64,000 bases of DNA from Frankiales bacterium (GTDB lineage Bacteria; Actinomycetota; Actinomycetes; S36-B12; CAIYMF01), in NCBI GenBank assembly GCA_016125335.1, contig WGLY01000036.1, positions 1 to 64,000 of the forward strand, in the 5' to 3' direction. The translations under genes and the position numbers were made by a program. Of the stretch, positions 1 to 64,000 are shown piece after piece (position 1 is the first letter of the stretch; every line of letters starts with the position of its first letter). Under the pieces are notes generated by a model, which ran no database searches, had not been told where the DNA came from, and was given only the letters and a program-made list of their open reading frames with translations.

Positions 1-1
1 C

Positions 2-1156
2 AACAGCGTCTACGGCGCGTCGAAGGAGATCGACCGTGCCCGGGCCCTGAAGGAGCTCTTCCCCGCGTTCGGTGCCGCGCTGGCTGCGGGTGAGATCACC
101 GAGCGCCACTGCGCCGTCCTCGTCGACCAGACCCGGTTCCTCACCGACCCCGAGGTCCTCGCGACGATCGAGGCGGCGGCGTTGGAGAAGGCCCGGACCC
201 TCACCGCCTCCGAACTGCGGAAGCACCTCGACAAGCTCATCTCCCGCCACGACCCCGACGCGACCGTCCGCGCGCACAAGGCCGTCGCGACCCGGGACGT
301 GTACCGCCAGCCGATCGGCGACGGGATGGCGTTCCTCGGCGTCACGCATCAGGCGCCGGTGATCGACGCGGTGTTCGACGCCATCGATGCCGCGGGCAAG
401 GCGCTGCGCGCGCAGCGCGGCGGCGCCGACGCGCTGCGCGCGGGGAACGAGGACGCCGCCGCGGGTGCCTGCCGCGCGGACGCGCTGGCCGCTCTCGTGC
501 TCGGGACCCGCAACGAGGAGGGCGCCCTCGTCTACGACGCGTCGCGCACCCAGACCGAGCTGCACGTCGTGATGGACCTCGGCACCCTGCGCGGCGAGCG
601 CGACGGCCTGGCACTGCTGAACGGGACTCCGATCCCTGCGCCGATCGCGCGGGAGGTCGCCGGTGTCGCGGAGTCCTGGCGACGGCTGGTCGTGGACCCG
701 GTCGACGGGCACCTGCTCGACTACGGCACCCGCCAGTACCTGCCCGCCGCCCTGCGGGAGCACGTCCTGCACCGCGACCCCATCTGCCGCCGACCCGGGT
801 GCACCCGCCGCGCCCAGGAGATGGACCACGCGCTCCCGTTCCCCGAGGGCGCGAGCGACACCGCGAACTGCGGCGGGCTGTGCTCGCGCTGCCACCAGGT
901 GAAGACCGCCGGGCACGCCACCATCGAGGACAGCGCGGCCGACGGGTCGGGCACCTGGGTCACCCGATGGCGGCAACGCATCCGCATCCCGGCCCAGCCG
1001 GTGCTCGAACCACCGGAGCGACCAGTGCCACCGAGTGGACCACCCGCTGCCCCAGCGGGTGCGGCACCACCCTGCGCTGCGTCGGACGGGCACACCGCCG
1101 CCGACCCTGACGACGGTCACGAGGCAGCGGATCCCGCGGAACGCCCGCCGTTCTGA
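2..1156 (+). CDS. DUF222 / HNH endonuclease domain protein (5' end cut off)
   Basis: The frame is open from the first bases of the window, so the true start lies upstream; 384 residues are visible. The first two thirds are a helical DUF222-like region. Near residues 250-300 is an HNH/zinc-finger-like segment: CRRPGC, then EMDHALPF, then LCSRCHQVK, giving two Cys pairs and the HNH histidine. The tail is a Pro/Ala-rich linker. DUF222-HNH proteins are multicopy in actinomycetes; their nuclease role is inferred from the HNH fold, and the biological job is unknown. No neighbour suggests a specific system. Confidence 0.9.
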   Translation, partial: NSVYGASKEIDRARALKELFPAFGAALAAGEITERHCAVLVDQTRFLTDPEVLATIEAAALEKARTLTASELRKHLDKLISRHDPDATVRAHKAVATRDVYRQPIGDGMAFLGVTHQAPVIDAVFDAIDAAGKALRAQRGGADALRAGNEDAAAGACRADALAALVLGTRNEEGALVYDASRTQTELHVVMDLGTLRGERDGLALLNGTPIPAPIAREVAGVAESWRRLVVDPVDGHLLDYGTRQYLPAALREHVLHRDPICRRPGCTRRAQEMDHALPFPEGASDTANCGGLCSRCHQVKTAGHATIEDSAADGSGTWVTRWRQRIRIPAQPVLEPPERPVPPSGPPAAPAGAAPPCAASDGHTAADPDDGHEAADPAERPPF

Positions 1157-1467
1157 CCCCCAGCCGCGCGGCAGCGACGCACGCCGTCCTCATTCCCGGG
1201 GCGTCACGCGTGCGCGCCTTCCCCCCACGGCGCCTCCACGTTCCGAGCGTCCGAGGAAGAGCTCTACGTCGCCCCGCTCCGGGCGCGAGCGCCGGTCCGT
1301 CGTGCCGACACGCCCGGCGCCGGGCCGAGCGGCGGGCCGTCGGCTCTCCGCACGCAGCTGCCGGAGCACGGCTGCGACCGATCCACGCGTTGTGCCGTGC
1401 GACGGCCTGCTGGCGGTGTGGCGTCGTCAGGCCTGGGCGACGTGGCCGCGCGGGAGTGGCGACGGCG
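1157..1467. other. Gene-free spacer
   Basis: The 311 bases between the HNH gene and the convergent repeat protein hold no open frame with protein-like composition and no obvious tRNA, repeat or hairpin. I see nothing supportable in it. Confidence 0.5.
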
Positions 1468-1836
1468 TCAGTGGCGGGCGGGGCTACGGACGAGGCGCCT
1501 CTCGCGCAGGTCGATGCTGCTGCCGGCGTCGTCCGCACCCCATGGACCCAGGCAGCTGTAGTCGTGCACGTGGATCTGGTCCCGGTCGAGGGGGCGCCCG
1601 TCGGGGTGCAGGGGCCGTCCGTGCCGCCACCACTCGGCGCGCCCGTCCGGTCCTTCGATCGCCGGGCCGTCGGCGCGGTGCAGCCAGCCGAGGTACCACC
1701 ACTCCGTGGTGCCGTCCGGATGCACGACGGCCGGCCCGTCCACACGGTGGAAGAGCCGGCCGTCGTGCAGCCAGATCCGCGTGCCGTCGGGCAGCACGTG
1801 CCCCGTCGGCTGCGCGAGTCCCCCCGAGACATCCAC
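1468..1836 (-). CDS. Small protein with LHR-x-DGPA-type repeats
   Basis: A 122-residue protein built from short tryptophan/aspartate-rich repeats: FHRVDGPAVVHPDG, then WYLGWLHRADGPAIEGPDG, then WWRHGRPLHPDGRP. This W-Y-x-x-G-x-x-HR-x-DGPA pattern is a recognisable, poorly understood beta-hairpin repeat resembling MORN-like repeats. The C-terminal 30 residues are not repetitive. There is no signal peptide. No clear Shine-Dalgarno precedes the ATG, so the start is uncertain. It stands alone, convergent with the HNH gene. Function unknown. Confidence 0.65.
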   Translation of the reverse strand: MDVSGGLAQPTGHVLPDGTRIWLHDGRLFHRVDGPAVVHPDGTTEWWYLGWLHRADGPAIEGPDGRAEWWRHGRPLHPDGRPLDRDQIHVHDYSCLGPWGADDAGSSIDLRERRLVRSPARH

Positions 1837-2025
1837 GGACGCACCGTAGGACGGTCGTCACGCGCGGAACACCCTCACGGGGCAGAGATACTCCATCCGG
1901 GCCACACCGATCGGGCGATGATGCGCACAGCGTGACGACGCTCCCGCTCACCGCACGCAGCGTGACCACCCGGGCGCCCGGGCCTCCGCCGCTCGGTCAC
2001 GCGGCGGCAGGCGCGCGATCGCCGG

Positions 2026-2559
2026 TCAGCCGTCGTGGACCGGCAGCGCAGCCGCGATCTCGGCGGCGATGTCCTGCGGGTCGCGGTCGTCGACGTCCAC
2101 CACCTGGTGCGCGGTGGCCTCGTAGAGCGGCTCACGGCCCTCGTTGAGACGGCGCAGGGTCTCGAGCACGTCGTGCCCGGCGAAGAACGGCCGGTCGTGC
2201 CCGTCGCCCACCCGGGCCGCGAGCGTCTCGAGGCGCGCGCGCAGCCAGACCACCCACCCGCCCTGGCGCAGGTGGTCGCGCATCGGCTGCGTGGTGATCG
2301 TGCTGCCCGGGATGCCGGCCACGAGGGGCGCGGGCATCGCCAGGATCTCCTCGACGACGAGGCCCTCGAGCATGTGCAGCCCGTCGGCGCCCCGGGTCGC
2401 GGCGACGTCGGGCGTCGCCTGCCCGGCGAGGTGCGCGACGATGTCGTCGTTGTCGACGTACGGCCAGCCGGTGCGCGCGGCGAGCGCGCGGCCGACGGTG
2501 GACTTGCCCGACGCCATCATGCCGATCAGCAGCACCCGCGTCGGCTCCGGTGCGCTCAT
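2026..2559 (-). CDS. Shikimate-kinase-like P-loop kinase
   Basis: A 177-residue P-loop kinase. The Walker A motif GMMASGKST lies at residues 13-21, followed by YVDNDD, the acidic substrate-side segment typical of shikimate kinase-type proteins. The size fits that family (about 170-190 aa). Its ATG overlaps the stop of the upstream dehydrogenase (ATGA), so the two are translationally coupled. An aro-pathway role is doubtful because no other aromatic gene is near. With a sugar dehydrogenase upstream, a sugar-acid kinase is equally possible. The substrate is not proven by sequence. Confidence 0.85.
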   Translation of the reverse strand: MSAPEPTRVLLIGMMASGKSTVGRALAARTGWPYVDNDDIVAHLAGQATPDVAATRGADGLHMLEGLVVEEILAMPAPLVAGIPGSTITTQPMRDHLRQGGWVVWLRARLETLAARVGDGHDRPFFAGHDVLETLRRLNEGREPLYEATAHQVVDVDDRDPQDIAAEIAAALPVHDG

Positions 2560-3605
2560 GCGTCCGAGAACTGCACGACGACCTTGATGTCGTCGGGCCC
2601 TCGCTGGAAGGCGTCCTGCACGTGCTCGGGCGCGACGCTGCGCGACACCAGCCGACCGAGCCAGTCGCGGTCGGCCCGTGCCAGTGCCTCGGCCGCCCGG
2701 TAGAAGTGCCGCCGGTTGGCGTTGACCGACCCGACGACGACGTTGTTCTGCAGCACGAGCTCGGTCGCGACGTCGGCCGCCTCCAGACCCGTGGTGCGCC
2801 CGCCCGACCCGACGCCGGTGAGGCACACGACCCCGCCCGCGCCGACGGCCTTGATGACGTCCACGATCACCTGGCCCACCCCGGTGCACTCCACGACGAC
2901 GTCGGGCGCGAAGCCGAGGTCGAGGGCGCCGCCCGTGTGGTACGTCGCGCCCAGCGCCCGCACGAGGTCCGGCTTGGCGCCGCTGTCCATGCGGTCCAGC
3001 ACGTGCACGTCGAGCCCCCGCTGCACCCCGAGCATCGCGGCGAGCAGGCCGATCGGCCCGGCGCCGGTCACCAGCACGGTGCGCGGCGTCCAGAAGGCGC
3101 GCCCCTCCATGTGGGCCACCTGCTCCCACGCCTTGGTCACGACCGTGGTCGGCTCGAGCAGGACGCCGAGCAGCCCGAGCCCCGGGTCGAGCCTGGTCAC
3201 GTAGCCGGGCTCGATGCGCCACCGCTCGGACATGAAGCCGTCGAGCGACTTGATGCCGCGCTCGGTGTACTGGCCGTTGAGGCACATGTCCCACTCCCCC
3301 ACCGCGCAGCTGGGGCAGGGCACGGGGTCGGGCCGTCGCACGATGCCGACGACGAGGTCCCCCGGCGACACGCCGGCGCCCTCGGGCGCCTCGAGGACGC
3401 GGCCCAGCGACTCGTGCCCGAGCACCAGGCGCTCGCGGCCCGGCGGCGACCAGCCGTAGGCGCCGCTCGCGATCTCGACGTCGGTGCCGCAGATCCCGAC
3501 GGCGACCGCCTCCACCAGGATCGCGCCCTCGCTCTCGGGCGGCTCCGGGACGTCGGACACCGCGAGGCTGCCCGCGGTCCTCGGCACGACGGTGATCGCC
3601 TTCAT
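2556..3605 (-). CDS. Zinc-dependent glucose-dehydrogenase-like alcohol dehydrogenase
   Basis: A 349-residue medium-chain dehydrogenase. The N-terminal catalytic domain has CGTD (catalytic zinc Cys, residue ~39) and the GHE motif (LVLGHES). The structural zinc site appears reduced to CPSC...C. The Rossmann segment is VTGAGPIGLLAAMLG near residue 185. Overall it resembles archaeal/bacterial glucose 1-dehydrogenases that oxidise aldoses with NAD(P). A GAGGAG ribosome site precedes the ATG. It overlaps the downstream kinase by 4 nt. Glucose as substrate is a family-based inference. Confidence 0.85.
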   Translation of the reverse strand: MKAITVVPRTAGSLAVSDVPEPPESEGAILVEAVAVGICGTDVEIASGAYGWSPPGRERLVLGHESLGRVLEAPEGAGVSPGDLVVGIVRRPDPVPCPSCAVGEWDMCLNGQYTERGIKSLDGFMSERWRIEPGYVTRLDPGLGLLGVLLEPTTVVTKAWEQVAHMEGRAFWTPRTVLVTGAGPIGLLAAMLGVQRGLDVHVLDRMDSGAKPDLVRALGATYHTGGALDLGFAPDVVVECTGVGQVIVDVIKAVGAGGVVCLTGVGSGGRTTGLEAADVATELVLQNNVVVGSVNANRRHFYRAAEALARADRDWLGRLVSRSVAPEHVQDAFQRGPDDIKVVVQFSDA

Positions 3606-3753
3606 CCGCGCTCCTCGACGTCGACGCTGCTGGCTCGACGGTAACCCGGGCGACCGTCGTCCCGCCCGCCCGTCACGAGGACGACGTCCGCCCGTCGGCC
3701 GCCGTTCCCTCCCCCGGCACCGGGGGGTCCGCGGGTGGTGCAGACTCGGGCGC

Positions 3754-4266
3754 GTGACTTCGACCACCGAGAGCCCCCAGGTCCACGACGTCGACGACGC
3801 GGCGCTGCTCGGCTCGCTGCGGTGGTACCGGCGGGTCGTCCTCGGCAAGGTCGCCGGCCTCACCCGCGCCCAGGCGACCTCGATCGTGCTGCCCAGCGGC
3901 GTCACCCTGCTCGGCATCGTGCAGCACCTCGCGATCGTGGAGCGCGAGTGGTTCGGGCACTGCTTCCGCGGCGAGACGCTGGAGGTGTGGGAGGACGACG
4001 CGACCTTCCACGTCGACCCCTCGCTCTCCCTCGAGGACGTCGTCGAGGACTACCGGGCCTCGTGCCGCCGCTCCGAGGAGGCCGTCGCCGGCGCCTCCTT
4101 CGACGAGCACACGCGCGAGCCGCACTGGTTCTTCGGCACCACCACGCTGCGCTTCGTCGTGCAGCACATGGTCAAGGAGACCGCCCGCCACGCCGGGCAC
4201 ATGGACATCCTGCGCGAGCTCACCGACGGCGTCACCGGCGACGACCAGGTGCCCGACGACGTCTGA
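3754..4266 (+). CDS. DinB family protein (DUF664-type)
   Basis: A 170-residue four-helix-bundle protein of the DinB/YfiT superfamily. The metal-ligand histidines are visible: [15 protein letters not shown] near residue 50, and [18 protein letters not shown] near residues 135-150, giving the usual three-His site. Such proteins often act in mycothiol-dependent or other thiol transfers in actinomycetes, but this is not assignable here. The start is a GTG at 3754, taken because the encoded MTSTTESPQ gives a family-length protein. It stands alone, 77 nt ahead of zwf. Confidence 0.9.
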
Positions 4267-4343
4267 GCCGCACATGCGCGGCGAGCGCACGCGACTGCTC
4301 CGAACCCGCCCGCGGGCGCCGCGCCATGGTCGATGATCGACGG

Positions 4344-5840
4344 ATGAACGACCAGCAGGCGCAGATCATCTCCTACCCCGCCCCGGGCAGCCGTCCCGCC
4401 CGTGCCTCGTCCGACACGACCCCGCCGCACGTCATCGTGCTGTTCGGGGCCACCGGCGACCTGGCCCGGCGCAAGCTGCTCCCGGGCCTGGTCCACATCG
4501 CTGTCTCGTCCCTGGCCCCGCCGATGCGCATCGTGGCCACCTCGCTCGAGGAGTTCGACGACGACGAGTTCCGTGCGTTCGCCCACCAGGCCGTGACCGA
4601 GTTCGGCAACCACGACGTCGACGACGAGCAGTGGCAGGCCTTCGCCGCGCACCTGTCCTACGTCCCGCTCGGGGCCGGCCCGGTCACTCTCGGCGCGGCG
4701 GTGCGCGCGGCGCAGGACGAGCTGGGGCCGGACACGCGCCTCCTGCACTACCTGAGCGTGCCCCCGAAGTCGGCGTTCGACGTCATCCGCACGCTGCGCG
4801 AGGCCGAGCTGGTCGAGAGCTCGCGCGTGATCATGGAGAAGCCCTTCGGCACCGACCTCGACAGCGCCGTCGTGCTCAACGACCACCTGCACGAGACGTT
4901 CGACGAGAGCCAGATCTTCCGCATCGACCACTTCCTCGGCAAGGAGGCGGCGCAGAACATCCTGGCCTTCCGCTTCGCCAACGGCCTGTTCGAGCCGATC
5001 TGGAACCGCAACTTCATCGACCACGTTCAGATCGACATCCCGGAGACCCTCGGCCTCGGCCGACGCTCGCACTTCTACGAGGCGACCGGCGCCTACAAGG
5101 ACATGGTGGTGACCCACCTGTTCCAGGTGCTCGCCTTCGTCGCCATGGAGCCGCCGACCGCGCTCGAGCCCCGGGCCATCAGCGAGGAGAAGAACAAGGT
5201 CTTCCGATCGCTGCTGCCCGTGGACCCGCTGGCGGTGGTGCGCGGGCAGTACACCGGCTACCTCGACGAGCCGGGCGTCGCGCCCGACTCGGACACCGAG
5301 ACCTTCATCGCGCTGCGCTGCGAGCTCGACAACTGGCGGTGGGCCGGGGTGCCGTTCTTCCTGCGCACCGGCAAGCGCATGGCCGAGGGCCAGCGGATCA
5401 TCTCCATCGCCTTCCGCGAGGCGCCCCGCACGATGTTCCCGGCCAACTCGGGCGTCGGCTCGGCCGGGCCGGACCACCTCACCTTCGACCTCGCGGACGC
5501 GTCCAAGGTGTCCCTGTCGTTCTACGGCAAGCGCCCCGGCCCCGGGTTCCGGCTGGAGAAGCTGTCGATGCAGTTCTCGACGCAGGAGACCAACCGCGCC
5601 AAGGACGTCCTCGAGGCCTACGAGCGGCTGATCCTCGACGCGATGCGCGGCGACCACACGCTGTTCACCACGGCGGAGGGCATCGAGAGCCTGTGGGCCC
5701 GCTCGGCCGACCTGCTGGCCGACCCGCCGCCGGTCAAGCCCTACGCCCCCGGCACGTGGGGGCCCAACGCGATCCACCAGCTCGTGGCGCCGCACGCCTG
5801 GCGGCTGCCGTTCGAGCGGGTCTGGCGCGAGTCCCACTGA
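4344..5840 (+). CDS. zwf: Glucose-6-phosphate 1-dehydrogenase
   Basis: A 498-residue glucose-6-phosphate dehydrogenase that oxidises glucose-6-phosphate with NAD(P) to 6-phosphogluconolactone, the first oxidative pentose-phosphate step. The coenzyme-binding [10 protein letters not shown] is at residues 35-44, MEKPFGTD follows mid-protein, and the active-site RIDHFLGKE is at about 193-201. Length is normal. An in-frame ATG 18 nt upstream (4326) is an alternative start; neither has a strong ribosome site. No tal/tkt/opcA/pgl genes are adjacent, so this copy is outside the usual actinomycete tkt-tal-zwf-opcA-pgl cluster. It may be a second copy. Confidence 0.95.
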
Positions 5841-5875
5841 CGGCGTCGGCCCTCGCGCGGCCGGGCCCGCGTCAG

Positions 5876-7420
5876 TCAGCGCACGGTCATGCCGGCGGCG
5901 GCCGCGGCCCGCTCGACCCCGCCGTCGCGCACGAACCGCTCGGCGGCGGCGAGCTCGGGGGCGAGGTAGCGGTCCGGCCCGGGGCCGGGCACCGTCTCGC
6001 GCAGCGCTCGCACCACCGCCCCGGTCACCGGCGAGGGCTCCAGGGGCGCGCGCAGGTCGATGCCGCGCGCCGCCGCGACCAGCTCGACGGCCAGCACGCG
6101 ACGCAGGTTGTCCAGCGAGGTGCGCAGCTTGCGGGCGGCCGACCAGCCCATGGACACGTGGTCCTCCTGCATCGCCGAACTCGGGATCGAGTCCACCGAG
6201 GCCGGCGTCGCGAGGCGCTTGTTCTCCGACACCAGGGCGGCCTGCGTGTACTGCGCGATCATCAGCCCGCTGTCGACGCCGGGATCGTCCGCGAGGAACG
6301 GCGGCAGGCCGTGGCTGCGGGCCCGGTCGAGCAGCCGGTCCGTGCGCCGCTCGGCGATCGAGCCGAGGTCCGCGCTCACGATGGCCAGGAAGTCCAGCAC
6401 GTAGGCCACCGGGGCACCGTGGAAGTTGCCGTTGGACTCCACCCGGCCGTCCGGGAGCACCACCGGGTTGTCCACCGCGGCGGCCAGCTCGCGGCCGGCC
6501 ACGAGCCGCGCGTGCGCGAGCGTGTCGCGCACGCCGCCCGTCACCTGGGGCGCGCAGCGCAGCGAGTACGCGTCCTGCACGCGGGTGTCGTCCTCGAGGT
6601 GCGAGGCGACGATCGCCGAGCCGTCGAGCACGGCGAGCATCCGGGCCGCGCTGCGCGCCTGGCCGGGGTGCGGGCGCAACGGCTCGTGCAGCTCCGGGAC
6701 GAACACGCGGTCGGTGCCGAGCAGAGCCTCCACGCTCATCGCCGCGGTGACGTCGGCGACGTCGCACAGCTGCTCGAGGTCGGCGATGGCCATGGCCAGC
6801 ATGCCCAGCATGCCGTCGGTGCCGTTGATGAGCGCGAGGCCCTCCTTGGCCTCGAGCACGACGGGCTCGATCCCCGCCGCGGCGAGCAGCGGAGCCGACT
6901 CCGCCTCCACTCCGTCCGGTCCGGTCGCGTGGCCCTCCCCCATCAGGACGAGCGCGCAGTGCGAGAGCGGGGCGAGGTCGCCGCTGCAGCCCAGCGAGCC
7001 GAACTCTCGCACCACCGGCGTGATGCCGGCGTTGAGCAGCGCCGCCATGGTCTGCGCGACGACGGGGCGGATGCCGGTGCGGCCCGAGGCGAGCGTCTTC
7101 AGGCGCAGGAACATCAGCGCCCGCACGACCTCCCGCTCGACCGGCTCGCCCATGCCGGCCGCGTGCGAGCGGATGAGCGAGCGCTGGAGCTGCGCGCGCA
7201 GGTCCGGGGAGATGTGCCGGGTGGCCAGCGCGCCGAACCCGGTGGAGATCCCGTACTTGGGCTCCGCGGCCGCGGCGTACTCCTCCACGCGCGAGCGCGA
7301 CACGACCATGGCGTCGAGCGCGGCCTGGGTCAGCTCGACCCGGGCGTCGGCCCGGGCCACGGCGACGACGTCGTCGAGCGTGACGCCGTGGGTGTCGAGG
7401 CGGACGACGGACTCGGACAT
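5876..7420 (-). CDS. hutH: Histidine ammonia-lyase
   Basis: A 514-residue enzyme that deaminates L-histidine to trans-urocanate, the first step of histidine degradation. YGISTGFG is at residues 56-63. The segment GSLGCSGDLAPLSH spans 141-154; its Cys145-Ser146-Gly147 triad cyclises to the MIO cofactor. Cys in place of the commoner Ala is allowed by the family signature. A GAGGAG ribosome site precedes the ATG. It is the last gene of hutU-hutI-hutH, 86 nt after hutI, although it catalyses the first reaction. Confidence 0.97.
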   Translation of the reverse strand: MSESVVRLDTHGVTLDDVVAVARADARVELTQAALDAMVVSRSRVEEYAAAAEPKYGISTGFGALATRHISPDLRAQLQRSLIRSHAAGMGEPVEREVVRALMFLRLKTLASGRTGIRPVVAQTMAALLNAGITPVVREFGSLGCSGDLAPLSHCALVLMGEGHATGPDGVEAESAPLLAAAGIEPVVLEAKEGLALINGTDGMLGMLAMAIADLEQLCDVADVTAAMSVEALLGTDRVFVPELHEPLRPHPGQARSAARMLAVLDGSAIVASHLEDDTRVQDAYSLRCAPQVTGGVRDTLAHARLVAGRELAAAVDNPVVLPDGRVESNGNFHGAPVAYVLDFLAIVSADLGSIAERRTDRLLDRARSHGLPPFLADDPGVDSGLMIAQYTQAALVSENKRLATPASVDSIPSSAMQEDHVSMGWSAARKLRTSLDNLRRVLAVELVAAARGIDLRAPLEPSPVTGAVVRALRETVPGPGPDRYLAPELAAAERFVRDGGVERAAAAAGMTVR

Positions 7421-7506
7421 CGGGGCACTCCTCGGTCGGTGGAGCCGGTCGGGTCGGGCGGGCGGTTCGGCGGCGGTTCGGGCGGGATCGGGGCGGTCGG
7501 CTCGGG

Positions 7507-8706
7507 TCAGCGCACGCGGGCGCCCGCGCGGAACACCGAGCGCACCAGCGGGACACCCGGACGGTAGGCCAGGTGGACGTGCGACGGGGCGTCGAGCATC
7601 ACGAAGTCCCCCCGCATCCCCGGTCGCAGCGCGCCGACGTCCGTGCGGCGCAGCGCCCGGGCGCCGCCTGCGGTGGCCGCCCAGAGCGCCTCCGCCGGCG
7701 TCATGCGCATGTCGCGGACGGCCACGGCGATGCAGAAGGGGATGTTGGTCGTGTACGACGAGCCCGGGTTGCAGTCCGCGGCGAGCGCCACCGTGACGCC
7801 GGCGTCGAGCAGACGGCGCGCGTCGGGGTAGGCCGCGCGGGTGGAGAACTCCGCGCCGGGCAGGAGGGTGGCCACCGTGCCGCTGCCGGCCAGTGCCTCG
7901 ATGTCGGCGTCGTCCACGTGCGTGACGTGGTCGGCCGAGGCGGCGCCCACCTCGACCGCCACCTGCACGCCCGGCCCGGGGCCGAGCTGGTTGGCGTGCA
8001 CCCGTGGCTGGAGGCCGCGCGCCATGCCGGCGCGCAGGATCTCCCGGGCCTGGTCGCCGTCGAAGGCGCCGCGGTCGCAGAACACGTCGATCCACGTGGC
8101 ATAGGGCGCGCAGAGGTCGAGCATCTCGCCCGTGACGAGCGCGACGTAGTCGTCGGGACGGTCGGCGTACTCCGGCGGCACGACGTGCGCGCCGAGGAAG
8201 GTGAGCTCCTCGACGTGCTGCGCGGCCGCCTGGAGCGACCGCAGCTCGTCCACCGACGACAGCCCGTAGCCGGACTTGCACTCCGACGTCGTCGTCCCGC
8301 TCAGCGCCGCCTCGCGCACGAGCCGCCCGACGTTGGCGGCCAGCTCCTCGTCGCTCGCGGCGCGCGTGGCCGCCACGGTCGAGGCGATGCCGCCGGCGGT
8401 GTAGGGCCGTCCGGCCATGCGCGCGGCGAACTCGTCGGCGCGGTCGCCGGCGAACGCGAGGTGGCCGTGGCTGTCGACGAAGCCCGGCACCACCGCGGCG
8501 CCCGCGGCGTCGATGCGACCGCCGTTGTCCGACGCCGAGGCGCCGGCGCGGGGGCCGGCGTAGACCACCTCGCCGGCGTGGACGACGAGGGCGGCGTCGC
8601 GCAGGATCCCAAGGGGTCCCTCGCCCGCCTCCGGGTCGTTGGTGACCAGCTCGCCGATGTTGTCGACGAGGACGCTGCCCGCGCGTCCTCCCGGGGCGAT
8701 CCTCAA
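7507..8706 (-). CDS. hutI: Imidazolonepropionase
   Basis: A 399-residue amidohydrolase that opens 4-imidazolone-5-propanoate to N-formimino-L-glutamate, the third hut step. The metal-binding HGH (His80, His82) lies in [13 protein letters not shown]. Further ligands lie in HANQLG and SADHVTH, and the catalytic acid region in [12 protein letters not shown] start 4 nt after the hutU stop, with GAGGG just upstream, gives the family length. It is cotranscribed with hutU and hutH. No hutF or hutG is present in the window, so how the formimino group is removed cannot be read here. Confidence 0.96.
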
Positions 8707-8710
8707 GCCC

Positions 8711-10381
8711 TCAGCCGTTCTCTCGCATCGGGATCCGTACTCCTCGGTCGTCCGCGACCTCGCACGCGCGGTCGTAGCCGGCGTCGACGTGACGGATGAC
8801 GCCCATGCCCGGGTCGTTGGTGAGCACGCGCTGGAGCTTCTCGCCCGCGAGCGCGGTGCCGTCGGCCACGGCGACCTGCCCCGCGTGGATCGAGCGGCCG
8901 ATCCCGACGCCGCCGCCGTGGTGGATCGACACCCACGAGGCGCCGGAGGCGACGTTGACCATCGCGTTGAGCAGCGGCCAGTCCGCGATCGCGTCGGACC
9001 CGTCGGCCATGCCCTCGGTCTCGCGGTAGGGCGAGGCGACCGAGCCGCAGTCGAGGTGGTCGCGCCCGATCACGATGGGCGCGGAGAGCTCGCCACTGGC
9101 CACCATCTCGTTGAACCGCACCCCGGCGAGGTGGCGCTCGCCGTAGCCCAGCCAGCAGATGCGGGCCGGCAGGCCCTGGTAGTGGACGCGCTCCTGCGCC
9201 ATGGGGATCCAGCGCTGCAGGTTCTCGTTGTCCGGGAACATCTCGAGGATCGCGGCGTCGGTCTTCGCGATGTCGGCCGGGTCGCCGGAGAGCGCGGCCC
9301 AGCGGAACGGGCCCTTGCCCTCGCAGAAGAGCGGGCGGATGTAGGCGGGCACGAAGCCCGGGAAGTCGAACGCCCGCGCGTAGCCGGCGAGCTGCGCCTC
9401 GCCGCGGATGGAGTTGCCGTAGTCGAAGACCTGGGCGCCCTTGTCCAGGAAGCCCACCATCGCCTCGACGTGACGCGCCATGGACTCGCGCGCGCGCTCG
9501 GTGAATTCCTGCGGGTCCTTGGCGGCGTACGTCGCCATGTCCTCGAACGCCACGCCGAGCGGCAGGTAGCTCAGCGGGTCGTGCGCCGAGGTCTGGTCGG
9601 TGACGATGTCGATCGGCGCGTCCATCGCGAGCAGGGCCGGGACGACCTCGGCCGCGTTGCCCAGGAGCCCGATCGACAGGCGGCGCCGAGCATCCCGCGC
9701 CTCGACCGCCAGCGCGAGCGCGTGCTCGATGCTCGTCGCCTCCACGTCGAGGTAGCGGTGCTCGATGCGACGGGCGATGCGGGACGGGTCGCAGTCGATG
9801 CAGATGGCGACGCCGTCGTTCATCGTGACCGCGAGGGGCTGGGCCCCGCCCATGCCCCCGAGCCCCGCCGTCAGCGTGATGGTGCCCGCGAGGGTGCCGC
9901 CGAAGTGCTGCTGGGCGACGGCCGCGAAGGTCTCGTAGGTGCCCTGGAGGATCCCCTGCGTCCCGATGTAGATCCACGATCCGGCCGTCATCTGGCCGTA
10001 CATCGTGAGCCCGAGGTGCTCCAGGCGGCGGAACTCCTCCCACGTCGCCCAGTCGCCCACCAGGTTCGAGTTGGCGATGAGCACGCGCGGCGCCCACTCG
10101 TGCGTGGTGAAGACGCCGACCGGACGGCCGCTCTGCACGAGCATCGTCTCGTCGCCCTTGAGCGTGCGCAGCGTGCGCTGGAGCGCGTCGAACGAGGCCC
10201 AGTCGCGCGCCGCCTTGCCGGTGCCGCCGTACACCACGAGCTTGTCCGGGTGCTCGGCCACCTCGGGGTCGAGGTTGTTCTGGAGCATCCGCAACGCCGC
10301 CTCCTGCTGCCACCCGAGGGCGGAGAGCTCGGTGCCGCGGGCGGCGCGGACGGGACGGGGACCGGAGACGGTGGCGGTCAT
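8711..10381 (-). CDS. hutU: Urocanate hydratase
   Basis: A 556-residue NAD-containing urocanase that converts urocanate to imidazolone propionate. The NAD-binding [10 protein letters not shown] is at about 173-182, preceded by [14 protein letters not shown]. The conserved [10 protein letters not shown] and the [16 protein letters not shown] segment near the C-terminus are intact. The open frame continues upstream, but the ATG at 10381 gives the family N-terminus and normal length. It is the first gene of hutU-hutI-hutH. Its upstream region, shared with the divergent IclR gene, carries two palindromes. Confidence 0.97.
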
Positions 10382-10424
10382 GGCTGCTCCCCTGGTGCGG
10401 GCGGGCGGGCGGGACCAGCACATT

Positions 10425-10441
10425 CCACCGGTCGCCGGTGG
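10425..10441. promoter_or_regulatory. Inverted repeat near hutU start
   Basis: CCACCGG-tcg-CCGGTGG is a perfect 7-bp inverted repeat centred about 52 bp upstream of the hutU ATG. It could be a second regulator site or simply G+C-rich symmetry near the hutU promoter. No function is proven. Confidence 0.35.
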
Positions 10442-10470
10442 TGGCCGTCGCGCCCTGCCGGTCGCTAGTG

Positions 10471-10484
10471 TCTGGGATCCCAGA
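10471..10484. promoter_or_regulatory. HutR-type operator palindrome
   Basis: TCTGGGATCCCAGA is a perfect 14-bp palindrome in the divergent hutU/IclR gap. From memory, the HutR (IclR-type) site described in Corynebacterium has the consensus TCTGwwATwCCAGA, with the same outer TCTG/CAGA and central AT. It sits 26 bp before the regulator's ATG and 90 bp before hutU, so binding could control both directions. Confidence 0.75.
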
Positions 10485-10509
10485 CAGTCGACGGGACGGG
10501 AGCACGCGC

Positions 10510-11304
10510 ATGGGTGCCGGTCACGTCCCCGCCGCCCGGCAGGCCCTGGGCATCCTGTCCTTCCTCGCGACGCGCCCGGGCCCGGTGGGCGCCGCGGTGA
10601 TCGCGCGCGAGGTCGGCCTCCCGCGCAGCACGGCGTACCACCTGCTGGCCGAGCTCGTCGCCGCGGACTTCGTGGTGCACCTGCCGGAGGAGCACGCCTA
10701 CGGCCTGGGCGTGGCGGCGTTCGAGGTGGGGTCGGCCTACCTGCGCCACGACCCGCTCGAGCGGCTGGCGCGGCCGCTGCTGGCACGACTGGTGGAGCAG
10801 GCGCAGCAGACCGTGCAGCTCGGCATCCTCCAGGGCAACGAGACCGTCTACCTGCTCAAGGAGCAGCCCCGGGCGCCGCTCACGCTCATCACCGACGTCG
10901 GGGTGCGCCTGCCCGCGCACCTCACCGCGAGCGGCCGGGCCATGCTCGCGCACCTGCCCGCGGCCCAGGTGCGGGCCCTGTTCCCCGGCGCCGAGGCGTT
11001 CACCTCGCGCACCGGCCGCGGCCCCCGGTCGCTGCGCGAGCTGCGCGAGCTGATCCGGGTCGAGCGCCGGCGCGGCTGGGCCGAGGAGGACGGCTTCGTG
11101 ACGGCGGGGCACGCCTCGGTGGCTGCGGCCGCGTTCGACCACGGCGGCCGGCCGATCGCCGCGGTGGCCGTCACGTTCTCCGACGACGTCGAGCCCCGCC
11201 GGCGCGAGCGCCTCGGCATCGCCGCCGTGGCGGCCGCCGACGCGTTGACGGTCCGGATCTCCGGGCGGCGGCCGCCCGGGGCGGCTCAGGTCGAGGCGCT
11301 GTAG
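10510..11304 (+). CDS. hutR: IclR-family transcriptional regulator, likely HutR
   Basis: A 264-residue IclR-type regulator. The N-terminal winged helix-turn-helix is at residues ~10-60 ([19 protein letters not shown]). The effector-binding domain contains [13 protein letters not shown] and [15 protein letters not shown]. It starts at the ATG with GGGAG 7 nt upstream; an in-frame upstream start is less likely because it would run across the palindrome. It is divergent from hutU, and the operator in between matches the HutR consensus, so it probably senses histidine or urocanate. Its 3' end overlaps the convergent epimerase by 19 nt. Confidence 0.9.
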
Positions 11305-12152
11305 GTCTCGCGCCAGGAGTGCTGCGGCTCGTACCCGAGCATGCGGCGCGCCTTGTCGATCGACAGCAGCGTCCCGTGGCCCTCGACCGGACGGGTGAAG
11401 GGGACGCCGGGGAACACCTCGGCCGCCAGCCGCTCGCTCGGGGTGCTCATGCACGTGTCGGCGTTGGCGATGACGAACACCTCGTAGCCCACGAGGTCCG
11501 CCTCGAGCGCGCGCCGCACGGCCTGCGCCCCGTCGCGCGCGTCGATGTAGCCCCACAGGTTCCAGCGCCGGGCCCGGTGGTCGTGCTCGAAGGACGGGAA
11601 GGCGAGGTAGTCGTGCGGCTCCATGACGTTGGAGAACCGCAGCCCGATGATCGTCGCCGTGGGGTCCCAGCGGCAGAAGTGGTGGGCCAGCTCCTCGTCC
11701 ACGGCCTTGCCGAGCGAGTAGCTCGACTCCGGCCGCACCCGGTACTCCTCGTCGACCGGCAGGTAGGGCGGCGGCTCGTCGAACGGCAGGCCGAGCACGG
11801 TCTCCGACGACGCCCACACCACGCGCCGGATCCCGGCGACCCGCGCCGCCTCGAACACGTGGTACGTGCCCAGCACGTTGTTGGCGAACGTCGCCGCGTT
11901 GGGCGCGAGCCCCGGGGCGGGGATGGCGGCGAGGTGCACGACGCCGTCCACCGAGCCGTAGCGGTCGTCGAGGCCTGTGAGCGCGCCGACGACCTGCCCG
12001 TAGTCGGTCAGGTCGACCCGCGCCGTCGGCGCCGGCGCATCAGGAGGCACCACGACGTCGAGCACGTGCACCTCGTGCCCGTGCTCGAGCAGGTCGGCCA
12101 CCACCGCCCGGCCGAGCTTTCCCGACCCACCGGTCACCACGTACCGCGCCAC
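11286..12152 (-). CDS. NAD(P)-dependent epimerase/dehydratase (extended SDR)
   Basis: A 288-residue extended short-chain dehydrogenase. The nucleotide-binding motif is TGGSGKLGRAV near residue 7, followed by the family VHLAAI segment. The active site is SSYSLGKAVDE, a YxxxK (Y-S-L-G-K). GTG start with a strong AGGAGG upstream. The substrate is unknown; uronate dehydrogenases and other sugar-nucleotide-independent SDRs look similar. That possibility is notable because a hexuronate operon lies at 51-55 kb, but the link is speculative. It overlaps the IclR gene tail to tail. Confidence 0.85.
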   Translation of the reverse strand: MARYVVTGGSGKLGRAVVADLLEHGHEVHVLDVVVPPDAPAPTARVDLTDYGQVVGALTGLDDRYGSVDGVVHLAAIPAPGLAPNAATFANNVLGTYHVFEAARVAGIRRVVWASSETVLGLPFDEPPPYLPVDEEYRVRPESSYSLGKAVDEELAHHFCRWDPTATIIGLRFSNVMEPHDYLAFPSFEHDHRARRWNLWGYIDARDGAQAVRRALEADLVGYEVFVIANADTCMSTPSERLAAEVFPGVPFTRPVEGHGTLLSIDKARRMLGYEPQHSWRETYSAST

Positions 12153-12218
12153 CGTGCACCTCCTGGGGAACCAGCCCTCACCCTGTCACTGCGGCCAGGC
12201 GTACGCACCCGGCGTCCG

Positions 12219-14969
<2,751 letters not shown>

Positions 14970-15064
14970 CCCGCCTCCCCGGTGTCAGCGGTCAGCCTAG
15001 GGAGGCGGCAGCCGGACGCCAGCCGGGACGGGGAGACCGCCGACCCCGTCGCCGGCCGGCGGGC

Positions 15065-15253
15065 TCAGCCGTGCGAGCGCAGGATCATCCGCAGCATCCG
15101 GATGCTCACCGCGCCGAAGCGCCACGCCTGGAGGGGGACGTTGGTGCGCTGGTGGACGGTGCGCTCGGTCGGCATCGGCGCGGTGTAGGCGGCCGGGTCG
15201 GTCAGGCCGGCGGGCGCGGGGGCGGGCTGGCTCTCGGCCGGGGTGCTGGTCAT
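15065..15253 (-). CDS. 62-residue protein paired with the SQR-like flavoprotein
   Basis: A small protein starting MTSTPAES with a Pro/Ala-rich N-terminus, then MPTERTVHQRTNVPLQAWRF, and a basic C-terminus ending RMLRMILRSHG. The ATG lies 29 nt after the stop of the SQR-like gene. A conserved-looking middle segment and the operon position support it being real. It has no transmembrane span. The function is unknown; it may be an accessory subunit or stability factor for the flavoprotein. Confidence 0.65.
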   Translation of the reverse strand: MTSTPAESQPAPAPAGLTDPAAYTAPMPTERTVHQRTNVPLQAWRFGAVSIRMLRMILRSHG

Positions 15254-15282
15254 GGTGTCCTCGTTCGGCGGGTGGGCGGGGG

Positions 15283-16743
15283 TCACTCGGGGATGAACTT
15301 CCAGCCGGGCTTGGCCTTGGCCTTGTAGATGAACATGTGGTGGAGCAGGTGCTTCATCCAGTGCCCGGCGAGGCCGATCTCGCCGGTGGTCTCGTCGAGG
15401 CTGCGGCCGTACTCCGGGAACTTGTCGTAGTCCGGGACGACCGGGTACATCGTCATCGACGCCGCGGTGCCCTTGGTGAACCCGGCGCCCGCGGAGGCCA
15501 CGCACGCGGCGCCCATCTGGGCCATCGAGGCGTGGTGGGTCGGTGTCGACGCACCCTTCGTGATCATGTCCGCGATGCTCTGCGCGACGGCGCGGCCCAT
15601 GAGGCCGGACGGCATGCCGGTGCGCGGCGGAGCCGGCGCGATGACGGTGCCGTTGGGGCTGGTGCGCGGCTGCGAGATCGGGTGCGGCGGCGCGAACGCG
15701 ATGCCGATGCCGAACACGTTCGGGTACGTGGGGCTGACGTAGGTGCTCGGCCAGTCCGAGGCCTTCCACTCGTCGTACTTCTTGGGCGTGTAGTCGGCGT
15801 CCACGCGCAGGAAGCCGTTGGGCGCGAACACCGTCGCGGTGATGTCCTCGCCGGCCTTGTCGAAGGCCTGGAGGTCCTGGCCGCGGAAGGGCGGGAGCAG
15901 CATCGCGAAGTCGAAGTCGAGCGAGCTCTCGGTGCCGTCGAGCGTCTCGTAGAAGAGCCGGCCCTCCTCGATGCGCTGCACGTGCGCGCGCAGGATGGAC
16001 TTGACGCCGCGCTCCTTGAACAGCGACTCGGTCCACAGCTGGCTGCTGGTGACGAAGCCGTTCTGCTTGAACGACAGCCCGCCGACGCCGAAGTCGCCGA
16101 GCTCGTACTCGTTGGTGAGGTAGATGACCTCGGCGAGGTCGCGCACGCCGCGGCTGCGCAGCTCGTGCTCGACGTTGAACGTGTACTCGAACGCCGCGCC
16201 CTCGCAGGTGCACGTGCCGTGGCCGACGCCGATCACCAGGGTCTGGCGCTCGCCGCGCTGGAGCCGCGCGATGACCTCCTCGAGCTTGCGCGCCGCCTCC
16301 GTGGCGTGGCCGTACGTGCACACCGAGACGGTGTTGCCGCCGTCCGGGCCGAGGCCCGGGGTGGCGCCGAAGTTCAGCTTGGGGCCGGTGGCGTTGATGA
16401 GGTAGTCGTACTCGATGCTCTGCGTCTCCCCCGCCCGGGCCGGGTCGGTGTAGACGACGTCGACGAACCCCTTCGAGGTGGACGCGTCGCCCTCGGGGTG
16501 CAGCGCCACCGCCTTGGCCTGGCGGAAGTCGATCCCCTTCTTCGCGTAGACTGGCGCGAGCGGGAAGGTCACCTGGTCGGCCGCCATCCGCCCCACCCCG
16601 ACCCAGATGTTGGAGGGGATCCAGTTCCACTGGGAGTTGGGCGACACCACCACGACCTCGTGGGGGGCCTTGAGCATCCGCCGCAGGTGCAGCGCGGCGG
16701 TGTGACCGGAGATCCCGGCCCCGAGGACGACGACACGAGCCAT
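15283..16743 (-). CDS. Sulfide:quinone-reductase-like FAD oxidoreductase
   Basis: A 486-residue two-dinucleotide-binding-domain flavoprotein. The FAD-binding GAGISGHTAALHL is at the N-terminus and PNSQWNWIPSNIWVG follows. ATGPKLNF lies in the first domain, and a CTCEGAAFEY cysteine segment near residue 185 is in the region where SQR-type enzymes carry catalytic Cys. The C-terminus (HWMKHLLHHMFIYKAKAKPGWKFIPE) is basic and aromatic, suited to membrane attachment. ATG start with GGGAGAG. Probably oxidises sulfide or a persulfide with quinone. A CsoR/CstR-like palindrome upstream supports sulfur control. Confidence 0.85.
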   Translation of the reverse strand: MARVVVLGAGISGHTAALHLRRMLKAPHEVVVVSPNSQWNWIPSNIWVGVGRMAADQVTFPLAPVYAKKGIDFRQAKAVALHPEGDASTSKGFVDVVYTDPARAGETQSIEYDYLINATGPKLNFGATPGLGPDGGNTVSVCTYGHATEAARKLEEVIARLQRGERQTLVIGVGHGTCTCEGAAFEYTFNVEHELRSRGVRDLAEVIYLTNEYELGDFGVGGLSFKQNGFVTSSQLWTESLFKERGVKSILRAHVQRIEEGRLFYETLDGTESSLDFDFAMLLPPFRGQDLQAFDKAGEDITATVFAPNGFLRVDADYTPKKYDEWKASDWPSTYVSPTYPNVFGIGIAFAPPHPISQPRTSPNGTVIAPAPPRTGMPSGLMGRAVAQSIADMITKGASTPTHHASMAQMGAACVASAGAGFTKGTAASMTMYPVVPDYDKFPEYGRSLDETTGEIGLAGHWMKHLLHHMFIYKAKAKPGWKFIPE

Positions 16744-16794
16744 GGTCTCTCCCGGACGATCGGCGGCGACCACCGTGGTCGCACAGCCTAGCCT

Positions 16795-16812
16795 TATACC
16801 CCTAGGGGTATA
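16795..16812. promoter_or_regulatory. CsoR/CstR-like operator palindrome
   Basis: TATACCCCTAGGGGTATA is a perfect 18-bp palindrome 52 bp upstream of the SQR-like gene. The TACCCC/GGGGTA core is the hallmark of CsoR-family operators, which serve copper-sensing CsoR or persulfide-sensing CstR. Given the gene it precedes, persulfide sensing is the better guess. No csoR-family gene lies in the window. Confidence 0.7.
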
Positions 16813-16905
16813 GGTGTCCACTCGAGCGGGCGGGTCGTGCGGGACCCGCGAGGCGCGGCGTCCCGCTGCGCGGGAAGGCGGCCGCCCGGGCGTGGGACGG
16901 GTGGC

Positions 16906-19260
16906 TCAGGGCCGGAGGCGCGTCACGGAGGCGACCCGCTCGCGGCCCAGCGGCGACAGGTCCACGCTGCCGGCACGGGCGAGCTCGAGCGCCTCGGGCA
17001 GATCGAGCGGGCGGCTGAAGACGTAGCCCTGGGCGAGGTCGCAGTGCAGGGCGCGCAGTGCGGCAGCCCCCGCCCACTCCTCGACCCCCTCGGTGACCAC
17101 CGTGAGGTTCATGGCCTGGGCCATCGCCACGACGCCCTGCACCAGAGCCAGCGAGCGCGGGTCGTGCAGCTCGGAGACGAACAGCTTGTCGAGCTTGAGG
17201 ATGTCGACGGGCAGGCGGTGCAGGTAGCCCACGGAGGAGTAGCCGACGCCGAAGTCGTCGATGGCCAGCCGCGCTCCGGCCGCGCGCAGGCGGTGCAGCG
17301 CCGTCACGGTGTCGGCGTCGTCGCCGAGGTAGACGCCCTCCGTCAGCTCGAGCACCAGGCGCACGTCCGGGGCGAGCCGGTGCAGCTCCCCCACGCGCCG
17401 GGCGACGTCGGGGTCGGTGACCTGGAGCGGGGATAGGTTGACGCCGAGGTTCACCGAGCGCCCTGCTGCTCTGGCCAGCTCGCGGCCGCCCGCGTGCGCC
17501 TGCTCGAGGATCTGCGATCCCAGCGTGCCGATGAGGCCGATGCGCTCGGCCGCCGCGACGAACACGTTGGGCGGCACCTGGCCGAGGTCCGGGTCGTGCC
17601 ACCGGGCCAGCGCCTCGAACCCGTCGATGTGCCCGGTCACGAGGTCCACCACGGGCTGGTACTGCACGGTGATGCGGTCCTCGAGCACCGCCGTGCGCAC
17701 CGCGGCCTCGAGCTGGAGCCGGCCGAGCTCGGCCTCGCGCATGGTGGCGTGGAACAGCTCGGCCCGCGACTTGCCGCGCGACTTCGCGACGTACATCGCC
17801 GTGTCGGCGTTGTTGACCAGCATCTCGGCGGTGACCGGCTCGGCACCCGCGAACGCGATGCCGATGCTGGCGCGCACCCGGACGGTGCGGTCGCCGACCG
17901 AGAACTCCAGGTCCAGCGCGTCGAGGATGCGCCGGGCGACGTGCTCGGCCTGCGCCTCGCCGGTGAGGTCGTCGAGCAGGATCCCGAACTCGTCGCCGCC
18001 GAGGCGGGCCGCGACGTCCTCGCTGCGCAGGCAGCCGAGGATGCGCTGGGCCACCTGCACGAGGAGTCCGTCACCTGTGTCGTGGCCGAGGAGGTCGTTG
18101 ACCTCCTTGAACCCGTCGAGGTCGACGTAGAGCACCGCGACCAGGCCGCGCGGGGCACGTTGCGCGAGCGACAGCGCCAGCCGGTCGAGGAACACGGCTC
18201 GGTTCGTGAGCCCGGTGAGCGCGTCGTGGCGGGCGAGGTAGGTCATCTCGTCGGAGAGCCGCCGCCGGTTGAACGCCGAGACGCCGACCGCGGTGAGCGC
18301 CTCGAGCGCCGCTCGGTCGCGCTCGTCGAGCGGCGCGTCGGTGTGCGGGGTGACCACGAGGTGGCGCGTCGGACGGCCCTCGACCTCGATGGCCGCACCG
18401 ATCTCGGTGCCCTCCGCGGGCTCGTCGCGCACGACCGCAGTGCCGCGGCGCAGCGTGCGCTCCGCCTGCACCACGAGCGAGGCCTCGATCTGCGCGTCGT
18501 CGGTCCAGTCCGGCGCCTGGGTGGCCGCCTCGAGCAGGCCCACGAGGCGGCGCTGCGCGATCCGGGTCTCGCTCACCGACCGCACCGCCACCAGGATCGT
18601 GCCGACGGGGACGACCAGCAGGAGCAGCGTCCAGCTCGGGTACTGCGCCACGAGCAGCCACGCGAGGAAGCCCAGCGTGTCGACGCTGACGAACGTGGCG
18701 AGGCCGAGCGACACCGAGCTCCACCGCAGGAGGCTCCCGAGGGAGACGTCGCCCTCCAGGGCGAGCGAGCCGGCGGTGACGAGCAGGTCGACGGTGAAGT
18801 ACACGGCGCACGCCACCATGACGGCGACCAGCTGCGCTCCGAGGTCGCCGCCCCGCACGCCCGCCGCCGTGACGATCGCCATGAACACGGCGCCGCCGAG
18901 GATGGTGATGCCGACGTTGAAGATCCGCGAGCGCCACGACTTGCGCTGGGTCGCGTTCGCGATCGTCGCGCTCACCGCCCAGAGCGCGAAGGCCTCCACC
19001 GGGGGCAGCGCGAGGGAGAGGAAGACCAGCACCGCGGGGTCGAAGCCGATCACGACGTTGCCGGAGCCGTGCGCGATCACGAGGGGGAACCGCGACATCA
19101 CGACCACGACGCCCACGCACAGCAGCGCGGTCGGGTCGAGGGTGCCCCCGCCGGCGATCCACAGCACGACGGCGGGCACGGCGAGCAGGAGCCCCGCGGC
19201 GAAGATCGCGAGGTCGAGCCCGACGGCCACGGTGGCACGGGAGACGCGCGCAGCTGCCAC
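16906..19260 (-). CDS. Membrane GGDEF-EAL cyclic-di-GMP protein
   Basis: A 784-residue protein. Residues ~1-220 hold six or more hydrophobic segments (MASE-like sensor). A GAF-like linker spans ~240-330. A diguanylate cyclase domain carries an intact GGDEF (LGGDEFG near 420). A phosphodiesterase domain carries an intact EAL (GFEALARW near 547), with DDFGVGYSS and TEGVE further on. Both active sites look complete, so it could make or break c-di-GMP. The start is a GTG with GGAGG upstream. It is monocistronic; the signal sensed by the membrane part is unknown. Confidence 0.93.
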   Translation of the reverse strand: MAAARVSRATVAVGLDLAIFAAGLLLAVPAVVLWIAGGGTLDPTALLCVGVVVVMSRFPLVIAHGSGNVVIGFDPAVLVFLSLALPPVEAFALWAVSATIANATQRKSWRSRIFNVGITILGGAVFMAIVTAAGVRGGDLGAQLVAVMVACAVYFTVDLLVTAGSLALEGDVSLGSLLRWSSVSLGLATFVSVDTLGFLAWLLVAQYPSWTLLLLVVPVGTILVAVRSVSETRIAQRRLVGLLEAATQAPDWTDDAQIEASLVVQAERTLRRGTAVVRDEPAEGTEIGAAIEVEGRPTRHLVVTPHTDAPLDERDRAALEALTAVGVSAFNRRRLSDEMTYLARHDALTGLTNRAVFLDRLALSLAQRAPRGLVAVLYVDLDGFKEVNDLLGHDTGDGLLVQVAQRILGCLRSEDVAARLGGDEFGILLDDLTGEAQAEHVARRILDALDLEFSVGDRTVRVRASIGIAFAGAEPVTAEMLVNNADTAMYVAKSRGKSRAELFHATMREAELGRLQLEAAVRTAVLEDRITVQYQPVVDLVTGHIDGFEALARWHDPDLGQVPPNVFVAAAERIGLIGTLGSQILEQAHAGGRELARAAGRSVNLGVNLSPLQVTDPDVARRVGELHRLAPDVRLVLELTEGVYLGDDADTVTALHRLRAAGARLAIDDFGVGYSSVGYLHRLPVDILKLDKLFVSELHDPRSLALVQGVVAMAQAMNLTVVTEGVEEWAGAAALRALHCDLAQGYVFSRPLDLPEALELARAGSVDLSPLGRERVASVTRLRP

Positions 19261-19442
19261 CGCCGCCTCCTCCAGGTTCGACCGGCTCCAGCCCTTCGTG
19301 CGATGTCGGCCGGGATCGCCCGCGGCTTGAGGCCGTCACCGGCAGCAGGACGTCGGGCGGCCCGGTTCGCCGGGCGCCGATCCGCACCGCTGCCGATCGG
19401 CCCGGCGAGCGTCGCCGCAGGTGGACGGCGGTTCGCCGCGTG

Positions 19443-20630
19443 TCAGCGAGCGACGATCGCCTGCACGTCACGGGCGATGAGCAGCTCCTCGTCGGTGGGG
19501 ACCACCAGGGCGAGGGGACGGTCCCCCCGCGAGATCCGGCCGCCCTCGCCCCCGTGCGCCACGTTGGCCGCGGTGTCCACGGCGAGCCCGAGCACCCCGA
19601 GGTGCCCGAGGATCCCGGCCCGGACCTCCGGCGAGTGCTCGCCGATGCCGCCGGTCAGCACGAGGGCGTCGAGTCCGCCCAGCGCCACCACGAGGGAGCC
19701 CACGGCCTTCGCGGCGCGGTAGCAGAACACGTCGATCGCGAGCGCCGCGTCCGCGTCGCCGTCGCGCGCGGCGTCGACCAGCGTGCGCATGTCGTTGCTG
19801 CGGCCGGACAGCCCGAGCAGGCCGCTCGAGCGGTTGAGCTCGGACACCAGCCCCTCGACGTCGAGCCCGAGGCGCGGCGCGAGGTAGCCGAGCGCACCGG
19901 GGTCGACGTCGCCGCTGCGCGTGCCCATGACCAGGCCCTCGAGCGGGGTGAGGCCCATCGTCGTGTCGACGCTCGCCCCGTGCCGCACCGCGGCGGCGCT
20001 GCACCCGTTGCCCAGGTGCATCGTGACGAGCAGCAGGTCCTCGAGCGGGCGGCCGACGACCTGCGCGGCGCGGGCCGCGACGTAGCGGTGCGAGATGCCG
20101 TGGAAGCCGTACCGGCGCACGCCGTGTTCCGTGTACCAGGAGCTGGGCACCGCGTAGCGGTAGGCCACCGGCGGCAGCGTCGCGTGGAACGCCGTGTCGA
20201 ACACGGCCACCTGCGGCAGGTCCGGGAGCGCCGCGCGCGCCGCCTCGATCCCGGCGAGGTTGCCCGGCACCTGGAGCGGCGCGAGCTCGGCCACCGCCGC
20301 GATGCGCCGCGCGACCAGGTCGTCGACGACGACGGACTCGCGCAGGTCGGCACCGCCGTGCACCACGCGGTGCCCCACACCGATCAGGTGCTCGCGCTCG
20401 TCGTCGCGCAGCCCCTCGACCAGGTGCTCCACCACGCCGCGGTGCGAGCCGTCGCCCGGCGCGCTCGTTGTCCGCTCGTCGCCCCGGCGCACAGTCACTG
20501 CGACGTCGTCGGTGCCGACGCGCTCGGCGAGCGCCGTCAGCGCGCGCGTGCCCGTGACGGGGTCGAGCAGCGCCATCTTCACCGACGAGCTGCCGCTGTT
20601 GAGCGCCAGCACGTGCTCGGCCGGGGCCAC
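19443..20630 (-). CDS. ackA: Acetate kinase
   Basis: A 395-residue ASKHA-fold kinase that interconverts acetyl phosphate plus ADP with acetate plus ATP. LNSGSSSVKMALL is at residues 10-22, GHRVVHGG near 85, FHGISHRYV near 165, and LTGGIGEHSPEVR near 315. All are family signatures. GTG start 3 nt after the phosphoketolase stop, so the pair forms one operon. No pta gene is nearby, so acetyl phosphate would come straight from phosphoketolase. Confidence 0.97.
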   Translation of the reverse strand: MAPAEHVLALNSGSSSVKMALLDPVTGTRALTALAERVGTDDVAVTVRRGDERTTSAPGDGSHRGVVEHLVEGLRDDEREHLIGVGHRVVHGGADLRESVVVDDLVARRIAAVAELAPLQVPGNLAGIEAARAALPDLPQVAVFDTAFHATLPPVAYRYAVPSSWYTEHGVRRYGFHGISHRYVAARAAQVVGRPLEDLLLVTMHLGNGCSAAAVRHGASVDTTMGLTPLEGLVMGTRSGDVDPGALGYLAPRLGLDVEGLVSELNRSSGLLGLSGRSNDMRTLVDAARDGDADAALAIDVFCYRAAKAVGSLVVALGGLDALVLTGGIGEHSPEVRAGILGHLGVLGLAVDTAANVAHGGEGGRISRGDRPLALVVPTDEELLIARDVQAIVAR

Positions 20631-20633
20631 CTC

Positions 20634-23045
20634 TCACCCCTCGTTCGGGGCCAGGCTCCAGTCACGCACGTCCGGCATGTCCTGGAGGTGCTCGACGACG
20701 TACTGCTCGTGCTCGGCCAGCCGTCGCTCGCAGTACTCCTTGAGCTCGCTGGCGCCGGGCGGGGTGCGCCGCGCGTTGTTGAGGGCGTCCATCACCAGGT
20801 GGAAGCGCGACACCTTGTTGCGCACCACCATGTCGAAGGGCGTCGTGGTGGTGCCCTCCTCGATGAACCCGCGCACCCGGAAACGGTCGGCGTCGGGACG
20901 GCCGTGGACGAGCTGGTGGATCGCGCCGGGGTAGCCGTGGAAGGCGAACACGACGTCGACGTGGTCGGTGAACAGCTCGTTGAAGAGGGTCTCGTCCATG
21001 CCGTGGGGGTGGTCCTTCCGGCGCGGGAGGGTCATGAGGTCGACGACGTTGACCACGCGGGTGCGGAAGTGCGGCAGGTGCTCGCGCAGGATCTGCGCGG
21101 CCGCGACCGTCTCCATGGTCACCACGTCGCCGGCGCAGGCCAGCACGATGTCCGGGTCGGCGCTGCCGTCATCCGTGCCCGCCCACGACCACGTGCCCGC
21201 GCCGCGAGCGCAGTGCTGGACCGCCTCGTCGATCGTGAGCCACTGGAGCTGCGGCTGCTTGTCGATCACCACGAGGTTGACGTACGACCTCGACCGGAAG
21301 CAGTGGTCGGCCACCGACAGCAGGCAGTTCGCGTCCGGCGGCAGGTAGACCCGGCCGATGCTCCCGCGCGTGGTGATGACGTTCTGGATGAGGCCCGGCC
21401 CCTGGTGGCTGAAGCCGTTGTGGTCGTTCCGCCACGCCGTGCTCGTGAGCAGGATGTTCAGGCTCGGCACCTCGGCGCGCCACGAGAGGTTGCCGGCCTC
21501 CTGGAGCCACTTGCTGTGCTGGATCGTCTGCGAGGCGCTCACCATCGCGAAGGCCTCGTACGTCGCGAACCACCCGTGCCGGCCGGTGAGCGTGTAGCCC
21601 TCGAGCCAACCGTGGCAGTTGTGCTCCGAGAGCACCTCCATCACCCGGCCGTCGCGCGAGAGCGAGACGTCCTGGTCCGTGACCCGCTCGGCGAACGCGC
21701 GGTCCGACGCCTCGAACACCGCGCCGAGCCTGTTGCTGTTGGTCTCGTCCGGGCAGAAGAGCCGGAAGCGGTCGCCGTTGGCGCGGTAGACGTCGCGCAT
21801 CATCGCCCCGAGCGTGCGCGTGGACTCCGCGCGCACCGTGGCCGGCGACGGGACGTCGAGCGCGTACGAGCGGAAGTCGGGCAGCTCGAGGTCGCGGGTG
21901 AGCAGGCCGCCGTTGGCGTGCGGGCTCGCCGTCATGCGCAGGTCGCCCTGCGGGTTGGCGCGCAGCACGAGCTCGGTGGGGGCGCCGGCGTCGTCGAAGA
22001 GCTCCTCGGGCCGGTAGGACCGCATCCACTCCGCGAGCATCGCGAGGTGCTCGGCGTTGTCCTTCACCCCGGACAGCGGAACCTGGTGCGCCCGCCACGT
22101 GCCCTGCACCTGCACACCGTCGACGACGTCGGGGCCGGTCCAGCCCTTGGGGCTGCGCAGCACGATCATCGGCCAGTGCGGACGGGCGCCGTCCCACTGC
22201 CCCGCGCGCGCCGCGGCCTGGATCGAGCGGATGCGGTTCCAGGCGTCGGCGAGCGCCGCCGCGAAGCGGTGGTGCATGCCGGGCAGGTCCGACCCGTCCA
22301 CCTCGATGACGTGGTAGCCGTGGCCCGTGAGCAGCTCGCGCACCTCGTCGGGGTCCTTGCGCCCGAGCACCGTCGGCCCCGCGATCTTCGCGCCGTTGAG
22401 GTGCAGCACCGGCAGCACCGCGCCGTCGCGCGTGGGGTTGAGGAACGAGATGCCCTTCCACGACCCCTCGAGCGGACCGGTCTCGGCCTCGCCGTCGCCG
22501 ACGACGGCCAGCGCGATGAGGTCCGGGTTGTCCATGACCGCGCCGAACGCGTGCACGAGCACGTAGCCGAGCTCGCCGCCCTCGTGGATCGAGCCCGGCG
22601 TCGTCACCGAGACGTGGCTGGGGATGCCGCCCGGCGCCGAGAACTGGCGGAACAGACGGCGCATGCCCTCCTCGTCGAGGGTCACCTGCGGGAACCGCTC
22701 GGTGTAGCTGCCCTCGAGGTAGCTGGCCGCGACGAGGGCCGGTCCGCCGTGGCCGGGGCCGGCGAGGTAGATCATCTCCTGGTCGGTCGCCTGGATCAGG
22801 CGCGAGGCGTGCGCGTAGACGAACGACAGGCCGGGGCTGGTGCCCCAGTGCCCGAGCAGCCGCGGCTTGATGTCGTCGGGCGTCAGCGTGGAGCGCAGCA
22901 GCGGGTTGGACATGAGGTAGATCTGGCCGACGGTCAGGTAGTTGTTGGCCCGCCACCAGGCGTCGAGCGCCGCGACCTCGTCGTCCGTGGGCTTCGCGAG
23001 CCGCTCGACGAGGACGGGGTCCGGTGCGGTTGCGGTGATCGTCAT
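20634..23045 (-). CDS. xfp: Xylulose-5-phosphate/fructose-6-phosphate phosphoketolase
   Basis: An 803-residue thiamine-diphosphate enzyme that splits xylulose-5-P (and possibly fructose-6-P) with phosphate to acetyl phosphate and glyceraldehyde-3-P or erythrose-4-P. N-terminal YLAGPGHGGPAL is at ~93-104, the TPP/Mg site is GDGEAETG (183-190), and FCPDETNSNRL is in the middle. Full length for the family. The ATG is preceded by GGAG. It heads the xfp-ackA operon, giving ATP-yielding acetate formation. Confidence 0.97.
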   Translation of the reverse strand: MTITATAPDPVLVERLAKPTDDEVAALDAWWRANNYLTVGQIYLMSNPLLRSTLTPDDIKPRLLGHWGTSPGLSFVYAHASRLIQATDQEMIYLAGPGHGGPALVAASYLEGSYTERFPQVTLDEEGMRRLFRQFSAPGGIPSHVSVTTPGSIHEGGELGYVLVHAFGAVMDNPDLIALAVVGDGEAETGPLEGSWKGISFLNPTRDGAVLPVLHLNGAKIAGPTVLGRKDPDEVRELLTGHGYHVIEVDGSDLPGMHHRFAAALADAWNRIRSIQAAARAGQWDGARPHWPMIVLRSPKGWTGPDVVDGVQVQGTWRAHQVPLSGVKDNAEHLAMLAEWMRSYRPEELFDDAGAPTELVLRANPQGDLRMTASPHANGGLLTRDLELPDFRSYALDVPSPATVRAESTRTLGAMMRDVYRANGDRFRLFCPDETNSNRLGAVFEASDRAFAERVTDQDVSLSRDGRVMEVLSEHNCHGWLEGYTLTGRHGWFATYEAFAMVSASQTIQHSKWLQEAGNLSWRAEVPSLNILLTSTAWRNDHNGFSHQGPGLIQNVITTRGSIGRVYLPPDANCLLSVADHCFRSRSYVNLVVIDKQPQLQWLTIDEAVQHCARGAGTWSWAGTDDGSADPDIVLACAGDVVTMETVAAAQILREHLPHFRTRVVNVVDLMTLPRRKDHPHGMDETLFNELFTDHVDVVFAFHGYPGAIHQLVHGRPDADRFRVRGFIEEGTTTTPFDMVVRNKVSRFHLVMDALNNARRTPPGASELKEYCERRLAEHEQYVVEHLQDMPDVRDWSLAPNEG

Positions 23046-23216
23046 GGGTGCTCCGTGGCGTCGGCGTACGGGACAACCCGACGCTACCCGTGGACCGCGG
23101 CCGCCATGCGGCGCACGCCGGTCGTCATCCAGAGTTCACCTGTTGCATGACACGGGAAACGGGCCGCGACCCATTTGCACGCCCGACGACGCCGCAGGGC
23201 GCCGGAGCAGTGCCGC

Positions 23217-23897
23217 TCAGGGCTCGTCGAGCCAGCCCGACTGGCGGGCGAGCGCGACCGCCGCGAGCTGCGTGCCGACGTCGAGCTTGGTCAGGATGCC
23301 GCGCACCTGCGTGCGCACCGTCGCCCGGGAGACGACGTACCGCGCGGCGATCGAGTCGACGCTGTGGCCCTCGGCGAGGGCGCGCAGCACCAGGCGCTCG
23401 CGCGGGCTCAGCCGTTCGAAGGGGGCGCGCCGGGCCGAGGTGCTCGAGCGCCGGCGGCGCAGCAGGTCCAGCAGCTCGAAGCGCTCGGCCTCGCCGAGCA
23501 CCTGCTCGCCGGCGAGCGCCGCCCGCACCGCGGCGAGCAGCCGGTCGAAGGACTCCCCCTTGGGCACCCAGCCCAGCGCGCCTCCCTCGACGGCGGCCGC
23601 CACCCGGGCGCGGTCGGTCACCCCGGTGACGACGAGCACCTCGCTGCCCTGGTCGCGCACGGGCACGACGAGGTCCACCCCGTCGCCCACGGCCTCGCCG
23701 AGGTCGAGGTCGAGCAGCACCAGGCGGGGGCGCTCGCGCTGCACCGCCCCGAGGACGGCCTCCCACGACTCCGGCCGCACGAGCGCCGTGCCGACCCCCT
23801 CGCCCGCGAGTGCGAGCCGCAGCGACTCGGCGAGCAGCACGTGGTCCTCGACCACGAGCACGTCCACCCGCGACGGGCCTGCGGCGTCCCCGCTCAC
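23217..23897 (-). CDS. LuxR/NarL-family response regulator
   Basis: A 226-residue response regulator. The receiver domain has the acidic pair in VVEDH near residue 17, the phosphoacceptor Asp in LVLLDLDLG near 63, and the lysine in GWVPKGES. The C-terminal LuxR helix-turn-helix is at ~160-215 (LSPRERLVLRALAEG, then VSRATVRTQVRGIL). Its GTG start overlaps the stop of the upstream histidine kinase by 4 nt (GTGA), a clear two-component pair. The target genes are not evident. Confidence 0.93.
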   Translation of the reverse strand: MSGDAAGPSRVDVLVVEDHVLLAESLRLALAGEGVGTALVRPESWEAVLGAVQRERPRLVLLDLDLGEAVGDGVDLVVPVRDQGSEVLVVTGVTDRARVAAAVEGGALGWVPKGESFDRLLAAVRAALAGEQVLGEAERFELLDLLRRRRSSTSARRAPFERLSPRERLVLRALAEGHSVDSIAARYVVSRATVRTQVRGILTKLDVGTQLAAVALARQSGWLDEP

Positions 23898-25558
23898 CCG
23901 CCGGCCCGCGCGTCGGCCGCGGGGGACGTGAGGTCGACGACCGAGGCGGCAGCAGCCGCCACGCCGGTGCCGACCGCATCGGGCGAGACCGCACCGGACG
24001 CGTCAGAGCCCTCCGGCGCACCGTCCTCGTCGGGCCGGCCGGCGTCGGTGATCGCCTCGGCCATCGCCGGGCTCGCCGCGGGCAGGGACAGCACGAACCG
24101 GGCGCCGCCGCCGGGGCGGTGGCGCAGCTCGAGGTCGCCACCCTGGTCGCGCATGAGCCGGCGCGAGACGTCCAGGCCCAGGCCCGAGCCGGCGCCGGGG
24201 CCGAACCCCACGCCGCGCTCGAACACCAGGCCGGTCAGGTCGTCGGGCACGCCCGGGCCACGGTCCTCCACCAGGATCACCGCGACGCCGTCGTACTCCT
24301 GCGCGGAGATACGCACGGGGCTGCCGGGCGCGTGCGTGCACGCGTTGACCAGCAGGTTGCGCACCACCTCGGCCAGCCCGTCGGCGCGGCCCAGCACGCG
24401 CGCGCCCTCGACGTCGAGGTCGACGGCCAGGCCGTGCTCGCGCATGGTGGTCACCACGGGCTGGAGGGCGGAGTGCACGTCGACGACCTCGACGTCGTCG
24501 CGGGCGGAACCGCCGATCAGCCGCCCGAGCCGCTCGAGCTCGACGTCCATCGCCCCGCGCAGCCGGTGCGCGGCCTCCGGGTCGATCGTGTCGCCGTGCC
24601 GGTCGAGGGTGACCGATGCCGCACGCAGCGCCGCGATCATCGACCGCGCGTCGTGCACGAGGTCGTCGCGGCGGTTCTCCCACGAGGTGAGCAGCTCCTC
24701 GGCGTCGTCGAGCGCCGTGCGTGCCGCTTGGAGCCGGCGCCCCTCGTGCGAGAGCGCGGTCTGCGCGTCGGCGCCGGCGTCGAGGAACACGATCGTCGCG
24801 GCCGACAGCGAGAGCAGCGCGACGCCGACCACCCAGCCCCAGCCCCCGGAGTCGCCGAGCACGGCACGCACGATGGCGGAGGCGCCGAGCAGGAGCATGC
24901 CGGCGGCCGCCCAGCGTCCGGACGTCGATCGTCGCGGCCCGCCGCCGAGGGCGAGCCCCCCGAGCACGAGCCAGATCGCGGCCGCCGTGGCGTCCAGCCC
25001 GCCGGCGAACGTCGGCGAACTGGAGAGCTCGGGCAGCGCGGCGTCGAGCACCAGCACGACGGCGACCACGCCGATGACGGCCGCAGCGAGCCACGTGCCG
25101 GCGGTGCGCATCGGCTGGACGCCGGCGTCGACCTCGGCGGCGCGCAGCCCGGGCACGAGGATCGCGGTGACCACGAGCACCGACACCAGGCGCGCCACCG
25201 CGCCGAGCGCCGAGGGAGTGGTGTCCGGTGCGAGCATGCGCACGGCCATCGCCATGGGGAACGTGGCCAACGAGAAGACCAGCAGCGCGACGGAGCGCCA
25301 GGCCTGCGCCGCCTCGCCGGTGACCTTCCAGCGCGCGTAGCGCAGCAGGCCCGCGCCGAAGAAGAACGCCGTGGCCACGATGCTGAGGGTGTCGGCGACC
25401 GGCCGCAGCTCGTCGCCGAGGCCCAGCGCCTGGCAGGCCGCGGCCGCGACGACCGCGACGGCGAGCGATCCCCCCACCGCGAGCGCCAGGCGGCTGCCGG
25501 GCGGCCCGGTCCGCGGCTGCGGCACAGTGCGTCGTCGGTCCGGCCCTCGGTAGGACAT
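23894..25558 (-). CDS. Membrane sensor histidine kinase
   Basis: About 554 residues from the ATG at 25558. The N-terminus carries the SYRGPDRRR motif seen before the first membrane helix of many actinobacterial sensors. About eight hydrophobic segments follow (residues ~25-290). The dimerisation region is LVHDARSMIAALRAA with a His. The ATPase has the N box (RNLLVNACTH), VEDRGPGVPDD and GSGLGLDVSRRL. The C-terminal ~70 residues are an Ala/Asp-rich low-complexity tail. It overlaps the response regulator gene. The stimulus is unknown. Confidence 0.9.
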   Translation of the reverse strand: MSYRGPDRRRTVPQPRTGPPGSRLALAVGGSLAVAVVAAAACQALGLGDELRPVADTLSIVATAFFFGAGLLRYARWKVTGEAAQAWRSVALLVFSLATFPMAMAVRMLAPDTTPSALGAVARLVSVLVVTAILVPGLRAAEVDAGVQPMRTAGTWLAAAVIGVVAVVLVLDAALPELSSSPTFAGGLDATAAAIWLVLGGLALGGGPRRSTSGRWAAAGMLLLGASAIVRAVLGDSGGWGWVVGVALLSLSAATIVFLDAGADAQTALSHEGRRLQAARTALDDAEELLTSWENRRDDLVHDARSMIAALRAASVTLDRHGDTIDPEAAHRLRGAMDVELERLGRLIGGSARDDVEVVDVHSALQPVVTTMREHGLAVDLDVEGARVLGRADGLAEVVRNLLVNACTHAPGSPVRISAQEYDGVAVILVEDRGPGVPDDLTGLVFERGVGFGPGAGSGLGLDVSRRLMRDQGGDLELRHRPGGGARFVLSLPAASPAMAEAITDAGRPDEDGAPEGSDASGAVSPDAVGTGVAAAAASVVDLTSPAADARAGG

Positions 25559-25623
25559 CGAGCTCACGGAAACTTCCACCCCCGGATTCGCGTGCTCCGC
25601 GATCCTGGCCCGTCGGTCGGGGG

Positions 25624-26541
25624 CTAGGCAATCCACCGATGGGACAGCCAGTCCCACCGAGCGGTGCCGGGCACGGCCGGCTCGGGGGTCCAGTCGAGCA
25701 GCGGCCCGCGCAGCAGGTGCTTGGGACGCCGGCGCAGCCGGCGCCACATCGCACGCAGCCCACGGGGCGCCTCGTGCGGGGCGGCGAAGCCGGCCAGCAG
25801 CACGTCGAGCTCGCCCGGGCTCTCGTCGGACGGCTGTGCTTCAGCACCATGAGTGACTGTCGAGTCGCCCTCCGTCGCCGTCATGGCCGCGGCACCCACC
25901 GGGACGAGCGCGCGGGAAGGCTCCGACCCGGTGCGGGCGGCCGCGCCGACGAGTTCGTCGTCGGGGACGTCGTGGCCGACCGGCTCGTCCACCGGCTCGT
26001 CGTCGGTCTCGGCGGCCGGCTCGTCGCCGGCGGACACCTCGGGGAGCGACTCGGCGGGCTCCCCCTCGGCCAGTGACTGCGCGGGCTTCGGGAAGAAGAC
26101 CCGCCACAGCAGCGCCAGCGCGAGCAGCGAGGTGAGCAGCGAGGCCAGGCCGGCCGGCGACCGCAGGTAGACCAGCAGGAAGCCCACCCGGGGCAGGCGC
26201 GCCTGCATGGTGCCGACGACGTCGTCGGGCTTGATGACCCACGGGTCGACGGTGGCGTTGCCGTCGCCCTTGGTGTGCACGATGCCGTCGACGGTGGAGA
26301 CCACTCGGTGGGTCACGCGGCCGTCGGGGCCGCCGAGCCGGAAGGTGACCACCTGGCCGGGCTCGGGCGGCTGCGCCGGGCCGTCGAGCACGGCGTCGCC
26401 GGGCACGAGCGCCGGCACCATCGAGCCGGTGTGCACGACGTAGACGCGGTAGCCGCGGACCCAGCCCACGACGCCGAGAAGGAGGGCGCCGAGGAGCGCC
26501 GCCACGAGGGCGCCCGCGAGCACCCGTGCGACGACCTTCAC
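25624..26541 (-). CDS. SipW-type signal peptidase I
   Basis: A 305-residue protein with an N-terminal membrane helix (residues ~7-27). The catalytic serine is in HTGSMVPALVPGD (Ser40). A histidine in RVTHRVV (His78) replaces the usual bacterial lysine, so this is the ER/archaeal/SipW type. A second helix (PAGLASLLTSLLALALLW) follows, then a ~150-residue acidic Glu/Pro-rich cytoplasmic tail not needed for catalysis. GTG start with AGGAGG. It lies downstream of a TasA-like substrate gene, its probable client. Confidence 0.9.
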   Translation of the reverse strand: MKVVARVLAGALVAALLGALLLGVVGWVRGYRVYVVHTGSMVPALVPGDAVLDGPAQPPEPGQVVTFRLGGPDGRVTHRVVSTVDGIVHTKGDGNATVDPWVIKPDDVVGTMQARLPRVGFLLVYLRSPAGLASLLTSLLALALLWRVFFPKPAQSLAEGEPAESLPEVSAGDEPAAETDDEPVDEPVGHDVPDDELVGAAARTGSEPSRALVPVGAAAMTATEGDSTVTHGAEAQPSDESPGELDVLLAGFAAPHEAPRGLRAMWRRLRRRPKHLLRGPLLDWTPEPAVPGTARWDWLSHRWIA

Positions 26542-26580
26542 GACGACCTCCTCCTGCGACGTCCGCGGACCGGACCGCCC

Positions 26581-26617
26581 GGGCCGGCGGCGGTGGACCC
26601 CACCACGCCGCCGGCCC
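26581..26617 (-). terminator. Hairpin between the TasA-like and signal-peptidase genes
   Basis: A G+C-rich inverted repeat (GGGCCGGCGGCG...CGCCGCCGGCCC with inner GTGG/CCAC and one bulge) in the 118-nt gap. It probably acts as a partial terminator or mRNA stabiliser that lets the abundant secreted protein be expressed more than the peptidase. There is no U tract. Confidence 0.5.
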
Positions 26618-26659
26618 GGACGAGGCGACGGCCCGTCGGCCGCCGCGTCATCCCCCGGA

Positions 26660-27403
26660 TCAGTAGTTCAGCGCGTTCGGCGCCACACCGTGCTGCGTGG
26701 CGACGATCTGCCAGTGGACGTCGCTCAGCCACGGCACGCTCTGCGTGGTGGCCTTGCCGGTCAGCCCGAAGGTGATGTCGACGGTGCCCGCGGCGCCGCT
26801 GGACAGGTTGGACGCGACCAGGATCATCTTCGGCACGCCGCAGTAGCCCATGCTCGTGTCGCCCGGGCTGGTGGGCGCCGCGGTCTCGCCGCCGCGACCG
26901 GTCGCCGGGTTGTAGCAGGACGATGCGAAGCCGCCGAAGCTGTCGGTCATCGACGGGTCGTTGGCGAGGTTGTGCGAGACGAACGCCCGGTTGTAGCTGC
27001 CGGTGGTGGCGCCGATCTCGATCTGCGCGTAGCGGCCGAGACCGCCGTCGGCGTAGCCGTACTCGCCCTTGCCGCCGGTGAAGTGCGCGTAGGCCGTCTG
27101 GTCAGCCGCGTCGCTGACCGGGAACAGCACCCAGACGTCCTCGGTAACGTCCGAGCTGCTGTTGGTGGTGAACGACACGTGCTTGGTCTGCGTCTGGCCG
27201 GGGATCAGGTCCGTGAAGTTCATCGAGAGCTGACCCGGGTGACCGATCTGAAGCGTCAGGTGGCCGGACGAGCCGTTGAGCGTGCCGTCGTGGGTGTCGG
27301 TGAAGTACGCCCCCGTGGTGCCGGTGGCCGCGGCGACGAGCGCCACCGAGGCCGTGAGCGCCGCGGCGAACCCCCCGATGCGCCACGCCGTTCCCTTGGA
27401 CAT
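26660..27403 (-). CDS. TasA-like / SipW-cognate secreted protein
   Basis: A 247-residue exported protein. The N-terminus MSKGTAWRIGGFAAALTASVALVAAAT is a signal peptide followed by GAYFTDT, the hallmark of the SipW-cognate class (A-Y-F-T-D-x). A beta-rich body (LNGSSGHLTLQIG, QTKHVSFTTNSS) resembles TasA/camelysin fibre proteins. The two C-terminal cysteines (SSCYNP, YCGVP) may form a disulfide. The ATG is preceded by GAGAGGGG. Probably cleaved by the SipW-type peptidase encoded next and assembled at the cell surface; fibre formation is inferred. Confidence 0.85.
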   Translation of the reverse strand: MSKGTAWRIGGFAAALTASVALVAAATGTTGAYFTDTHDGTLNGSSGHLTLQIGHPGQLSMNFTDLIPGQTQTKHVSFTTNSSSDVTEDVWVLFPVSDAADQTAYAHFTGGKGEYGYADGGLGRYAQIEIGATTGSYNRAFVSHNLANDPSMTDSFGGFASSCYNPATGRGGETAAPTSPGDTSMGYCGVPKMILVASNLSSGAAGTVDITFGLTGKATTQSVPWLSDVHWQIVATQHGVAPNALNY

Positions 27404-27526
27404 GGAATCCCCTCTCGCCGTTCGGGGCCGCGGCGCCGGACGGCGAGCGGCCCCGACCAGCGTGCTCGGGGCACGGCGACCGGTCATCGTCCCGATTGTT
27501 GATCCGGCTCTCGAGCCACACCCCTG

Positions 27527-27538
27527 GTTCCTAGGAAC
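27527..27538. promoter_or_regulatory. 12-bp palindrome upstream of the TasA-like gene
   Basis: GTTCCTAGGAAC is a perfect palindrome 124 bp upstream of the TasA-like start, in a region otherwise without genes. It could bind a regulator of the fibre gene. Nothing else supports it. Confidence 0.3.
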
Positions 27539-27582
27539 GGTGGGCTGTCGTGGGAGGAGCCGCCGACCGGGTCCGCGACGTG

Positions 27583-27618
27583 CAGAAGGGGCGCACCCGC
27601 TCGGGTGCGCCCCTTCTG
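27583..27618 (-). terminator. Terminator hairpin after the osmoprotectant operon
   Basis: A perfect 16-bp stem: CAGAAGGGGCGCACCC, 4-nt loop GCTC, and its complement. It lies 20 nt beyond the stop of the substrate-binding protein gene, reading on the minus strand. No U tract follows, which is common in high-GC actinomycetes. Confidence 0.85.
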
Positions 27619-27637
27619 GCCCGCTGGGATCGGACCG

Positions 27638-28624
27638 CTAGACGAGGCCCTTCGAGGTGAGCCAGTCCTTGGCGACCGTGGCCGGGTCCTTGCGGTCGAT
27701 GTCGACGGACTTGTTCAGCGCCACCAGGTCGTCGGTGGTGAGCGCGGCCGACACCGCGTTGAGGGCCGCGGCGAGGTCGTCGCTCATGACGCTGCTGTTG
27801 ACCACCGGGATCACGTTGTCGGCGTTCTGGAGCTTCTTGTCGTCGGTGAGCACCACGAGGTTGAACGCCGCGACCCCGCCGTCGGAGGAGAACACCAGGC
27901 CGACGTCGATCTTGCCCTGCTTGAGGGCCTGCTTGGTCAGCGGGCCGCCGGCGTCGAGCGAGGTGAACGACGAGATCTTCATGCCGTAGGTCTTCTCCAG
28001 CCCGATCTGGCAGTAGGTGCGGGTGGGGCACTCCGGCGGCCCGCCGAGGCGCACGTCGTGCGACTGGGAGTACGCCGCGAGGTCCGACAGCGAGGTGAGG
28101 TTGTTGGCGGAGGCGAAGTCGGAGGTGACGGCGAAGGCGTTCTGGTCGGCCGCCGGCGACGGGGTGAGCGGGGTGAGGCCCCGGGGCTCGGCGAGCGCCT
28201 TGAGGGCGGCGAGGGTCTTGTCGACGTCGCCGGAGGCCTTCGGCGCCGGGTTGGCGCCGTTGACCTTGGCGTTGAGGAACTCGGTGAGCGTGGCGAGGTA
28301 CTCCGGGACGACCTGGACGTCGCCCTTCTCCAGCGCCGGCTCGACCACCTCGCGGTTGGTGAGCTCCTTCACCGACGCCTCGTAGCCGGCCTTGGTGAGC
28401 ACGTCGGCGTACATGTTGGCGAGGATCTTGCTCTCGCCGAAGCCGAAGGCGCCGACGACGATCGGGCCCTTCGCGACGGGCGAGGAGCCGGAGGCGGCGG
28501 GACTGGACGTCGCGGCCGTGGACGACGAGCCGGGGCTGGCCGAGGCGCCGCAGGCGGCGAGCAGGAGCGACCCTGCGACGAGCGCTACGGCGGCGGACGA
28601 CCGGGCGATCCAGGAACGGTTCAT
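27638..28624 (-). CDS. Osmoprotectant ABC transporter substrate-binding lipoprotein
   Basis: A 328-residue lipoprotein with lipobox LLLAAC (Cys25) after a hydrophobic leader and a Ser/Ala-rich linker. The mature part matches OpuAC/ProX-type glycine-betaine/choline-binding proteins: VVGAFGFGESKILANMYADVL, VVPEYLATLTEFLN, and a two-lobe fold of ~275 aa. It probably captures betaine, choline or carnitine outside the membrane. It follows the two permease genes by 156 nt. Confidence 0.9.
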   Translation of the reverse strand: MNRSWIARSSAAVALVAGSLLLAACGASASPGSSSTAATSSPAASGSSPVAKGPIVVGAFGFGESKILANMYADVLTKAGYEASVKELTNREVVEPALEKGDVQVVPEYLATLTEFLNAKVNGANPAPKASGDVDKTLAALKALAEPRGLTPLTPSPAADQNAFAVTSDFASANNLTSLSDLAAYSQSHDVRLGGPPECPTRTYCQIGLEKTYGMKISSFTSLDAGGPLTKQALKQGKIDVGLVFSSDGGVAAFNLVVLTDDKKLQNADNVIPVVNSSVMSDDLAAALNAVSAALTTDDLVALNKSVDIDRKDPATVAKDWLTSKGLV

Positions 28625-28780
28625 GAGAAGACCTCAACACGCCCCACCCACATCGGCCACCCTGTTCAGGACCCCGACCGATCTTCGTGACACCCGCGTG
28701 ACCTCGGCCGACCCTCCCGGCCGCCCGCCTCTGAGGGGGTGGAAGGCCGGGAATGTCCCGTTACGCCACCCGCCCGGCGC

Positions 28781-29476
28781 TCAGACGGAGGTCGCCACCC
28801 CCTCCGCGCCCGCGCGCAGCCCCGGCGGTGTGGCGGCCCGCTGGAGCAGCGCGAGCAGGCCCTCGGTGGCCAGGCACAGCGCGGAGATGAGCACGACGCC
28901 GCTCATCACCAGCACGGTGTCCTGCTGGCCGAACCCGTCGACCACGTAGCGGCCGAGACCGCCGCCGCCCACGAACGCGGCCAGCGAGGCGGTGGCCACC
29001 ACCTGGACGGTCGTGGTGCGCAGCCCCGCCGACACGAGCGGCACCGACAGCGGCAGCTCGACCCGCCACAGCCGCTGCCACGAGGTCATGCCGAGGCCGA
29101 CGGCCGAGTCGAGCGCGTCGTGGTCGACCTCGCGCAGGCCGATGTAGGTGTTGGTGAGCAGCGGCGGGATGGCGAACAGCACGAGCGCGAGCACGGCGGC
29201 CTCGTCGCCCACCCCCACCGGGTCCCACGAGGCGAAGATGAACAGCAGCGCGAAGGTCGGGATCGCGCGACCGACGCTGCCCACGCTGAAGGTGAGGAAC
29301 GCCGCCCGGCCGCTGCGCCCCAGGAGGATGCCGGCCGGCACAGCGATCACCACGGCGACGGGCAGCGCGAGCAGGCTGATCTGCACGTGCTCCAGGGTGC
29401 GTGCCGGGATGCCGTCCGGCCCGCTCCAGTGCGCGGGGTCGGTCAGCCACTGCCAGACGCCGGTCACCGTGGTCAC
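28781..29476 (-). CDS. Osmoprotectant ABC transporter permease (second)
   Basis: A 231-residue BPD-type permease with about six membrane helices. The EAA loop is GLGMTSWQRLWRVELPLSVPLVSAGLRT. Homologous to OpuCB/OpuCD/ProW. The start is a GTG that overlaps the stop of the first permease by 4 nt (GTGA), and a family-like N-terminus WLTDPAHWSGPDGIPARTLEHV follows. It pairs with the preceding permease to form the channel. Confidence 0.9.
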   Translation of the reverse strand: MTTVTGVWQWLTDPAHWSGPDGIPARTLEHVQISLLALPVAVVIAVPAGILLGRSGRAAFLTFSVGSVGRAIPTFALLFIFASWDPVGVGDEAAVLALVLFAIPPLLTNTYIGLREVDHDALDSAVGLGMTSWQRLWRVELPLSVPLVSAGLRTTTVQVVATASLAAFVGGGGLGRYVVDGFGQQDTVLVMSGVVLISALCLATEGLLALLQRAATPPGLRAGAEGVATSV

Positions 29477-30171
29477 GAGGACGTCCTCCCCCGTGCGCGC
29501 GACCACGGGGTGAGCGCGCGTTCGAGCAGCAGCAGCAGGCCTTCCAGCGCGATCGCGAGGGCCACGGTCAGCACCGTCGCCGTCATGATCTGCGCGTGGT
29601 AGAAGTTGTCGATGAAGCCGCCGAGGATGAGCGTGCCGTAGCCGCCGTGGCCCACCAGGGCGCCGATGGTGACGAGCCCCACCGTCGACACCGTGGCCAG
29701 GCGCAGCCCCGCGAGGATCGCCGGCGTCGCCAGCGGCAGCTGCACCCGCAGGAGCATGCGTCCCGGGCCGAACCCCATTCCGCGCGCGGCGTCGACGACG
29801 TCCACCGGCACGCCGTCGAGGCCCACGAGCGTGTTGCGGAGCACGACGAGCAGGGCGTACGCCGCGAGTGCGATGGTGACGGTCAGCGGCGAGAGACCGA
29901 ACACCGGCCAGAGCAGGGAGATCAGCGCGAGGGCGGGGATCGTGTAGAGCACCCCGCCCAGACCGAGCACCGCACCGCGCAGTCGCGGGTAGCGTCGTAC
30001 CAGCAGGGCGAGCGGGATGGCCACCACCATCGCGAGCGCCACCGAGGCGAGCGTGATCAGCAGGTGCTCCTTGCCCGCCGCGAGCAGCTCGTCGACATGG
30101 TCCGTCACGTAGGTCCAGCTGAACCACGGGTTGGGCGGCAGGTCGGTCTCGTCCAACGCGAGAAAGGGCAC
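29473..30171 (-). CDS. Osmoprotectant ABC transporter permease (first)
   Basis: A 232-residue BPD-type permease. Its EAA loop is ARGMGFGPGRMLLRVQLPLATPAILAGLRLAT, with several membrane helices. The start at a GTG (30171) leaves only 2 nt to the divergent ATPase gene start. A later in-frame GTG at 30108 would shorten it by 21 residues, but NPWFSWTYV before it looks like family sequence. No ribosome site is clear for either. Its promoter must lie inside the ATPase coding region, or the start is later. Confidence 0.88.
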   Translation of the reverse strand: MPFLALDETDLPPNPWFSWTYVTDHVDELLAAGKEHLLITLASVALAMVVAIPLALLVRRYPRLRGAVLGLGGVLYTIPALALISLLWPVFGLSPLTVTIALAAYALLVVLRNTLVGLDGVPVDVVDAARGMGFGPGRMLLRVQLPLATPAILAGLRLATVSTVGLVTIGALVGHGGYGTLILGGFIDNFYHAQIMTATVLTVALAIALEGLLLLLERALTPWSRARGRTSS

Positions 30172-30173
30172 AC

Positions 30174-31169
30174 GTGGACGCTACTGCGGATCCGATGATC
30201 CGGCTGGAGCAGGTCGGCAAGACGTACCCCGACGGCACGGTGGCCGTGCACGCGCTCGACCTCGAGGTCGGCGCGGGCGAGGTGTGCGTGCTCGTCGGCC
30301 CGTCCGGGTGCGGCAAGACCACCACGATGCGGATGATCAACCGCCTCGTCGAGCCCACGAGCGGTCGCCTGTTCGTCGGTGGTCAGGACGTCACCCACGC
30401 CGACCCGGTGCGCCTGCGTCGCTCGATGGGCTACGTGATCCAGCAGGTGGGCCTGTTCCCGCACCTCACCGTGCGCCGCAACGTGGCCACCGTGCCCGAG
30501 CTGCTCGGCTGGGACCGCCGGCGTATCGACGCGCGGGTGGACGAGCTGCTCGAGCTGGTGGGCCTGGACTCCGACCGCCAGGGCGACCGCTACCCCCACC
30601 AGCTCTCCGGTGGCCAGCGCCAGCGGGTGGGCGTCGCACGCGCGCTCGCCGCGGACCCGCCCGTGCTGCTCATGGACGAGCCGTTCGGCGCGGTCGACCC
30701 GATCGCGCGCGACCGGCTCCAGGCGGAGTTCCAGCGGCTCCAGGAGCGCGTGCGCAAGACCGTCGTGTTCGTGACCCACGACGTCGACGAGGCGGTGCGC
30801 CTCGGCGACCGCATCGCCGTCATGCGCGAGGGCGGCCACCTCGAGCAGTACGCCACGCCCGCCCAGCTGCTCGCCGAGCCGGCGTCGGACTTCGTCGCGA
30901 GCTTCGTCGGCAGCGACCGCACCATCAAGCGCCTCGCCGTCACCGCCCTCGACGTCGCCGACCTCGAGCCGGTGGCGCCCGGCGACGACGACCGCGCGCG
31001 GCTCGACTCTGACTGCACGCTGCGCGTCGCGCTCTCCGCCGTGCTCGACTCCCCGGACGGCCGGGTGCTGGTGGTGCGCGACGGCGCCCCGGCCGGGGTG
31101 CTCACCCTCGACGCCGTGCACCGCGCCCTGCGCTCCGAGGCTGCGATCGACGCCGCCGCTGGCCTCTGA
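30174..31169 (+). CDS. Osmoprotectant ABC transporter ATP-binding protein with CBS domain
   Basis: A 331-residue ATPase (OpuCA/ProV type). Walker A GPSGCGKTT is at 42-50, the Q-loop lies near QQVGLFPHLTV, the signature LSGGQRQRVG is near 144, and Walker B is LLMDEPFGAVD. A C-terminal CBS-like segment (residues ~275-325, CTLRVALSAVL...VLVVRDGAPAGVLT) may sense ionic strength. The GTG start has AGAAAGG 6 nt upstream; the ATG at 30195 is an alternative. It is divergent from the permease genes yet clearly belongs to the same transporter. Confidence 0.92.
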   Translation: MDATADPMIRLEQVGKTYPDGTVAVHALDLEVGAGEVCVLVGPSGCGKTTTMRMINRLVEPTSGRLFVGGQDVTHADPVRLRRSMGYVIQQVGLFPHLTVRRNVATVPELLGWDRRRIDARVDELLELVGLDSDRQGDRYPHQLSGGQRQRVGVARALAADPPVLLMDEPFGAVDPIARDRLQAEFQRLQERVRKTVVFVTHDVDEAVRLGDRIAVMREGGHLEQYATPAQLLAEPASDFVASFVGSDRTIKRLAVTALDVADLEPVAPGDDDRARLDSDCTLRVALSAVLDSPDGRVLVVRDGAPAGVLTLDAVHRALRSEAAIDAAAGL

Positions 31170-31244
31170 CCCCCGGCGGCGCGCCGATCGGCTGCGCAGC
31201 CGGGTGCTCGGTGCGAGACTCGGGACCCCCACAGGAGGTGCCGC

Positions 31245-32774
31245 ATGCACGTGCCGCTCACCGTCAACGACTTCCTCGAGCGGGGAGCCCTCGTCTACCC
31301 GGACCGCGTCGCCGTCGTCGACGAGCCGGACCAGCCGGCACCGCCCGTGGGGCCGTGGACCTACACGCAGCTCGCCGCCGCCGCGGCCTCGCAGTCCGCG
31401 GCGCTCGACCGGCTCGGCGTGCCCGTCGGCGGTCGCGTGGCGATCGTGTCGCACAACTCTGCGCGCCTGCTGACGAGCTTCTTCGGCGTCTCCGGCTCCG
31501 GCCGCGTGCTGGTGCCGGTGAACTTCCGGCTCGCCCCGGCCGAGGTCGAGTACATCGTGGGGCACAGCGGCGCGCAGGTGCTGCTCGTGGACCCGGAGCT
31601 GACCCACCTGTTCGACACTGTGCGCACCGGTCACGACTACGTGCTCGGCGAGTGCGACGACGAGTTCTTCTCCGGCCGCGACAGCGGCCGCCCGTGGGAG
31701 GGCGACGAGACGGCCACAGCGACGATCAACTACACCTCCGGCACCACGGCACGGCCCAAGGGCGTGCAGCTCACCCATCGCAACCTCTGGGTCAACGCCG
31801 TCACCTTCGCGATGCACACCACCGTCTCGGACCGCGACGTGCTGCTGCACACGCTGCCGATGTTCCACGCCAACGGCTGGGGGATGCCCTACGCCGTGTC
31901 CGGCGTCGGCGGCCGCCACATCGTGCTGCGCAAGGTCGACGGCGCCGAGGTGCTCCGCCGTGTCGAGGAGCACGGCGTCACCCTGCTGTGCGGCGCGCCC
32001 GCGGTGCTCGCGATGGTGCTCGACGCCGCGGCCACCTGGGACGGCCCGATCCCCGGTCGCGACCGCGTCCGCGTGGTGGTGGCCGGGGCGCCGCCGCCCA
32101 CCCGCACCATCGAGCGGATCGAGACCGAGCTGGGCTGGGAGTTCATCCAGATCTACGGCCTCACCGAGACCGCTCCCCTGCTCACCATCAACCGCCGCCG
32201 GTCCGAGTGGGACGACCTCGAGCCCGGTGAGCGCGCCCGCCTGCTCGGGCGCGCCGGCGCCCCCGCGCTCGGCGTCCGCCTGCGCACCGACGAGTCCGAC
32301 GAGGTGCTCGCGCGCAGCAACGTCGTGCTCGAGTCCTACTGGCAGCAGCCGGAGGAGTCGGCGCAGGCCCTCGAGGGTGGCTGGTTCCACACCGGCGACG
32401 GCGGCCACCTCGACGACGGCTACCTCACGATCAGCGACCGCAAGAAGGACGTCATCATCAGCGGCGGCGAGAACGTCTCCTCCATCGAGGTGGAGGACGC
32501 CATCGCCTCGCACCCCGCCGTCCGCGAGGTGGCCGTCGTCGGCACCCCCGACGACCGCTGGGGCGAGGCCGTGACCGCGCTCATCGTCACCGACGGCTCG
32601 GACCTCACCGCCGAGGACGTCATCGCGCACTGCCGCAGCCGCCTCGCCGGCTACAAGTGCCCCAAACGGGTGGAGTTCCGCGAGTCGCTCCCGCGCACCG
32701 CCACCGGCAAGCTCCAGAAGTTCAAGCTCCGCGCGGACTTCTGGCAGGGCCAGGAGCGCTCGATCAAGGGCTGA
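31245..32774 (+). CDS. AMP-dependent acyl-CoA synthetase/ligase
   Basis: A 509-residue ANL-superfamily enzyme that activates a carboxylate to its acyl-AMP and then the CoA thioester. The P-loop is INYTSGTTARPKGVQLTHRN (~157-176). IYGLTETAP is the A5 motif, and DRKKDVIISGGENVSS the A8 hinge. The A10 lysine is in PRTATGKLQKFKL. It resembles medium/long-chain fatty-acyl-CoA ligases. An AGGAGG ribosome site lies 7 nt before the ATG. Monocistronic; the chain length accepted is unknown. Confidence 0.93.
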   Translation: MHVPLTVNDFLERGALVYPDRVAVVDEPDQPAPPVGPWTYTQLAAAAASQSAALDRLGVPVGGRVAIVSHNSARLLTSFFGVSGSGRVLVPVNFRLAPAEVEYIVGHSGAQVLLVDPELTHLFDTVRTGHDYVLGECDDEFFSGRDSGRPWEGDETATATINYTSGTTARPKGVQLTHRNLWVNAVTFAMHTTVSDRDVLLHTLPMFHANGWGMPYAVSGVGGRHIVLRKVDGAEVLRRVEEHGVTLLCGAPAVLAMVLDAAATWDGPIPGRDRVRVVVAGAPPPTRTIERIETELGWEFIQIYGLTETAPLLTINRRRSEWDDLEPGERARLLGRAGAPALGVRLRTDESDEVLARSNVVLESYWQQPEESAQALEGGWFHTGDGGHLDDGYLTISDRKKDVIISGGENVSSIEVEDAIASHPAVREVAVVGTPDDRWGEAVTALIVTDGSDLTAEDVIAHCRSRLAGYKCPKRVEFRESLPRTATGKLQKFKLRADFWQGQERSIKG

Positions 32775-32925
32775 ACCCGGACGCGCTGCGCCACGCCTGG
32801 CGGCGAGGATCGGACCCGGTCACGTCACGACTGTCGCCGAGGCGGACCGGGTCAGGTCGTTCGCGCCGCACCGGAGCCGGAGGCAGGGGCGGATGCGGAG
32901 TGCCGGGGAGCGGTGCGTGCTCTGG

Positions 32926-32931
32926 TAGCGT
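32926..32931 (+). promoter_or_regulatory. Possible -10 box for the Mn riboswitch transcript
   Basis: TAGCGT lies about 11 bp before the aptamer begins, where a -10 element would be expected. No strong -35 is visible. Confidence 0.35.
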
Positions 32932-32936
32932 CACGG

Positions 32937-33060
32937 CGAACGAAGGGGAGTAGCCCCCAACCGTCGAGTCGACACACTGGCCCACCGGCCCGGCTCACGG
33001 ACCTGCACAAGCAGGTGGGCGAGACCTTCGACCGAGACCCGTACCCGGGTCGGTCGAAGC
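32937..33060 (+). ncRNA. yybP-ykoY (Mn2+) riboswitch
   Basis: The conserved aptamer pieces appear in order: AAGGGGAGTAGCCCCC (32943-32958), then a TCGACACACTGGCCC segment (32969-32983), a CCTGC/GCAGG hairpin (33002-33016), then GCGAGACCTTCGACC (33019-33033). A long hairpin follows (CTTCGACC/GGTCGAAG, with inner GACCC/GGGTC) ending at 33059. These match the yybP-ykoY manganese-sensing class, which in many bacteria precedes TMEM165/UPF0016 Mn exporters, as here. Confidence 0.88.
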
Positions 33061-33108
33061 GTCGCCCCGACGTCCTCGCCCGGCCCACGAGCCGGAAGGC
33101 GCATCCGC

Positions 33109-33678
33109 GTGGACGCCCTGATCCTGTCGTTCGTCGTCATCTTCGTCGCCGAGCTCGGGGACAAGTCCCAGCTCATGGCGATGACCTTCGCCACCCGGTT
33201 CCGGTTCTGGACCGTGCTGGCCGGGATCACGGTCGCGACCGCCCTGGTCCACCTGTTCTCCGTCGCGGTGGGCGCACTCGTCGGCGTCGCGCTGCCCACC
33301 ACGCTGATCAACGTCGTCGCGGCCCTCGCGTTCATCGGCTTCGGCATCTGGACGCTGCGGGGTGACGAGCTGTCCGAGGACGAGGAGGGCAGGGCCGAGC
33401 GGACTCAGCGTTCGGCATTCTTCGCCGTCGCCATCGCGTTCTTCCTCGCCGAACTGGGCGACAAGACGATGCTTGCCACGATCACGCTGGCCACGGACAA
33501 CGGCTGGTTCGGCACGTGGGTCGGCTCGACTCTCGGCATGGTCGCCGCCGACGCCCTGGCCATCGGCGTCGGCGCCGTGCTCGGCAAGAACCTCCCGGAG
33601 AAGGTCATCCGTATCGGCGCGGCAACGCTCTTCTTCCTCTTCGCGGGCTGGCTCCTCCTCGAGGCAGTCAGGGTGTGA
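33109..33678 (+). CDS. TMEM165/GDT1 (UPF0016) family Mn2+ exporter
   Basis: A 189-residue membrane protein made of two homologous halves, each with three helices and the signature E-x-G-D-K-[ST]: AELGDKSQ near residue 15 and AELGDKTM near 117. It exports Mn2+ (or Ca2+) across the membrane. The GTG start follows GGAAGG. The Mn riboswitch directly upstream supports manganese detoxification. Confidence 0.95.
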   Translation: MDALILSFVVIFVAELGDKSQLMAMTFATRFRFWTVLAGITVATALVHLFSVAVGALVGVALPTTLINVVAALAFIGFGIWTLRGDELSEDEEGRAERTQRSAFFAVAIAFFLAELGDKTMLATITLATDNGWFGTWVGSTLGMVAADALAIGVGAVLGKNLPEKVIRIGAATLFFLFAGWLLLEAVRV

Positions 33679-33903
33679 CCCGACCACCCGACGACCGCCC
33701 CGCAGTGGCGACTGGCGTGACGCCTGGGTGCCCATTCGGGGCGCCGGGCGTTCGACAGTGGTGAACCGGCCGCGCCGGGCGGCATTCCGAGCCGGCCGTC
33801 GTCGCGCTGGCTCCGGGCCCGTCGACGTCGCACGTCCGTCCCGAGCGCGTCTCGAAAGCGGCCGGGCGCCCCGGTGGACGGACACCCGGTGGCCTCACGG
33901 CTC

Positions 33904-35418
33904 ATGGCGACGTACAAGGGATGTGTGTCCCGACCGTGGCTGCGCCGGACGGTCGCGGTCGGCCTGACGGTGCTCACCGCGACGGTCGCGTTCGCGCTGG
34001 CCCTGCTGCTGACGCCCCCGGTGCGGGTGACGGTCTTCGGCCAGGACCTGCGCCTGGGCGCGGTCTCGCCGGTCGCGCTGCGGGGGCTGGCCGGCCCGGG
34101 ACAGGCGGACCTGTTCGGTGAGGGCCCGGTCGAGACGGCCCTGCAGTTCGACGGCCCGATCCGGCCGCGCATCGAGTGGCAGCGCTTCGACCGCAACGCC
34201 GCGGCGTCGGACTTCATCGAGACCTCCCCCACCACCGGGCCCACGCTGCGCACGACCCAGCTGGGCGATGCACTGGCCTCCGGATGGACGTCGTACTTCG
34301 TGCGGCTGGTGCTGGTGACCGCGGTGATCGCCGCCGGGCTGCGGCTCGCGCTGCTCGGGGTGGGGGCCATCGCCCGGGGGCGGCTGCCGCACGTGCACGG
34401 GCGCGGGCGGCAGCTGGGACAGGTGGCCGTCACGGTGGGCGTCGCCGTGCTGCTCGTGCTGGTGTCGGTGCTGGTCAGCATCACCTCGGCCCGCGCGGCG
34501 CTCTCGTCGATCCGGTCGCTGTCCGACCTCACCGGCACGGCGCCGCTCGTGCCGCCGCTGACGCCGGCCGGAGCGCTCGACGGCGACGTCGAGCTCGCGG
34601 TGATCGGCGACTCCACCGCCGCCGGCGTCGGCAACACCCCGCTCGCGAAGCCCAGCGGCTTCGACGAGACGTGCGGCCGCTCGCGCGACGCGTACGCGGT
34701 CGTGATGGGCGCCGCGCTCAAGGTGAAGACGGCGAACCTCGCGTGCAGCTCGGCGACCCTGGACTCCGGGCTGCTCGGACCGCAGCAGGAGGGACAGGTG
34801 ACGGTGCCCCCGCAGGTCGGCGTCCTCAAGGCGCTGCCCTCGCTGCGCGTGGTGGTGGTGAGCGTGGGCGCCAACGACATCGGCTGGGCCGACTTCCTGC
34901 GGCTCTGCTACGGCCTCGACCGCTGCGACGACCAGGTGAGCGAGCGGCTGTTCGAGAACCGGCTCGACACCTTCCGCATCCAGTACGCGCAGCTGCTCCA
35001 GCAGCTGGCCGACCTGCCCACCCACCCGAGCGTGGTCGTGGTGCAGTACTACGACCCGTTCGGGCAGAGCTTCGACTGCCCGGCCCTCGTGGACCCGAAC
35101 CGGCCGCCGAGCCCGCCCGCCGGCTACGGGTTCGCCGGGGCCACGTCGGCGGACCAGGCGACCAAGCTGCGCACCAAGATCGACCCGATGCGCTCGGAGC
35201 TCACGCAGCTCAACGAGGTGCTCGCGGAGGGCGCCGGCGCGTTCGGCTTCGCCACCGTGGCACCCAGCTTCGCCGGGCACGAGCTGTGCACCGCCCAGCC
35301 CTGGGTGCAGGGGCTGTCCCAGCGCTACCCCTTCCACCCGGACGCGGCCGGCGAGCTCGCCATCGCCGCGGCGCTGCTGCCCCAGGTGGCCAGCGACCTC
35401 GCAGCGCCACGCGCCTGA
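33904..35418 (+). CDS. Membrane-anchored SGNH/GDSL hydrolase
   Basis: About 504 residues. Two N-terminal hydrophobic regions bracket a ~100-residue extracellular-looking stretch (helices near residues ~15-35 and ~130-155, and another at ~175-195). The C-terminal catalytic domain has block I GDSTAAGVG (Ser nucleophile), VGANDIGW for block III, and HPDAAGE for the catalytic Asp/His. It is probably a cell-surface esterase or lipase. Start choice is uncertain: 33874 and 33922 (GTG) are alternatives. No operon partner. Confidence 0.88.
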   Translation: MATYKGCVSRPWLRRTVAVGLTVLTATVAFALALLLTPPVRVTVFGQDLRLGAVSPVALRGLAGPGQADLFGEGPVETALQFDGPIRPRIEWQRFDRNAAASDFIETSPTTGPTLRTTQLGDALASGWTSYFVRLVLVTAVIAAGLRLALLGVGAIARGRLPHVHGRGRQLGQVAVTVGVAVLLVLVSVLVSITSARAALSSIRSLSDLTGTAPLVPPLTPAGALDGDVELAVIGDSTAAGVGNTPLAKPSGFDETCGRSRDAYAVVMGAALKVKTANLACSSATLDSGLLGPQQEGQVTVPPQVGVLKALPSLRVVVVSVGANDIGWADFLRLCYGLDRCDDQVSERLFENRLDTFRIQYAQLLQQLADLPTHPSVVVVQYYDPFGQSFDCPALVDPNRPPSPPAGYGFAGATSADQATKLRTKIDPMRSELTQLNEVLAEGAGAFGFATVAPSFAGHELCTAQPWVQGLSQRYPFHPDAAGELAIAAALLPQVASDLAAPRA

Positions 35419-35486
35419 GCCTGCACGGTTTCGACCCCCTCGTCCCGGGCACCACCGCCGCCCTCCACGCAGGGAAGGGGACGGCG

Positions 35487-35816
35487 ATGCCTCAGCGGAG
35501 TTGGAGCGCGAAGCGCGAGAGGCAGTACGAGCACATCAAGGACGGCCTCGAGGACCGCGGTCACGACGACGACGAGGCCGAGGAGATCGCGGCCCGCACC
35601 GTCAACAAGGAACGGGCCCGCCACGGCGAGTCGGCCACGGCGAGCAGGTCGTCCACGCAGGACATCTCCTCGAGCCGGCGCGGCGGGCTGCGCAGCCACT
35701 CCGGCCCCGGCGGCCGGACCAAGGCGCAGCTGTACAACGAAGCGAAGCGGCGCGGGATCCCCGGCCGGTCGTCGATGTCGAAGGCCGAGCTGCAGGAGGC
35801 GCTCGGCGGGCGCTGA
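35487..35816 (+). CDS. Small basic SAP/Rho-N-like protein
   Basis: A 109-residue highly charged protein: RSWSAKRERQYEHIKDGLEDRG, an acidic DDDEAEEIAARTVNKERARHGES, and a C-terminal helix-extended-helix (TKAQLYNEAKRRGIPGRSSM, then SKAELQEALGGR) typical of SAP/Rho N-terminal nucleic-acid-binding motifs. AGGGAAGGGG precedes the ATG. Homologues are often labelled plasmid-stabilisation proteins without evidence. Probable DNA or RNA binder of unknown role. Confidence 0.85.
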   Translation: MPQRSWSAKRERQYEHIKDGLEDRGHDDDEAEEIAARTVNKERARHGESATASRSSTQDISSSRRGGLRSHSGPGGRTKAQLYNEAKRRGIPGRSSMSKAELQEALGGR

Positions 35817-35889
35817 CCCGCCGGGAGCAGGGCTCCGTCCGGTGCCGCCGCCCGCTGGAGGGCAGCACCGGGCGGTCCGCCCTGTCGCG

Positions 35890-36999
35890 TCAGTCGGGCA
35901 GCACGAGCTCGACGCCGAGCCACCGCGCGAGCGAGTCGAGCTCGCGGCGGACGCCGGACTCCAGGGCCGCGGTGAAGGCGACGTCGCGGTGCACCGCCGC
36001 CACGCGCAGCACGCCCTCGTCGCGGTCGGTGGTGGCGTCGACCTTGCCCACGAGGCGGTCGCCGTGCAGCACGGGCAGGGCCCAGTAGCCCCAGCGGCGG
36101 GCGGAGGCCGGCTTGTACATCTCGAGCTGGTAGTCGAACTCGAACAGCTCGGTCATGCGCTTGCGGTTCGCGACCAGCCGGTCCAGGGGCGAGAGCAGCG
36201 CGGTGCGCCCGCGGAAGGGACGGCCGAGCTGCGCCGGGTCGACGCGCCACGTGCCGCGCACGCCCTCCACGACCGCGGGCTCGCCGACCTCGCTGAGGTC
36301 GAGCGCGACGGTCGAGTACTCCTCCGGTCCGCGGGCGCGGGCGATCCCCATCGCACGCAGCAGCCGCTCGGCCCGGATGCGCCGCGCCTCGGGCGTCGGC
36401 ACGGCGGGCTCGTCGGGGTAGACGCGCGAGGCGAGGTCCCACAGGCGCTCGCGCCCGCGGCGTCCGGCCACTGCCACCTCGCCGCTCATGGTGAGCAGGT
36501 CGAGCAGCATCGCGACGTTCTTGTTCGCGTTCCAGCCCGACGACTGCCACGGCACCACCGAGGTGTCCGGGAGGTCGGCGGCCACCAGCGGGCCGTCGGT
36601 GCGCAGCAGCGCGAGCACGTCCTGGCAAAACGACTCGTTGCTGCGCGCCCACTCGCCCTGGTAGCGCTGCCAGTCGCGCAGCTCGCCGGTGCCCGGCCAC
36701 TCGGCCATCTCGGCCCGGAACAGCGGCAGGTCCACCATGGGGCGCACGAACCCGCGCAGCTCCACGAGCCGCTGCTCGTCGAGGGCGTCGCGCAGCTCGG
36801 CCGGGTCGTACGAGGGGCCGATGCGGCTCCAGAGCACGAGGTCGGCGCTGGGCGCGACGGCCGCGGTGAGGTCGACCTGCACCTGGGTGAGGTGGCGCAC
36901 CGTGTCGACGACGTCGTCGGGCCGGGCGGCGTCGAGCAGCTGGGCCCGCACGGCGATCCGCCGCGCCTCCTGCCGGGTGAGCCGGTGCACCTCCTCCAC
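35890..36999 (-). CDS. AlkZ/YcaQ-like winged-helix protein (HTH_42)
   Basis: A 369-residue protein of the HTH_42 family, which includes the interstrand-crosslink DNA glycosylases AlkZ/YcaQ. The tandem winged-helix fold and the C-terminal barrel-like segment (RTALLSPLDRLVANRKRMTELF, then YWALPVLHGDRLVGKVDATTDR) are present. HLTQVQVD at residues ~37-43 carries the Q-x-Q catalytic pattern (Gln39, Gln41). The GTG start is chosen; a second GTG 9 nt downstream is possible. Probable DNA-repair glycosylase. It is divergent from the padR gene. Confidence 0.88.
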   Translation of the reverse strand: MEEVHRLTRQEARRIAVRAQLLDAARPDDVVDTVRHLTQVQVDLTAAVAPSADLVLWSRIGPSYDPAELRDALDEQRLVELRGFVRPMVDLPLFRAEMAEWPGTGELRDWQRYQGEWARSNESFCQDVLALLRTDGPLVAADLPDTSVVPWQSSGWNANKNVAMLLDLLTMSGEVAVAGRRGRERLWDLASRVYPDEPAVPTPEARRIRAERLLRAMGIARARGPEEYSTVALDLSEVGEPAVVEGVRGTWRVDPAQLGRPFRGRTALLSPLDRLVANRKRMTELFEFDYQLEMYKPASARRWGYWALPVLHGDRLVGKVDATTDRDEGVLRVAAVHRDVAFTAALESGVRRELDSLARWLGVELVLPD

Positions 37000-37040
37000 G
37001 GCGGCGACCCTACGGGCGGCCGGTGACCGCTCGACCCGGG

Positions 37041-37070
37041 TTGACGTTCGTGACAGTAACGATGTATCGT
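37041..37070 (+). promoter_or_regulatory. padR promoter
   Basis: TTGACG (37041-37046), 18-bp spacer, then TATCGT (37065-37070), inside the large palindrome. A bound repressor would cover both elements. Confidence 0.6.
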
Positions 37071-37083
37071 TACTGTCACGAAC
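37046..37083. promoter_or_regulatory. 38-bp perfect operator palindrome of the padR gene
   Basis: Left arm GTTCGTGACAGTAACGAT, 2-nt centre GT, and a right arm that is its exact 18-base complement. It overlaps the promoter and ends 18 nt before the padR ATG. Such a long perfect dyad next to a padR gene is almost certainly its autoregulatory operator. Confidence 0.88.
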
Positions 37084-37101
37084 AACGGAAGGAGGGACGC
37101 G

Positions 37102-37704
37102 ATGACCTCGCACTCCCACCCCCAGCGGCACGGCGGGCCGGATCGACTTGCCGGCCGACGCCGCTACCACCACCCGGTCGACGCGTTCGACCACCCTGAC
37201 GACGCCGGCCACCGCGGCCGCGGGCCCGGACGCCGACACGGCGGACGCGGGCGCGCCCCGCGCGGCGACGTCCGCGCGGCCGTGCTGATGCTCCTCGCCG
37301 AGGAGCCCATGCACGGCTACCAGCTCATGCAGGCGATCGCCGACCGCAGCAACGGCCGGTGGACCCCGAGCCCGGGGGCCATCTACCCCGCGCTCGCCCA
37401 GCTCGAGGACGAGGGCCTGGTCACCGTGACGGCCGAGTCCGGCCGCAAGGTGGCCGCGCTCACCGACGCCGGCCGGGCGCTCGTCGCCGACGCCGAGGCC
37501 GCACCCGCGGACCCGTTCGGCGGCTACGAGGGCCGACGCCGCGGACCGGACCTCCGCGACCTGCTCGAGCAGCTGCACGGCGCGACCCGCCAGGTGGGCC
37601 GCAACGGCACGGAGGCCCAGGTCGAGAAGGCGGCAGCGATCCTCACCGAGGCGCGCCGCTCGATGTACCTGCTCCTGGCCGACGGCCCGGAGACCGACTC
37701 GTGA
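37102..37704 (+). CDS. PadR-family transcriptional regulator
   Basis: A 200-residue PadR regulator. A His/Arg/Gly-rich N-terminal extension (residues 1-52, metal-binding-like) is followed by the winged helix (VRAAVLMLLAEEPMHGYQLMQAI, then PSPGAIYPALAQLEDEGLVTV) and a C-terminal helical dimerisation part. AAGGAGG ribosome site. Its stop overlaps the DUF2218 gene start (GTGA). The His-rich tail suggests metal responsiveness, but this is inference. Confidence 0.93.
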   Translation: MTSHSHPQRHGGPDRLAGRRRYHHPVDAFDHPDDAGHRGRGPGRRHGGRGRAPRGDVRAAVLMLLAEEPMHGYQLMQAIADRSNGRWTPSPGAIYPALAQLEDEGLVTVTAESGRKVAALTDAGRALVADAEAAPADPFGGYEGRRRGPDLRDLLEQLHGATRQVGRNGTEAQVEKAAAILTEARRSMYLLLADGPETDS

Positions 37705-37994
37705 GCACGTCGCTCACCGCGGTCGCGCTCGTGGCCACCGGCTCGCCCGAGCGCTACGCCCGCCAGCTCGCCTCCCACCTCGGCCGCAAGGCCGAGGTGC
37801 ACGAGGAGGCCGACGGCGTCCGCCTCCTCCTCGCCGGTGGCGAGTGCCTGCTGAGCCCGGCGTCTGCGGCCCTCGAGCTGCGCGCCACGGCCGCGGACGC
37901 CGAGACGCTCGACCGCGTCACGCAGGTGGTCGGCGCGCACCTCGAGCGGTTCGGCCGGCGCCACGAGCTCGAGGTGACCTGGCAGCGCGACTGA
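37701..37994 (+). CDS. DUF2218 protein
   Basis: A 97-residue DUF2218 protein. The family pattern is visible: YARQLASHLGRKAEV at the N-terminus, and VVGAHLERFGRRHELEVTWQ at the end. DUF2218 genes commonly sit beside iron or siderophore-related or PadR genes; the function is unknown. It overlaps padR by 4 nt, so it is coexpressed and controlled by the same operator. Confidence 0.88.
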   Translation: MSTSLTAVALVATGSPERYARQLASHLGRKAEVHEEADGVRLLLAGGECLLSPASAALELRATAADAETLDRVTQVVGAHLERFGRRHELEVTWQRD

Positions 37995-38039
37995 CGGCGC
38001 CGCCCGACCCGCTCTCCCCCGCACCCGCGGCACGCCGGT

Positions 38040-38067
38040 GCCCGGCCGCCCTCGAGGCGGACCGGGC
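38040..38067 (+). terminator. Hairpin after the padR-DUF2218 operon
   Basis: GCCCGG-CCGCC, 5-nt loop CTCGA, then GGCGG-a-CCGGGC: an 11-bp stem with one bulged base, 45 nt after the DUF2218 stop. It is the likely terminator of the operon. Confidence 0.55.
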
Positions 38068-38194
38068 GCCGGCGTGCACGGCTGTCGCTAGGGTCCTGCA
38101 CGTCGGGGTCCGCGCGGGACTGCCTCCGCATCGGGCGGCGGAGGACAGCTCAGCCGGACCCCGACCCCTGCTCCGCGAGCCGAGGGAGACGACC

Positions 38195-39100
38195 ATGAGG
38201 ACGCCGCAGCCGGGGATCTTCGCCGTGGGCACCGCGGCGCACTGCTTCCTCGAGCTCTCCGCACGGCCTGGCGCCTCTCCGCGCGAGCTGGTGCACGCCC
38301 TTGCCGCGATCGAGGAGCCGCGCACCACGGTCGGCGGCGTCAACCTGGTCGTCGGCGTGCGCCCGTCGGCCTGGGCGCAGGTCGCGCCCGAGCACCTCCC
38401 GCTCGGGGCAGCGGACTTCGCGAGCCCGGTCGTGGGCCCGGACGGCTTCACGATGCCTGCGACGCAGCGCGACGCGTGGGTGTGGGTCGCCGGGGCCGCC
38501 ACGGACCTCGTGTTCGACGTCGCCACCGGCATCCTCGCCGCGACGCGCCCGGTCGCCGAGCTCGCCCTGGAGGTCACCGGCTGGTCCTACCGGCACAGCC
38601 GCGACCTCACCGGGTTCGAGGACGGCACCGAGAACCCGTCGCTCGACGAGGCGGTCGGCGTCGTCGCCGTCCCGCCCGGGGAGCCGGGCGAGGGGTCCTC
38701 CGTGGTGCTGCTCCAGCAGTGGGTGCACCTCGCCGACGCCTGGACGTCGTTGAGCGAGCGCGAGCAGGAGGACGTCATCGGGCGCACGAAGCCCGACAGC
38801 GTCGAGCTGGCCGACGACGTCAAGCCGGCCGACTCCCACGTGGCTCGCACCGTGCTCGAGGTCGGCGGCGAGGAGCTCGACATCTTCCGGCGCAACGTGC
38901 CCTACGGGACGGTCCGCGAGCACGGCACGCACTTCGTCGGCTTCTCCCACGACCAGACCCGGCTCTCGCGCATGCTCGAACGGATGGCCGGCGTGGGTGA
39001 CGGCGTCCGCGACGCCCTGACCCGCTACACCACCCCGCTGTCGGGCGCCTACTACGTGGTGCCGGCCGTCGAGACCTGGCGCGAGGTCGCGTCGGGCTGA
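38195..39100 (+). CDS. Dye-decolorizing peroxidase (Dyp)
   Basis: A 301-residue Dyp-type haem peroxidase. The signature GFEDGTENP near residues 139-147 supplies the distal Asp. The proximal haem His is in ADSHVARTV near 211-217, and the distal Arg in NVPYG...H region. No Tat signal is present, so it is cytosolic or encapsulin-loaded. No encapsulin gene is nearby. ATG start with GAGGGAG. Monocistronic. Confidence 0.93.
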   Translation: MRTPQPGIFAVGTAAHCFLELSARPGASPRELVHALAAIEEPRTTVGGVNLVVGVRPSAWAQVAPEHLPLGAADFASPVVGPDGFTMPATQRDAWVWVAGAATDLVFDVATGILAATRPVAELALEVTGWSYRHSRDLTGFEDGTENPSLDEAVGVVAVPPGEPGEGSSVVLLQQWVHLADAWTSLSEREQEDVIGRTKPDSVELADDVKPADSHVARTVLEVGGEELDIFRRNVPYGTVREHGTHFVGFSHDQTRLSRMLERMAGVGDGVRDALTRYTTPLSGAYYVVPAVETWREVASG

Positions 39101-39110
39101 GCCGGCGGCG

Positions 39111-39821
39111 TCACGCGGCCACCAGCTCCGGCTGCCCCTGCGCCTCGCGTGCGTCGAGCCGGCGCAGCGCATCGGGGCGGAAGCCCTTCACCAGCAGGTA
39201 GGTGGCGAGGCTGATCTCCCAGGCGAACACCGGAACCGCGCACACCGCCGCCACGGCGGACAGCGGCGCGACGGCGCCGAACAGCTGCGCCGTGCCCGAG
39301 GCGAACAGCAGCGGGCCGCCCACGAGGCCGATCACGGGGACGAAGCGGGCGACGAGCCCCGAGCGCAGCAGCGCGAACGCGAGGACCGTCGTGTTGGTCG
39401 CGCACACGAAGCTGGGGCCGAGCAGGAACGTCCAGTCGTGCAGCGACACCAGCGCGGGGGCGACGGCGTCCGAGGCCGAGGCGACGCCGTCGTCGCGCAG
39501 GGTCGTCAGCGCGAGCAGCGGCACGATGCCCGCGGCGATGACGGCCGCCTCGAGGGTGCGCAGGGCGCCGTAGCCGAGCGCGGCGCCCTCGCTGTAGCGC
39601 CGCACCACCGGGAAGATCGCGACGCCGGTGCCCACGATCGTCAGCGCCAGCAGCACCTCGAGGAAGGCTCCCGTGAGCACCGACTGCTCGGAGCCCGAGC
39701 CGGTGACGAAGCCGGCGTCGTCGAGCGCAGGGCCGTAGAGCGCGAGCGCGGTCACCGACGTGACGTGGGTGGCGAAGAACAGCACGCCCGTGGCGACTGC
39801 GGCGCGGCGGGTGGGGGTCAT
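39111..39821 (-). CDS. DUF4386 membrane protein
   Basis: A 236-residue protein with six hydrophobic helices matching the DUF4386 family (starts TPTRRAAVATGVLFFATHVTSV, ends WEISLATYLLVKGFRPDA). The function is unknown; members are often next to TetR regulators. GGAGG precedes the ATG. It is divergent from a TetR gene, and the two operators in between suggest repression by it. Confidence 0.9.
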   Translation of the reverse strand: MTPTRRAAVATGVLFFATHVTSVTALALYGPALDDAGFVTGSGSEQSVLTGAFLEVLLALTIVGTGVAIFPVVRRYSEGAALGYGALRTLEAAVIAAGIVPLLALTTLRDDGVASASDAVAPALVSLHDWTFLLGPSFVCATNTTVLAFALLRSGLVARFVPVIGLVGGPLLFASGTAQLFGAVAPLSAVAAVCAVPVFAWEISLATYLLVKGFRPDALRRLDAREAQGQPELVAA

Positions 39822-39840
39822 GAGGGCCTCCGAGACTCCG

Positions 39841-39855
39841 GTGTACGGCGTACAC
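39841..39855. promoter_or_regulatory. TetR operator 1
   Basis: GTGTACGGCGTACAC: 6-bp arms GTGTAC/GTACAC around a 3-nt centre, 20 bp upstream of the DUF4386 start. The same arms recur 34 bp away at 39875. Confidence 0.82.
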
Positions 39856-39874
39856 CTTTGTGCCGGAACCGTAG

Positions 39875-39889
39875 GTGTACGGTGTACAC
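39875..39889. promoter_or_regulatory. TetR operator 2
   Basis: GTGTACGGTGTACAC: the same arms as operator 1 with centre GGT. It directly abuts the GTG start of the tetR gene, so repressor binding would block its own translation start region or leaderless transcription. Confidence 0.82.
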
Positions 39890-40633
39890 GTGTCAAGCCC
39901 CCGCCGCTCCCCCGACAGCGGGGGCACGCGCGCGTCCCGGCCCCGCCGCCCCGCCCCGCGGGAGCGGCTCAGCCGCGACCGGGTGCTCCGCGAGGCGGTA
40001 GCCGCGGCGGACGAGCTCGGCACCGACGCCCTCACGATGCGCGTGCTCGCCGAGCGGCTCGGCGTCGTCCCGATGGCGCTCTACAAGCACGTCGCCGACC
40101 GCGAGGACCTGCTCGACGGGATGGTCGACGTCGTGCTCGCCGAGATCGAGCCGCCTCCCTCCGCGCGGGGATGGCGCTCCCGCGTGCGCGGCCGGATCCT
40201 CGCCTCGCGCCAGGTGCTGCTGCGCCACCCGTGGGTGCCGCGGGTGATCGAGACGCGCACGTCGGCGTCCGCCGTGGTGCTCGCCTATATGGACGCCCTC
40301 GCGGGCGACTTCCTGTCGGGCGGGCTGAGCCCGGATCTCGCGCACCACGCGCTGCACGCTGTGGGCAGCCGGATGTGGGGGTTCACCCAGGAGGTGTTCC
40401 CGACGCCGCAGCCGCCCGACGACCCAGCCATGCTCGAGGCGATGGTGCGCGAGTTCTCCGCGCGCTACCCCCACATCCTCGTCATCGCCGGCGCGGGCGC
40501 GCACGAGCCCGACTCGGCGGTGGGCAGCACGTGCGACGACCAGTTCGAGTTCGAGTTCGCCCTCGACGTCATCCTCGACGGCATCGAGCGCCTGCACCGG
40601 CGAGGGTGGGCCTCGCCCCGCGGCGCGGGCTGA
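39890..40633 (+). CDS. TetR-family repressor
   Basis: A 247-residue TetR regulator with a long Pro/Arg-rich N-terminus. The helix-turn-helix is at ~50-75 (MRVLAERLGVVPMALYKHVAD), and the C-terminal ligand domain is of the TetR_C type. The GTG at 39890, straight after operator 2, is chosen; in-frame translation could run further upstream through the operator. It probably represses itself and the divergent DUF4386 gene. The ligand is unknown. Confidence 0.9.
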   Translation: MSSPRRSPDSGGTRASRPRRPAPRERLSRDRVLREAVAAADELGTDALTMRVLAERLGVVPMALYKHVADREDLLDGMVDVVLAEIEPPPSARGWRSRVRGRILASRQVLLRHPWVPRVIETRTSASAVVLAYMDALAGDFLSGGLSPDLAHHALHAVGSRMWGFTQEVFPTPQPPDDPAMLEAMVREFSARYPHILVIAGAGAHEPDSAVGSTCDDQFEFEFALDVILDGIERLHRRGWASPRGAG

Positions 40634-40849
40634 CCGGTCCGCTGGCCGCGGTCGCCGCCGCCCTGCCGCCCTCGGGCGAGCAGCGGACGTCGGCTCACCT
40701 GCCGCGCGCCGAACCCCGGCCACGGGGGCTGGCCGGGACGTCGTCGGTCCTCGCCGGGCGCCGCGTGCCCGCGGGCGCCGAGCGGCAACGGCGTGGGGCC
40801 GGCGTTACGGTGATCTTGATGCGGTCGGCTCGACGAGGTGGAGGTTGCC

Positions 40850-41080
40850 ATGGGTCAGAAGAAGAGCTGGAGCGACCTGTCGTCCGGCCAGCAGACCGCC
40901 GTCATCGTCGGCGGCGCCGTCGAGCTGGTGCTCACCACGGTGGCCCTCGTCGACCTCGTCCGGCGCCCGCGCGAGCAGGTGCGCGGCCCCAAGCCGCTGT
41001 GGTGCGCGTCGTTCGTGGTGCAGCCCGTCGGCCCGATCGCCTACCTGCTCGTCGGCCGGCGCCGCTCCCCCGCCGCCTGA
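40850..41080 (+). CDS. Small PLDc_N-domain membrane protein
   Basis: A 76-residue protein. One helix (AVIVGGAVELVLTTVALVDLV) is followed by RRPREQVRGPKPLWCASFVVQPVGPIAYLLVGRRR, the phospholipase-D-nuclease N-terminal (PLDc_N) two-helix pattern with the V-x-P-x-G-x-x-x-Y motif. GGAGG precedes the ATG. The function is unknown; it may be a membrane regulator. A copy of the 57-bp repeat follows 8 nt after the stop. Confidence 0.88.
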   Translation: MGQKKSWSDLSSGQQTAVIVGGAVELVLTTVALVDLVRRPREQVRGPKPLWCASFVVQPVGPIAYLLVGRRRSPAA

Positions 41081-41088
41081 CCCCTCGT

Positions 41089-41145
41089 CGTTACTGCCCG
41101 GATGACCGGATCCTGGCGCCGGATCCGGATCTTCCGGCAGTAACG
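41089..41145 (+). repeat. 57-bp palindromic repeat, copy 1
   Basis: Begins CGTTACTGCCCGGATGACCG and ends CTTCCGGCAGTAACG, with a GGATCCGG core. Same length and termini as copies at 42849 and 45058, with more substitutions. The inverted ends can form a hairpin; it lies between convergent genes. Confidence 0.88.
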
Positions 41146-41200
41146 TGCGACCCCGGCCGGGGCGGCCGGCGGGAGCGAGCGGCACGGCGCGTGGTGATGA

Positions 41201-41641
41201 TCAGGCGTCGGCGAGCAGGCGGCGCAGCAGACTGCGCAGCTGGCGGTGGCCGCGCTCGCCGAGCACCTCGGCGAGCCGCGCCTCGATGCCCTCGATCGTC
41301 AGCATCCCCGCGGCGATGCAGTCACGTCCCCGGGGGGTGAGCGTGATCAGCTTCGCGCGCCGGTCGCGCGGATCGGGACGGCGCACCACGTAGCCGAGGT
41401 CCTCCAGCTCGTCGACCAGCTCGCCCATGGCCTGCGGCGTCATGTTCGCCCCGCGGGCCAGCTCGGTCAGCCGCGACCCGTCCTCGCTGATCTGCGCGAA
41501 CACGGCCGAGTGCGCGGGCTTCTGCGGGTAGCCGGCGCCCACGACGCCGTCGACGATCTGGAAGCCCAGCAGGCTGTAGGCCTGCCCGAGCAGTGCGACG
41601 GTGTTCGCCCCCTCAGCGGGGTCTTGTGCCCGTCGCGCCAT
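41201..41641 (-). CDS. MarR-family transcriptional regulator
   Basis: A 146-residue MarR regulator. The wing and recognition helix are at ~55-105 (LTELARGANMTPQAMGELVDELEDLGYVVRRPDPRDRRAKLITLT). A C-terminal dimerisation helix follows. ATG start. It is divergent from the hemerythrin gene, with a CCTGA-aca-TCAGG dyad in the gap, so it may control that operon and itself. Confidence 0.9.
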   Translation of the reverse strand: MARRAQDPAEGANTVALLGQAYSLLGFQIVDGVVGAGYPQKPAHSAVFAQISEDGSRLTELARGANMTPQAMGELVDELEDLGYVVRRPDPRDRRAKLITLTPRGRDCIAAGMLTIEGIEARLAEVLGERGHRQLRSLLRRLLADA

Positions 41642-41654
41642 AGTCCTAAGGTTA

Positions 41655-41667
41655 CCTGAACATCAGG
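41655..41667. promoter_or_regulatory. Possible MarR operator
   Basis: CCTGA-ACA-TCAGG, a 5-bp dyad 14 bp upstream of the marR start and in the gap shared with the hemerythrin gene. It is followed by GGCGGCCTGAAG, a further half-site. Confidence 0.45.
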
Positions 41668-41717
41668 CGGCCTGAAGAGTTCGCCACGCGGGCTCCGCCG
41701 CCGGGGAGGTGCCGGCC

Positions 41718-42395
41718 ATGGCCACGACCGCCGAGAACCAGCGTCCCGACGTGCACGAGATGGTGGTGGTGCACCGCATCTTCCGTCAGGGCTTCGCCGA
41801 GCTGGCGGAGCTGGCCCGCAGGGTGCCGGCCGGCGACACGGCCTGGGCCTCGGCGGTGTCCGACGAGACGGAGTTCCTGCTCAGCGCCCTGCACCACCAC
41901 CACACCGCCGAGGACGAGCACCTGTGGCCGCTGCTGGTGGCGCGGTCCGAGCCCGACGCCGGCCTCGTCGAGCGCATGGAGGCGCAGCACGAGGCGGTCG
42001 CACAGGCGGTCGGACGGAGCCGCTCGGTGCTGGGCCCGTGGCGCACCGCCCCGGGCGGGCCCGAGCTGGCCGATGCGCTCGACGCCGTGACGGCCGCACT
42101 GCTGCCGCATCTCGACGAGGAGGAGGCGGGCATCCTCCCGGTCTGCCGACGGTGCGTCACCCAGGCCGAGTGGCAGGCCATGGGCGACGCGGCGTTCGCC
42201 GAGTTCAGCAACGACGAGAAGTTCGTCGCGCTCGGCTGGATGCTGGTATCGGCCACCCCCGAGGAGTCCGCGGCGTTCGTCGCCCGCCTCCCCTGGGTGG
42301 TGCGGGCGATGTGGTCGCTCATGGGACGCCGCCGGTTCGAGCGCCGGATGACGCGGCTGCGCGGCGGCAGCGACGTCGCCGGGGTCTGGCCGTGA
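41718..42395 (+). CDS. Hemerythrin HHE-domain protein
   Basis: A 225-residue protein with an N-terminal hemerythrin-like bundle: VVVHRIFRQGF (His), HHHHTAEDEHLWP (His/Glu), MEAQHEAV (His), and HLDEEEAGILP (His/Glu). These are the di-iron ligands. The C-terminal ~70 residues are helical. GGGGAGG before the ATG. Its stop overlaps the next gene (GTGA). It probably binds O2, NO or iron; the partner oxidoreductase suggests a redox job. Confidence 0.92.
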   Translation: MATTAENQRPDVHEMVVVHRIFRQGFAELAELARRVPAGDTAWASAVSDETEFLLSALHHHHTAEDEHLWPLLVARSEPDAGLVERMEAQHEAVAQAVGRSRSVLGPWRTAPGGPELADALDAVTAALLPHLDEEEAGILPVCRRCVTQAEWQAMGDAAFAEFSNDEKFVALGWMLVSATPEESAAFVARLPWVVRAMWSLMGRRRFERRMTRLRGGSDVAGVWP

Positions 42396-42853
42396 CCTCG
42401 CTGCGCCGCCGGTGGACCCGCACGGGCAACCGGGTCGGGGTGTGGCTGTACCGGCGTACCGACGGGCGGCTGTCGAGCTGGAGCAAGGACATCCACGTCG
42501 CGATGGTGACGACGCCGGGGCGCCGCACCGGCGTGCCGCGGCCCGCCTGCATGCGGTTCCTCGAGGAGGGCGACGACCTCGTCGTGTGGGGCACCGGGTC
42601 CGGCTCGCCGCACGACCCCGACTGGTTCGAGAACCTCCGCCGGGCGGAGGTGGCCGAGGTGCAGGTGCTCGGACGCCGGTTCCGCGCGGTGCCGCGGGAG
42701 CTGCTCGGCGACGAGCGCGACCGCGTGTGGCGCGACGTCGTCCTCGTGCAGGCACCGCAGGTGGCGAGGTACGCCGCCAAGGCCGGGCGGACGATCCCGG
42801 TCGCCGTCCTCACCCCCGTGCCGGCCGACGCACCCCCGACCCCCTCGACGTAA
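42392..42853 (+). CDS. Deazaflavin (F420)-dependent nitroreductase-family protein
   Basis: A 153-residue DDN-like split-barrel protein (nitroreductase family deazaflavin-dependent oxidoreductase). Recognisable segments are TTPGRRTGVPRPACMRFLEEGDDLVVWGTGSGSPHDPDWFENL and VQVLGRRFRAVPREL. The GTG start overlaps the hemerythrin stop. Its TAA stop codon lies inside the 57-bp repeat that begins 3 nt earlier. Confidence 0.9.
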   Translation: MTSLRRRWTRTGNRVGVWLYRRTDGRLSSWSKDIHVAMVTTPGRRTGVPRPACMRFLEEGDDLVVWGTGSGSPHDPDWFENLRRAEVAEVQVLGRRFRAVPRELLGDERDRVWRDVVLVQAPQVARYAAKAGRTIPVAVLTPVPADAPPTPST

Positions 42854-42905
42854 CTGCCCGAAAGCGCGGACTTCGCGCCCAGATCCGGTCGTTCGGGCAG
42901 TAACG
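42849..42905 (+). repeat. 57-bp palindromic repeat, copy 2
   Basis: Begins CGTAACTGCCCGAAAGCGCG and ends GTTCGGGCAGTAACG. It differs from copy 3 mainly in the centre and by one T-to-A change at position 4, which makes the TAA stop of the upstream gene. Confidence 0.92.
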
Positions 42906-42932
42906 CGGAGGTCGGGCCGTCCGGACGGCGAG

Positions 42933-42959
42933 TTGCAGTTGTTTGCAATTGTGTAGATA
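42933..42959 (+). promoter_or_regulatory. Possible ArsR operator and promoter
   Basis: TTGCA-gttgtt-TGCAA (42933-42948) is a 5-bp dyad typical of ArsR-type sites, followed by TAGATA (42954-42959), a possible -10 box 39 bp before the arsR start. TTGCAG could double as a -35 with a short spacer of 15. Confidence 0.55.
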
Positions 42960-42998
42960 CTCACCCCGTTCCTCGTCCCGCTCGCGACGGAGGCCGGC

Positions 42999-43334
42999 GT
43001 GCCCGTCCCGCTCTACCAGGCCAAGGCGGAGTTCTTCCGCACCCTCGGCCACCCGGTGCGCATCCGGGTGCTCGAGCTGCTCACCGAGCGCGACCACGCC
43101 GTGCACGAGCTGCTCGACGAGATCGACGTCGAGCCCAGCGCGCTCTCGCAGCAGCTCGCCGTGCTGCGCCGAGCCGGCCTGGTGACGCCGCGCCGCGAGG
43201 GCGGCGAGGTGGTCTACCGCGTCGTCGTCCCGGAGGTGGCCGACCTCCTGCTCGCCGGCCGCGCCATCCTGCGCCGCGTCGCCGAGGAGCAGGGCGCCCT
43301 CGGGCGCCAGCTGCGCAGCCGGGCCCGCTCGTGA
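42999..43334 (+). CDS. ArsR-family transcriptional regulator
   Basis: A 111-residue winged-helix ArsR regulator: FFRTLGHPVRIRVLELLTERDHAVHELLDEIDVEPSALSQQLAVLRRAGLVTPRREG. The usual metal-binding ELCVC motif is absent (no Cys), so it senses something else. GTG start. Its stop overlaps the SulP gene start (GTGA), the same pairing seen in other actinomycetes, where an ArsR controls a SulP transporter. Confidence 0.92.
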   Translation: MPVPLYQAKAEFFRTLGHPVRIRVLELLTERDHAVHELLDEIDVEPSALSQQLAVLRRAGLVTPRREGGEVVYRVVVPEVADLLLAGRAILRRVAEEQGALGRQLRSRARS

Positions 43335-45040
43335 GCCAGGCCCTCGCCGCCCCGCCGCCGGCCACCGGCATCGCCCGGGTGGGACGCCGGATCCGCGCGC
43401 TGCTGCCCGGCCGCGCCGAGTGGCAGTCGGTCCGCCGCGACCCCAAGCGCGACCTGGTCGCCGGCCTCACCGTCGCCGTGGTCGCCCTGCCGCTCGCGCT
43501 CGCCTTCGGCATCACGTCCGGCCTGGGAGCCGGTGCCGGGCTGATCACGGCCGCGATCGCCGGCGCGGTGGCCGCGGTCTTCGGCGGCAGCAACCTCCAG
43601 GTGTCCGGCCCCACCGGCGCGATGACCGTCGTGCTCGTGCCGATCGTGGCGCAGTACGGCGCGTCCACGGTGCTGGTGGTCGGCCTGATCGCCGGGCTCA
43701 TCCTGCTAGTGGCGGCCTACACCGGCGCCGGGCGCTACATGCGCTACGTGCCGGTGCCGGTGGTGGAGGGCTTCACCGTCGGCATCGCGCTGATCATCGG
43801 GCTCCAGCAGATCCCTGCCGCGCTCGGGACGTCCGGCGAGGGCGAGAAGGTGCTCGCGGTCGCGGTGTCGGCGGTCCGCTCGTGGCTGGCCCACCCGCAC
43901 TGGGCGGAGCCGCTCGTGGCGGCGTTCGTCGTCGTCGTGATGCTCGGCGCGGTGCGCTGGCGCCCGGCCTGGCCGGTGTCGCTGCCCGCAGTCGTGGTGG
44001 CCGCCGTCGTCGTGCAGCTGACGCACCTGGCGGTGCCCACGATCGGCTCGATCCCCTCAGGCCTGCCGCACCCGTCGTGGCCGGTCGTGCCGTGGGGCTC
44101 GCTGGGCAGCCTGGTGCTGCCGGCCGTGGCGGTCGCCGCCCTCGGCGCGCTGGAGAGCCTGCTCTCGGCCACCGTCGCCGACGGCATGCGCGTCGACGAG
44201 CGCCACGACCCGGACAAGGAGCTCGTGGGCCAGGGCCTGGCCAACGTCGTGACGCCGTTCTTCGGCGGCATCCCGGCCACCGCGGCCATCGCGCGGACGG
44301 CGGTCAACGTGCGCTCGGGCGCGCGCTCGCGGCTGGCCGCGCTCACCCACGCCCTCGTGCTGCTCGTCGTCATGGCGGCGCTGGCGCCGCTGGTGGCCGG
44401 CATCCCGCTCGCCGCGCTGGCCGGCGTCCTCATCGCGACCGCCGTGCTCATGATCGAGGTGACCGGCCTGCGCGCGATCCTGCGCTCGACCCGTGGCGAC
44501 GCCGTCGTGCTCGTGCTCACCACGGTCGCGACGGTGGCGTTCGACCTCGTCACCGCCGTGCTGCTCGGCCTCGTGGTGGCCGGCTTCTTCGCGCTCCAGC
44601 AGGTCGCCCGCGCGTCGCGCCTGGACACCGAGCCGGTGTCGCTCGACTCCGACGACCACCAGGCCGAGGAGGCGTCGCTGCTCGCCGAGCACATCGTCGC
44701 CTACCGGCTGGAGGGGTCGCTGTTCTTCGGCGCCGCGCACACCTTCCTGCTCGAGCTCTCCGAGATCTCGCAGGTGAGCGTCGTCGTGCTGCGCATGTCG
44801 CACCTCGCCACGCTGGACGCCACCGGCGCCTCGATCCTGGCCGACACGATCCGCCGCCTGGAGGGGCGCCACGTCACCGTGCTGCTCTCGGGCGTGCGGC
44901 CCGAGCACGTGCAGGTGCTCCAGCGGCTGCGCGTCTACGAGCAGCTCGCGCACGAGCGGCACGTGTTCGCCACCACGCCCGAGGCGATCGAGCACGCGCG
45001 CGTGCACGCGCACCGGGTGGCGCACGACCCCGCCCGCTGA
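43331..45040 (+). CDS. SulP-family anion transporter with STAS domain
   Basis: A 569-residue SulP permease with about 12 membrane helices (residues ~40-430). Family segments are VSGPTGAMTVVL and FFGGIPATAAIARTAVNVRSGARSR. A C-terminal STAS domain (~455-560) contains RMSHLATLDATGASILADTIRRL. It could carry sulfate or bicarbonate; an ArsR regulator without cysteines gives no clue. It overlaps arsR by 4 nt. A 57-bp repeat lies 17 nt after the stop. Confidence 0.93.
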   Translation: MSQALAAPPPATGIARVGRRIRALLPGRAEWQSVRRDPKRDLVAGLTVAVVALPLALAFGITSGLGAGAGLITAAIAGAVAAVFGGSNLQVSGPTGAMTVVLVPIVAQYGASTVLVVGLIAGLILLVAAYTGAGRYMRYVPVPVVEGFTVGIALIIGLQQIPAALGTSGEGEKVLAVAVSAVRSWLAHPHWAEPLVAAFVVVVMLGAVRWRPAWPVSLPAVVVAAVVVQLTHLAVPTIGSIPSGLPHPSWPVVPWGSLGSLVLPAVAVAALGALESLLSATVADGMRVDERHDPDKELVGQGLANVVTPFFGGIPATAAIARTAVNVRSGARSRLAALTHALVLLVVMAALAPLVAGIPLAALAGVLIATAVLMIEVTGLRAILRSTRGDAVVLVLTTVATVAFDLVTAVLLGLVVAGFFALQQVARASRLDTEPVSLDSDDHQAEEASLLAEHIVAYRLEGSLFFGAAHTFLLELSEISQVSVVVLRMSHLATLDATGASILADTIRRLEGRHVTVLLSGVRPEHVQVLQRLRVYEQLAHERHVFATTPEAIEHARVHAHRVAHDPAR

Positions 45041-45057
45041 GCCTCGCCAGGCTGCGA

Positions 45058-45114
45058 CGTTACTGCCCGAAAGCGCGGAGTCCGGGCCTGGATCCGGTCG
45101 TTCGGGCAGTAACG
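45058..45114 (+). repeat. 57-bp palindromic repeat, copy 3
   Basis: Begins CGTTACTGCCCGAAAGCGCG and ends GTTCGGGCAGTAACG. The 13-bp ends GTTACTGCCCGAA/TTCGGGCAGTAAC are perfectly complementary. Lies 17 nt after the SulP stop. Confidence 0.92.
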
Positions 45115-45175
45115 ACGGGTCCGGTCGACGACAAACTCGGGTGTGGTGCGACGCCGGCTGCGCTGTGATCGGGCG

Positions 45176-46036
45176 GTGGACCTCGAGCTGCGCACCCCGC
45201 CCGTGGAGCACCTGACCGAGCTGCTCGCAGCACTGGGCCGATGGCAGCGCGACGACGACCCCTTCCAGCTGCACCCGGGCGACCTCGGCTGGTTCTGGCG
45301 GTTCGGCGCGACGACGACGGCCGCCGCCACCCGCACCTGGGACTCCGGCGGCAACCCGCTCGTGGTCGGCCTGCTCGACGAGCCGGACGTGCTGCGCCTC
45401 GCGATCGCGCCCGAGGCGCGGCTCGACGACGAGGCCGCGGCGCAGGTGGTCGACGACCTCGTCACGCCCGGCCGCGTGCTGCCCGCCGGCCGCGTCGCGG
45501 TCGAGGCACCGGTGGGCTCCCGCGTGCGAGCACTGCTGCTCGAGCGCGGCTGGGTCGAGCGCGACCCGCGCGCGCCGCTGCGCCACCGTCTGGCCAGCCT
45601 GCCCGACGTCGGCCTGCGCATCGAGCAGGTGGAGCCGGCCACCGTGGGTGTGCGCACCGCCGTCCAGCGCGCGGCGTTCGACCGCTCCACCTTCACCGAC
45701 TCGCGCTGGCACGCCATGGCCGAGGGCCCGGCCTACGCCGACGCGCGCTGCCTCGTGGGCTACGACGACCACGGCACGGCCGTGGCGGCCTGCACGGTGT
45801 GGTCGGCCGGCCCGGGACGCCCCGGGCTGCTCGAGCCGCTGGGCGTGCACCGCGACCATCGCGGCCACGGCTTCGGCACGGCCATCGCGCGCGCCGCCGC
45901 CGCCGCGCTGCACGCACTGGGTGCGAGCAGCGCGCTCGTGAACACCGCGAGCTCGAACGTCGTGGCCGTCGCGACGTACGCGTCGGCCGGGTTCGAGCCG
46001 CTCCCCCCGGTGTGCGACGTCGTCCGCGAGGCCTGA
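45176..46036 (+). CDS. GNAT-family acetyltransferase
   Basis: A 286-residue protein. The C-terminal GNAT domain (~165-286) has the acetyl-CoA pyrophosphate motif LGVHRDHRGHGFGTAIARAAAAAL and ends with NVVAVATYASAGFEPLPP. The N-terminal half is a second, degenerate GNAT-like domain. GTG at 45176 is preferred; an upstream in-frame GTG (45143) would add 11 residues. The substrate is unknown. Confidence 0.88.
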   Translation: MDLELRTPPVEHLTELLAALGRWQRDDDPFQLHPGDLGWFWRFGATTTAAATRTWDSGGNPLVVGLLDEPDVLRLAIAPEARLDDEAAAQVVDDLVTPGRVLPAGRVAVEAPVGSRVRALLLERGWVERDPRAPLRHRLASLPDVGLRIEQVEPATVGVRTAVQRAAFDRSTFTDSRWHAMAEGPAYADARCLVGYDDHGTAVAACTVWSAGPGRPGLLEPLGVHRDHRGHGFGTAIARAAAAALHALGASSALVNTASSNVVAVATYASAGFEPLPPVCDVVREA

Positions 46037-46067
46037 CGCCGTCACTGCGGCTCGAAGCGTGCCGCCG

Positions 46068-47222
46068 TCAGCCGGTCGGCGTGGGCTGCGCGGCGAGCGC
46101 GGCGTCGAAGAACGCGACGACGCGGTCCTCCCACGCGGCCGGCTCGGTGCGTAGGGCGCCGGTGTGCGACGCGCCCGGCACCACCCACACGGACACCCGG
46201 TCCGGCGCCGCCGCGCGGACGGCCTCGGCGGCCGCCTGCTCGTCGGGTGACGTGCCCGCGGCGATGAGCAGGAAGCGCGTGCCCGTGGCGCTGCGCACGG
46301 CGTCACGCAGCGGCACCGGCGGACCTGCCGGCGTCATCACGTCGACCAGGCCGTAGGTGAGGCCGTCGACCACCCGCTGGACGGAGCCCGCGACTCCCCC
46401 GGGCAGCCACGCGTCCTTGTCCTCCGCCGTCCGCGCGCTGGCCCCCTCGGCGACCACCGCACGCACCTCCGGGATCGAGGCGGCCGCCCCGATCGCCTCC
46501 TCGCCGCCCATCGAGAGGCCCAGCAGCCCGACCCGGCGCAGGTCCGCCGTGCCGTCGGCGCGCAGGAAGCCGATCGCCGCCGCCACGTCGGAGTCGCCGT
46601 ACCAGCCGAGGTCCATGCCGGCGCCGGCGCTGTCGCCGTGCCCGCGCGCGTCGAGGAGCAGCACGCCGTAGCCGTGCAGGGCCAGCACCGCCGCGGCGGA
46701 CGCCGTCGCCGCACGGTTCTCGCCCGCGCCGTGCAGCAGCACCACAGTGGGGCCGGTGGTGGGCGGCGCCCACCAGGCGGAGAGCGCGACGCCGTCGTCG
46801 GTGACCGGGTGCACCTCGCGCAGCGCCACGGGCACGGTCGCCGCCGCATTCCGGTCGAGCGGAGTCGCCGGCACCACCGTGGCCATCACCGCGATCAGCA
46901 CGCTCCACGACGCCACCACTGCGACGACCGAGAGCGGCACGAGCCACCACCGGCGTCGTCCCGCGAGCCCGCGCCACAGGCGCGACGCCGACCAGCCGAC
47001 GACGGCCAGCCCGGCGAGCAGCAGTCCCAGCCCGAGCACGGCGGTCGCGGTCGTCCCCTCCAGCTGGAGGTGCCGCAGGCCGATCCCGGCGCCGGCCGCG
47101 GCCAGGAGAATGCCGACGACGAACAGCGCCGTCCAGCCGAGCAGCGCCCCACCGGCCGGCGTGGCCGGTGCCGACGCCGACGGACCGCCCGTCGCGGCCA
47201 CGGATCCCTGGGGAGCGCCCAT
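46068..47222 (-). CDS. Membrane-anchored alpha/beta hydrolase
   Basis: A 384-residue protein. Three hydrophobic helices in residues ~27-115 precede an alpha/beta-hydrolase domain. HGAGENR forms the oxyanion region, GLSMGGEEA carries the nucleophile Ser, and GASHTGAL supplies the catalytic His. It resembles bacterial cell-envelope serine hydrolases of the BAAT/dienelactone-like group. ATG start. Monocistronic; the substrate is unknown. Confidence 0.88.
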   Translation of the reverse strand: MGAPQGSVAATGGPSASAPATPAGGALLGWTALFVVGILLAAAGAGIGLRHLQLEGTTATAVLGLGLLLAGLAVVGWSASRLWRGLAGRRRWWLVPLSVVAVVASWSVLIAVMATVVPATPLDRNAAATVPVALREVHPVTDDGVALSAWWAPPTTGPTVVLLHGAGENRAATASAAAVLALHGYGVLLLDARGHGDSAGAGMDLGWYGDSDVAAAIGFLRADGTADLRRVGLLGLSMGGEEAIGAAASIPEVRAVVAEGASARTAEDKDAWLPGGVAGSVQRVVDGLTYGLVDVMTPAGPPVPLRDAVRSATGTRFLLIAAGTSPDEQAAAEAVRAAAPDRVSVWVVPGASHTGALRTEPAAWEDRVVAFFDAALAAQPTPTG

Positions 47223-47353
47223 CTCATCCCGCCGACAGCCAACGTACGCGGGCCGTGGCGGGCGTTGCCCGACGAGCGCGGTGGGGCCGGATCGCCGACG
47301 CCGGGCCGCCGTTGCGGAACGCGGAGCGCCGACGAGGGGTCAGAACACCTGCG

Positions 47354-47818
47354 TCAGTACTCGCCCTTGATGACGAAGAACGAGCCGCGGATCGTCCCGG
47401 CGAGCTTGGACCGCTGCCGCGCGAACTTGAACTTGTCGGCGAGCTCCTCGGGCACGTCCATGCCGTCGGAGAGCTTGAAGCCCACGGCCCGCTTGCCCGC
47501 GTCGCCCAGCGTGTAGAGCACGTTGATCGACAGGCCCGATTCGTAGAACACGTAGGTCCACCGGATGCCCTCGACCTCGAACTCGGTGGCCTCCAGCGGG
47601 GTCGACGCGATCACCAGGCCGCGCTCCTGCTCGAGGATGCGGTTCACGTAGGCGATGAGTTTCTTCGCCTTGCTCGCGGGCTGCACGGTGAAGTCGTGCC
47701 CGTACTTGTTCTTGAAGTAGCGGGCCTCGTTGGCCCGCAGCCCCGCGAGCGCCTCGGCCACCGGCGAGGACTCCAGGCCCACCGTGGACACGTCCGTGAA
47801 GTCGACGACGTACGACAC
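47354..47818 (-). CDS. Conserved-looking hypothetical protein, 154 aa
   Basis: A 154-residue soluble protein: VVDFTDVSTVGLESSPVAEALAGLRANEARYFKNKYGHDF, then a helix-rich centre and a beta C-terminus (ARQRSKLAGTIRGSFFVIKGEY). GTG start with a strong AGGAGGAA ribosome site. I do not recognise the family. It stands alone, with no transmembrane or signal sequence. Confidence 0.8.
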   Translation of the reverse strand: MSYVVDFTDVSTVGLESSPVAEALAGLRANEARYFKNKYGHDFTVQPASKAKKLIAYVNRILEQERGLVIASTPLEATEFEVEGIRWTYVFYESGLSINVLYTLGDAGKRAVGFKLSDGMDVPEELADKFKFARQRSKLAGTIRGSFFVIKGEY

Positions 47819-48073
47819 GAGCTTCCTCCTGCATCCGACGGGCGGCGACAGCCTACGGCGGCGGGCCGACTCCGGTGCTAGCCCTCGCCCAGCAAGGCCG
47901 AGAGAGCGGCCCGCGCGGCCGGCTCGCCCGCGAGCAGCCGGACCCACTGGTCGAGACGTCGTTCCTCCGGCAGGCGGGTCCGGCGTACGCTCTCCCCCTC
48001 ACCGTCGATGGACCGGCGCCGCCGCTGAAAGGCGCCTCACCGTGACCACATCCGGAGCTGCACGTCCCCGCCC

Positions 48074-48588
48074 GTGAGCGGGGTGAAGTCGAGCCCCCAG
48101 GACCTGCGGGACCGCCGCCGTCCCCGGCGGCACGGCTGCTGGGGCCACCTGGTCGTCGCGCCCCTGTGGGTGGCCTACGACGCGAACCTGGGCACGCTGC
48201 TGCGCACCTGCGACGCCGTCGGAGCCTGCATCGCGGTCCCCCGCACACAGCACTACCGCCATGCGCTGACGGTGGGAGACACGCTGAAGGGGCGACGCCC
48301 CTGCATCCACTGGGTGGCACCCACCCGTGAGGGCTGGCTGAGCGACCAGCGGCCGGCCGGCGCATCGTGGCGGTGGAGCTCGCCGAGGGCGCCACTCCCC
48401 TTCCGCGCCTGGCCCCGGCACGAGTGCCCACGGTGCTGCTGCTGGGGCACGAGCACCACGGCGTCCCCGACGACGTCCTCGCCGGGGTCGACGAGTGCAT
48501 CGAGATCCCGATGGTGGGCTGGGGCTCGAGCCTCAACGTGGCGGTGGCCGGCAGCCTCGTCGCCTACCGCCTCGCCGGCCTCTCCTGA
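48074..48588 (+). pseudogene. SpoU/TrmH-family RNA methyltransferase, frameshifted
   Basis: The first part (to ~48355) reads in one frame and contains motif 1, YDANLGTLLRTCDAVGA. The second part (from ~48358) continues one base out of frame with RIVAVELAEG, LLLGHEHHGVPDDVL (motif 2) and SSLNVAVAGSLVAYRL (motif 3). The halves join within the tandem GGCCGGCCGGC. One lost base explains it. SpoU enzymes 2'-O-methylate rRNA or tRNA using AdoMet. Either a recent pseudogene or a sequencing/assembly error; all motifs are otherwise intact. Confidence 0.85.
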
Positions 48589-48657
48589 CGAGGGCCACGA
48601 CTCCCGGGAGGCGACGGCACAGGCGCTGTCCGCTCACGGGCGCCCGAGGTGGCCCGA

Positions 48658-49368
48658 CTAGACAGACGGCATCGTGCCCCGGGCGCGGGCGGACACGGCC
48701 TCCACGAGACCAGTCGCGTCCGAGGTGATGAATTCCAGCGGGAGCACCCCGAACTCGTAGTCGTCGCCGAAGGACTCGCGGATCCTGGCCAGGTAGCCCG
48801 CCAGGTCCTCGTCCGCCTGTGCCCGCTCGTCGTCGGTCAGCTCTTCCTCCGGCATCAGCTCGTCCAGGCGCAGGCGCGGCGGCACGAGGTCGCCGACCAC
48901 GAGCACCGTGACCGCCGTCAGCGGGACGAACGAGACCTTGCCCTCGGGGGTCTGCCGGCCGAGGTCACGGGTGCGGGCGCCGACGACGTCGCGCCACGGG
49001 ATCTTTACATCGTGCTGGCCACCCCATCGCCGGCCGAGGCCTCGGGGCTCGAGCGCGAGCGCGGCCTGGCCGGCCACGACGTCTACAGGGACGCCGTCGT
49101 TGAACCACACTGCCCACGTCCTGCCGTCGAAGATCGCGACGCCCAGTCCGATCACCCGGCCGCGCCACCGCGTGCTGCCCGAGAGGACGCCTTCCGTCAT
49201 CCGGCGTCGCGCCCTGTTCCGGGCCAGCAACTGACCTACCGCGATGAGGCCGAGGACGACCACGAGCGTCCCGGCGACCAACCAGTCGCGAAAGACGGCG
49301 GCCATCACGATGAAACCCAGAGCGAACAGGCCGGTGAAGCCCCCGAACCGCGCGAACACGTCTCCCAC
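48658..49368 (-). CDS. Membrane protein of unknown function
   Basis: A 236-residue protein. Two N-terminal helices (FGGFTGLFALGFIVMAAVF, then LVAGTLVVVLGLIAVGQLLA) precede a beta-rich cytoplasmic part resembling a PH-like fold (RWRGRVIGLGVAIFDGRTWAVWFNDG), and an acidic tail. GTG start at 49368; a GTG at 49359 is also possible. I do not recognise a family. It is monocistronic. Confidence 0.75.
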   Translation of the reverse strand: MGDVFARFGGFTGLFALGFIVMAAVFRDWLVAGTLVVVLGLIAVGQLLARNRARRRMTEGVLSGSTRWRGRVIGLGVAIFDGRTWAVWFNDGVPVDVVAGQAALALEPRGLGRRWGGQHDVKIPWRDVVGARTRDLGRQTPEGKVSFVPLTAVTVLVVGDLVPPRLRLDELMPEEELTDDERAQADEDLAGYLARIRESFGDDYEFGVLPLEFITSDATGLVEAVSARARGTMPSV

Positions 49369-49590
49369 CCCCGTCAGGCAGCCTCTGCCGATGCAGCCTA
49401 CGGCGGGGCGGCAGCGGCCGATCATGCCATCGACGCGCGGCGGGTCGCCGCCACGGGGCCGAGCCCGCTCCCGTCGGGCCGATGCTCCGCCTGATGCGCC
49501 GCGCGACCGGCCCATACGTGGAGCGGTGACAATCGGCCGCCGGCCCACCGCCGACCGGTCGGGACGACAGTTGCGGAGGCCCGGGCCCAC

Positions 49591-50343
49591 CTACTGCCGG
49601 GCGGGGGGGCCCGCGACCCAGGGGCCGGCGGTGATCGGCGCACCGAGGGCGGACACGTCGTGCGAGCAGGTGAGGGTGCCGGCCGGCAGGGCGAGGGTGA
49701 TCACGGTGGGGTCGCCGGCCAGCGCCACGCGCAGCGTCGTCACCGGCACCGGCGCGCAGGCCGCCGGGTCGTAGTTCGCGGTGTCGGCGAGGCCGAGCAG
49801 GAACGACGCCAGGCCGGGACCGACCACGGCGGACTTCGACGGAGCCACGGGATCGTGGAGCGCGGGCGAGCCGACCACCTGGCCGGCGGCGTCGGCGACG
49901 GTGACGGCTGGGTACCCGGCCAGCGTGCACGAGCCGCCGTCCTTCACCGTGGCCACCACCGAGCGGTAGCTGGTGCCGGCGGCCGCGCCTCCCGCGCCGA
50001 GCGCGAGGGAGACCTCGGAGGCCCGGCACGCGGTTCGCGTCGGGGTGGGCGTGGACGTCGCGCTGGTGGTCGTCGGCTCCGGCGATCCCACGGTGGCCGT
50101 GCTGCTCGCGGCCGGGGGCAGGCTGCTGGCGGCCGGCAGTCCGCCCTCGTCCGTACCGGGCGAGAGGAGCAGCGCCGCCCCGGTGACGACGAGGGCCGTC
50201 GCGGCCACCGACGCGGTCGCGGTGAGCGCCCGTCGACGGCGGCGCCGGGTGTCGCCCCGTCGGACGACGTCGTCCGCGGCCCAGTGCGTGCGCGGAGGCG
50301 TACGCCCCGCGTCGTCGAACAGCTGCTGGAGGTCGGGGCTCAT
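49591..50343 (-). CDS. DUF4232 membrane-anchored protein
   Basis: A 250-residue protein with a cytoplasmic N-terminus (residues 1-35), one helix (ALTATASVAATALVVTGAALLL), a Ser/Thr/Pro linker, and an extracellular DUF4232 domain (~105-245; GTSYRSVVATVKDGGSCTLAGYPAVTVAD with two Cys). The ATG overlaps the stop of the ECF sigma gene. This position and topology are those of an anti-sigma factor, though no zinc-type anti-sigma motif (HxxxCxxC) is present. Confidence 0.88.
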   Translation of the reverse strand: MSPDLQQLFDDAGRTPPRTHWAADDVVRRGDTRRRRRRALTATASVAATALVVTGAALLLSPGTDEGGLPAASSLPPAASSTATVGSPEPTTTSATSTPTPTRTACRASEVSLALGAGGAAAGTSYRSVVATVKDGGSCTLAGYPAVTVADAAGQVVGSPALHDPVAPSKSAVVGPGLASFLLGLADTANYDPAACAPVPVTTLRVALAGDPTVITLALPAGTLTCSHDVSALGAPITAGPWVAGPPARQ

Positions 50344-50894
50344 GAGGGTTCCTCCCACTCGTGCGCCGGCACGGAGACGGCCGGCCCCAAGGACGTGCGC
50401 AGGGAATCCAGTGCGCGTGACAGGCGGCTCTTGACGGTGCCCACGGGCACGTCGAGCACCCGCGCGATCTCGTCGACGGCGAGGTCGTCGACGAAGCGGA
50501 GCACCACGACGGCGCGCTGCGGACCGGGCAGCGCGGCGAGCGCGCGCAGCAGCGGCGCGTCCTGGGCGTCCACCGCGTCGAACGCCGCCGCGGCGCCGGC
50601 GTCGACGGTGTCGACCGGCTCGCGCACCGAGGTCTCACGCCGGCTCGGCCGGCGCAGCACGTCCACGTGCTTGCCCACGAGCACCCGGTTGGCGTAGGCG
50701 TCGACATTGCCCCTGCCCGCCAGCCGGGACCACCGCGAGTACACCGACACCAGGACCTCTTGTGTGAGGTCGTCGGCGGTGTGCCAGTCGCCGCAGAGGA
50801 AGTACGCCTTGCGCCGCAGGGCCGGGGCGCGCACGGCCATCCAGCCGCGGAACCCGGCCTCGTCCGGCGTGAGCGCCGTCGCAGCTCTGTCCAC
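50340..50894 (-). CDS. ECF sigma factor (SigE/SACE family)
   Basis: A 184-residue group-IV sigma factor. Region 2 spans ~15-75 (KAYFLCGDWHTADDLTQEVLVSVYSRW). Region 4 spans ~120-175 (ALPGPQRAVVVLRFVDDLAVDEIARVLDVPVGTVKSRLSRAL). The GTG at 50894 is preferred because AGGAGG lies 7-8 nt upstream; an earlier GTG (50903) has none at the right distance. Translationally coupled to the DUF4232 gene. Confidence 0.92.
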   Translation of the reverse strand: MDRAATALTPDEAGFRGWMAVRAPALRRKAYFLCGDWHTADDLTQEVLVSVYSRWSRLAGRGNVDAYANRVLVGKHVDVLRRPSRRETSVREPVDTVDAGAAAAFDAVDAQDAPLLRALAALPGPQRAVVVLRFVDDLAVDEIARVLDVPVGTVKSRLSRALDSLRTSLGPAVSVPAHEWEEPS

Positions 50895-50928
50895 GCCCCG
50901 CACCTCCTCGGCTCCCCGTCACCCCTTC

Positions 50929-50956
50929 ATCGTTGCGAGAGCCCCGAAACGTTCCC
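50929..50956 (-). promoter_or_regulatory. Possible ECF-type promoter
   Basis: GGGAACG followed 17 nt later by CGAT on the minus strand, 35 bp ahead of the sigma start. It resembles GGAAC/CGT-type ECF promoters, so the sigma factor may transcribe its own gene. Confidence 0.35.
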
Positions 50957-51072
50957 TGCGGCTCCCTCCGCGTGACCGGCACGAGGAAGGCCGTGCGGGA
51001 CGTCGCCTCGCGTGATGGCGCATGAAGGCGGTGCGAGGACCGTCAAGGGGGGCGCGTTCGCGCGCCGGCCGG

Positions 51073-52314
51073 TCACCAGTCGTGGACGGTGCCGTCGTGC
51101 AGGCGGTTGACCGGCAGGTACGCCCGCTCGTACGGGTACCGGCGGGCGGCCTCGTCGTCGAGCTCCACGCCCAGCCCCGGCTGGTCGCCCGGGTGCAGGT
51201 AGCCGTCCTGGAACGTGAAGCTCTGCCGGAAGACCTCCTGGGTGCGGTCGCCGTGGCGCATGTACTCCTGGATCCCGAAGTTGTGGATCGCGAGGTCGAG
51301 GTGCAGCGCGGCGGCCATGCCGACGGGCGAGATGTCGGTGGGGCCGTGGAAGCCGGACCGCACCTGGTACGCGGCCGCGTGATCCATCAGCTTGCGCAGC
51401 GGCGTGATGCCGCCGAAGTGCGTGACGGACGAGCGCACGTAGTCGATCAGCTGCTCGGAGATCAGCGTCTGGTAGTCCCATCCCGTGTTGAAGACCTCGC
51501 CGATCGCCAGCGGTGTCGTGCTGTGCCGGCGGACGAGCCGCAGCGCCTCCTGGTTCTCCGCGGGCGTGCAGTCCTCGAGCCAGAACAGGTCGTAGGGCTC
51601 GAGCGCCTTCGCGAGGCGTGCGGCCTGGATCGGAGTCATCCGGTGGTGCCCGTCGTGCAGCAGGGTGAGCTGCGGGCCGAACTCGTTCCGCACGGCCTCG
51701 AACACGGACGGCAGGTGGCGCAGGTAGGCGCCGGTGTCCCAGTCCTCCTCCGCCGGAAGCGCCTGCCGCCGCGCGGGCTCGTAGTCGTAGCGGGTGCCCG
51801 AGATCGCCTGTGCCGCGACGCCGTACAGCGCGGTGATGCCGGGCACCGCGGTCTGCACGCGGATCGCGGTGTAGCCGAGCTCCTGGTGCTCGCGGATCGA
51901 GTCGAACAGCGACGGCAGGTCCGTGCCGCTGGCGTGGCCGTACGCCCGGGCGCCGGCCCTGCTGGCGCCGCCGAGCAGCTGGTAGACGGGGAGCCCCGCG
52001 ATCTTGCCCTTGATGTCCCAGAGCGCCATGTCCACGGCGGCGATCGCGGCCATCGTGACGGGTCCGCGGCGCCAGTAGCCGCCGCGGTAGAGGAACTGCC
52101 AGGTGTCCTCGATGCGCTGCGGGTCGCGATCGATCAGCAGCGGGACGACGTGCTCGGCGAGGTAGGCCGCGACGGCGAGCTCGCGACCGTTGAGCGTCGC
52201 GTCGCCGAGGCCCGTGAAGCCCTCGGACGTTGTGATCCGCAGGGTGACGAAGTTGCGGTCCGGGCTCGTGACCACGACGTCGGCGCCCACGATCCGGTGC
52301 TGCGGTGTGCTCAT
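51073..52314 (-). CDS. manD: D-mannonate dehydratase (enolase superfamily, RspA/ManD type)
   Basis: A 413-residue enolase-superfamily protein of the ManD group, which dehydrates D-mannonate to 2-keto-3-deoxygluconate. The capping domain has the [26 protein letters not shown] segment. The barrel has the metal ligands in [20 protein letters not shown] and IGEVF. It ends [10 protein letters not shown], close to the ManD terminus. Third gene of uxaC-uxuB-manD, after a 64-nt gap. It replaces the usual UxuA. Confidence 0.92.
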
Positions 52315-52378
52315 GGCTGCGACTGGTTCCTCTCGGTCGGGACGGTGCCGGCGTGCGCGGCCGGGGGTGCGTGCCGGG

Positions 52379-53746
52379 TCACCGCGCGAGCTCCTCGCCC
52401 AGCGCGACGACGGCGGCGACGAGCTCGGCGTCGGCTGCCAGCGACGGGTCGAGGACGCCGAGCGCGCGGGCCACGCCCTGCCGCAGGGGTCCGGCGGCGA
52501 GCGCCACGAGCTCGGCGGCGCGGGGGTCGGGGGCCGGGCCGTCCGGCGAGCGCAGGGCGAGCACCCACGCGGCCAGCACCCGGGCGGCGCCGAGTGGAAG
52601 GCGGCTCGCCGCCCGTTCGGCCCGCAGCGTCGGCAGGATGCGGACGGGGAGCTTGAGCGACCCGTCCTGGGCGATCTGCGCGAGCCGGTGCTCGATCGCG
52701 GCGTTGGCGAACCGCTCGGCCAGCGCGGCCCGGTAGGCCGCCAGCTCGGCGTCCGGCAGGGTCAGGTGGGCGCAGGCCTCGTCCCACCACTGCTCGACCC
52801 ACGCCCGGCAGACGTCGTCGGCGATGGCCTCGGCGACCGTGCGGTGGCCGCGCCACGGCGCCGCGTAGGCGAGCAGCGAGTGGGCGCCGTTGAGCAGCGC
52901 CAGCTTGCGCGTGCCGTACGGTCGCGTGTCGGGCACCCACCTCGCCCCGGCGGTGTCCCACCTCGGCAGCTCGCCGCCGGGTGCGGACTCGAGCACCCAC
53001 TCGGCGAAGGGCTCCGTCACCACCGGCACCGCGTCGTCGTAGCCGCTCCCGGCCGCGATCCGCGCGCGGTCGGCGTCGGTGGTGGCGGGGGTGATCCGGT
53101 CGACCACCGTCGACACGAACGTGGCGGAGTGCGCGACCCAGTCCGCGAGCGCGGGATCGACCCGCTCGGCCAGGCGGCGCACCGACGCCGCGAGGGCGAC
53201 GCCGTTGTCCGGCAGGTTGTCGCACGGGATCACGACGATCGGCCCGGCGTCGGCCGACCGCCTGGCGCGCATCCCCGACACGAGCCGGCCGACCGGTGTG
53301 CGCAGCGGTGGCTGGTCGCCCGCCCGGGCCGACCTCAGGTCGCCCAGGTCTGCGGCGACGTCGGGGTCGCTCTCGTCCAGCGCGCCCTCGGCGCCGAGGT
53401 GGTAGCCGGCCTCGGTGACGGTGAGCGTGACGTACCGCACCGCGGGGTCGGCCCAGTACGCGGACCAGGCCGCGAGGTCGTCACCCGGGTGCGCCGCGAC
53501 GAGCGACTCGACCACCTCGTAGCTGCTGCCGGACTGCGCCCGGACGTCGAGCACGTAGAGGCAGTCCTGCCGCGCGAGCGACTCGGCGAGGCGGCGGCTG
53601 CGCCCGGAGAACGCCGCGATGCCCCAGGCGTCGCGATCCGAGGCGGCCTGGGTGAACCAGGCCTGGTGGCTGCGGAAGAAGCCGCCCAGCCCCAGGTGCA
53701 GGGCACGGGCCGGCGGACGGGCGCGCGAGCGGCGCAGCGCGCTCAC
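52379..53746 (-). CDS. uxuB: Mannitol-dehydrogenase-family D-fructuronate reductase
   Basis: A 455-residue long-chain dehydrogenase. The NAD-binding segment is [16 protein letters not shown], and the Lys active-site region is [20 protein letters not shown]. The family includes mannitol, altronate and fructuronate oxidoreductases. Sitting between uxaC and manD, fructuronate reductase (D-fructuronate to D-mannonate, NADH) fits. GTG start overlaps the uxaC stop by 4 nt. Confidence 0.93.
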
Positions 53747-55164
53747 AGCACGAACACCTCGCGCGGGCGGCCCGTGACGAGGTCGACGGCGGCGAGCATC
53801 GCGTCGTCCTCGGTGATGCGGTGCTCGGCGACCAGCCCGGCGAGGAAGCCGCTGTCGAGCCGGCGCGCCATGTCGTGCCGGGCCGGGATCGAGCAGAACG
53901 CGCGGGTGTCGTCGACGAAGCCGGACGTGCGCGAGAGCCCGACGGTCTCGGTGACGGCCGATCTCCACCGGCGCACGGCGTCCGGCGCGTCGAGGAACCA
54001 CCACGGGGCACCGACGTACACCGACGGATAGAAGCCGGCGAGCGGCGCGATCTCGCGCGAGAACGTGGACTCGTCGACGGTGAACAGCACGAGCCTCAGG
54101 TTGGGGTGCGTGCCGAAGCGCTCGAGCAGGGGGCGCAGCGAGTCCGTGAACTCGGTGCGCAGGGGGATGTCGTGACCGGTGTCGGGGCCGAACTCGCGCA
54201 GCGTGGGCGAGTGGTGGTTGCGCCGCACCCCCGGGTGCAGCGTCATCGTGAGGCCGTCCTCGGTCGACATCCGCGCCATCTCCAGCAGCATGTGCCGGCG
54301 CAGCGCCGTGCACTCCGCCGCCGACGCCGCGCGGCGCAGGGCGTCGGCGTAGACGCGCTCGGCGTCGGCCGGCGGCAGCGGTGCCGTGCCGACGTCCTCG
54401 TGGCTGTGGTCGGCGGAGCGCGCGCCGTGCGCCAGGAAGTACGCGCGGCGCGCCTCCATCGCGGCCACCCAGCCGCGGTAGGTGCCGGCGTCCACCCCGG
54501 CGGCCGCACCGAGCCGCTCGACGTCGTCGGGCCAGGTCGCAGATGCCGGCTCGAGGTAGCGGTCGGGCCGGAAGGTGGGCACGACGCGTCCCGACCACGT
54601 CGGGTCGGCGCGCAGGGCGGCGTGCGCGGCGAGGTTGTCGACCGGGTCGTCGGTGGTGGCGAGCACCTCGATCCCGAACCGCTCGTAGAGGCGGCGCGCG
54701 GTGAGCTCGGGCAGCGCGAGCCGGGCGGCCACGGCGTCGTAGACCTCGTCGGCAGTATCGGCGTCAGGCACCACCGAGACGCCGAAGATCTCGACGAGCT
54801 CCGCCTCGAGCCAGGTGCGCACCGGGGTGCCGAGGAACACGTCCCACCGCTCGCACAGCAGCCGCCACACCGACCTCGCCGACTCCTCGTCGAGCGGGCC
54901 GCGGCCCACCTCGAGCGCCGACAACGGCACACCGGAGGCGTGCAGCAGGCGGGTGACGTAGTGGTCCGGGGTGACGAGCAGCGACGCCGGATCGCGGAAC
55001 GGGAGGTCGTCGAGCAGCAGGCGCGCGTCGACGTGCCCGTGCGGCGAGATGATCGGCAGGCCCCGGATCTCGGCCAGGATGCGCCGCGCGATCTCGCGGA
55101 CGCCGGGGTCCGGCGGCAGCAGACGGTCCGGGTGCAGCACCAAGGGTCGACGCGGCCGGGTCAC
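53743..55164 (-). CDS. uxaC: Glucuronate isomerase
   Basis: A 473-residue isomerase, D-glucuronate to D-fructuronate (and galacturonate to tagaturonate). The family motifs are ISPHGHVDARLLLDD near residue 40, VVPTFRPDRYLEP near 195, MTLHPGVRRNHH near 310 and WWFLDAPDAV. A divergent amidohydrolase fold. The GTG start at 55164 gives a family-length protein. First gene of the hexuronate operon. No transporter or GntR regulator is adjacent. Confidence 0.96.
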   Translation of the reverse strand: MTRPRRPLVLHPDRLLPPDPGVREIARRILAEIRGLPIISPHGHVDARLLLDDLPFRDPASLLVTPDHYVTRLLHASGVPLSALEVGRGPLDEESARSVWRLLCERWDVFLGTPVRTWLEAELVEIFGVSVVPDADTADEVYDAVAARLALPELTARRLYERFGIEVLATTDDPVDNLAAHAALRADPTWSGRVVPTFRPDRYLEPASATWPDDVERLGAAAGVDAGTYRGWVAAMEARRAYFLAHGARSADHSHEDVGTAPLPPADAERVYADALRRAASAAECTALRRHMLLEMARMSTEDGLTMTLHPGVRRNHHSPTLREFGPDTGHDIPLRTEFTDSLRPLLERFGTHPNLRLVLFTVDESTFSREIAPLAGFYPSVYVGAPWWFLDAPDAVRRWRSAVTETVGLSRTSGFVDDTRAFCSIPARHDMARRLDSGFLAGLVAEHRITEDDAMLAAVDLVTGRPREVFVL

Positions 55165-55334
55165 CCGGCCAGTCTGCTTCAGCGCACCGGCGATCTCAGC
55201 GACTTGCCCGGACGGCCTCGCGCCGCGCCTGCCCGCTCCCGTCGATCGGGCGTGGCACGCTGAACGCCGCACGACGGGGGAACGGCTCCTGCCGTGCGCC
55301 GCGCCCGAGGGCGCCCGTCGTGAGAGGACCACCC

Positions 55335-55868
55335 ATGTCGCACCAGCAGCCCGAGCCGAGCGCCGCTCCGGGCGGTCCCGTCCCCACCGGCGTGCCCGCT
55401 CCGGCACAGCCGCCCCTGGGTGGCGCGCCGGCGCCCGGCTCGGAGATGGCGGCGTACCCGACGCCGGCTCCCCCGGCCCACGGCTCGCGCAGGGCGGGCG
55501 GTGTGCGCCCCACGGCGGTGAAGAGCCGCAACGTGCTGGCCGTGTGGTTCCTGCTGCCGCTGATCACCCTCGGCTTCTACTACTGGTACTGGTACCCGAC
55601 GATCAACGCCGAGCTCCGCGACGCCGACCCCCGGGTGCAGGTGTCGCCGTTCGTCGCGTGGCTCGCCGTGGTGCCCGGTGCGTTCCTCGTGCTGCCGCCG
55701 TTCATCAGCATGTACAACACGGGCAAGCGCATCGCCACGGCACAGGCCTCCGCCGGCATCGGCTCGAGCTGCAACCCGCTGATCGGCGTCCTGCTCATGT
55801 TCGTGTTCGGGCTCAACACGCTCTACTACCAGTCCGAGCTCAACAAGATCCCCGCATCGGTGCGGTGA
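55335..55868 (+). CDS. DUF4234 membrane protein
   Basis: A 177-residue protein with a Pro/Ala-rich disordered N-terminus (1-60). Helices include NVLAVWFLLPLITLGFYYWYWYPTINAEL, the DUF4234 aromatic signature, then VSPFVAWLAVVPGAFLVLPPFISMYNTGKRI and PLIGVLLMFVFGLNTLYYQ. Function unknown. GAGAGG precedes the ATG. Convergent with the LuxR gene. Confidence 0.9.
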   Translation: MSHQQPEPSAAPGGPVPTGVPAPAQPPLGGAPAPGSEMAAYPTPAPPAHGSRRAGGVRPTAVKSRNVLAVWFLLPLITLGFYYWYWYPTINAELRDADPRVQVSPFVAWLAVVPGAFLVLPPFISMYNTGKRIATAQASAGIGSSCNPLIGVLLMFVFGLNTLYYQSELNKIPASVR

Positions 55869-55874
55869 TCCCTC

Positions 55875-55898
55875 GACGTCGGGCCCGACCCCGACGTC
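55875..55898. terminator. Bidirectional hairpin between convergent genes
   Basis: GACGTCGGG, 6-nt loop, CCCGACGTC: a 9-bp stem between the DUF4234 stop and the LuxR-gene stop. Confidence 0.65.
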
Positions 55899-56667
55899 AC
55901 TGAGGCACGGGAGGACGGCCGCCGAACGCACGCGCGACGGCGGCCGTCCTCGTGCCGACCTCGAGCCGGGCGAAGATGTTCTCCAGGTGCTTGCGCACCG
56001 TGTTGGTCGTGACGTGCAGCCGCCGCGCGATCTCGGCGTTGCTCAGCCCCGAGGCGACGAGGTTCATCAGCTCCCACTGGCGCGGGGTCAGGTCCGCGGG
56101 CCGGTCGCCGGCGTCCGGCGTCACGTCGATCTCGGCGAGGTGGGGCCGCAGCAGCGCGAGCAGCAGCCGGTCGCGGTCGTCGAAGTCGCAGCCGGCCGAG
56201 CGGAAGAAGATCAGCCTGCGGATCCTCGTGCCCCCGGCGGGAAGGCAGCACATCATCTCGTTGTCGATGCCGGCCGGGGCGAAGTACTCGCGGTACATCG
56301 GCATGCGGTGCCAGGTGCGGTCGCCGTAGAAGTCAGTGCGCGCGGTGATCGTCGTGTCGTCGCCGCTGACCGAGGCGTACGAGCAGGACGGCGTCTGCCA
56401 GTAGTGGCGGCGGAACGCGTCGTCGTCGGGCAGCCGCACCTCGCGGACGGTCTCGACGTGGCTGCCGCCCTCCCACGTCTGGTCCACGTGGACGAGTCCG
56501 GAGGCGACATCCAGCTCGAAGTACGACACCAGGTCGGCGTCGACGAGCCTTCTCATCGAGGCGACCGCGTCGTCCGGGAAGCCGCCGGCGGCGGGCCGCG
56601 GGCCGCGCGCCGAGGCGACGACGTCGAGCAGCACCTGGAGGTCGGCCTCGGTGGTGGTGCGGGTCAT
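55897..56667 (-). CDS. LuxR-family regulator with N-terminal sensory region
   Basis: A 256-residue regulator. The N-terminal ~170 residues form a GAF/PAS-like sensor (DADLVSYFELDVASGLVHVDQTW, MPMYREYFAPAGIDNEMMCCLPAGG). The C-terminal LuxR helix-turn-helix is DLTPRQWELMNLVASGLSNAEIARRLHVTTNTVRKHLENIFARL. Not a receiver, so not a two-component regulator. ATG start. The target is unknown; it is divergent from the small secreted protein. Confidence 0.92.
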   Translation of the reverse strand: MTRTTTEADLQVLLDVVASARGPRPAAGGFPDDAVASMRRLVDADLVSYFELDVASGLVHVDQTWEGGSHVETVREVRLPDDDAFRRHYWQTPSCSYASVSGDDTTITARTDFYGDRTWHRMPMYREYFAPAGIDNEMMCCLPAGGTRIRRLIFFRSAGCDFDDRDRLLLALLRPHLAEIDVTPDAGDRPADLTPRQWELMNLVASGLSNAEIARRLHVTTNTVRKHLENIFARLEVGTRTAAVARAFGGRPPVPQ

Positions 56668-56818
56668 GGGCTCTCCCTCGTTCCGGTGCTCGACGCTACG
56701 GCGACGCCGCCGGCGTGGGTACCGCGTCACCGCAGGATGCGACGAACGTCGTATGGGAGCTGCCCGCTGCTCGAGCCCACGATGCTCCTCGACCAGCACC
56801 GTTGTCGAGGAGGTCACC

Positions 56819-57139
56819 ATGCAGATCAGCCACGCACGACTCGCGCTCGGGATCCCGCTCGCCGCCGGAGCTCTCGCGATCCTCGCCACCGCGACGCCCG
56901 CCGCCGCGGCACCTCCGTCGGACGGCTGCCCCGCCGGCTACTCGGTGCTGTCCGTGGCCGAGCTGAGCGCGGCTGGCTACCAAGTGCCCGCGGCGGTCGA
57001 CAGTCCCACCAGCGGCATCCGCTCGTTCGGGCAGCCGGGCAACGGCAACGGCCTGGTGTGCGGCGTGAAGCTCGGCAACCAGCTCACGCCGTGGGGCGAC
57101 CCGATCTACAACTTCGTCGACGACCAGCTGCCCGCGTGA
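56819..57139 (+). CDS. Small secreted protein
   Basis: A 106-residue protein with a Sec signal peptide (QISHARLALGIPLAAGALAILATATPAAAA, cleavage after AAA). The mature part starts with a Cys (SDGCPAGYSVLSVAELSAAGYQVP) and has a second Cys, suggesting a disulfide. It ends YNFVDDQLPA. GAGGAGG ribosome site. Function unknown. Confidence 0.88.
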   Translation: MQISHARLALGIPLAAGALAILATATPAAAAPPSDGCPAGYSVLSVAELSAAGYQVPAAVDSPTSGIRSFGQPGNGNGLVCGVKLGNQLTPWGDPIYNFVDDQLPA

Positions 57140-57148
57140 CCCCACTGC

Positions 57149-57171
57149 CTCGGCCCCCGTGGGGGGCCGAG
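57149..57171 (+). terminator. Terminator after the small secreted gene
   Basis: CTCGGCCCCC, loop GTG, GGGGGCCGAG: a perfect 10-bp stem 9 nt after the stop. Confidence 0.8.
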
Positions 57172-57304
57172 CGCGCAGCCGAGCGCCGGGCGGTGGCGGA
57201 GTACCGCGCCGCCTGGCGCCGGCTCCAGCGCCTGCGCGCGGCCCGCGACGCGGCGCAGGACGACATCAGCGAACCGGCACGCCACGACCACAGGAGGACG
57301 GGGA

Positions 57305-57670
57305 ATGACTCACAAGGCCGTCGTTAGCCTCACGACAGGGATGGACGACCCCGAGAAGGTGACGGTGGCCTTCCTCGTCGCCGTCGGCGCCGCCGAGACC
57401 GGCCGCGAGACGCTGATGTTCCTCACGAAGGACGCCGTCCGGCTCGTGAGCGGCACGACCGCGACCGGCGTCGCCTGCGAGGGCTGCCCGCCGCTGGCCG
57501 ACCTCGTCGCCCGGTACGAGGCAGCGGGTGGGCGCTACTACGTGTGCCCGATCTGCTTCAACTCGCGCAGGCTCGACGCCGCGACGCTCGCCGCCAACGC
57601 CGAGCTGCAGGGGACGATCCCGCTCTGGCAGTGGATCGGCGACGACGCAGCGACGACGTTCAGCTACTGA
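57305..57670 (+). CDS. DsrE-family protein
   Basis: A 121-residue DsrE/DsrF-like protein: KAVVSLTTGMDDPEKVTVAFLVAVGAAE, CEGCPPLADLVARYEAAGG, then YYVCPICFNSRRL. The Cys pairs CEGC and CPIC are well placed for sulfur transfer or redox. AGGAGG lies 5 nt before the ATG. Monocistronic with its own terminator. The role in sulfur relay is inferred. Confidence 0.9.
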   Translation: MTHKAVVSLTTGMDDPEKVTVAFLVAVGAAETGRETLMFLTKDAVRLVSGTTATGVACEGCPPLADLVARYEAAGGRYYVCPICFNSRRLDAATLAANAELQGTIPLWQWIGDDAATTFSY

Positions 57671-57751
57671 CGCCGCAACCGGGTGCCGGCCGAGAGTGAC
57701 CGCAGCGCATCGCCGACGGGGAGCACCTCGGGAGGTCGCGGCTCGGCCCTG

Positions 57752-57774
57752 CGGTCGCCCCGCTGGGGCGACCG
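57752..57774. terminator. Hairpin between the DsrE and lipoprotein genes
   Basis: CGGTCGCCCC, loop GCT, GGGGCGACCG: a perfect 10-bp stem between convergent genes. Confidence 0.78.
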
Positions 57775-57791
57775 GGTCTCCGACGGCTGGG

Positions 57792-58328
57792 CTAGGCCGT
57801 GGTGAGGGTGATGGCGAGAGTCGCTGTCACGGTCTCAGGCACGTCGGTCGTCGGTGTGATGTTGGGGTTGGTGAGGGTGAGCGTGAGGGCTCGTGGCGCG
57901 GGGTGACCGTCGACGTCCCCTGGGGGCACGTTGTCGGCGGCCCAGGTGAGGGGCTGGTTGACGGGGATGCGCCTGGTGAGGGTGCGGGTGCATTCGGCGG
58001 TGTCGAGTGCGGCGTCGAGGGTGGTGTGCGCCCACGTGGCGACGTCGGCGCACAGGCGCGGGACGGCACCTCTGGTCGGGATGGTCGTGGTAGTGGTGAT
58101 CACGACGTCGGGCTCTATGCAGTCGATGTTGATGCTGCAGGCGGGGGTGATCTTCGCGGGGGTCCAGTCGCCGGTCGGCGTGGGGGCGCTCGTGGTGATG
58201 GCGGTGGCCTGGGCGAGAAGGGCTTGCTGCTGCACCTTGGCATCGTTGAACTGGGCGCAGCCGGCGAGGGCGAGCGCGGTGGTCGTGAGCAGGGCCCCGA
58301 GGCTGGCTCGGCGCCGTGGTGAGGTCAC
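57792..58328 (-). CDS. Putative lipoprotein of unknown function
   Basis: A 178-residue lipoprotein: MTSPRRRASLGALLTTTALALAGC with lipobox LAGC (Cys24), then a Thr/Pro-rich mature region with three further Cys (PACSINIDCIEP, RLCAD) and a Thr-rich C-terminal end (VTATLAITLTTA). No family recognised. It is the last host gene before the ssrA remnant. Confidence 0.82.
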   Translation of the reverse strand: MTSPRRRASLGALLTTTALALAGCAQFNDAKVQQQALLAQATAITTSAPTPTGDWTPAKITPACSINIDCIEPDVVITTTTTIPTRGAVPRLCADVATWAHTTLDAALDTAECTRTLTRRIPVNQPLTWAADNVPPGDVDGHPAPRALTLTLTNPNITPTTDVPETVTATLAITLTTA

Positions 58329-58453
58329 GTGGGGATTATCCGTCTGTCAGGACCGGCCACCGCAGGTTGCGGCCTTCGCCGGCGGCCCGTGGCGTGCGAG
58401 CAACTGTCAGCCCGCACGGTCTGGGCTCTCGAGCCACCTCGCGGACCCCGCCG

Positions 58454-58492
58454 ACGAGAGCAGCCCCTGCCGATGGCAGGGGCTGCTCTCGT
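58454..58492 (-). terminator. Strong terminator downstream of the ssrA remnant
   Basis: ACGAGAGCAGCCCCTGCC, 3-nt loop, and its exact complement: an 18-bp perfect stem. On the minus strand it lies 19 nt after the tmRNA-like 3' end, as expected for the original ssrA terminator. Confidence 0.85.
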
Positions 58493-58510
58493 GAACAGGG
58501 GTGAGTGAGT

Positions 58511-58530
58511 GGAGGTGGCGGGAATCGAAC
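58511..58530 (-). other. Probable tmRNA (ssrA) 3'-end fragment, integration site (att)
   Basis: On the minus strand GTTCGATTCCCGCCACCTCC is the T-loop, the 3' half of the T stem and the acceptor strand typical of an actinobacterial tmRNA (or a tRNA). The 5' half of the T stem is missing: upstream reads GTCGA instead of the needed GCGGG. No tRNA body precedes it. This is the classic scar left when an element integrates into the 3' end of ssrA. The intact gene should lie at the other end of the island, to the right. Confidence 0.65.
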
Positions 58531-58795
58531 TCGACAAGACCGTCGAGACCCGTCGGATCCCTTTGGTCGCATGCAAAACCCGTCGGGTTCCGTCCGGATC
58601 GATCGGGTTCCGTTGGGTCTGGGTGTTGACGCCGTCAACAAGGAGGGCGACCGACAGCGGCACGCCGGGGACGGACGAAGGGCACCGGGCGTTCCCTGGA
58701 TTGCCGCGATCGTCCATGGGACGAAGGCGTATGAATGTGGAACGGACACGTCCGTGTGCGCCCGCCAATGCCAGCGTTCGTGCTAGTCCTTGAAC
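58531..58795. other. Island edge spacer with short repeats
   Basis: No gene. TCGGGTTCCGT occurs twice (58587-58597 and 58607-58617). A TGTTGACG-c-CGTCAACA dyad is at 58624-58640. These could be integrase arm sites or a regulator site. Nothing else is supportable. Confidence 0.4.
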
Positions 58796-59668
58796 GTGAC
58801 CACCGCTTCGATACGCTTCCTGCCTCTTGGCCAGATTCACATCGCCTTCGGCGATGCGTACCTCACCCCTGGGTCGGGTACGCATCGCCTCGTGTTCCCC
58901 GTCAACATGGCGGGAACCTGGCTTGAAGTGGCCACACCGATGCCTAGTACCGCGGTACTTCTTGTGGGAACCGTCTGGAGTAGTCGCCCATACTTCAGGT
59001 GGCTCGGTGGGCTCGAACCGCAGGTTCTGACGCTTCACGGTTCTGTTGTCGGCGAGGAACTGGTGCTGACGCTCTCGGACGATCAGCTGATCGCGCTAGA
59101 AGCCGGTCGCGGCGAAGATGACGTAGCGCTGACATTGAAGCTGCAAGCGACGCTCCTCAATCCGAACCCGAGTGTTCACCCCACCAACACGGAGGAGGTT
59201 CACTATCGGATCACTCGCACGCGCTGGCTCGAATTGCTCGATCAAGTGGGAGCAGAGGTTGGCATCCTGCTTCGCGTGCCCAGTCCACTGACGGACGCTA
59301 GTGAGCAGCCGCCAGGCGCCGCAGCCGGGGACGCGGCTTCGCTGGCGCAGGCAACTGCTCGACTGCGCCAAGCGAGAGCTGAGCTTCGAGATCACCAGTG
59401 GGAGCATTGCGTCGCGACATGCCGTCGCGTTCTGGAGAACCTCGCACGGCTGGTTGAGTTGCCCTCCGCAGCAGATGTGTTCAAGGTCAAGGCGCAGGAC
59501 CGCACCCAGGATCAGCGCTGGGCAGCGATCTACTACGACGTCAAGGGCCTGGCGAGCGCTGCCCACCACGACGACAGCACCACGGACGGATTCGGGTGGG
59601 ACGCAGGCGACGCCAATGCTGTTCTCGCAGCAACCGCTGGTCTCCTTGCTCGCTACACCGCGGCGTGA
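58796..59668 (+). CDS. Orphan protein: beta domain plus HEPN-like C-terminal domain
   Basis: About 290 residues. The N-terminal ~165 are beta-rich (HRLVFPVNMAGTWLEVATPMPSTAVLLVG, then VHYRITRTRWLELLDQVG). The C-terminal ~105 are helical: ARLRQARAELRDHQWEHCVATCRRVLENLARL, then IYYDVKGLASAAHHDDSTTDGFGWDAGDANAVLAATAGLLARY. The latter resembles HEPN/Apea-like domains of defence and abortive-infection proteins, though no R-x4-6-H RNase motif is obvious. GTG start; a TTG 6 nt upstream is possible. First gene of the island. Confidence 0.75.
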   Translation: MTTASIRFLPLGQIHIAFGDAYLTPGSGTHRLVFPVNMAGTWLEVATPMPSTAVLLVGTVWSSRPYFRWLGGLEPQVLTLHGSVVGEELVLTLSDDQLIALEAGRGEDDVALTLKLQATLLNPNPSVHPTNTEEVHYRITRTRWLELLDQVGAEVGILLRVPSPLTDASEQPPGAAAGDAASLAQATARLRQARAELRDHQWEHCVATCRRVLENLARLVELPSAADVFKVKAQDRTQDQRWAAIYYDVKGLASAAHHDDSTTDGFGWDAGDANAVLAATAGLLARYTAA

Positions 59669-59819
59669 CTGCACCCCGCGGATAGGACCGCGCACGGTCA
59701 GGCCGGCGAAGGTCGTACCCGCACGTCAAGTGACCGACCCGTGGGCGGGGTCAGTCGTCGCTGCCCTTCGACGTTCCATTGATCTTCCCGGCCAGCGTGC
59801 GGTCCAAGGCATTCACCGG

Positions 59820-59845
59820 TTGGAGTTATGCCACGCTCGTACAAT
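59820..59845 (+). promoter_or_regulatory. Possible promoter of the 269-aa orphan
   Basis: TTGGAG (59820-59825) and TACAAT (59840-59845), a good -10 but with a short 14-bp spacer, 35 bp before the next start. Confidence 0.4.
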
Positions 59846-59880
59846 GCACGTAAAGGCAGGTCGTAGAGGGAAGTGCCCGT

Positions 59881-60690
59881 ATGGCAGAGCCTGGCAAGGA
59901 ACGGGATCTCGCGTTGCCCGGTCGGCTGGCTCGACTCGCGCATCAGACCTTGCCCGTGGAGCCTGCTCCCGAACCTTCAAGTCGCTCCATCACGAGCCGA
60001 CGGGTCTCGACAGCCTACGGACGTGGATTGGAGGACCTTGGCCCAACTGATGGGACCCGAGTCAAACGAATCCTGCGAGCGGAACTCCGGCAGCGGAGGT
60101 CTCGGTTCATGCAGCCTCGGTGGCTCGAGTCAGAGGAGGCGGTGCCCGGTCTCCTCGTGTCCCTCCGGTACACGGGACAGGACGCACATGGTGTTGCATC
60201 GAGGACTCGAGACCTCGACTTGGCGTTTCGTCGTGCCGCCTCGACCCTTGAGAACTACTACCTTGGCAAGGATGACGGGTGGGCTTATCCGGTCCGGCCA
60301 GAACGTGGTGGCCTTTGGGTTGTTGATTCGCGCCGCGGTTCGTACGAACTGCTGGCCACCGTCTACGGCACGTTGGTCATCTGGGCCACGAGCACACCCG
60401 TCTCGCTGGCTTCGCTAGTTTCCCTCGCTTGGGACTCCGCTGTGGGCGCTAGACGCGTCGGTCGGTGGGCAGTTGGTCAGTTCAGGGGGACACAAGAAGA
60501 TGGCCCACCGCGATTCGGCGCGAGTCCGGCCGAATCCGATTGGGGTATCAGACAGACGAAGGCGCTTGAGCCCGTCATGATCGCTGCGGCGGAGGCGGGA
60601 AGCGGTCTGGAGTTTGTCAACAACTCGGCGACCGGGGAGATTCGCCTGACGATCTACCCCAACAGGGAGCTCACAGTCGAGGACGGATAG
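59881..60690 (+). CDS. Orphan protein, 269 aa
   Basis: An unrecognised protein. The N-terminal ~60 residues are basic and probably disordered. A middle part has VKRILRAELRQRRSRFMQPRW and SRTRDLDLAFRRAASTLENYYLG. A hydrophobic stretch GSYELLATVYGTLVIWATSTPVSLASLVSLAWD near 155-185 could be membrane-associated or a packing helix. The end (SGLEFVNNSATGEIRLTIYPN) is beta. GAGGGAAG precedes the ATG. Codon use differs from host genes. Role unknown. Confidence 0.72.
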   Translation: MAEPGKERDLALPGRLARLAHQTLPVEPAPEPSSRSITSRRVSTAYGRGLEDLGPTDGTRVKRILRAELRQRRSRFMQPRWLESEEAVPGLLVSLRYTGQDAHGVASRTRDLDLAFRRAASTLENYYLGKDDGWAYPVRPERGGLWVVDSRRGSYELLATVYGTLVIWATSTPVSLASLVSLAWDSAVGARRVGRWAVGQFRGTQEDGPPRFGASPAESDWGIRQTKALEPVMIAAAEAGSGLEFVNNSATGEIRLTIYPNRELTVEDG

Positions 60691-60842
60691 CCAAGTGATC
60701 GATCAGTTGGACTGTGGTCGGTCACGCAGCCCAACCATCCGTACGAAACGCCTCAATCAAAGTCTCGGCCGGAGTTGGATGCCCGATTTCGGCAAGGCGC
60801 CACGGCTCAGTGTTCCGGGGAGAGGCATGACCTCACCGGTGA

Positions 60843-62096
60843 GTGACGAGACGCGGATCGAACTCCGCATCGACCCCTGCCCGCCTGCTCGAGGAACAGC
60901 TCGCTCAGGCGTCCCTTGATCTGCTGCGCCAGCTGCTGCAGATGTTCGTAAGCACCTTGATGTCCGCGCGGGCCGACGCGGTCTGCGGCGCCGAGTACTG
61001 GGTCGTGTCCCCGGATCGGGTCCACTCCCGCAACGGCTACCGGCACCGGGAGCTGGACACCCGCACCGGCACGATCGACGTGGCAATCCCGCAGCTGCGC
61101 GAGGGGACCTACCTCCCCGACTGGCTGCTCGAGCGGTGCCGTCGCGCCGAACGCGCGCTCACGTCGGTGATCGCGCTCTGCCACGTGCTCGGGGTCTCGA
61201 CCCGGCGGATGGACAAGCTCGTGCAGGCCCTCGGGATCACCGGGCTGTCCAAGTCGCAGGTCTCGGTGATGGCCAAGGAGCTCGACGCTCACGTCGAGCA
61301 GTTCCGCACCCGGTCGCTGGCCGAGGCCGGCCCGTTCACGTTCCTCGCCGCGGATGCCCTGGTCCTCAAGGTCCGCGAGGGCGGGCGCGTGGTGAACGTG
61401 CACGCCCTGGTCGCCACCGGCGTGAACGCCGACGGGCACCGGGAGATCCTCGGCCTGCAGGTCACTACCGCCGAGGATGGCGCCGGCTGGCTGGGGTTCT
61501 TCCGCGACCTGACCGCCCGCGGCCTGACCGGGGTCCGGCTGGTCACCTCCGACGCCCACGCCGGCCTGACCGCGGCGATCGCCGCGACCCTGCCCGGCGC
61601 TTCGTGGCAGCGCTGCAGGACGCACTACGCGGCGAACCTGATGTCGGTCACCCCGAAGACGTCATGGCCGTGGGTCAAGGCGCTGCTGCACTCGGTCTAC
61701 GACCAGCCCGACGCCGCCGCGGTCCACGCCCAGTTCGACCGCGTCGTCGACGCCCTCACCGCCAAGCTGCCCGCGGTCGCCGAGCACCTCGAGAACGCCC
61801 GCGCCGACATCCTCGCGTTCACCGGCTTCCCCAAGGAGGTCTGGCGCCAGATCTGGTCGAACAACCCCAACGAGCGACTCAACCGCGAGATCCGCCGCCG
61901 CACCGACGTCGTCGGGATCTTCCCCGACCGGGCCTCGATCATCCGCCTCGTCGGAGCGGTCCTGGCCGAGCAGCACGACGACTGGGCGGAAGGCCGCCGC
62001 TACCTCGGCCTCGACGTCATCGCCCGCTCCCAGATCACGACCACCAGCACCACGGAGGTGACCGACGACCTGACCCTGCAGGCCCTCACAGCCTGA
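60843..62096 (+). CDS. IS256-family transposase
   Basis: A 417-residue IS256-type DDE transposase of normal length. The first catalytic Asp is in FLAADALVLKV, the second in VTSDAHAGL, and the Glu in NPNERLNREIRRRTDVVGIFPDRASIIRLVGAVLAEQHDDW. The WQRCRTHYAANLM motif is present. GTG start. Apparently intact. G+C is higher than the flanking island genes, so it probably jumped in from an actinobacterial host. Confidence 0.95.
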   Translation: MTRRGSNSASTPARLLEEQLAQASLDLLRQLLQMFVSTLMSARADAVCGAEYWVVSPDRVHSRNGYRHRELDTRTGTIDVAIPQLREGTYLPDWLLERCRRAERALTSVIALCHVLGVSTRRMDKLVQALGITGLSKSQVSVMAKELDAHVEQFRTRSLAEAGPFTFLAADALVLKVREGGRVVNVHALVATGVNADGHREILGLQVTTAEDGAGWLGFFRDLTARGLTGVRLVTSDAHAGLTAAIAATLPGASWQRCRTHYAANLMSVTPKTSWPWVKALLHSVYDQPDAAAVHAQFDRVVDALTAKLPAVAEHLENARADILAFTGFPKEVWRQIWSNNPNERLNREIRRRTDVVGIFPDRASIIRLVGAVLAEQHDDWAEGRRYLGLDVIARSQITTTSTTEVTDDLTLQALTA

Positions 62097-62145
62097 CCAA
62101 CGACGACGAGGGACCAGAACCCGTACACCATCTGAGAGGACTTGA
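60843..62145 (+). mobile_element. IS256-family insertion (ends not fixed)
   Basis: The right end probably falls near ACACCATCTGAGAGGACTTG (62126-62145). I could not find a matching inverted repeat on the left before the transposase, so the left end is undefined or lost and target duplications cannot be named. Confidence 0.5.
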
Positions 62146-62292
62146 CCAGGGGAACTCCTGGAGGCTGACATGTGGCCAGTTCACAGAAGTCCCTGACGTG
62201 CGGACTCGGACACCTATCGGCGCGGCTACGCGCACGAATGCCGAGCGATCCGCACAAGCTGCTTGTTGGCTAGGCTCTCAGCAGGGGACGGA

Positions 62293-63561
62293 ATGGGGAC
62301 GGGGATGCAGGATTCTGAGATCGTTCTTGGGCTTCATCGGCACTTGTCTGCGTATTCGGTCACTGCCGCGACGGCCTCGCTGGGGAATCTCAGCATCGCC
62401 GGCAAGGTCTATGAGATGGCTTGGAGACTGCGCGGTTCAGCGCTGTCTTCCGCCGCACGCGTAGACGCGATTGGCATCGAGGCCAAGATTGCTCCGTATG
62501 AGCTTCGCAGGGTTGTACTGCCGATTCTCGATCAACTCGGCTGGATCAAGATCAACGATGCCGGCGACGGCTCGATGGTTTCCGTCGAAGACCTGATCCC
62601 TCCGCCGACAACTCTGCTTTCTGCGGCGGACACCGTGCTGACTGTTGTCATGATCACTGCCGAGGAGCGCGCCGCACTCGAACTGCTCCGATCCACCACC
62701 CGTCAGCCCCTCGAGCGAGAGGCCGCTCTGCAGGCTGCCGCCAGCCATAGCGACGAGGCAGCCGTTGCGGCACTCGAGCACCTAAAGGAACTAGGCCTTG
62801 TACGGGAGGTCCAGGCGGACGACGGTCGCAGTGCCGTGTTCAACCCCAACGTGTGGACAAGCGACGACTCGGTGGCGGCTGCTGCGCTTAGATCCGAGGA
62901 CGCAAACGTCAGCCGTGAGGTCGGTGCACTGTTGGAGGAGGTCGCTGCCGCACCCGGGATGCCGGAGTCTGCTGTGACTAGTACCGAACGTAGATGGATC
63001 GATTTCGCCGTCAGCCAAGGCCTCATACAGCGAACGGTCGTGGCCACCAGCAATGGCACGGAACGACGATTCCTATTCACACCCCATCTCGGGCGCGATC
63101 CGTTCGGGGTTCCCAGCGGTGACCCCTCGGGGCACGTACGACAGTTGGTTGGATCGATGATCTACGCCGCCACCTACGCCGACTACAAGTTGTCGAATCC
63201 CGCCGCCTTCGTTTCGCGCCTGATATCTGATGGGGAAGCAGGTGACGCTTCCCCGATTGGGACCGACTACCCGATGCTCGAGACGGGGGGAATCGTTCGA
63301 GTCATCCCTGGATCGTCGACGGGGAGGTTCCGCCTGCAGTTGCTTCAGGCGGACGTCGCGGAAGAGGCGTTGAAGATTCTCCGTGCCAGGGACTCGTCAT
63401 CGACTACCGCGACGGGGATTGGTGGCATCCGGGATCAACGCTCTTACACCCACGTGGAACGCGCCAGGGCACAGCTGGCAACGGAGACAGGTTCAACAAG
63501 CGCCGACGAAGCTCGCTTGGTCGCGGCGCTTCGCGAGGTAACCGGAAGGAGGTCGTTCTGA
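62293..63561 (+). CDS. Multi-winged-helix protein paired with a nuclease-like gene
   Basis: About 422 residues. Several winged-helix-like repeats: IEAKIAPYELRRVVLPILDQLGWIKI (~60-90), LEREAALQAAASHSDEAAVAALEHLKELGLVREV (~140-175), and ERRWIDFAVSQGLIQRTVV before FLFTPHLGRDPFG (~235-280). A C-terminal MIYAATYADYKLSNPAAFVSRLISDGEAGD segment follows. No enzyme motif. AGGGG before the ATG at 62293; TTG at 62263 is a longer alternative. One nt separates its stop from the next gene, so the two act together, probably as a DNA-binding or specificity subunit. Confidence 0.78.
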   Translation: MGTGMQDSEIVLGLHRHLSAYSVTAATASLGNLSIAGKVYEMAWRLRGSALSSAARVDAIGIEAKIAPYELRRVVLPILDQLGWIKINDAGDGSMVSVEDLIPPPTTLLSAADTVLTVVMITAEERAALELLRSTTRQPLEREAALQAAASHSDEAAVAALEHLKELGLVREVQADDGRSAVFNPNVWTSDDSVAAAALRSEDANVSREVGALLEEVAAAPGMPESAVTSTERRWIDFAVSQGLIQRTVVATSNGTERRFLFTPHLGRDPFGVPSGDPSGHVRQLVGSMIYAATYADYKLSNPAAFVSRLISDGEAGDASPIGTDYPMLETGGIVRVIPGSSTGRFRLQLLQADVAEEALKILRARDSSSTTATGIGGIRDQRSYTHVERARAQLATETGSTSADEARLVAALREVTGRRSF

Positions 63562-63562
63562 C

Positions 63563-64000
63563 GTGAGTCCCGATGCGACCAGTGGATCGAAGAGTGGATC
63601 ACGTTCAGGGCGTGCTCGGGCATCGTCCCGCTCGTCCAGGGAGGGCAGGTCGTCAAAGGGGGCGGCGCAGCCCTCCGACGACAACCAGGGGGCAGATCTC
63701 GAGCGGCGAATCGGACGGCTGGAGTTCTCCGAAGGAGCGCTCGTCAGGCTCCGGGTGCCCGTCCGAGTCGAGGAAGAAGCTGGGCGAGACGTCATTACAG
63801 ACATGGACGTCCTGGCGGTGGAGGCAACCCGCAGACTCCAGGTGTCCCGCTCACTCCTGGAGTGCAAGTCGGGCCTCGGACAGTCGAAGGAACCGGATCG
63901 CTTGCTGTGGCTAGCGGGTTTGCGAGGTCTCCTGGAGGTCGACCGCGCCGTTCTCGTCCGCCAGACCATCACAAAGCGCGGCCGCGACCTAGCTGCGAGG
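63563..64000 (+). CDS. PD-(D/E)XK nuclease-like protein (3' end cut off)
   Basis: 146 residues visible, running off the window. A Ser/Arg-rich tail (1-45) precedes VRLRVPVRVEEEAGRDVITDMDVLAVEATRRLQVSRSLLECKSGLGQSKEPDRLLWLAGL. Asp82 in the TDMDVL strand and Glu100-Cys-Lys102 give the D-x17-E-x-K pattern of PD-(D/E)XK nucleases (NERD/Mrr-like). Start is a GTG with AAGGAGG 10 nt upstream. It is the likely effector of the two-gene unit. The full length and C-terminal domains are unknown. Confidence 0.75.
   Translation, partial: MSPDATSGSKSGSRSGRARASSRSSREGRSSKGAAQPSDDNQGADLERRIGRLEFSEGALVRLRVPVRVEEEAGRDVITDMDVLAVEATRRLQVSRSLLECKSGLGQSKEPDRLLWLAGLRGLLEVDRAVLVRQTITKRGRDLAAR

Follow-up and report, generated by a model that had tools for sequence, protein, structure and literature searches.

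What are the three palindromes, each exactly 57 bp long, that lie within about 4 kb of the 64,000-nt stretch of a Frankiales bacterium contig analysed here (the window)? The most probable answer, to which we assign a probability of roughly 0.6, is that they are members of a REP-like family, non-coding and dispersed, whose imperfect palindromes form a two-way 3'-end structure that is used or tolerated and is exploited by an IS30 element. They look like an apparently new variety of a known bacterial repeat class. The original prediction gave the positions and length of all three correctly, and likewise their placement just after, or overlapping, a stop codon. Copy 1, an imperfect palindrome (41089..41145; GTNAC-to-GTNAC unit 41090-41144, 55 bp), begins 8 nt past the TGA stop (41078-41080) of a PLDc_N-domain gene (40850..41080, +), and a MarR-family regulator gene (41201..41641, -) converges on it from the other side. 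Copy 2 (42849..42905) follows a hemerythrin-domain gene (41709..42395, +) and encloses the TAA stop (42851-42853) of an F420H(2)-dependent quinone reductase gene (42392..42853, +). Downstream of it lie an ArsR-family regulator gene (42999..43334, +) and a SulP-type sulfate-permease-family gene with a STAS domain (43331..45040, +). Copy 3 (45058..45114) begins 17 nt past the sulP stop, TGA 45038-45040, and is followed by a GNAT acetyltransferase gene (45176..46036, +). These gene calls come from a custom-made caller rather than a standard one. Matches to the arsR-sulP block occur in five relatives, with no CGTNACTG palindrome at the five loci inspected; this comparison lends no support to the idea that gene blocks between palindromes are cassettes.

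Some of the traits first ascribed to the three copies fare less well. Their ends are conserved in general, but the left end of copy 2 reads CGTAACTGCC; a common orientation has little meaning for a palindrome, and the order of arm variants is common to copies 2 and 3 only; and the GGATCCGG core is no family feature, since core sequences, 13-14 nt long, are variable genome-wide. The decamer CGTTACTGCC, allowing at most one mismatch, matches the window 9 times against 2.4 expected, a number reached in none of 100 shuffles. An Rfam scan of positions 36000-50000 returned five sub-threshold matches, none on the palindromes. Separately, the PadR palindrome at 37050-37079 has CGTTACTG in common with the family; this looks like chance, given the 2.4 one-mismatch matches expected in the window.

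The genome-wide search called for by the original prediction, run on a draft assembly of 41 contigs (G000), recovered at least 41 intact copies and a further three split by an insertion sequence (IS). A strict pattern matches 33 copies and its reversed control none; CGTNACTG ends are found on 37 copies, to which four additional ones are joined. All 75 occurrences of CGTTACTGCC in the assembly lie within such palindromes. In the unit, two GTNAC ends enclose about 45 nt, made up of a core and of arms that are variable and imperfectly complementary; the total is nearly constant at 55-56 bp, equivalent to 57-58 bp by the boundaries originally drawn. Its arms are modular, the same arm words recurring in many combinations. 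A second palindrome family of the same length with different arms has four copies in the loci examined. The statistics below are based on 37 copies of the first family, leaving out those at C2:96493, C10:40867, C15:153797 and C20:12995, a diverged copy at L032:1991, and the second family. The copies are spread over many contigs rather than forming one array, with one local tandem duplication (C4, C11). Apart from this duplication and one identical pair at contig ends of a relative (G010), nearest neighbours of the same length differ at 3-14 positions. There are thus no recently duplicated copies, movement is not seen and no empty site came to light, which counts against the REP-like mobile reading.

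This dispersal also bears on the idea that the palindromes are attC-like sites of an integron-type system. Such sites carry boxes R'' and R' of the form RYYYAAC...GTTRRRY, and the palindromes resemble them in being imperfect, in lying just past stop codons and in having a length at the small end of the attC range. However, GTNAC at both ends does not fit these boxes, the copies are distributed over many contigs instead of a single array, and housekeeping genes are among their neighbors. We therefore rejected an integron origin, which we consider barely credible.

Counting positions relative to stop codons, as originally suggested, gave a clear result: 34 of the 37 mapped copies adjoin the 3' end of a gene, 26 of them at most 20 nt from the stop. 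The neighbors include core genes such as purC, purB and fba. Of the 33 gaps with an element 11 are convergent, as against 13 of the 114 gaps of at least 40 bp without one (p=0.006); the unit of this test is the gap, one of which holds two C13 copies, whereas the adjacency count is by copies. Thus, neither of the two outcomes named as damaging to the prediction, a lack of further copies or random placement, was encountered. Against the main reading, three of the 37 copies lie between divergent genes, and in another relative, G008, 12 of 14 copies adjoin a 3' end but just three are within 30 nt of it. Downstream of fba, an element is present in G000 as well as in G008, and on this comparison such positions could be old, vertically kept sites.

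The predicted structure of the elements invites the explanation that they are terminators or other 3'-end hairpins kept by selection only and never mobile. A stable GC-rich hairpin after a gene, as in an intrinsic terminator, is indeed present, and a transcript of either strand is predicted to form a strong hairpin. Folded as RNA together with 6 nt of flank per side, copies 1-3 have energies of -43.0, -35.5 and -38.8 kcal/mol (z-scores -6.8, -3.5 and -4.6), and for each copy none of 200 shuffles is as stable. Toward the element, the flanks on either side are rich in C and poor in G (skew 0.29 versus 0.09, p=4e-10), a composition that resembles Rho sites, and the placement at 3' ends points the same way. 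However, a terminator needs neither near-invariant ends nor species-specific arms nor a fixed length; a U-tract is absent (over 74 sides, stretches of 12 nt contain 1.32 T on average and never more than 3), and a terminator scan of positions 36000-50000 lists none of the three copies. Nor is overall arm pairing better than random. With copies of the commonest length only (n=32, 23 and 13 in G000, G010 and G008), the arms of G000 pair worse than random re-pairings (mean MFE -33.0 versus -35.4; 99.5% of 200 at least as stable), and those of G010 and G008 are indistinguishable from them (fractions 0.33 and 0.85). None of the three genomes thus gives a sign of selection for the strongest hairpin, which, like the missing U-tract, weighs against the main reading too. 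At finer scale, inner-stem pairing in G010 exceeds random re-pairing (111/198 against 91.6; P=0.010, uncorrected, among 11 such tests; 22 copies, leaving out a 57-bp copy and one of the two identical contig-end copies), and pairing falls below random at positions 15-18 in G000 (P=0.010) and 18-20 in G010 (P=0.003), both uncorrected. We consider hairpins maintained by selection only quite unlikely as a full account. Within the main reading, a role as terminator or stabilizer is nonetheless plausible from the hairpin, the 3' location and the enrichment in convergent gaps.

The fixed length, conserved tips and terminal inverted repeats raise another possibility, namely, that the palindromes are MITEs formed by back-to-back fusion of a transposon's two terminal repeats, left and right. 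The two arms tend to differ in kind in G000 and G010, as IRL and IRR would; in G000, 26 of 37 copies have arms of mixed kind at position 17. This is not so in G008, where positions 15-18 are paired in 47 of 52 cells (13 copies, a 56-bp copy left out). Moreover, at offsets 0-3 outside the tips, direct repeats 2-9 bp long are no more frequent than in randomly paired flanks of the three genomes, which also speaks against the main reading. CG stands on each side in 25 of 37 G000 flanks against 26.7 under random pairing, and as CG is common to most of these flanks, a 2-bp CG duplication would not stand out. The partner transposase with the same ends that the original prediction proposed to look for was not found: with every decamer of the draft assembly inside a palindrome, no gene in it bears these ends. 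A MITE origin hence appears rather improbable.

Classical REP elements moved by a RAYT transposase share with the family the presence of many dispersed, extragenic imperfect palindromes lying by stop codons and targeted by ISs (as reported for REPs in the relevant part of PMC1525189). The portions of the REP literature consulted tie such repeats to RAYT transposases; REP/RAYT (TnpA-REP) systems have been described mainly in Proteobacteria. The Y1_Tnp domain (PF01797, E <= 0.001) was found in none of the 11 draft genomes of the genus, while the control was positive in 5 of 14 genomes. On only one of 150 sides (75 copies, three genomes) do the 6 nt flanking the palindrome contain the REP head, GT(A/G)G or GGAG, and the units are longer than REPs in rows of the table of PMC2817692. 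Lacking both a detectable Y1 transposase and a head, the classical REP/RAYT explanation was rejected and is very improbable. With no RAYT found and no U-tract, the repeats are neither classical REPs nor canonical terminators. The first designation of the family as REP/MITE-like therefore survives as a resemblance, in copy number and 3'-end placement, but not as an assignment, since the features that define REP/RAYT systems and MITEs are not all present.

The three split copies reveal a relationship with a mobile element. The IS concerned is 1097 bp long, begins with GGCGGGTTCA at both ends and encodes an IS30-family transposase (NF033563, E=1.1e-77, 261.3 bits versus a cutoff of 80). All six of its ends that were found lie exactly 30 nt inside a palindrome, and three one-to-one 3-bp matches between these ends restore three 57-bp sites. 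In each of the three reconstructed sites the IS sits at the exact dyad with a 3-bp duplication, the duplications being read after pairing IS ends across contigs. This precise insertion at the dyad center of three copies indicates that the repeats are the landing sites of the IS; its own ends differ from those of the palindromes, which are its target. The C13 join may reflect either recombination between copies of the IS or an assembly error. Relatives of the element in G009, G007 and G002 are 53, 58 and 51% identical, and no GTNACTG palindrome is seen in the five loci of such relatives examined, most of them partial.

Comparable palindromes extend beyond this genome. Searching the 11 genomes of the genus with the CGTNACTG pattern drew a blank in eight. 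Families of the same length with different arms occur in G010 (24 copies), in G008 (16 copies, 14 analysed) and in G009 (five copies in 400 kb), and sampled sequence of G002 has one such copy. What they share is GTNAC at the two ends, spaced 55-56 bp, together with arms that diverge and pair imperfectly. Four single arms are present in G010, one from a diverged copy and three that look like chance. Nine relatives (G005 and G006 left out) contributed 1.33 Mb of sampled sequence; it contains eight palindromes with GTNAC ends and a length of 30-89 bp, five of which measure exactly 56 bp. Among the control end motifs, 11 in all, lengths are scattered for the rarer ones, and the commonest, CG.CG, gives several similar small peaks with none dominant. 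Farther afield, a scan of other genomes' contigs, which may omit the window's own and very near records, found CGTTACTGCC palindromes in eight stretches, six of them from Mycobacterium with different inner repeats and two probably due to chance. Two patterns had no match in viral contigs, phages gave none, and plasmids yielded only two weak partial matches (E 0.09). Among the papers listed by a literature search on actinobacterial palindromes or MITEs, none was a match.

In G008, most copies are accompanied by extra tandem half-sites in a single orientation with a 30-bp period (those on contigs C288, C361 and C433 being outside the analysed set). This observation, the behavior of arms as recombinable modules, the confinement of the decamer to the palindromes and the core genes among the neighbors would all suit sites of a host DNA-binding protein with a role in the nucleoid, segregation or silencing, in which the 22-nt arm is a half-site, the palindrome a dimer site, and the sites co-change with specificity. 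Yet 5-20 nt past stop codons is an unusual position for such sites, a fixed spacing of the ends combined with freely changing arms is atypical of half-site recognition, and the CGTNACTG pattern was not found in most genomes of the genus, even if other GTNAC palindromes are present in G009 and G002. We regard binding sites as rather unlikely.

Returning to the REP-like family, we envisage that a trans-acting enzyme reading the GTNAC ends and their spacing spread the copies. This enzyme is probably not a RAYT; no candidate was found, which counts against this reading. Copies would have settled downstream of genes, where they are harmless or somewhat beneficial, and may give transcripts a hairpin 3' end, through U-less or Rho-assisted termination or through protection from 3' exonucleases. 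More tentatively, the palindromes might represent a length-ruler class of mobile or site-specifically maintained hairpins, with GTNAC ends 55-56 bp apart and interchangeable 30-bp half-units (reshuffled, and tandem in one species), served by an undescribed non-RAYT enzyme and acting as a safe harbor for IS30 in one genome. The near-constant length and conserved tips, with no RAYT found, imply another route of spreading or homogenizing hairpins. Placed after stop codons, the family offers a testable example of gene 3' ends supplied by a repeat, and the precise IS30 insertions are a natural assay of what the transposase recognizes in the palindrome.

Among known systems, REPs are likewise dispersed, extragenic imperfect palindromes, partly near stops, species-specific and targeted by ISs, according to the relevant sections of PMC2817692, PMC12306157 and PMC1525189. 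They differ in length (about 20-37 nt in rows of the table of PMC2817692 versus 57 bp) and in their GT(A/G)G head, in place of which the present family has GTNAC at both ends, inside the stem, with no RAYT found in the genus. MITEs such as Correia and RUP (named in PMC2817692) are also short and non-coding with terminal inverted repeats; here, in contrast, no target duplication or autonomous partner was found, and the whole element is one fixed-length hairpin. IS1397, ISKpn1, IS621 and ISPsy8 similarly land specifically in repeated palindromes, but the REP-targeting ISs described in that portion of PMC1525189 are of the IS3 and IS110 families, whereas the present one is of the IS30 family and inserts at the exact dyad with 3-bp duplications. 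A parallel in transposase family is IS30 of Escherichia coli, whose non-IR targets are nearly palindromic, as here (PMC9333248, in part); it makes 2-bp duplications in that account, in contrast to the 3 bp seen here, where the targets are themselves a repeat family.

The three palindromic repeats of the window, at 41089, 42849, and 45058, are each exactly 57 bp long and follow closely on, or overlap, a stop codon, as originally described: the first starts 8 nt past the stop of a PLDc_N-domain gene, the second overlaps that of an F420H2-quinone-reductase gene, and the third starts 17 nt past the sulP stop. Each folds far better than its own shuffles. Further copies are present in the 3.93-Mb, 41-contig draft genome that holds the window (G000). 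A strict pattern search recovers 33, every one 57 or 58 bp long, and the reversed-pattern control matches nothing; with any base permitted at position 4 the count is 37, four additional copies are altered in other ways at one end or both, and there is at least one more diverged copy (L032:1991). The decamer CGTTACTGCC occurs 75 times in this genome, each time as an arm of such a palindrome, with 62 in strict copies and 13 single; by hand tally, six of the latter are halves split by an insertion sequence (IS) and seven face a diverged opposite arm. We infer an enzyme that mobilizes the family. No gene bearing the CGTTACTGCC ends was found in the draft assembly, 75 of 75 decamers being in palindromes, and the suggested partner transposase with these ends was looked for there and not found. 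At the starts of contigs C4 and C11 (L020:1-300 and L025:1-300), a palindrome and its flank are locally tandem-duplicated, with 171 bp between the copies on C4.

The family is found predominantly beside gene 3' ends. With coordinates from a home-made gene caller, 34 of the 37 G000 copies adjoin one, and the stop is overlapped or at most 20 nt away in 26 and at most 15 nt away in 20. By neighbor layout, 19 copies lie between tandem genes, 12 between convergent genes, and 3 between divergent genes; the other 3 are at the edge of a contig. Gaps between convergent genes are overrepresented among those with an element (11 of 33, versus 13 of 114 element-free gaps of 40 bp or more in the same loci; p = 0.006), and a deficit of divergent gaps in G000 is not significant (p = 0.09). 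In the congener G010, 22 of 24 copies adjoin a 3' end, 20 of them at 20 nt or less; the figure for G008 is 12 of 14, yet only 3 lie that close. On both sides, the flanks read toward the element are rich in C and poor in G. The 10 annotated proteins near copies (two clusters) include purC, purB, and the class II fructose-bisphosphate aldolase; as these are core genes, copies also occur outside islands. A gene with an AbiEi-antitoxin-type N-terminal domain (L037:13872-14918) lies beside the palindrome downstream of fba. A role at 3' ends would fit this placement. Lowered translation may be a further function, since passages of PMC12306157 report it for repeated extragenic palindromes (REPs) lying no more than 15 nt from a stop codon, as 20 of the 37 copies do.

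What is constant in the family is its GTNAC ends and the 55- to 56-bp length that they delimit (57 to 58 bp as first drawn), not the arm sequence. The CGTNACTG pattern detects families in 3 of the 11 genomes of the genus (37 copies in G000, 24 in G010, nearly all 58 bp, and 16 in G008, nearly all 57 bp), with differing arms, and has no match in the other eight. Across 166 genomes of the order, multiple matches occur in these three alone, and the single matches in six others look like chance. Inspection of 400 kb of G009 without a preset pattern uncovered its own family of five copies with GAGTAACTGGCG-type ends. G000 itself has another family, whose ends are of GTCACTGGTG type and whose GTNAC-to-GTNAC length is 55 bp, with four copies in the loci fetched (L026:14427, L036:5664, L036:7319, and L038:1697). 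All nine of these copies adjoin gene 3' ends. In loci picked for their elements, GTNAC palindromes with 10 or more of 12 outer pairs have a length of 55 or 56 bp in 35 of 40 cases in G000, 23 of 25 in G010, and 14 of 25 in G008; the remaining 11 in G008 are 85 bp each, fitting 55 plus one tandem unit of 30. In a 1.33-Mb sample of nine relatives (GTNAC at both ends, 30 to 89 bp, 11 or more of 12 outer pairs; G005 and G006 left out), five of eight palindromes are exactly 56 bp, four in G009 (one of yet another sequence) and one in G002, with single ones at 34, 65, and 77 bp. Small samples of 40 to 160 kb each from G001, G003, G004, G007, and three sister-genus genomes gave none at that threshold. 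Among eleven control end motifs, the rarer ones gave scattered lengths and the most frequent, CG.CG, several similar small length peaks, none dominant.

Other palindromes were also found. The sister-genus genome G011 has a separate family (TGGTCGAGCGTAGTCGAGACC..., 54 to 56 bp, six copies in 129 kb) without GTNAC ends, at L204:1993, L204:2165, L206:11279, L207:4155, L209:4317, and L209:4528, and G002 has two copies of a 50-bp palindrome, GGAGATGTGTA... (L188:1037 and L199:8849). Six Mycobacterium loci (L052-L057) contain stretches of 57 to 59 bp that are bounded by CGTTACTGCC and enclose GGCAGTATAGTCA-type repeats; with their different inner sequence, these are perhaps an operator-like site. 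Within the window, at 37041-37082, the perfect palindrome GTGACAGTAACGATGTATCGTTACTGTCAC (37050-37079) lies on a promoter-like site directly before a PadR-family gene (37102-37704), of which it is probably the autoregulatory operator. Its CGTTACTG halves face the opposite way to the family arms, and the likeness looks like chance.

A typical G000 arm runs from CGTTACTGCC through a variable word (positions 11-18) and CGGA to a 13- to 14-nt core. The arms draw on a limited vocabulary in many combinations, and those of one palindrome tend to differ (position 17 is of mixed class in 26 of 37). Eleven pairing tests were made, and their P values are uncorrected. Positions 15-18 of G000 are paired in 55 of 148 cells versus 71 expected (P = 0.010), and positions 18-20 of G010 in 22 of 66 versus 32 (P = 0.003); positions 21-29 of G010 pair above random (111 of 198 versus 92; P = 0.010). 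G008 has no bias to unlike arms, positions 15-18 being paired in 47 of 52. These deficits and this excess suggest an outer stem and an internal loop, plus a covarying inner stem in G010. Hairpins in G000 are weaker overall than randomly re-paired arms (mean MFE -33.0 versus -35.4) and those of G010 and G008 no different; thus, no selection for maximal hairpin strength is evident.

Of the 14 intact G008 copies in fetched loci, 9 have at least one extra half-site beside them, oriented like the adjoining arm and spaced at 30 bp (once 31 bp). Up to eight precede the palindrome on C42, a dozen partly decayed units occur on C276, and on one contig TRF reports two arrays of period 30, of 9.3 and 9.1 copies. 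One G000/G008 pair among the fetched copies, downstream of fba, shares both flanks; another four copies of G008 and one of G010 match a G000 flank, either on a single side or with a different layout. At one of these loci, 18 bp separates two conserved stretches on G000 C27 (L036), whereas on G008 C103 (L088) about 1.4 kb lies between them, containing a palindrome, one extra half-site, and two predicted genes. This difference, in a comparison of individual loci rather than genome-wide synteny, would favor sites being gained and lost over strictly vertical inheritance. Within a genome, near-identical copies are limited to the C4/C11 tandem duplication and an identical pair at contig ends of G010, other nearest neighbors differing at 3 to 14 positions; there are no conspicuous direct repeats next to the elements.

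The elements are REP-like, fixed-length GTNAC hairpins in a high-GC bacterium. The original comparison with REPs holds as a resemblance. No Y1 transposase tied to REPs (RAYT) was found in the 11 genomes of the genus, and the GT(A/G)G head is absent (1 of 150 sides). They also resemble intrinsic terminators but lack a U-tract. Failing these features, they are kept outside both classical REPs and canonical intrinsic terminators. We found no earlier description in the literature searched, including the portions consulted of PMC2817692 and PMC4679880.

The palindromes are themselves targets of an IS. The G000 assembly yielded six ends of an element that is 1097 bp long and encodes an IS30-family transposase, and all six lie exactly 30 nt inside a palindrome. 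Left and right ends match one-to-one by their last three bases (GCC, GCG, and GGG), and each matched pair restores a 57-bp palindrome, which places the insertion at the dyad center with a 3-bp duplication at all three reconstructed sites. Each half so left also measures 30 (57 = 2 x 30 - 3), equal to the half-site period in G008; we report this as a coincidence, not a mechanism. The sole fully assembled copy (C13:134227-135383; L026:2728-3884) has flanks unlike each other, each matching the end of one of two other contigs, pointing to either recombination between two IS copies or an assembly error. As the palindromes make up less than 0.1% of the genome (44 copies of 57 bp in 3.93 Mb), chance insertion is not credible, and choice of the palindromes by the element is well supported. 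That the element spreads them is not supported because its own ends differ. The best 15 plasmid matches listed for its transposase are from Streptomyces and Streptantibioticus, at 45 to 48% identity, which makes the high-GC host probably an actinobacterium. Landing of IS elements in REPs is known, in passages of PMC1525189, for members of the IS3 and IS110 families, whereas the element here is of the IS30 family. The Escherichia coli IS30, as described in parts of PMC9333248, prefers nearly palindromic hot spots and makes 2-bp duplications, in contrast to the 3 bp found here.
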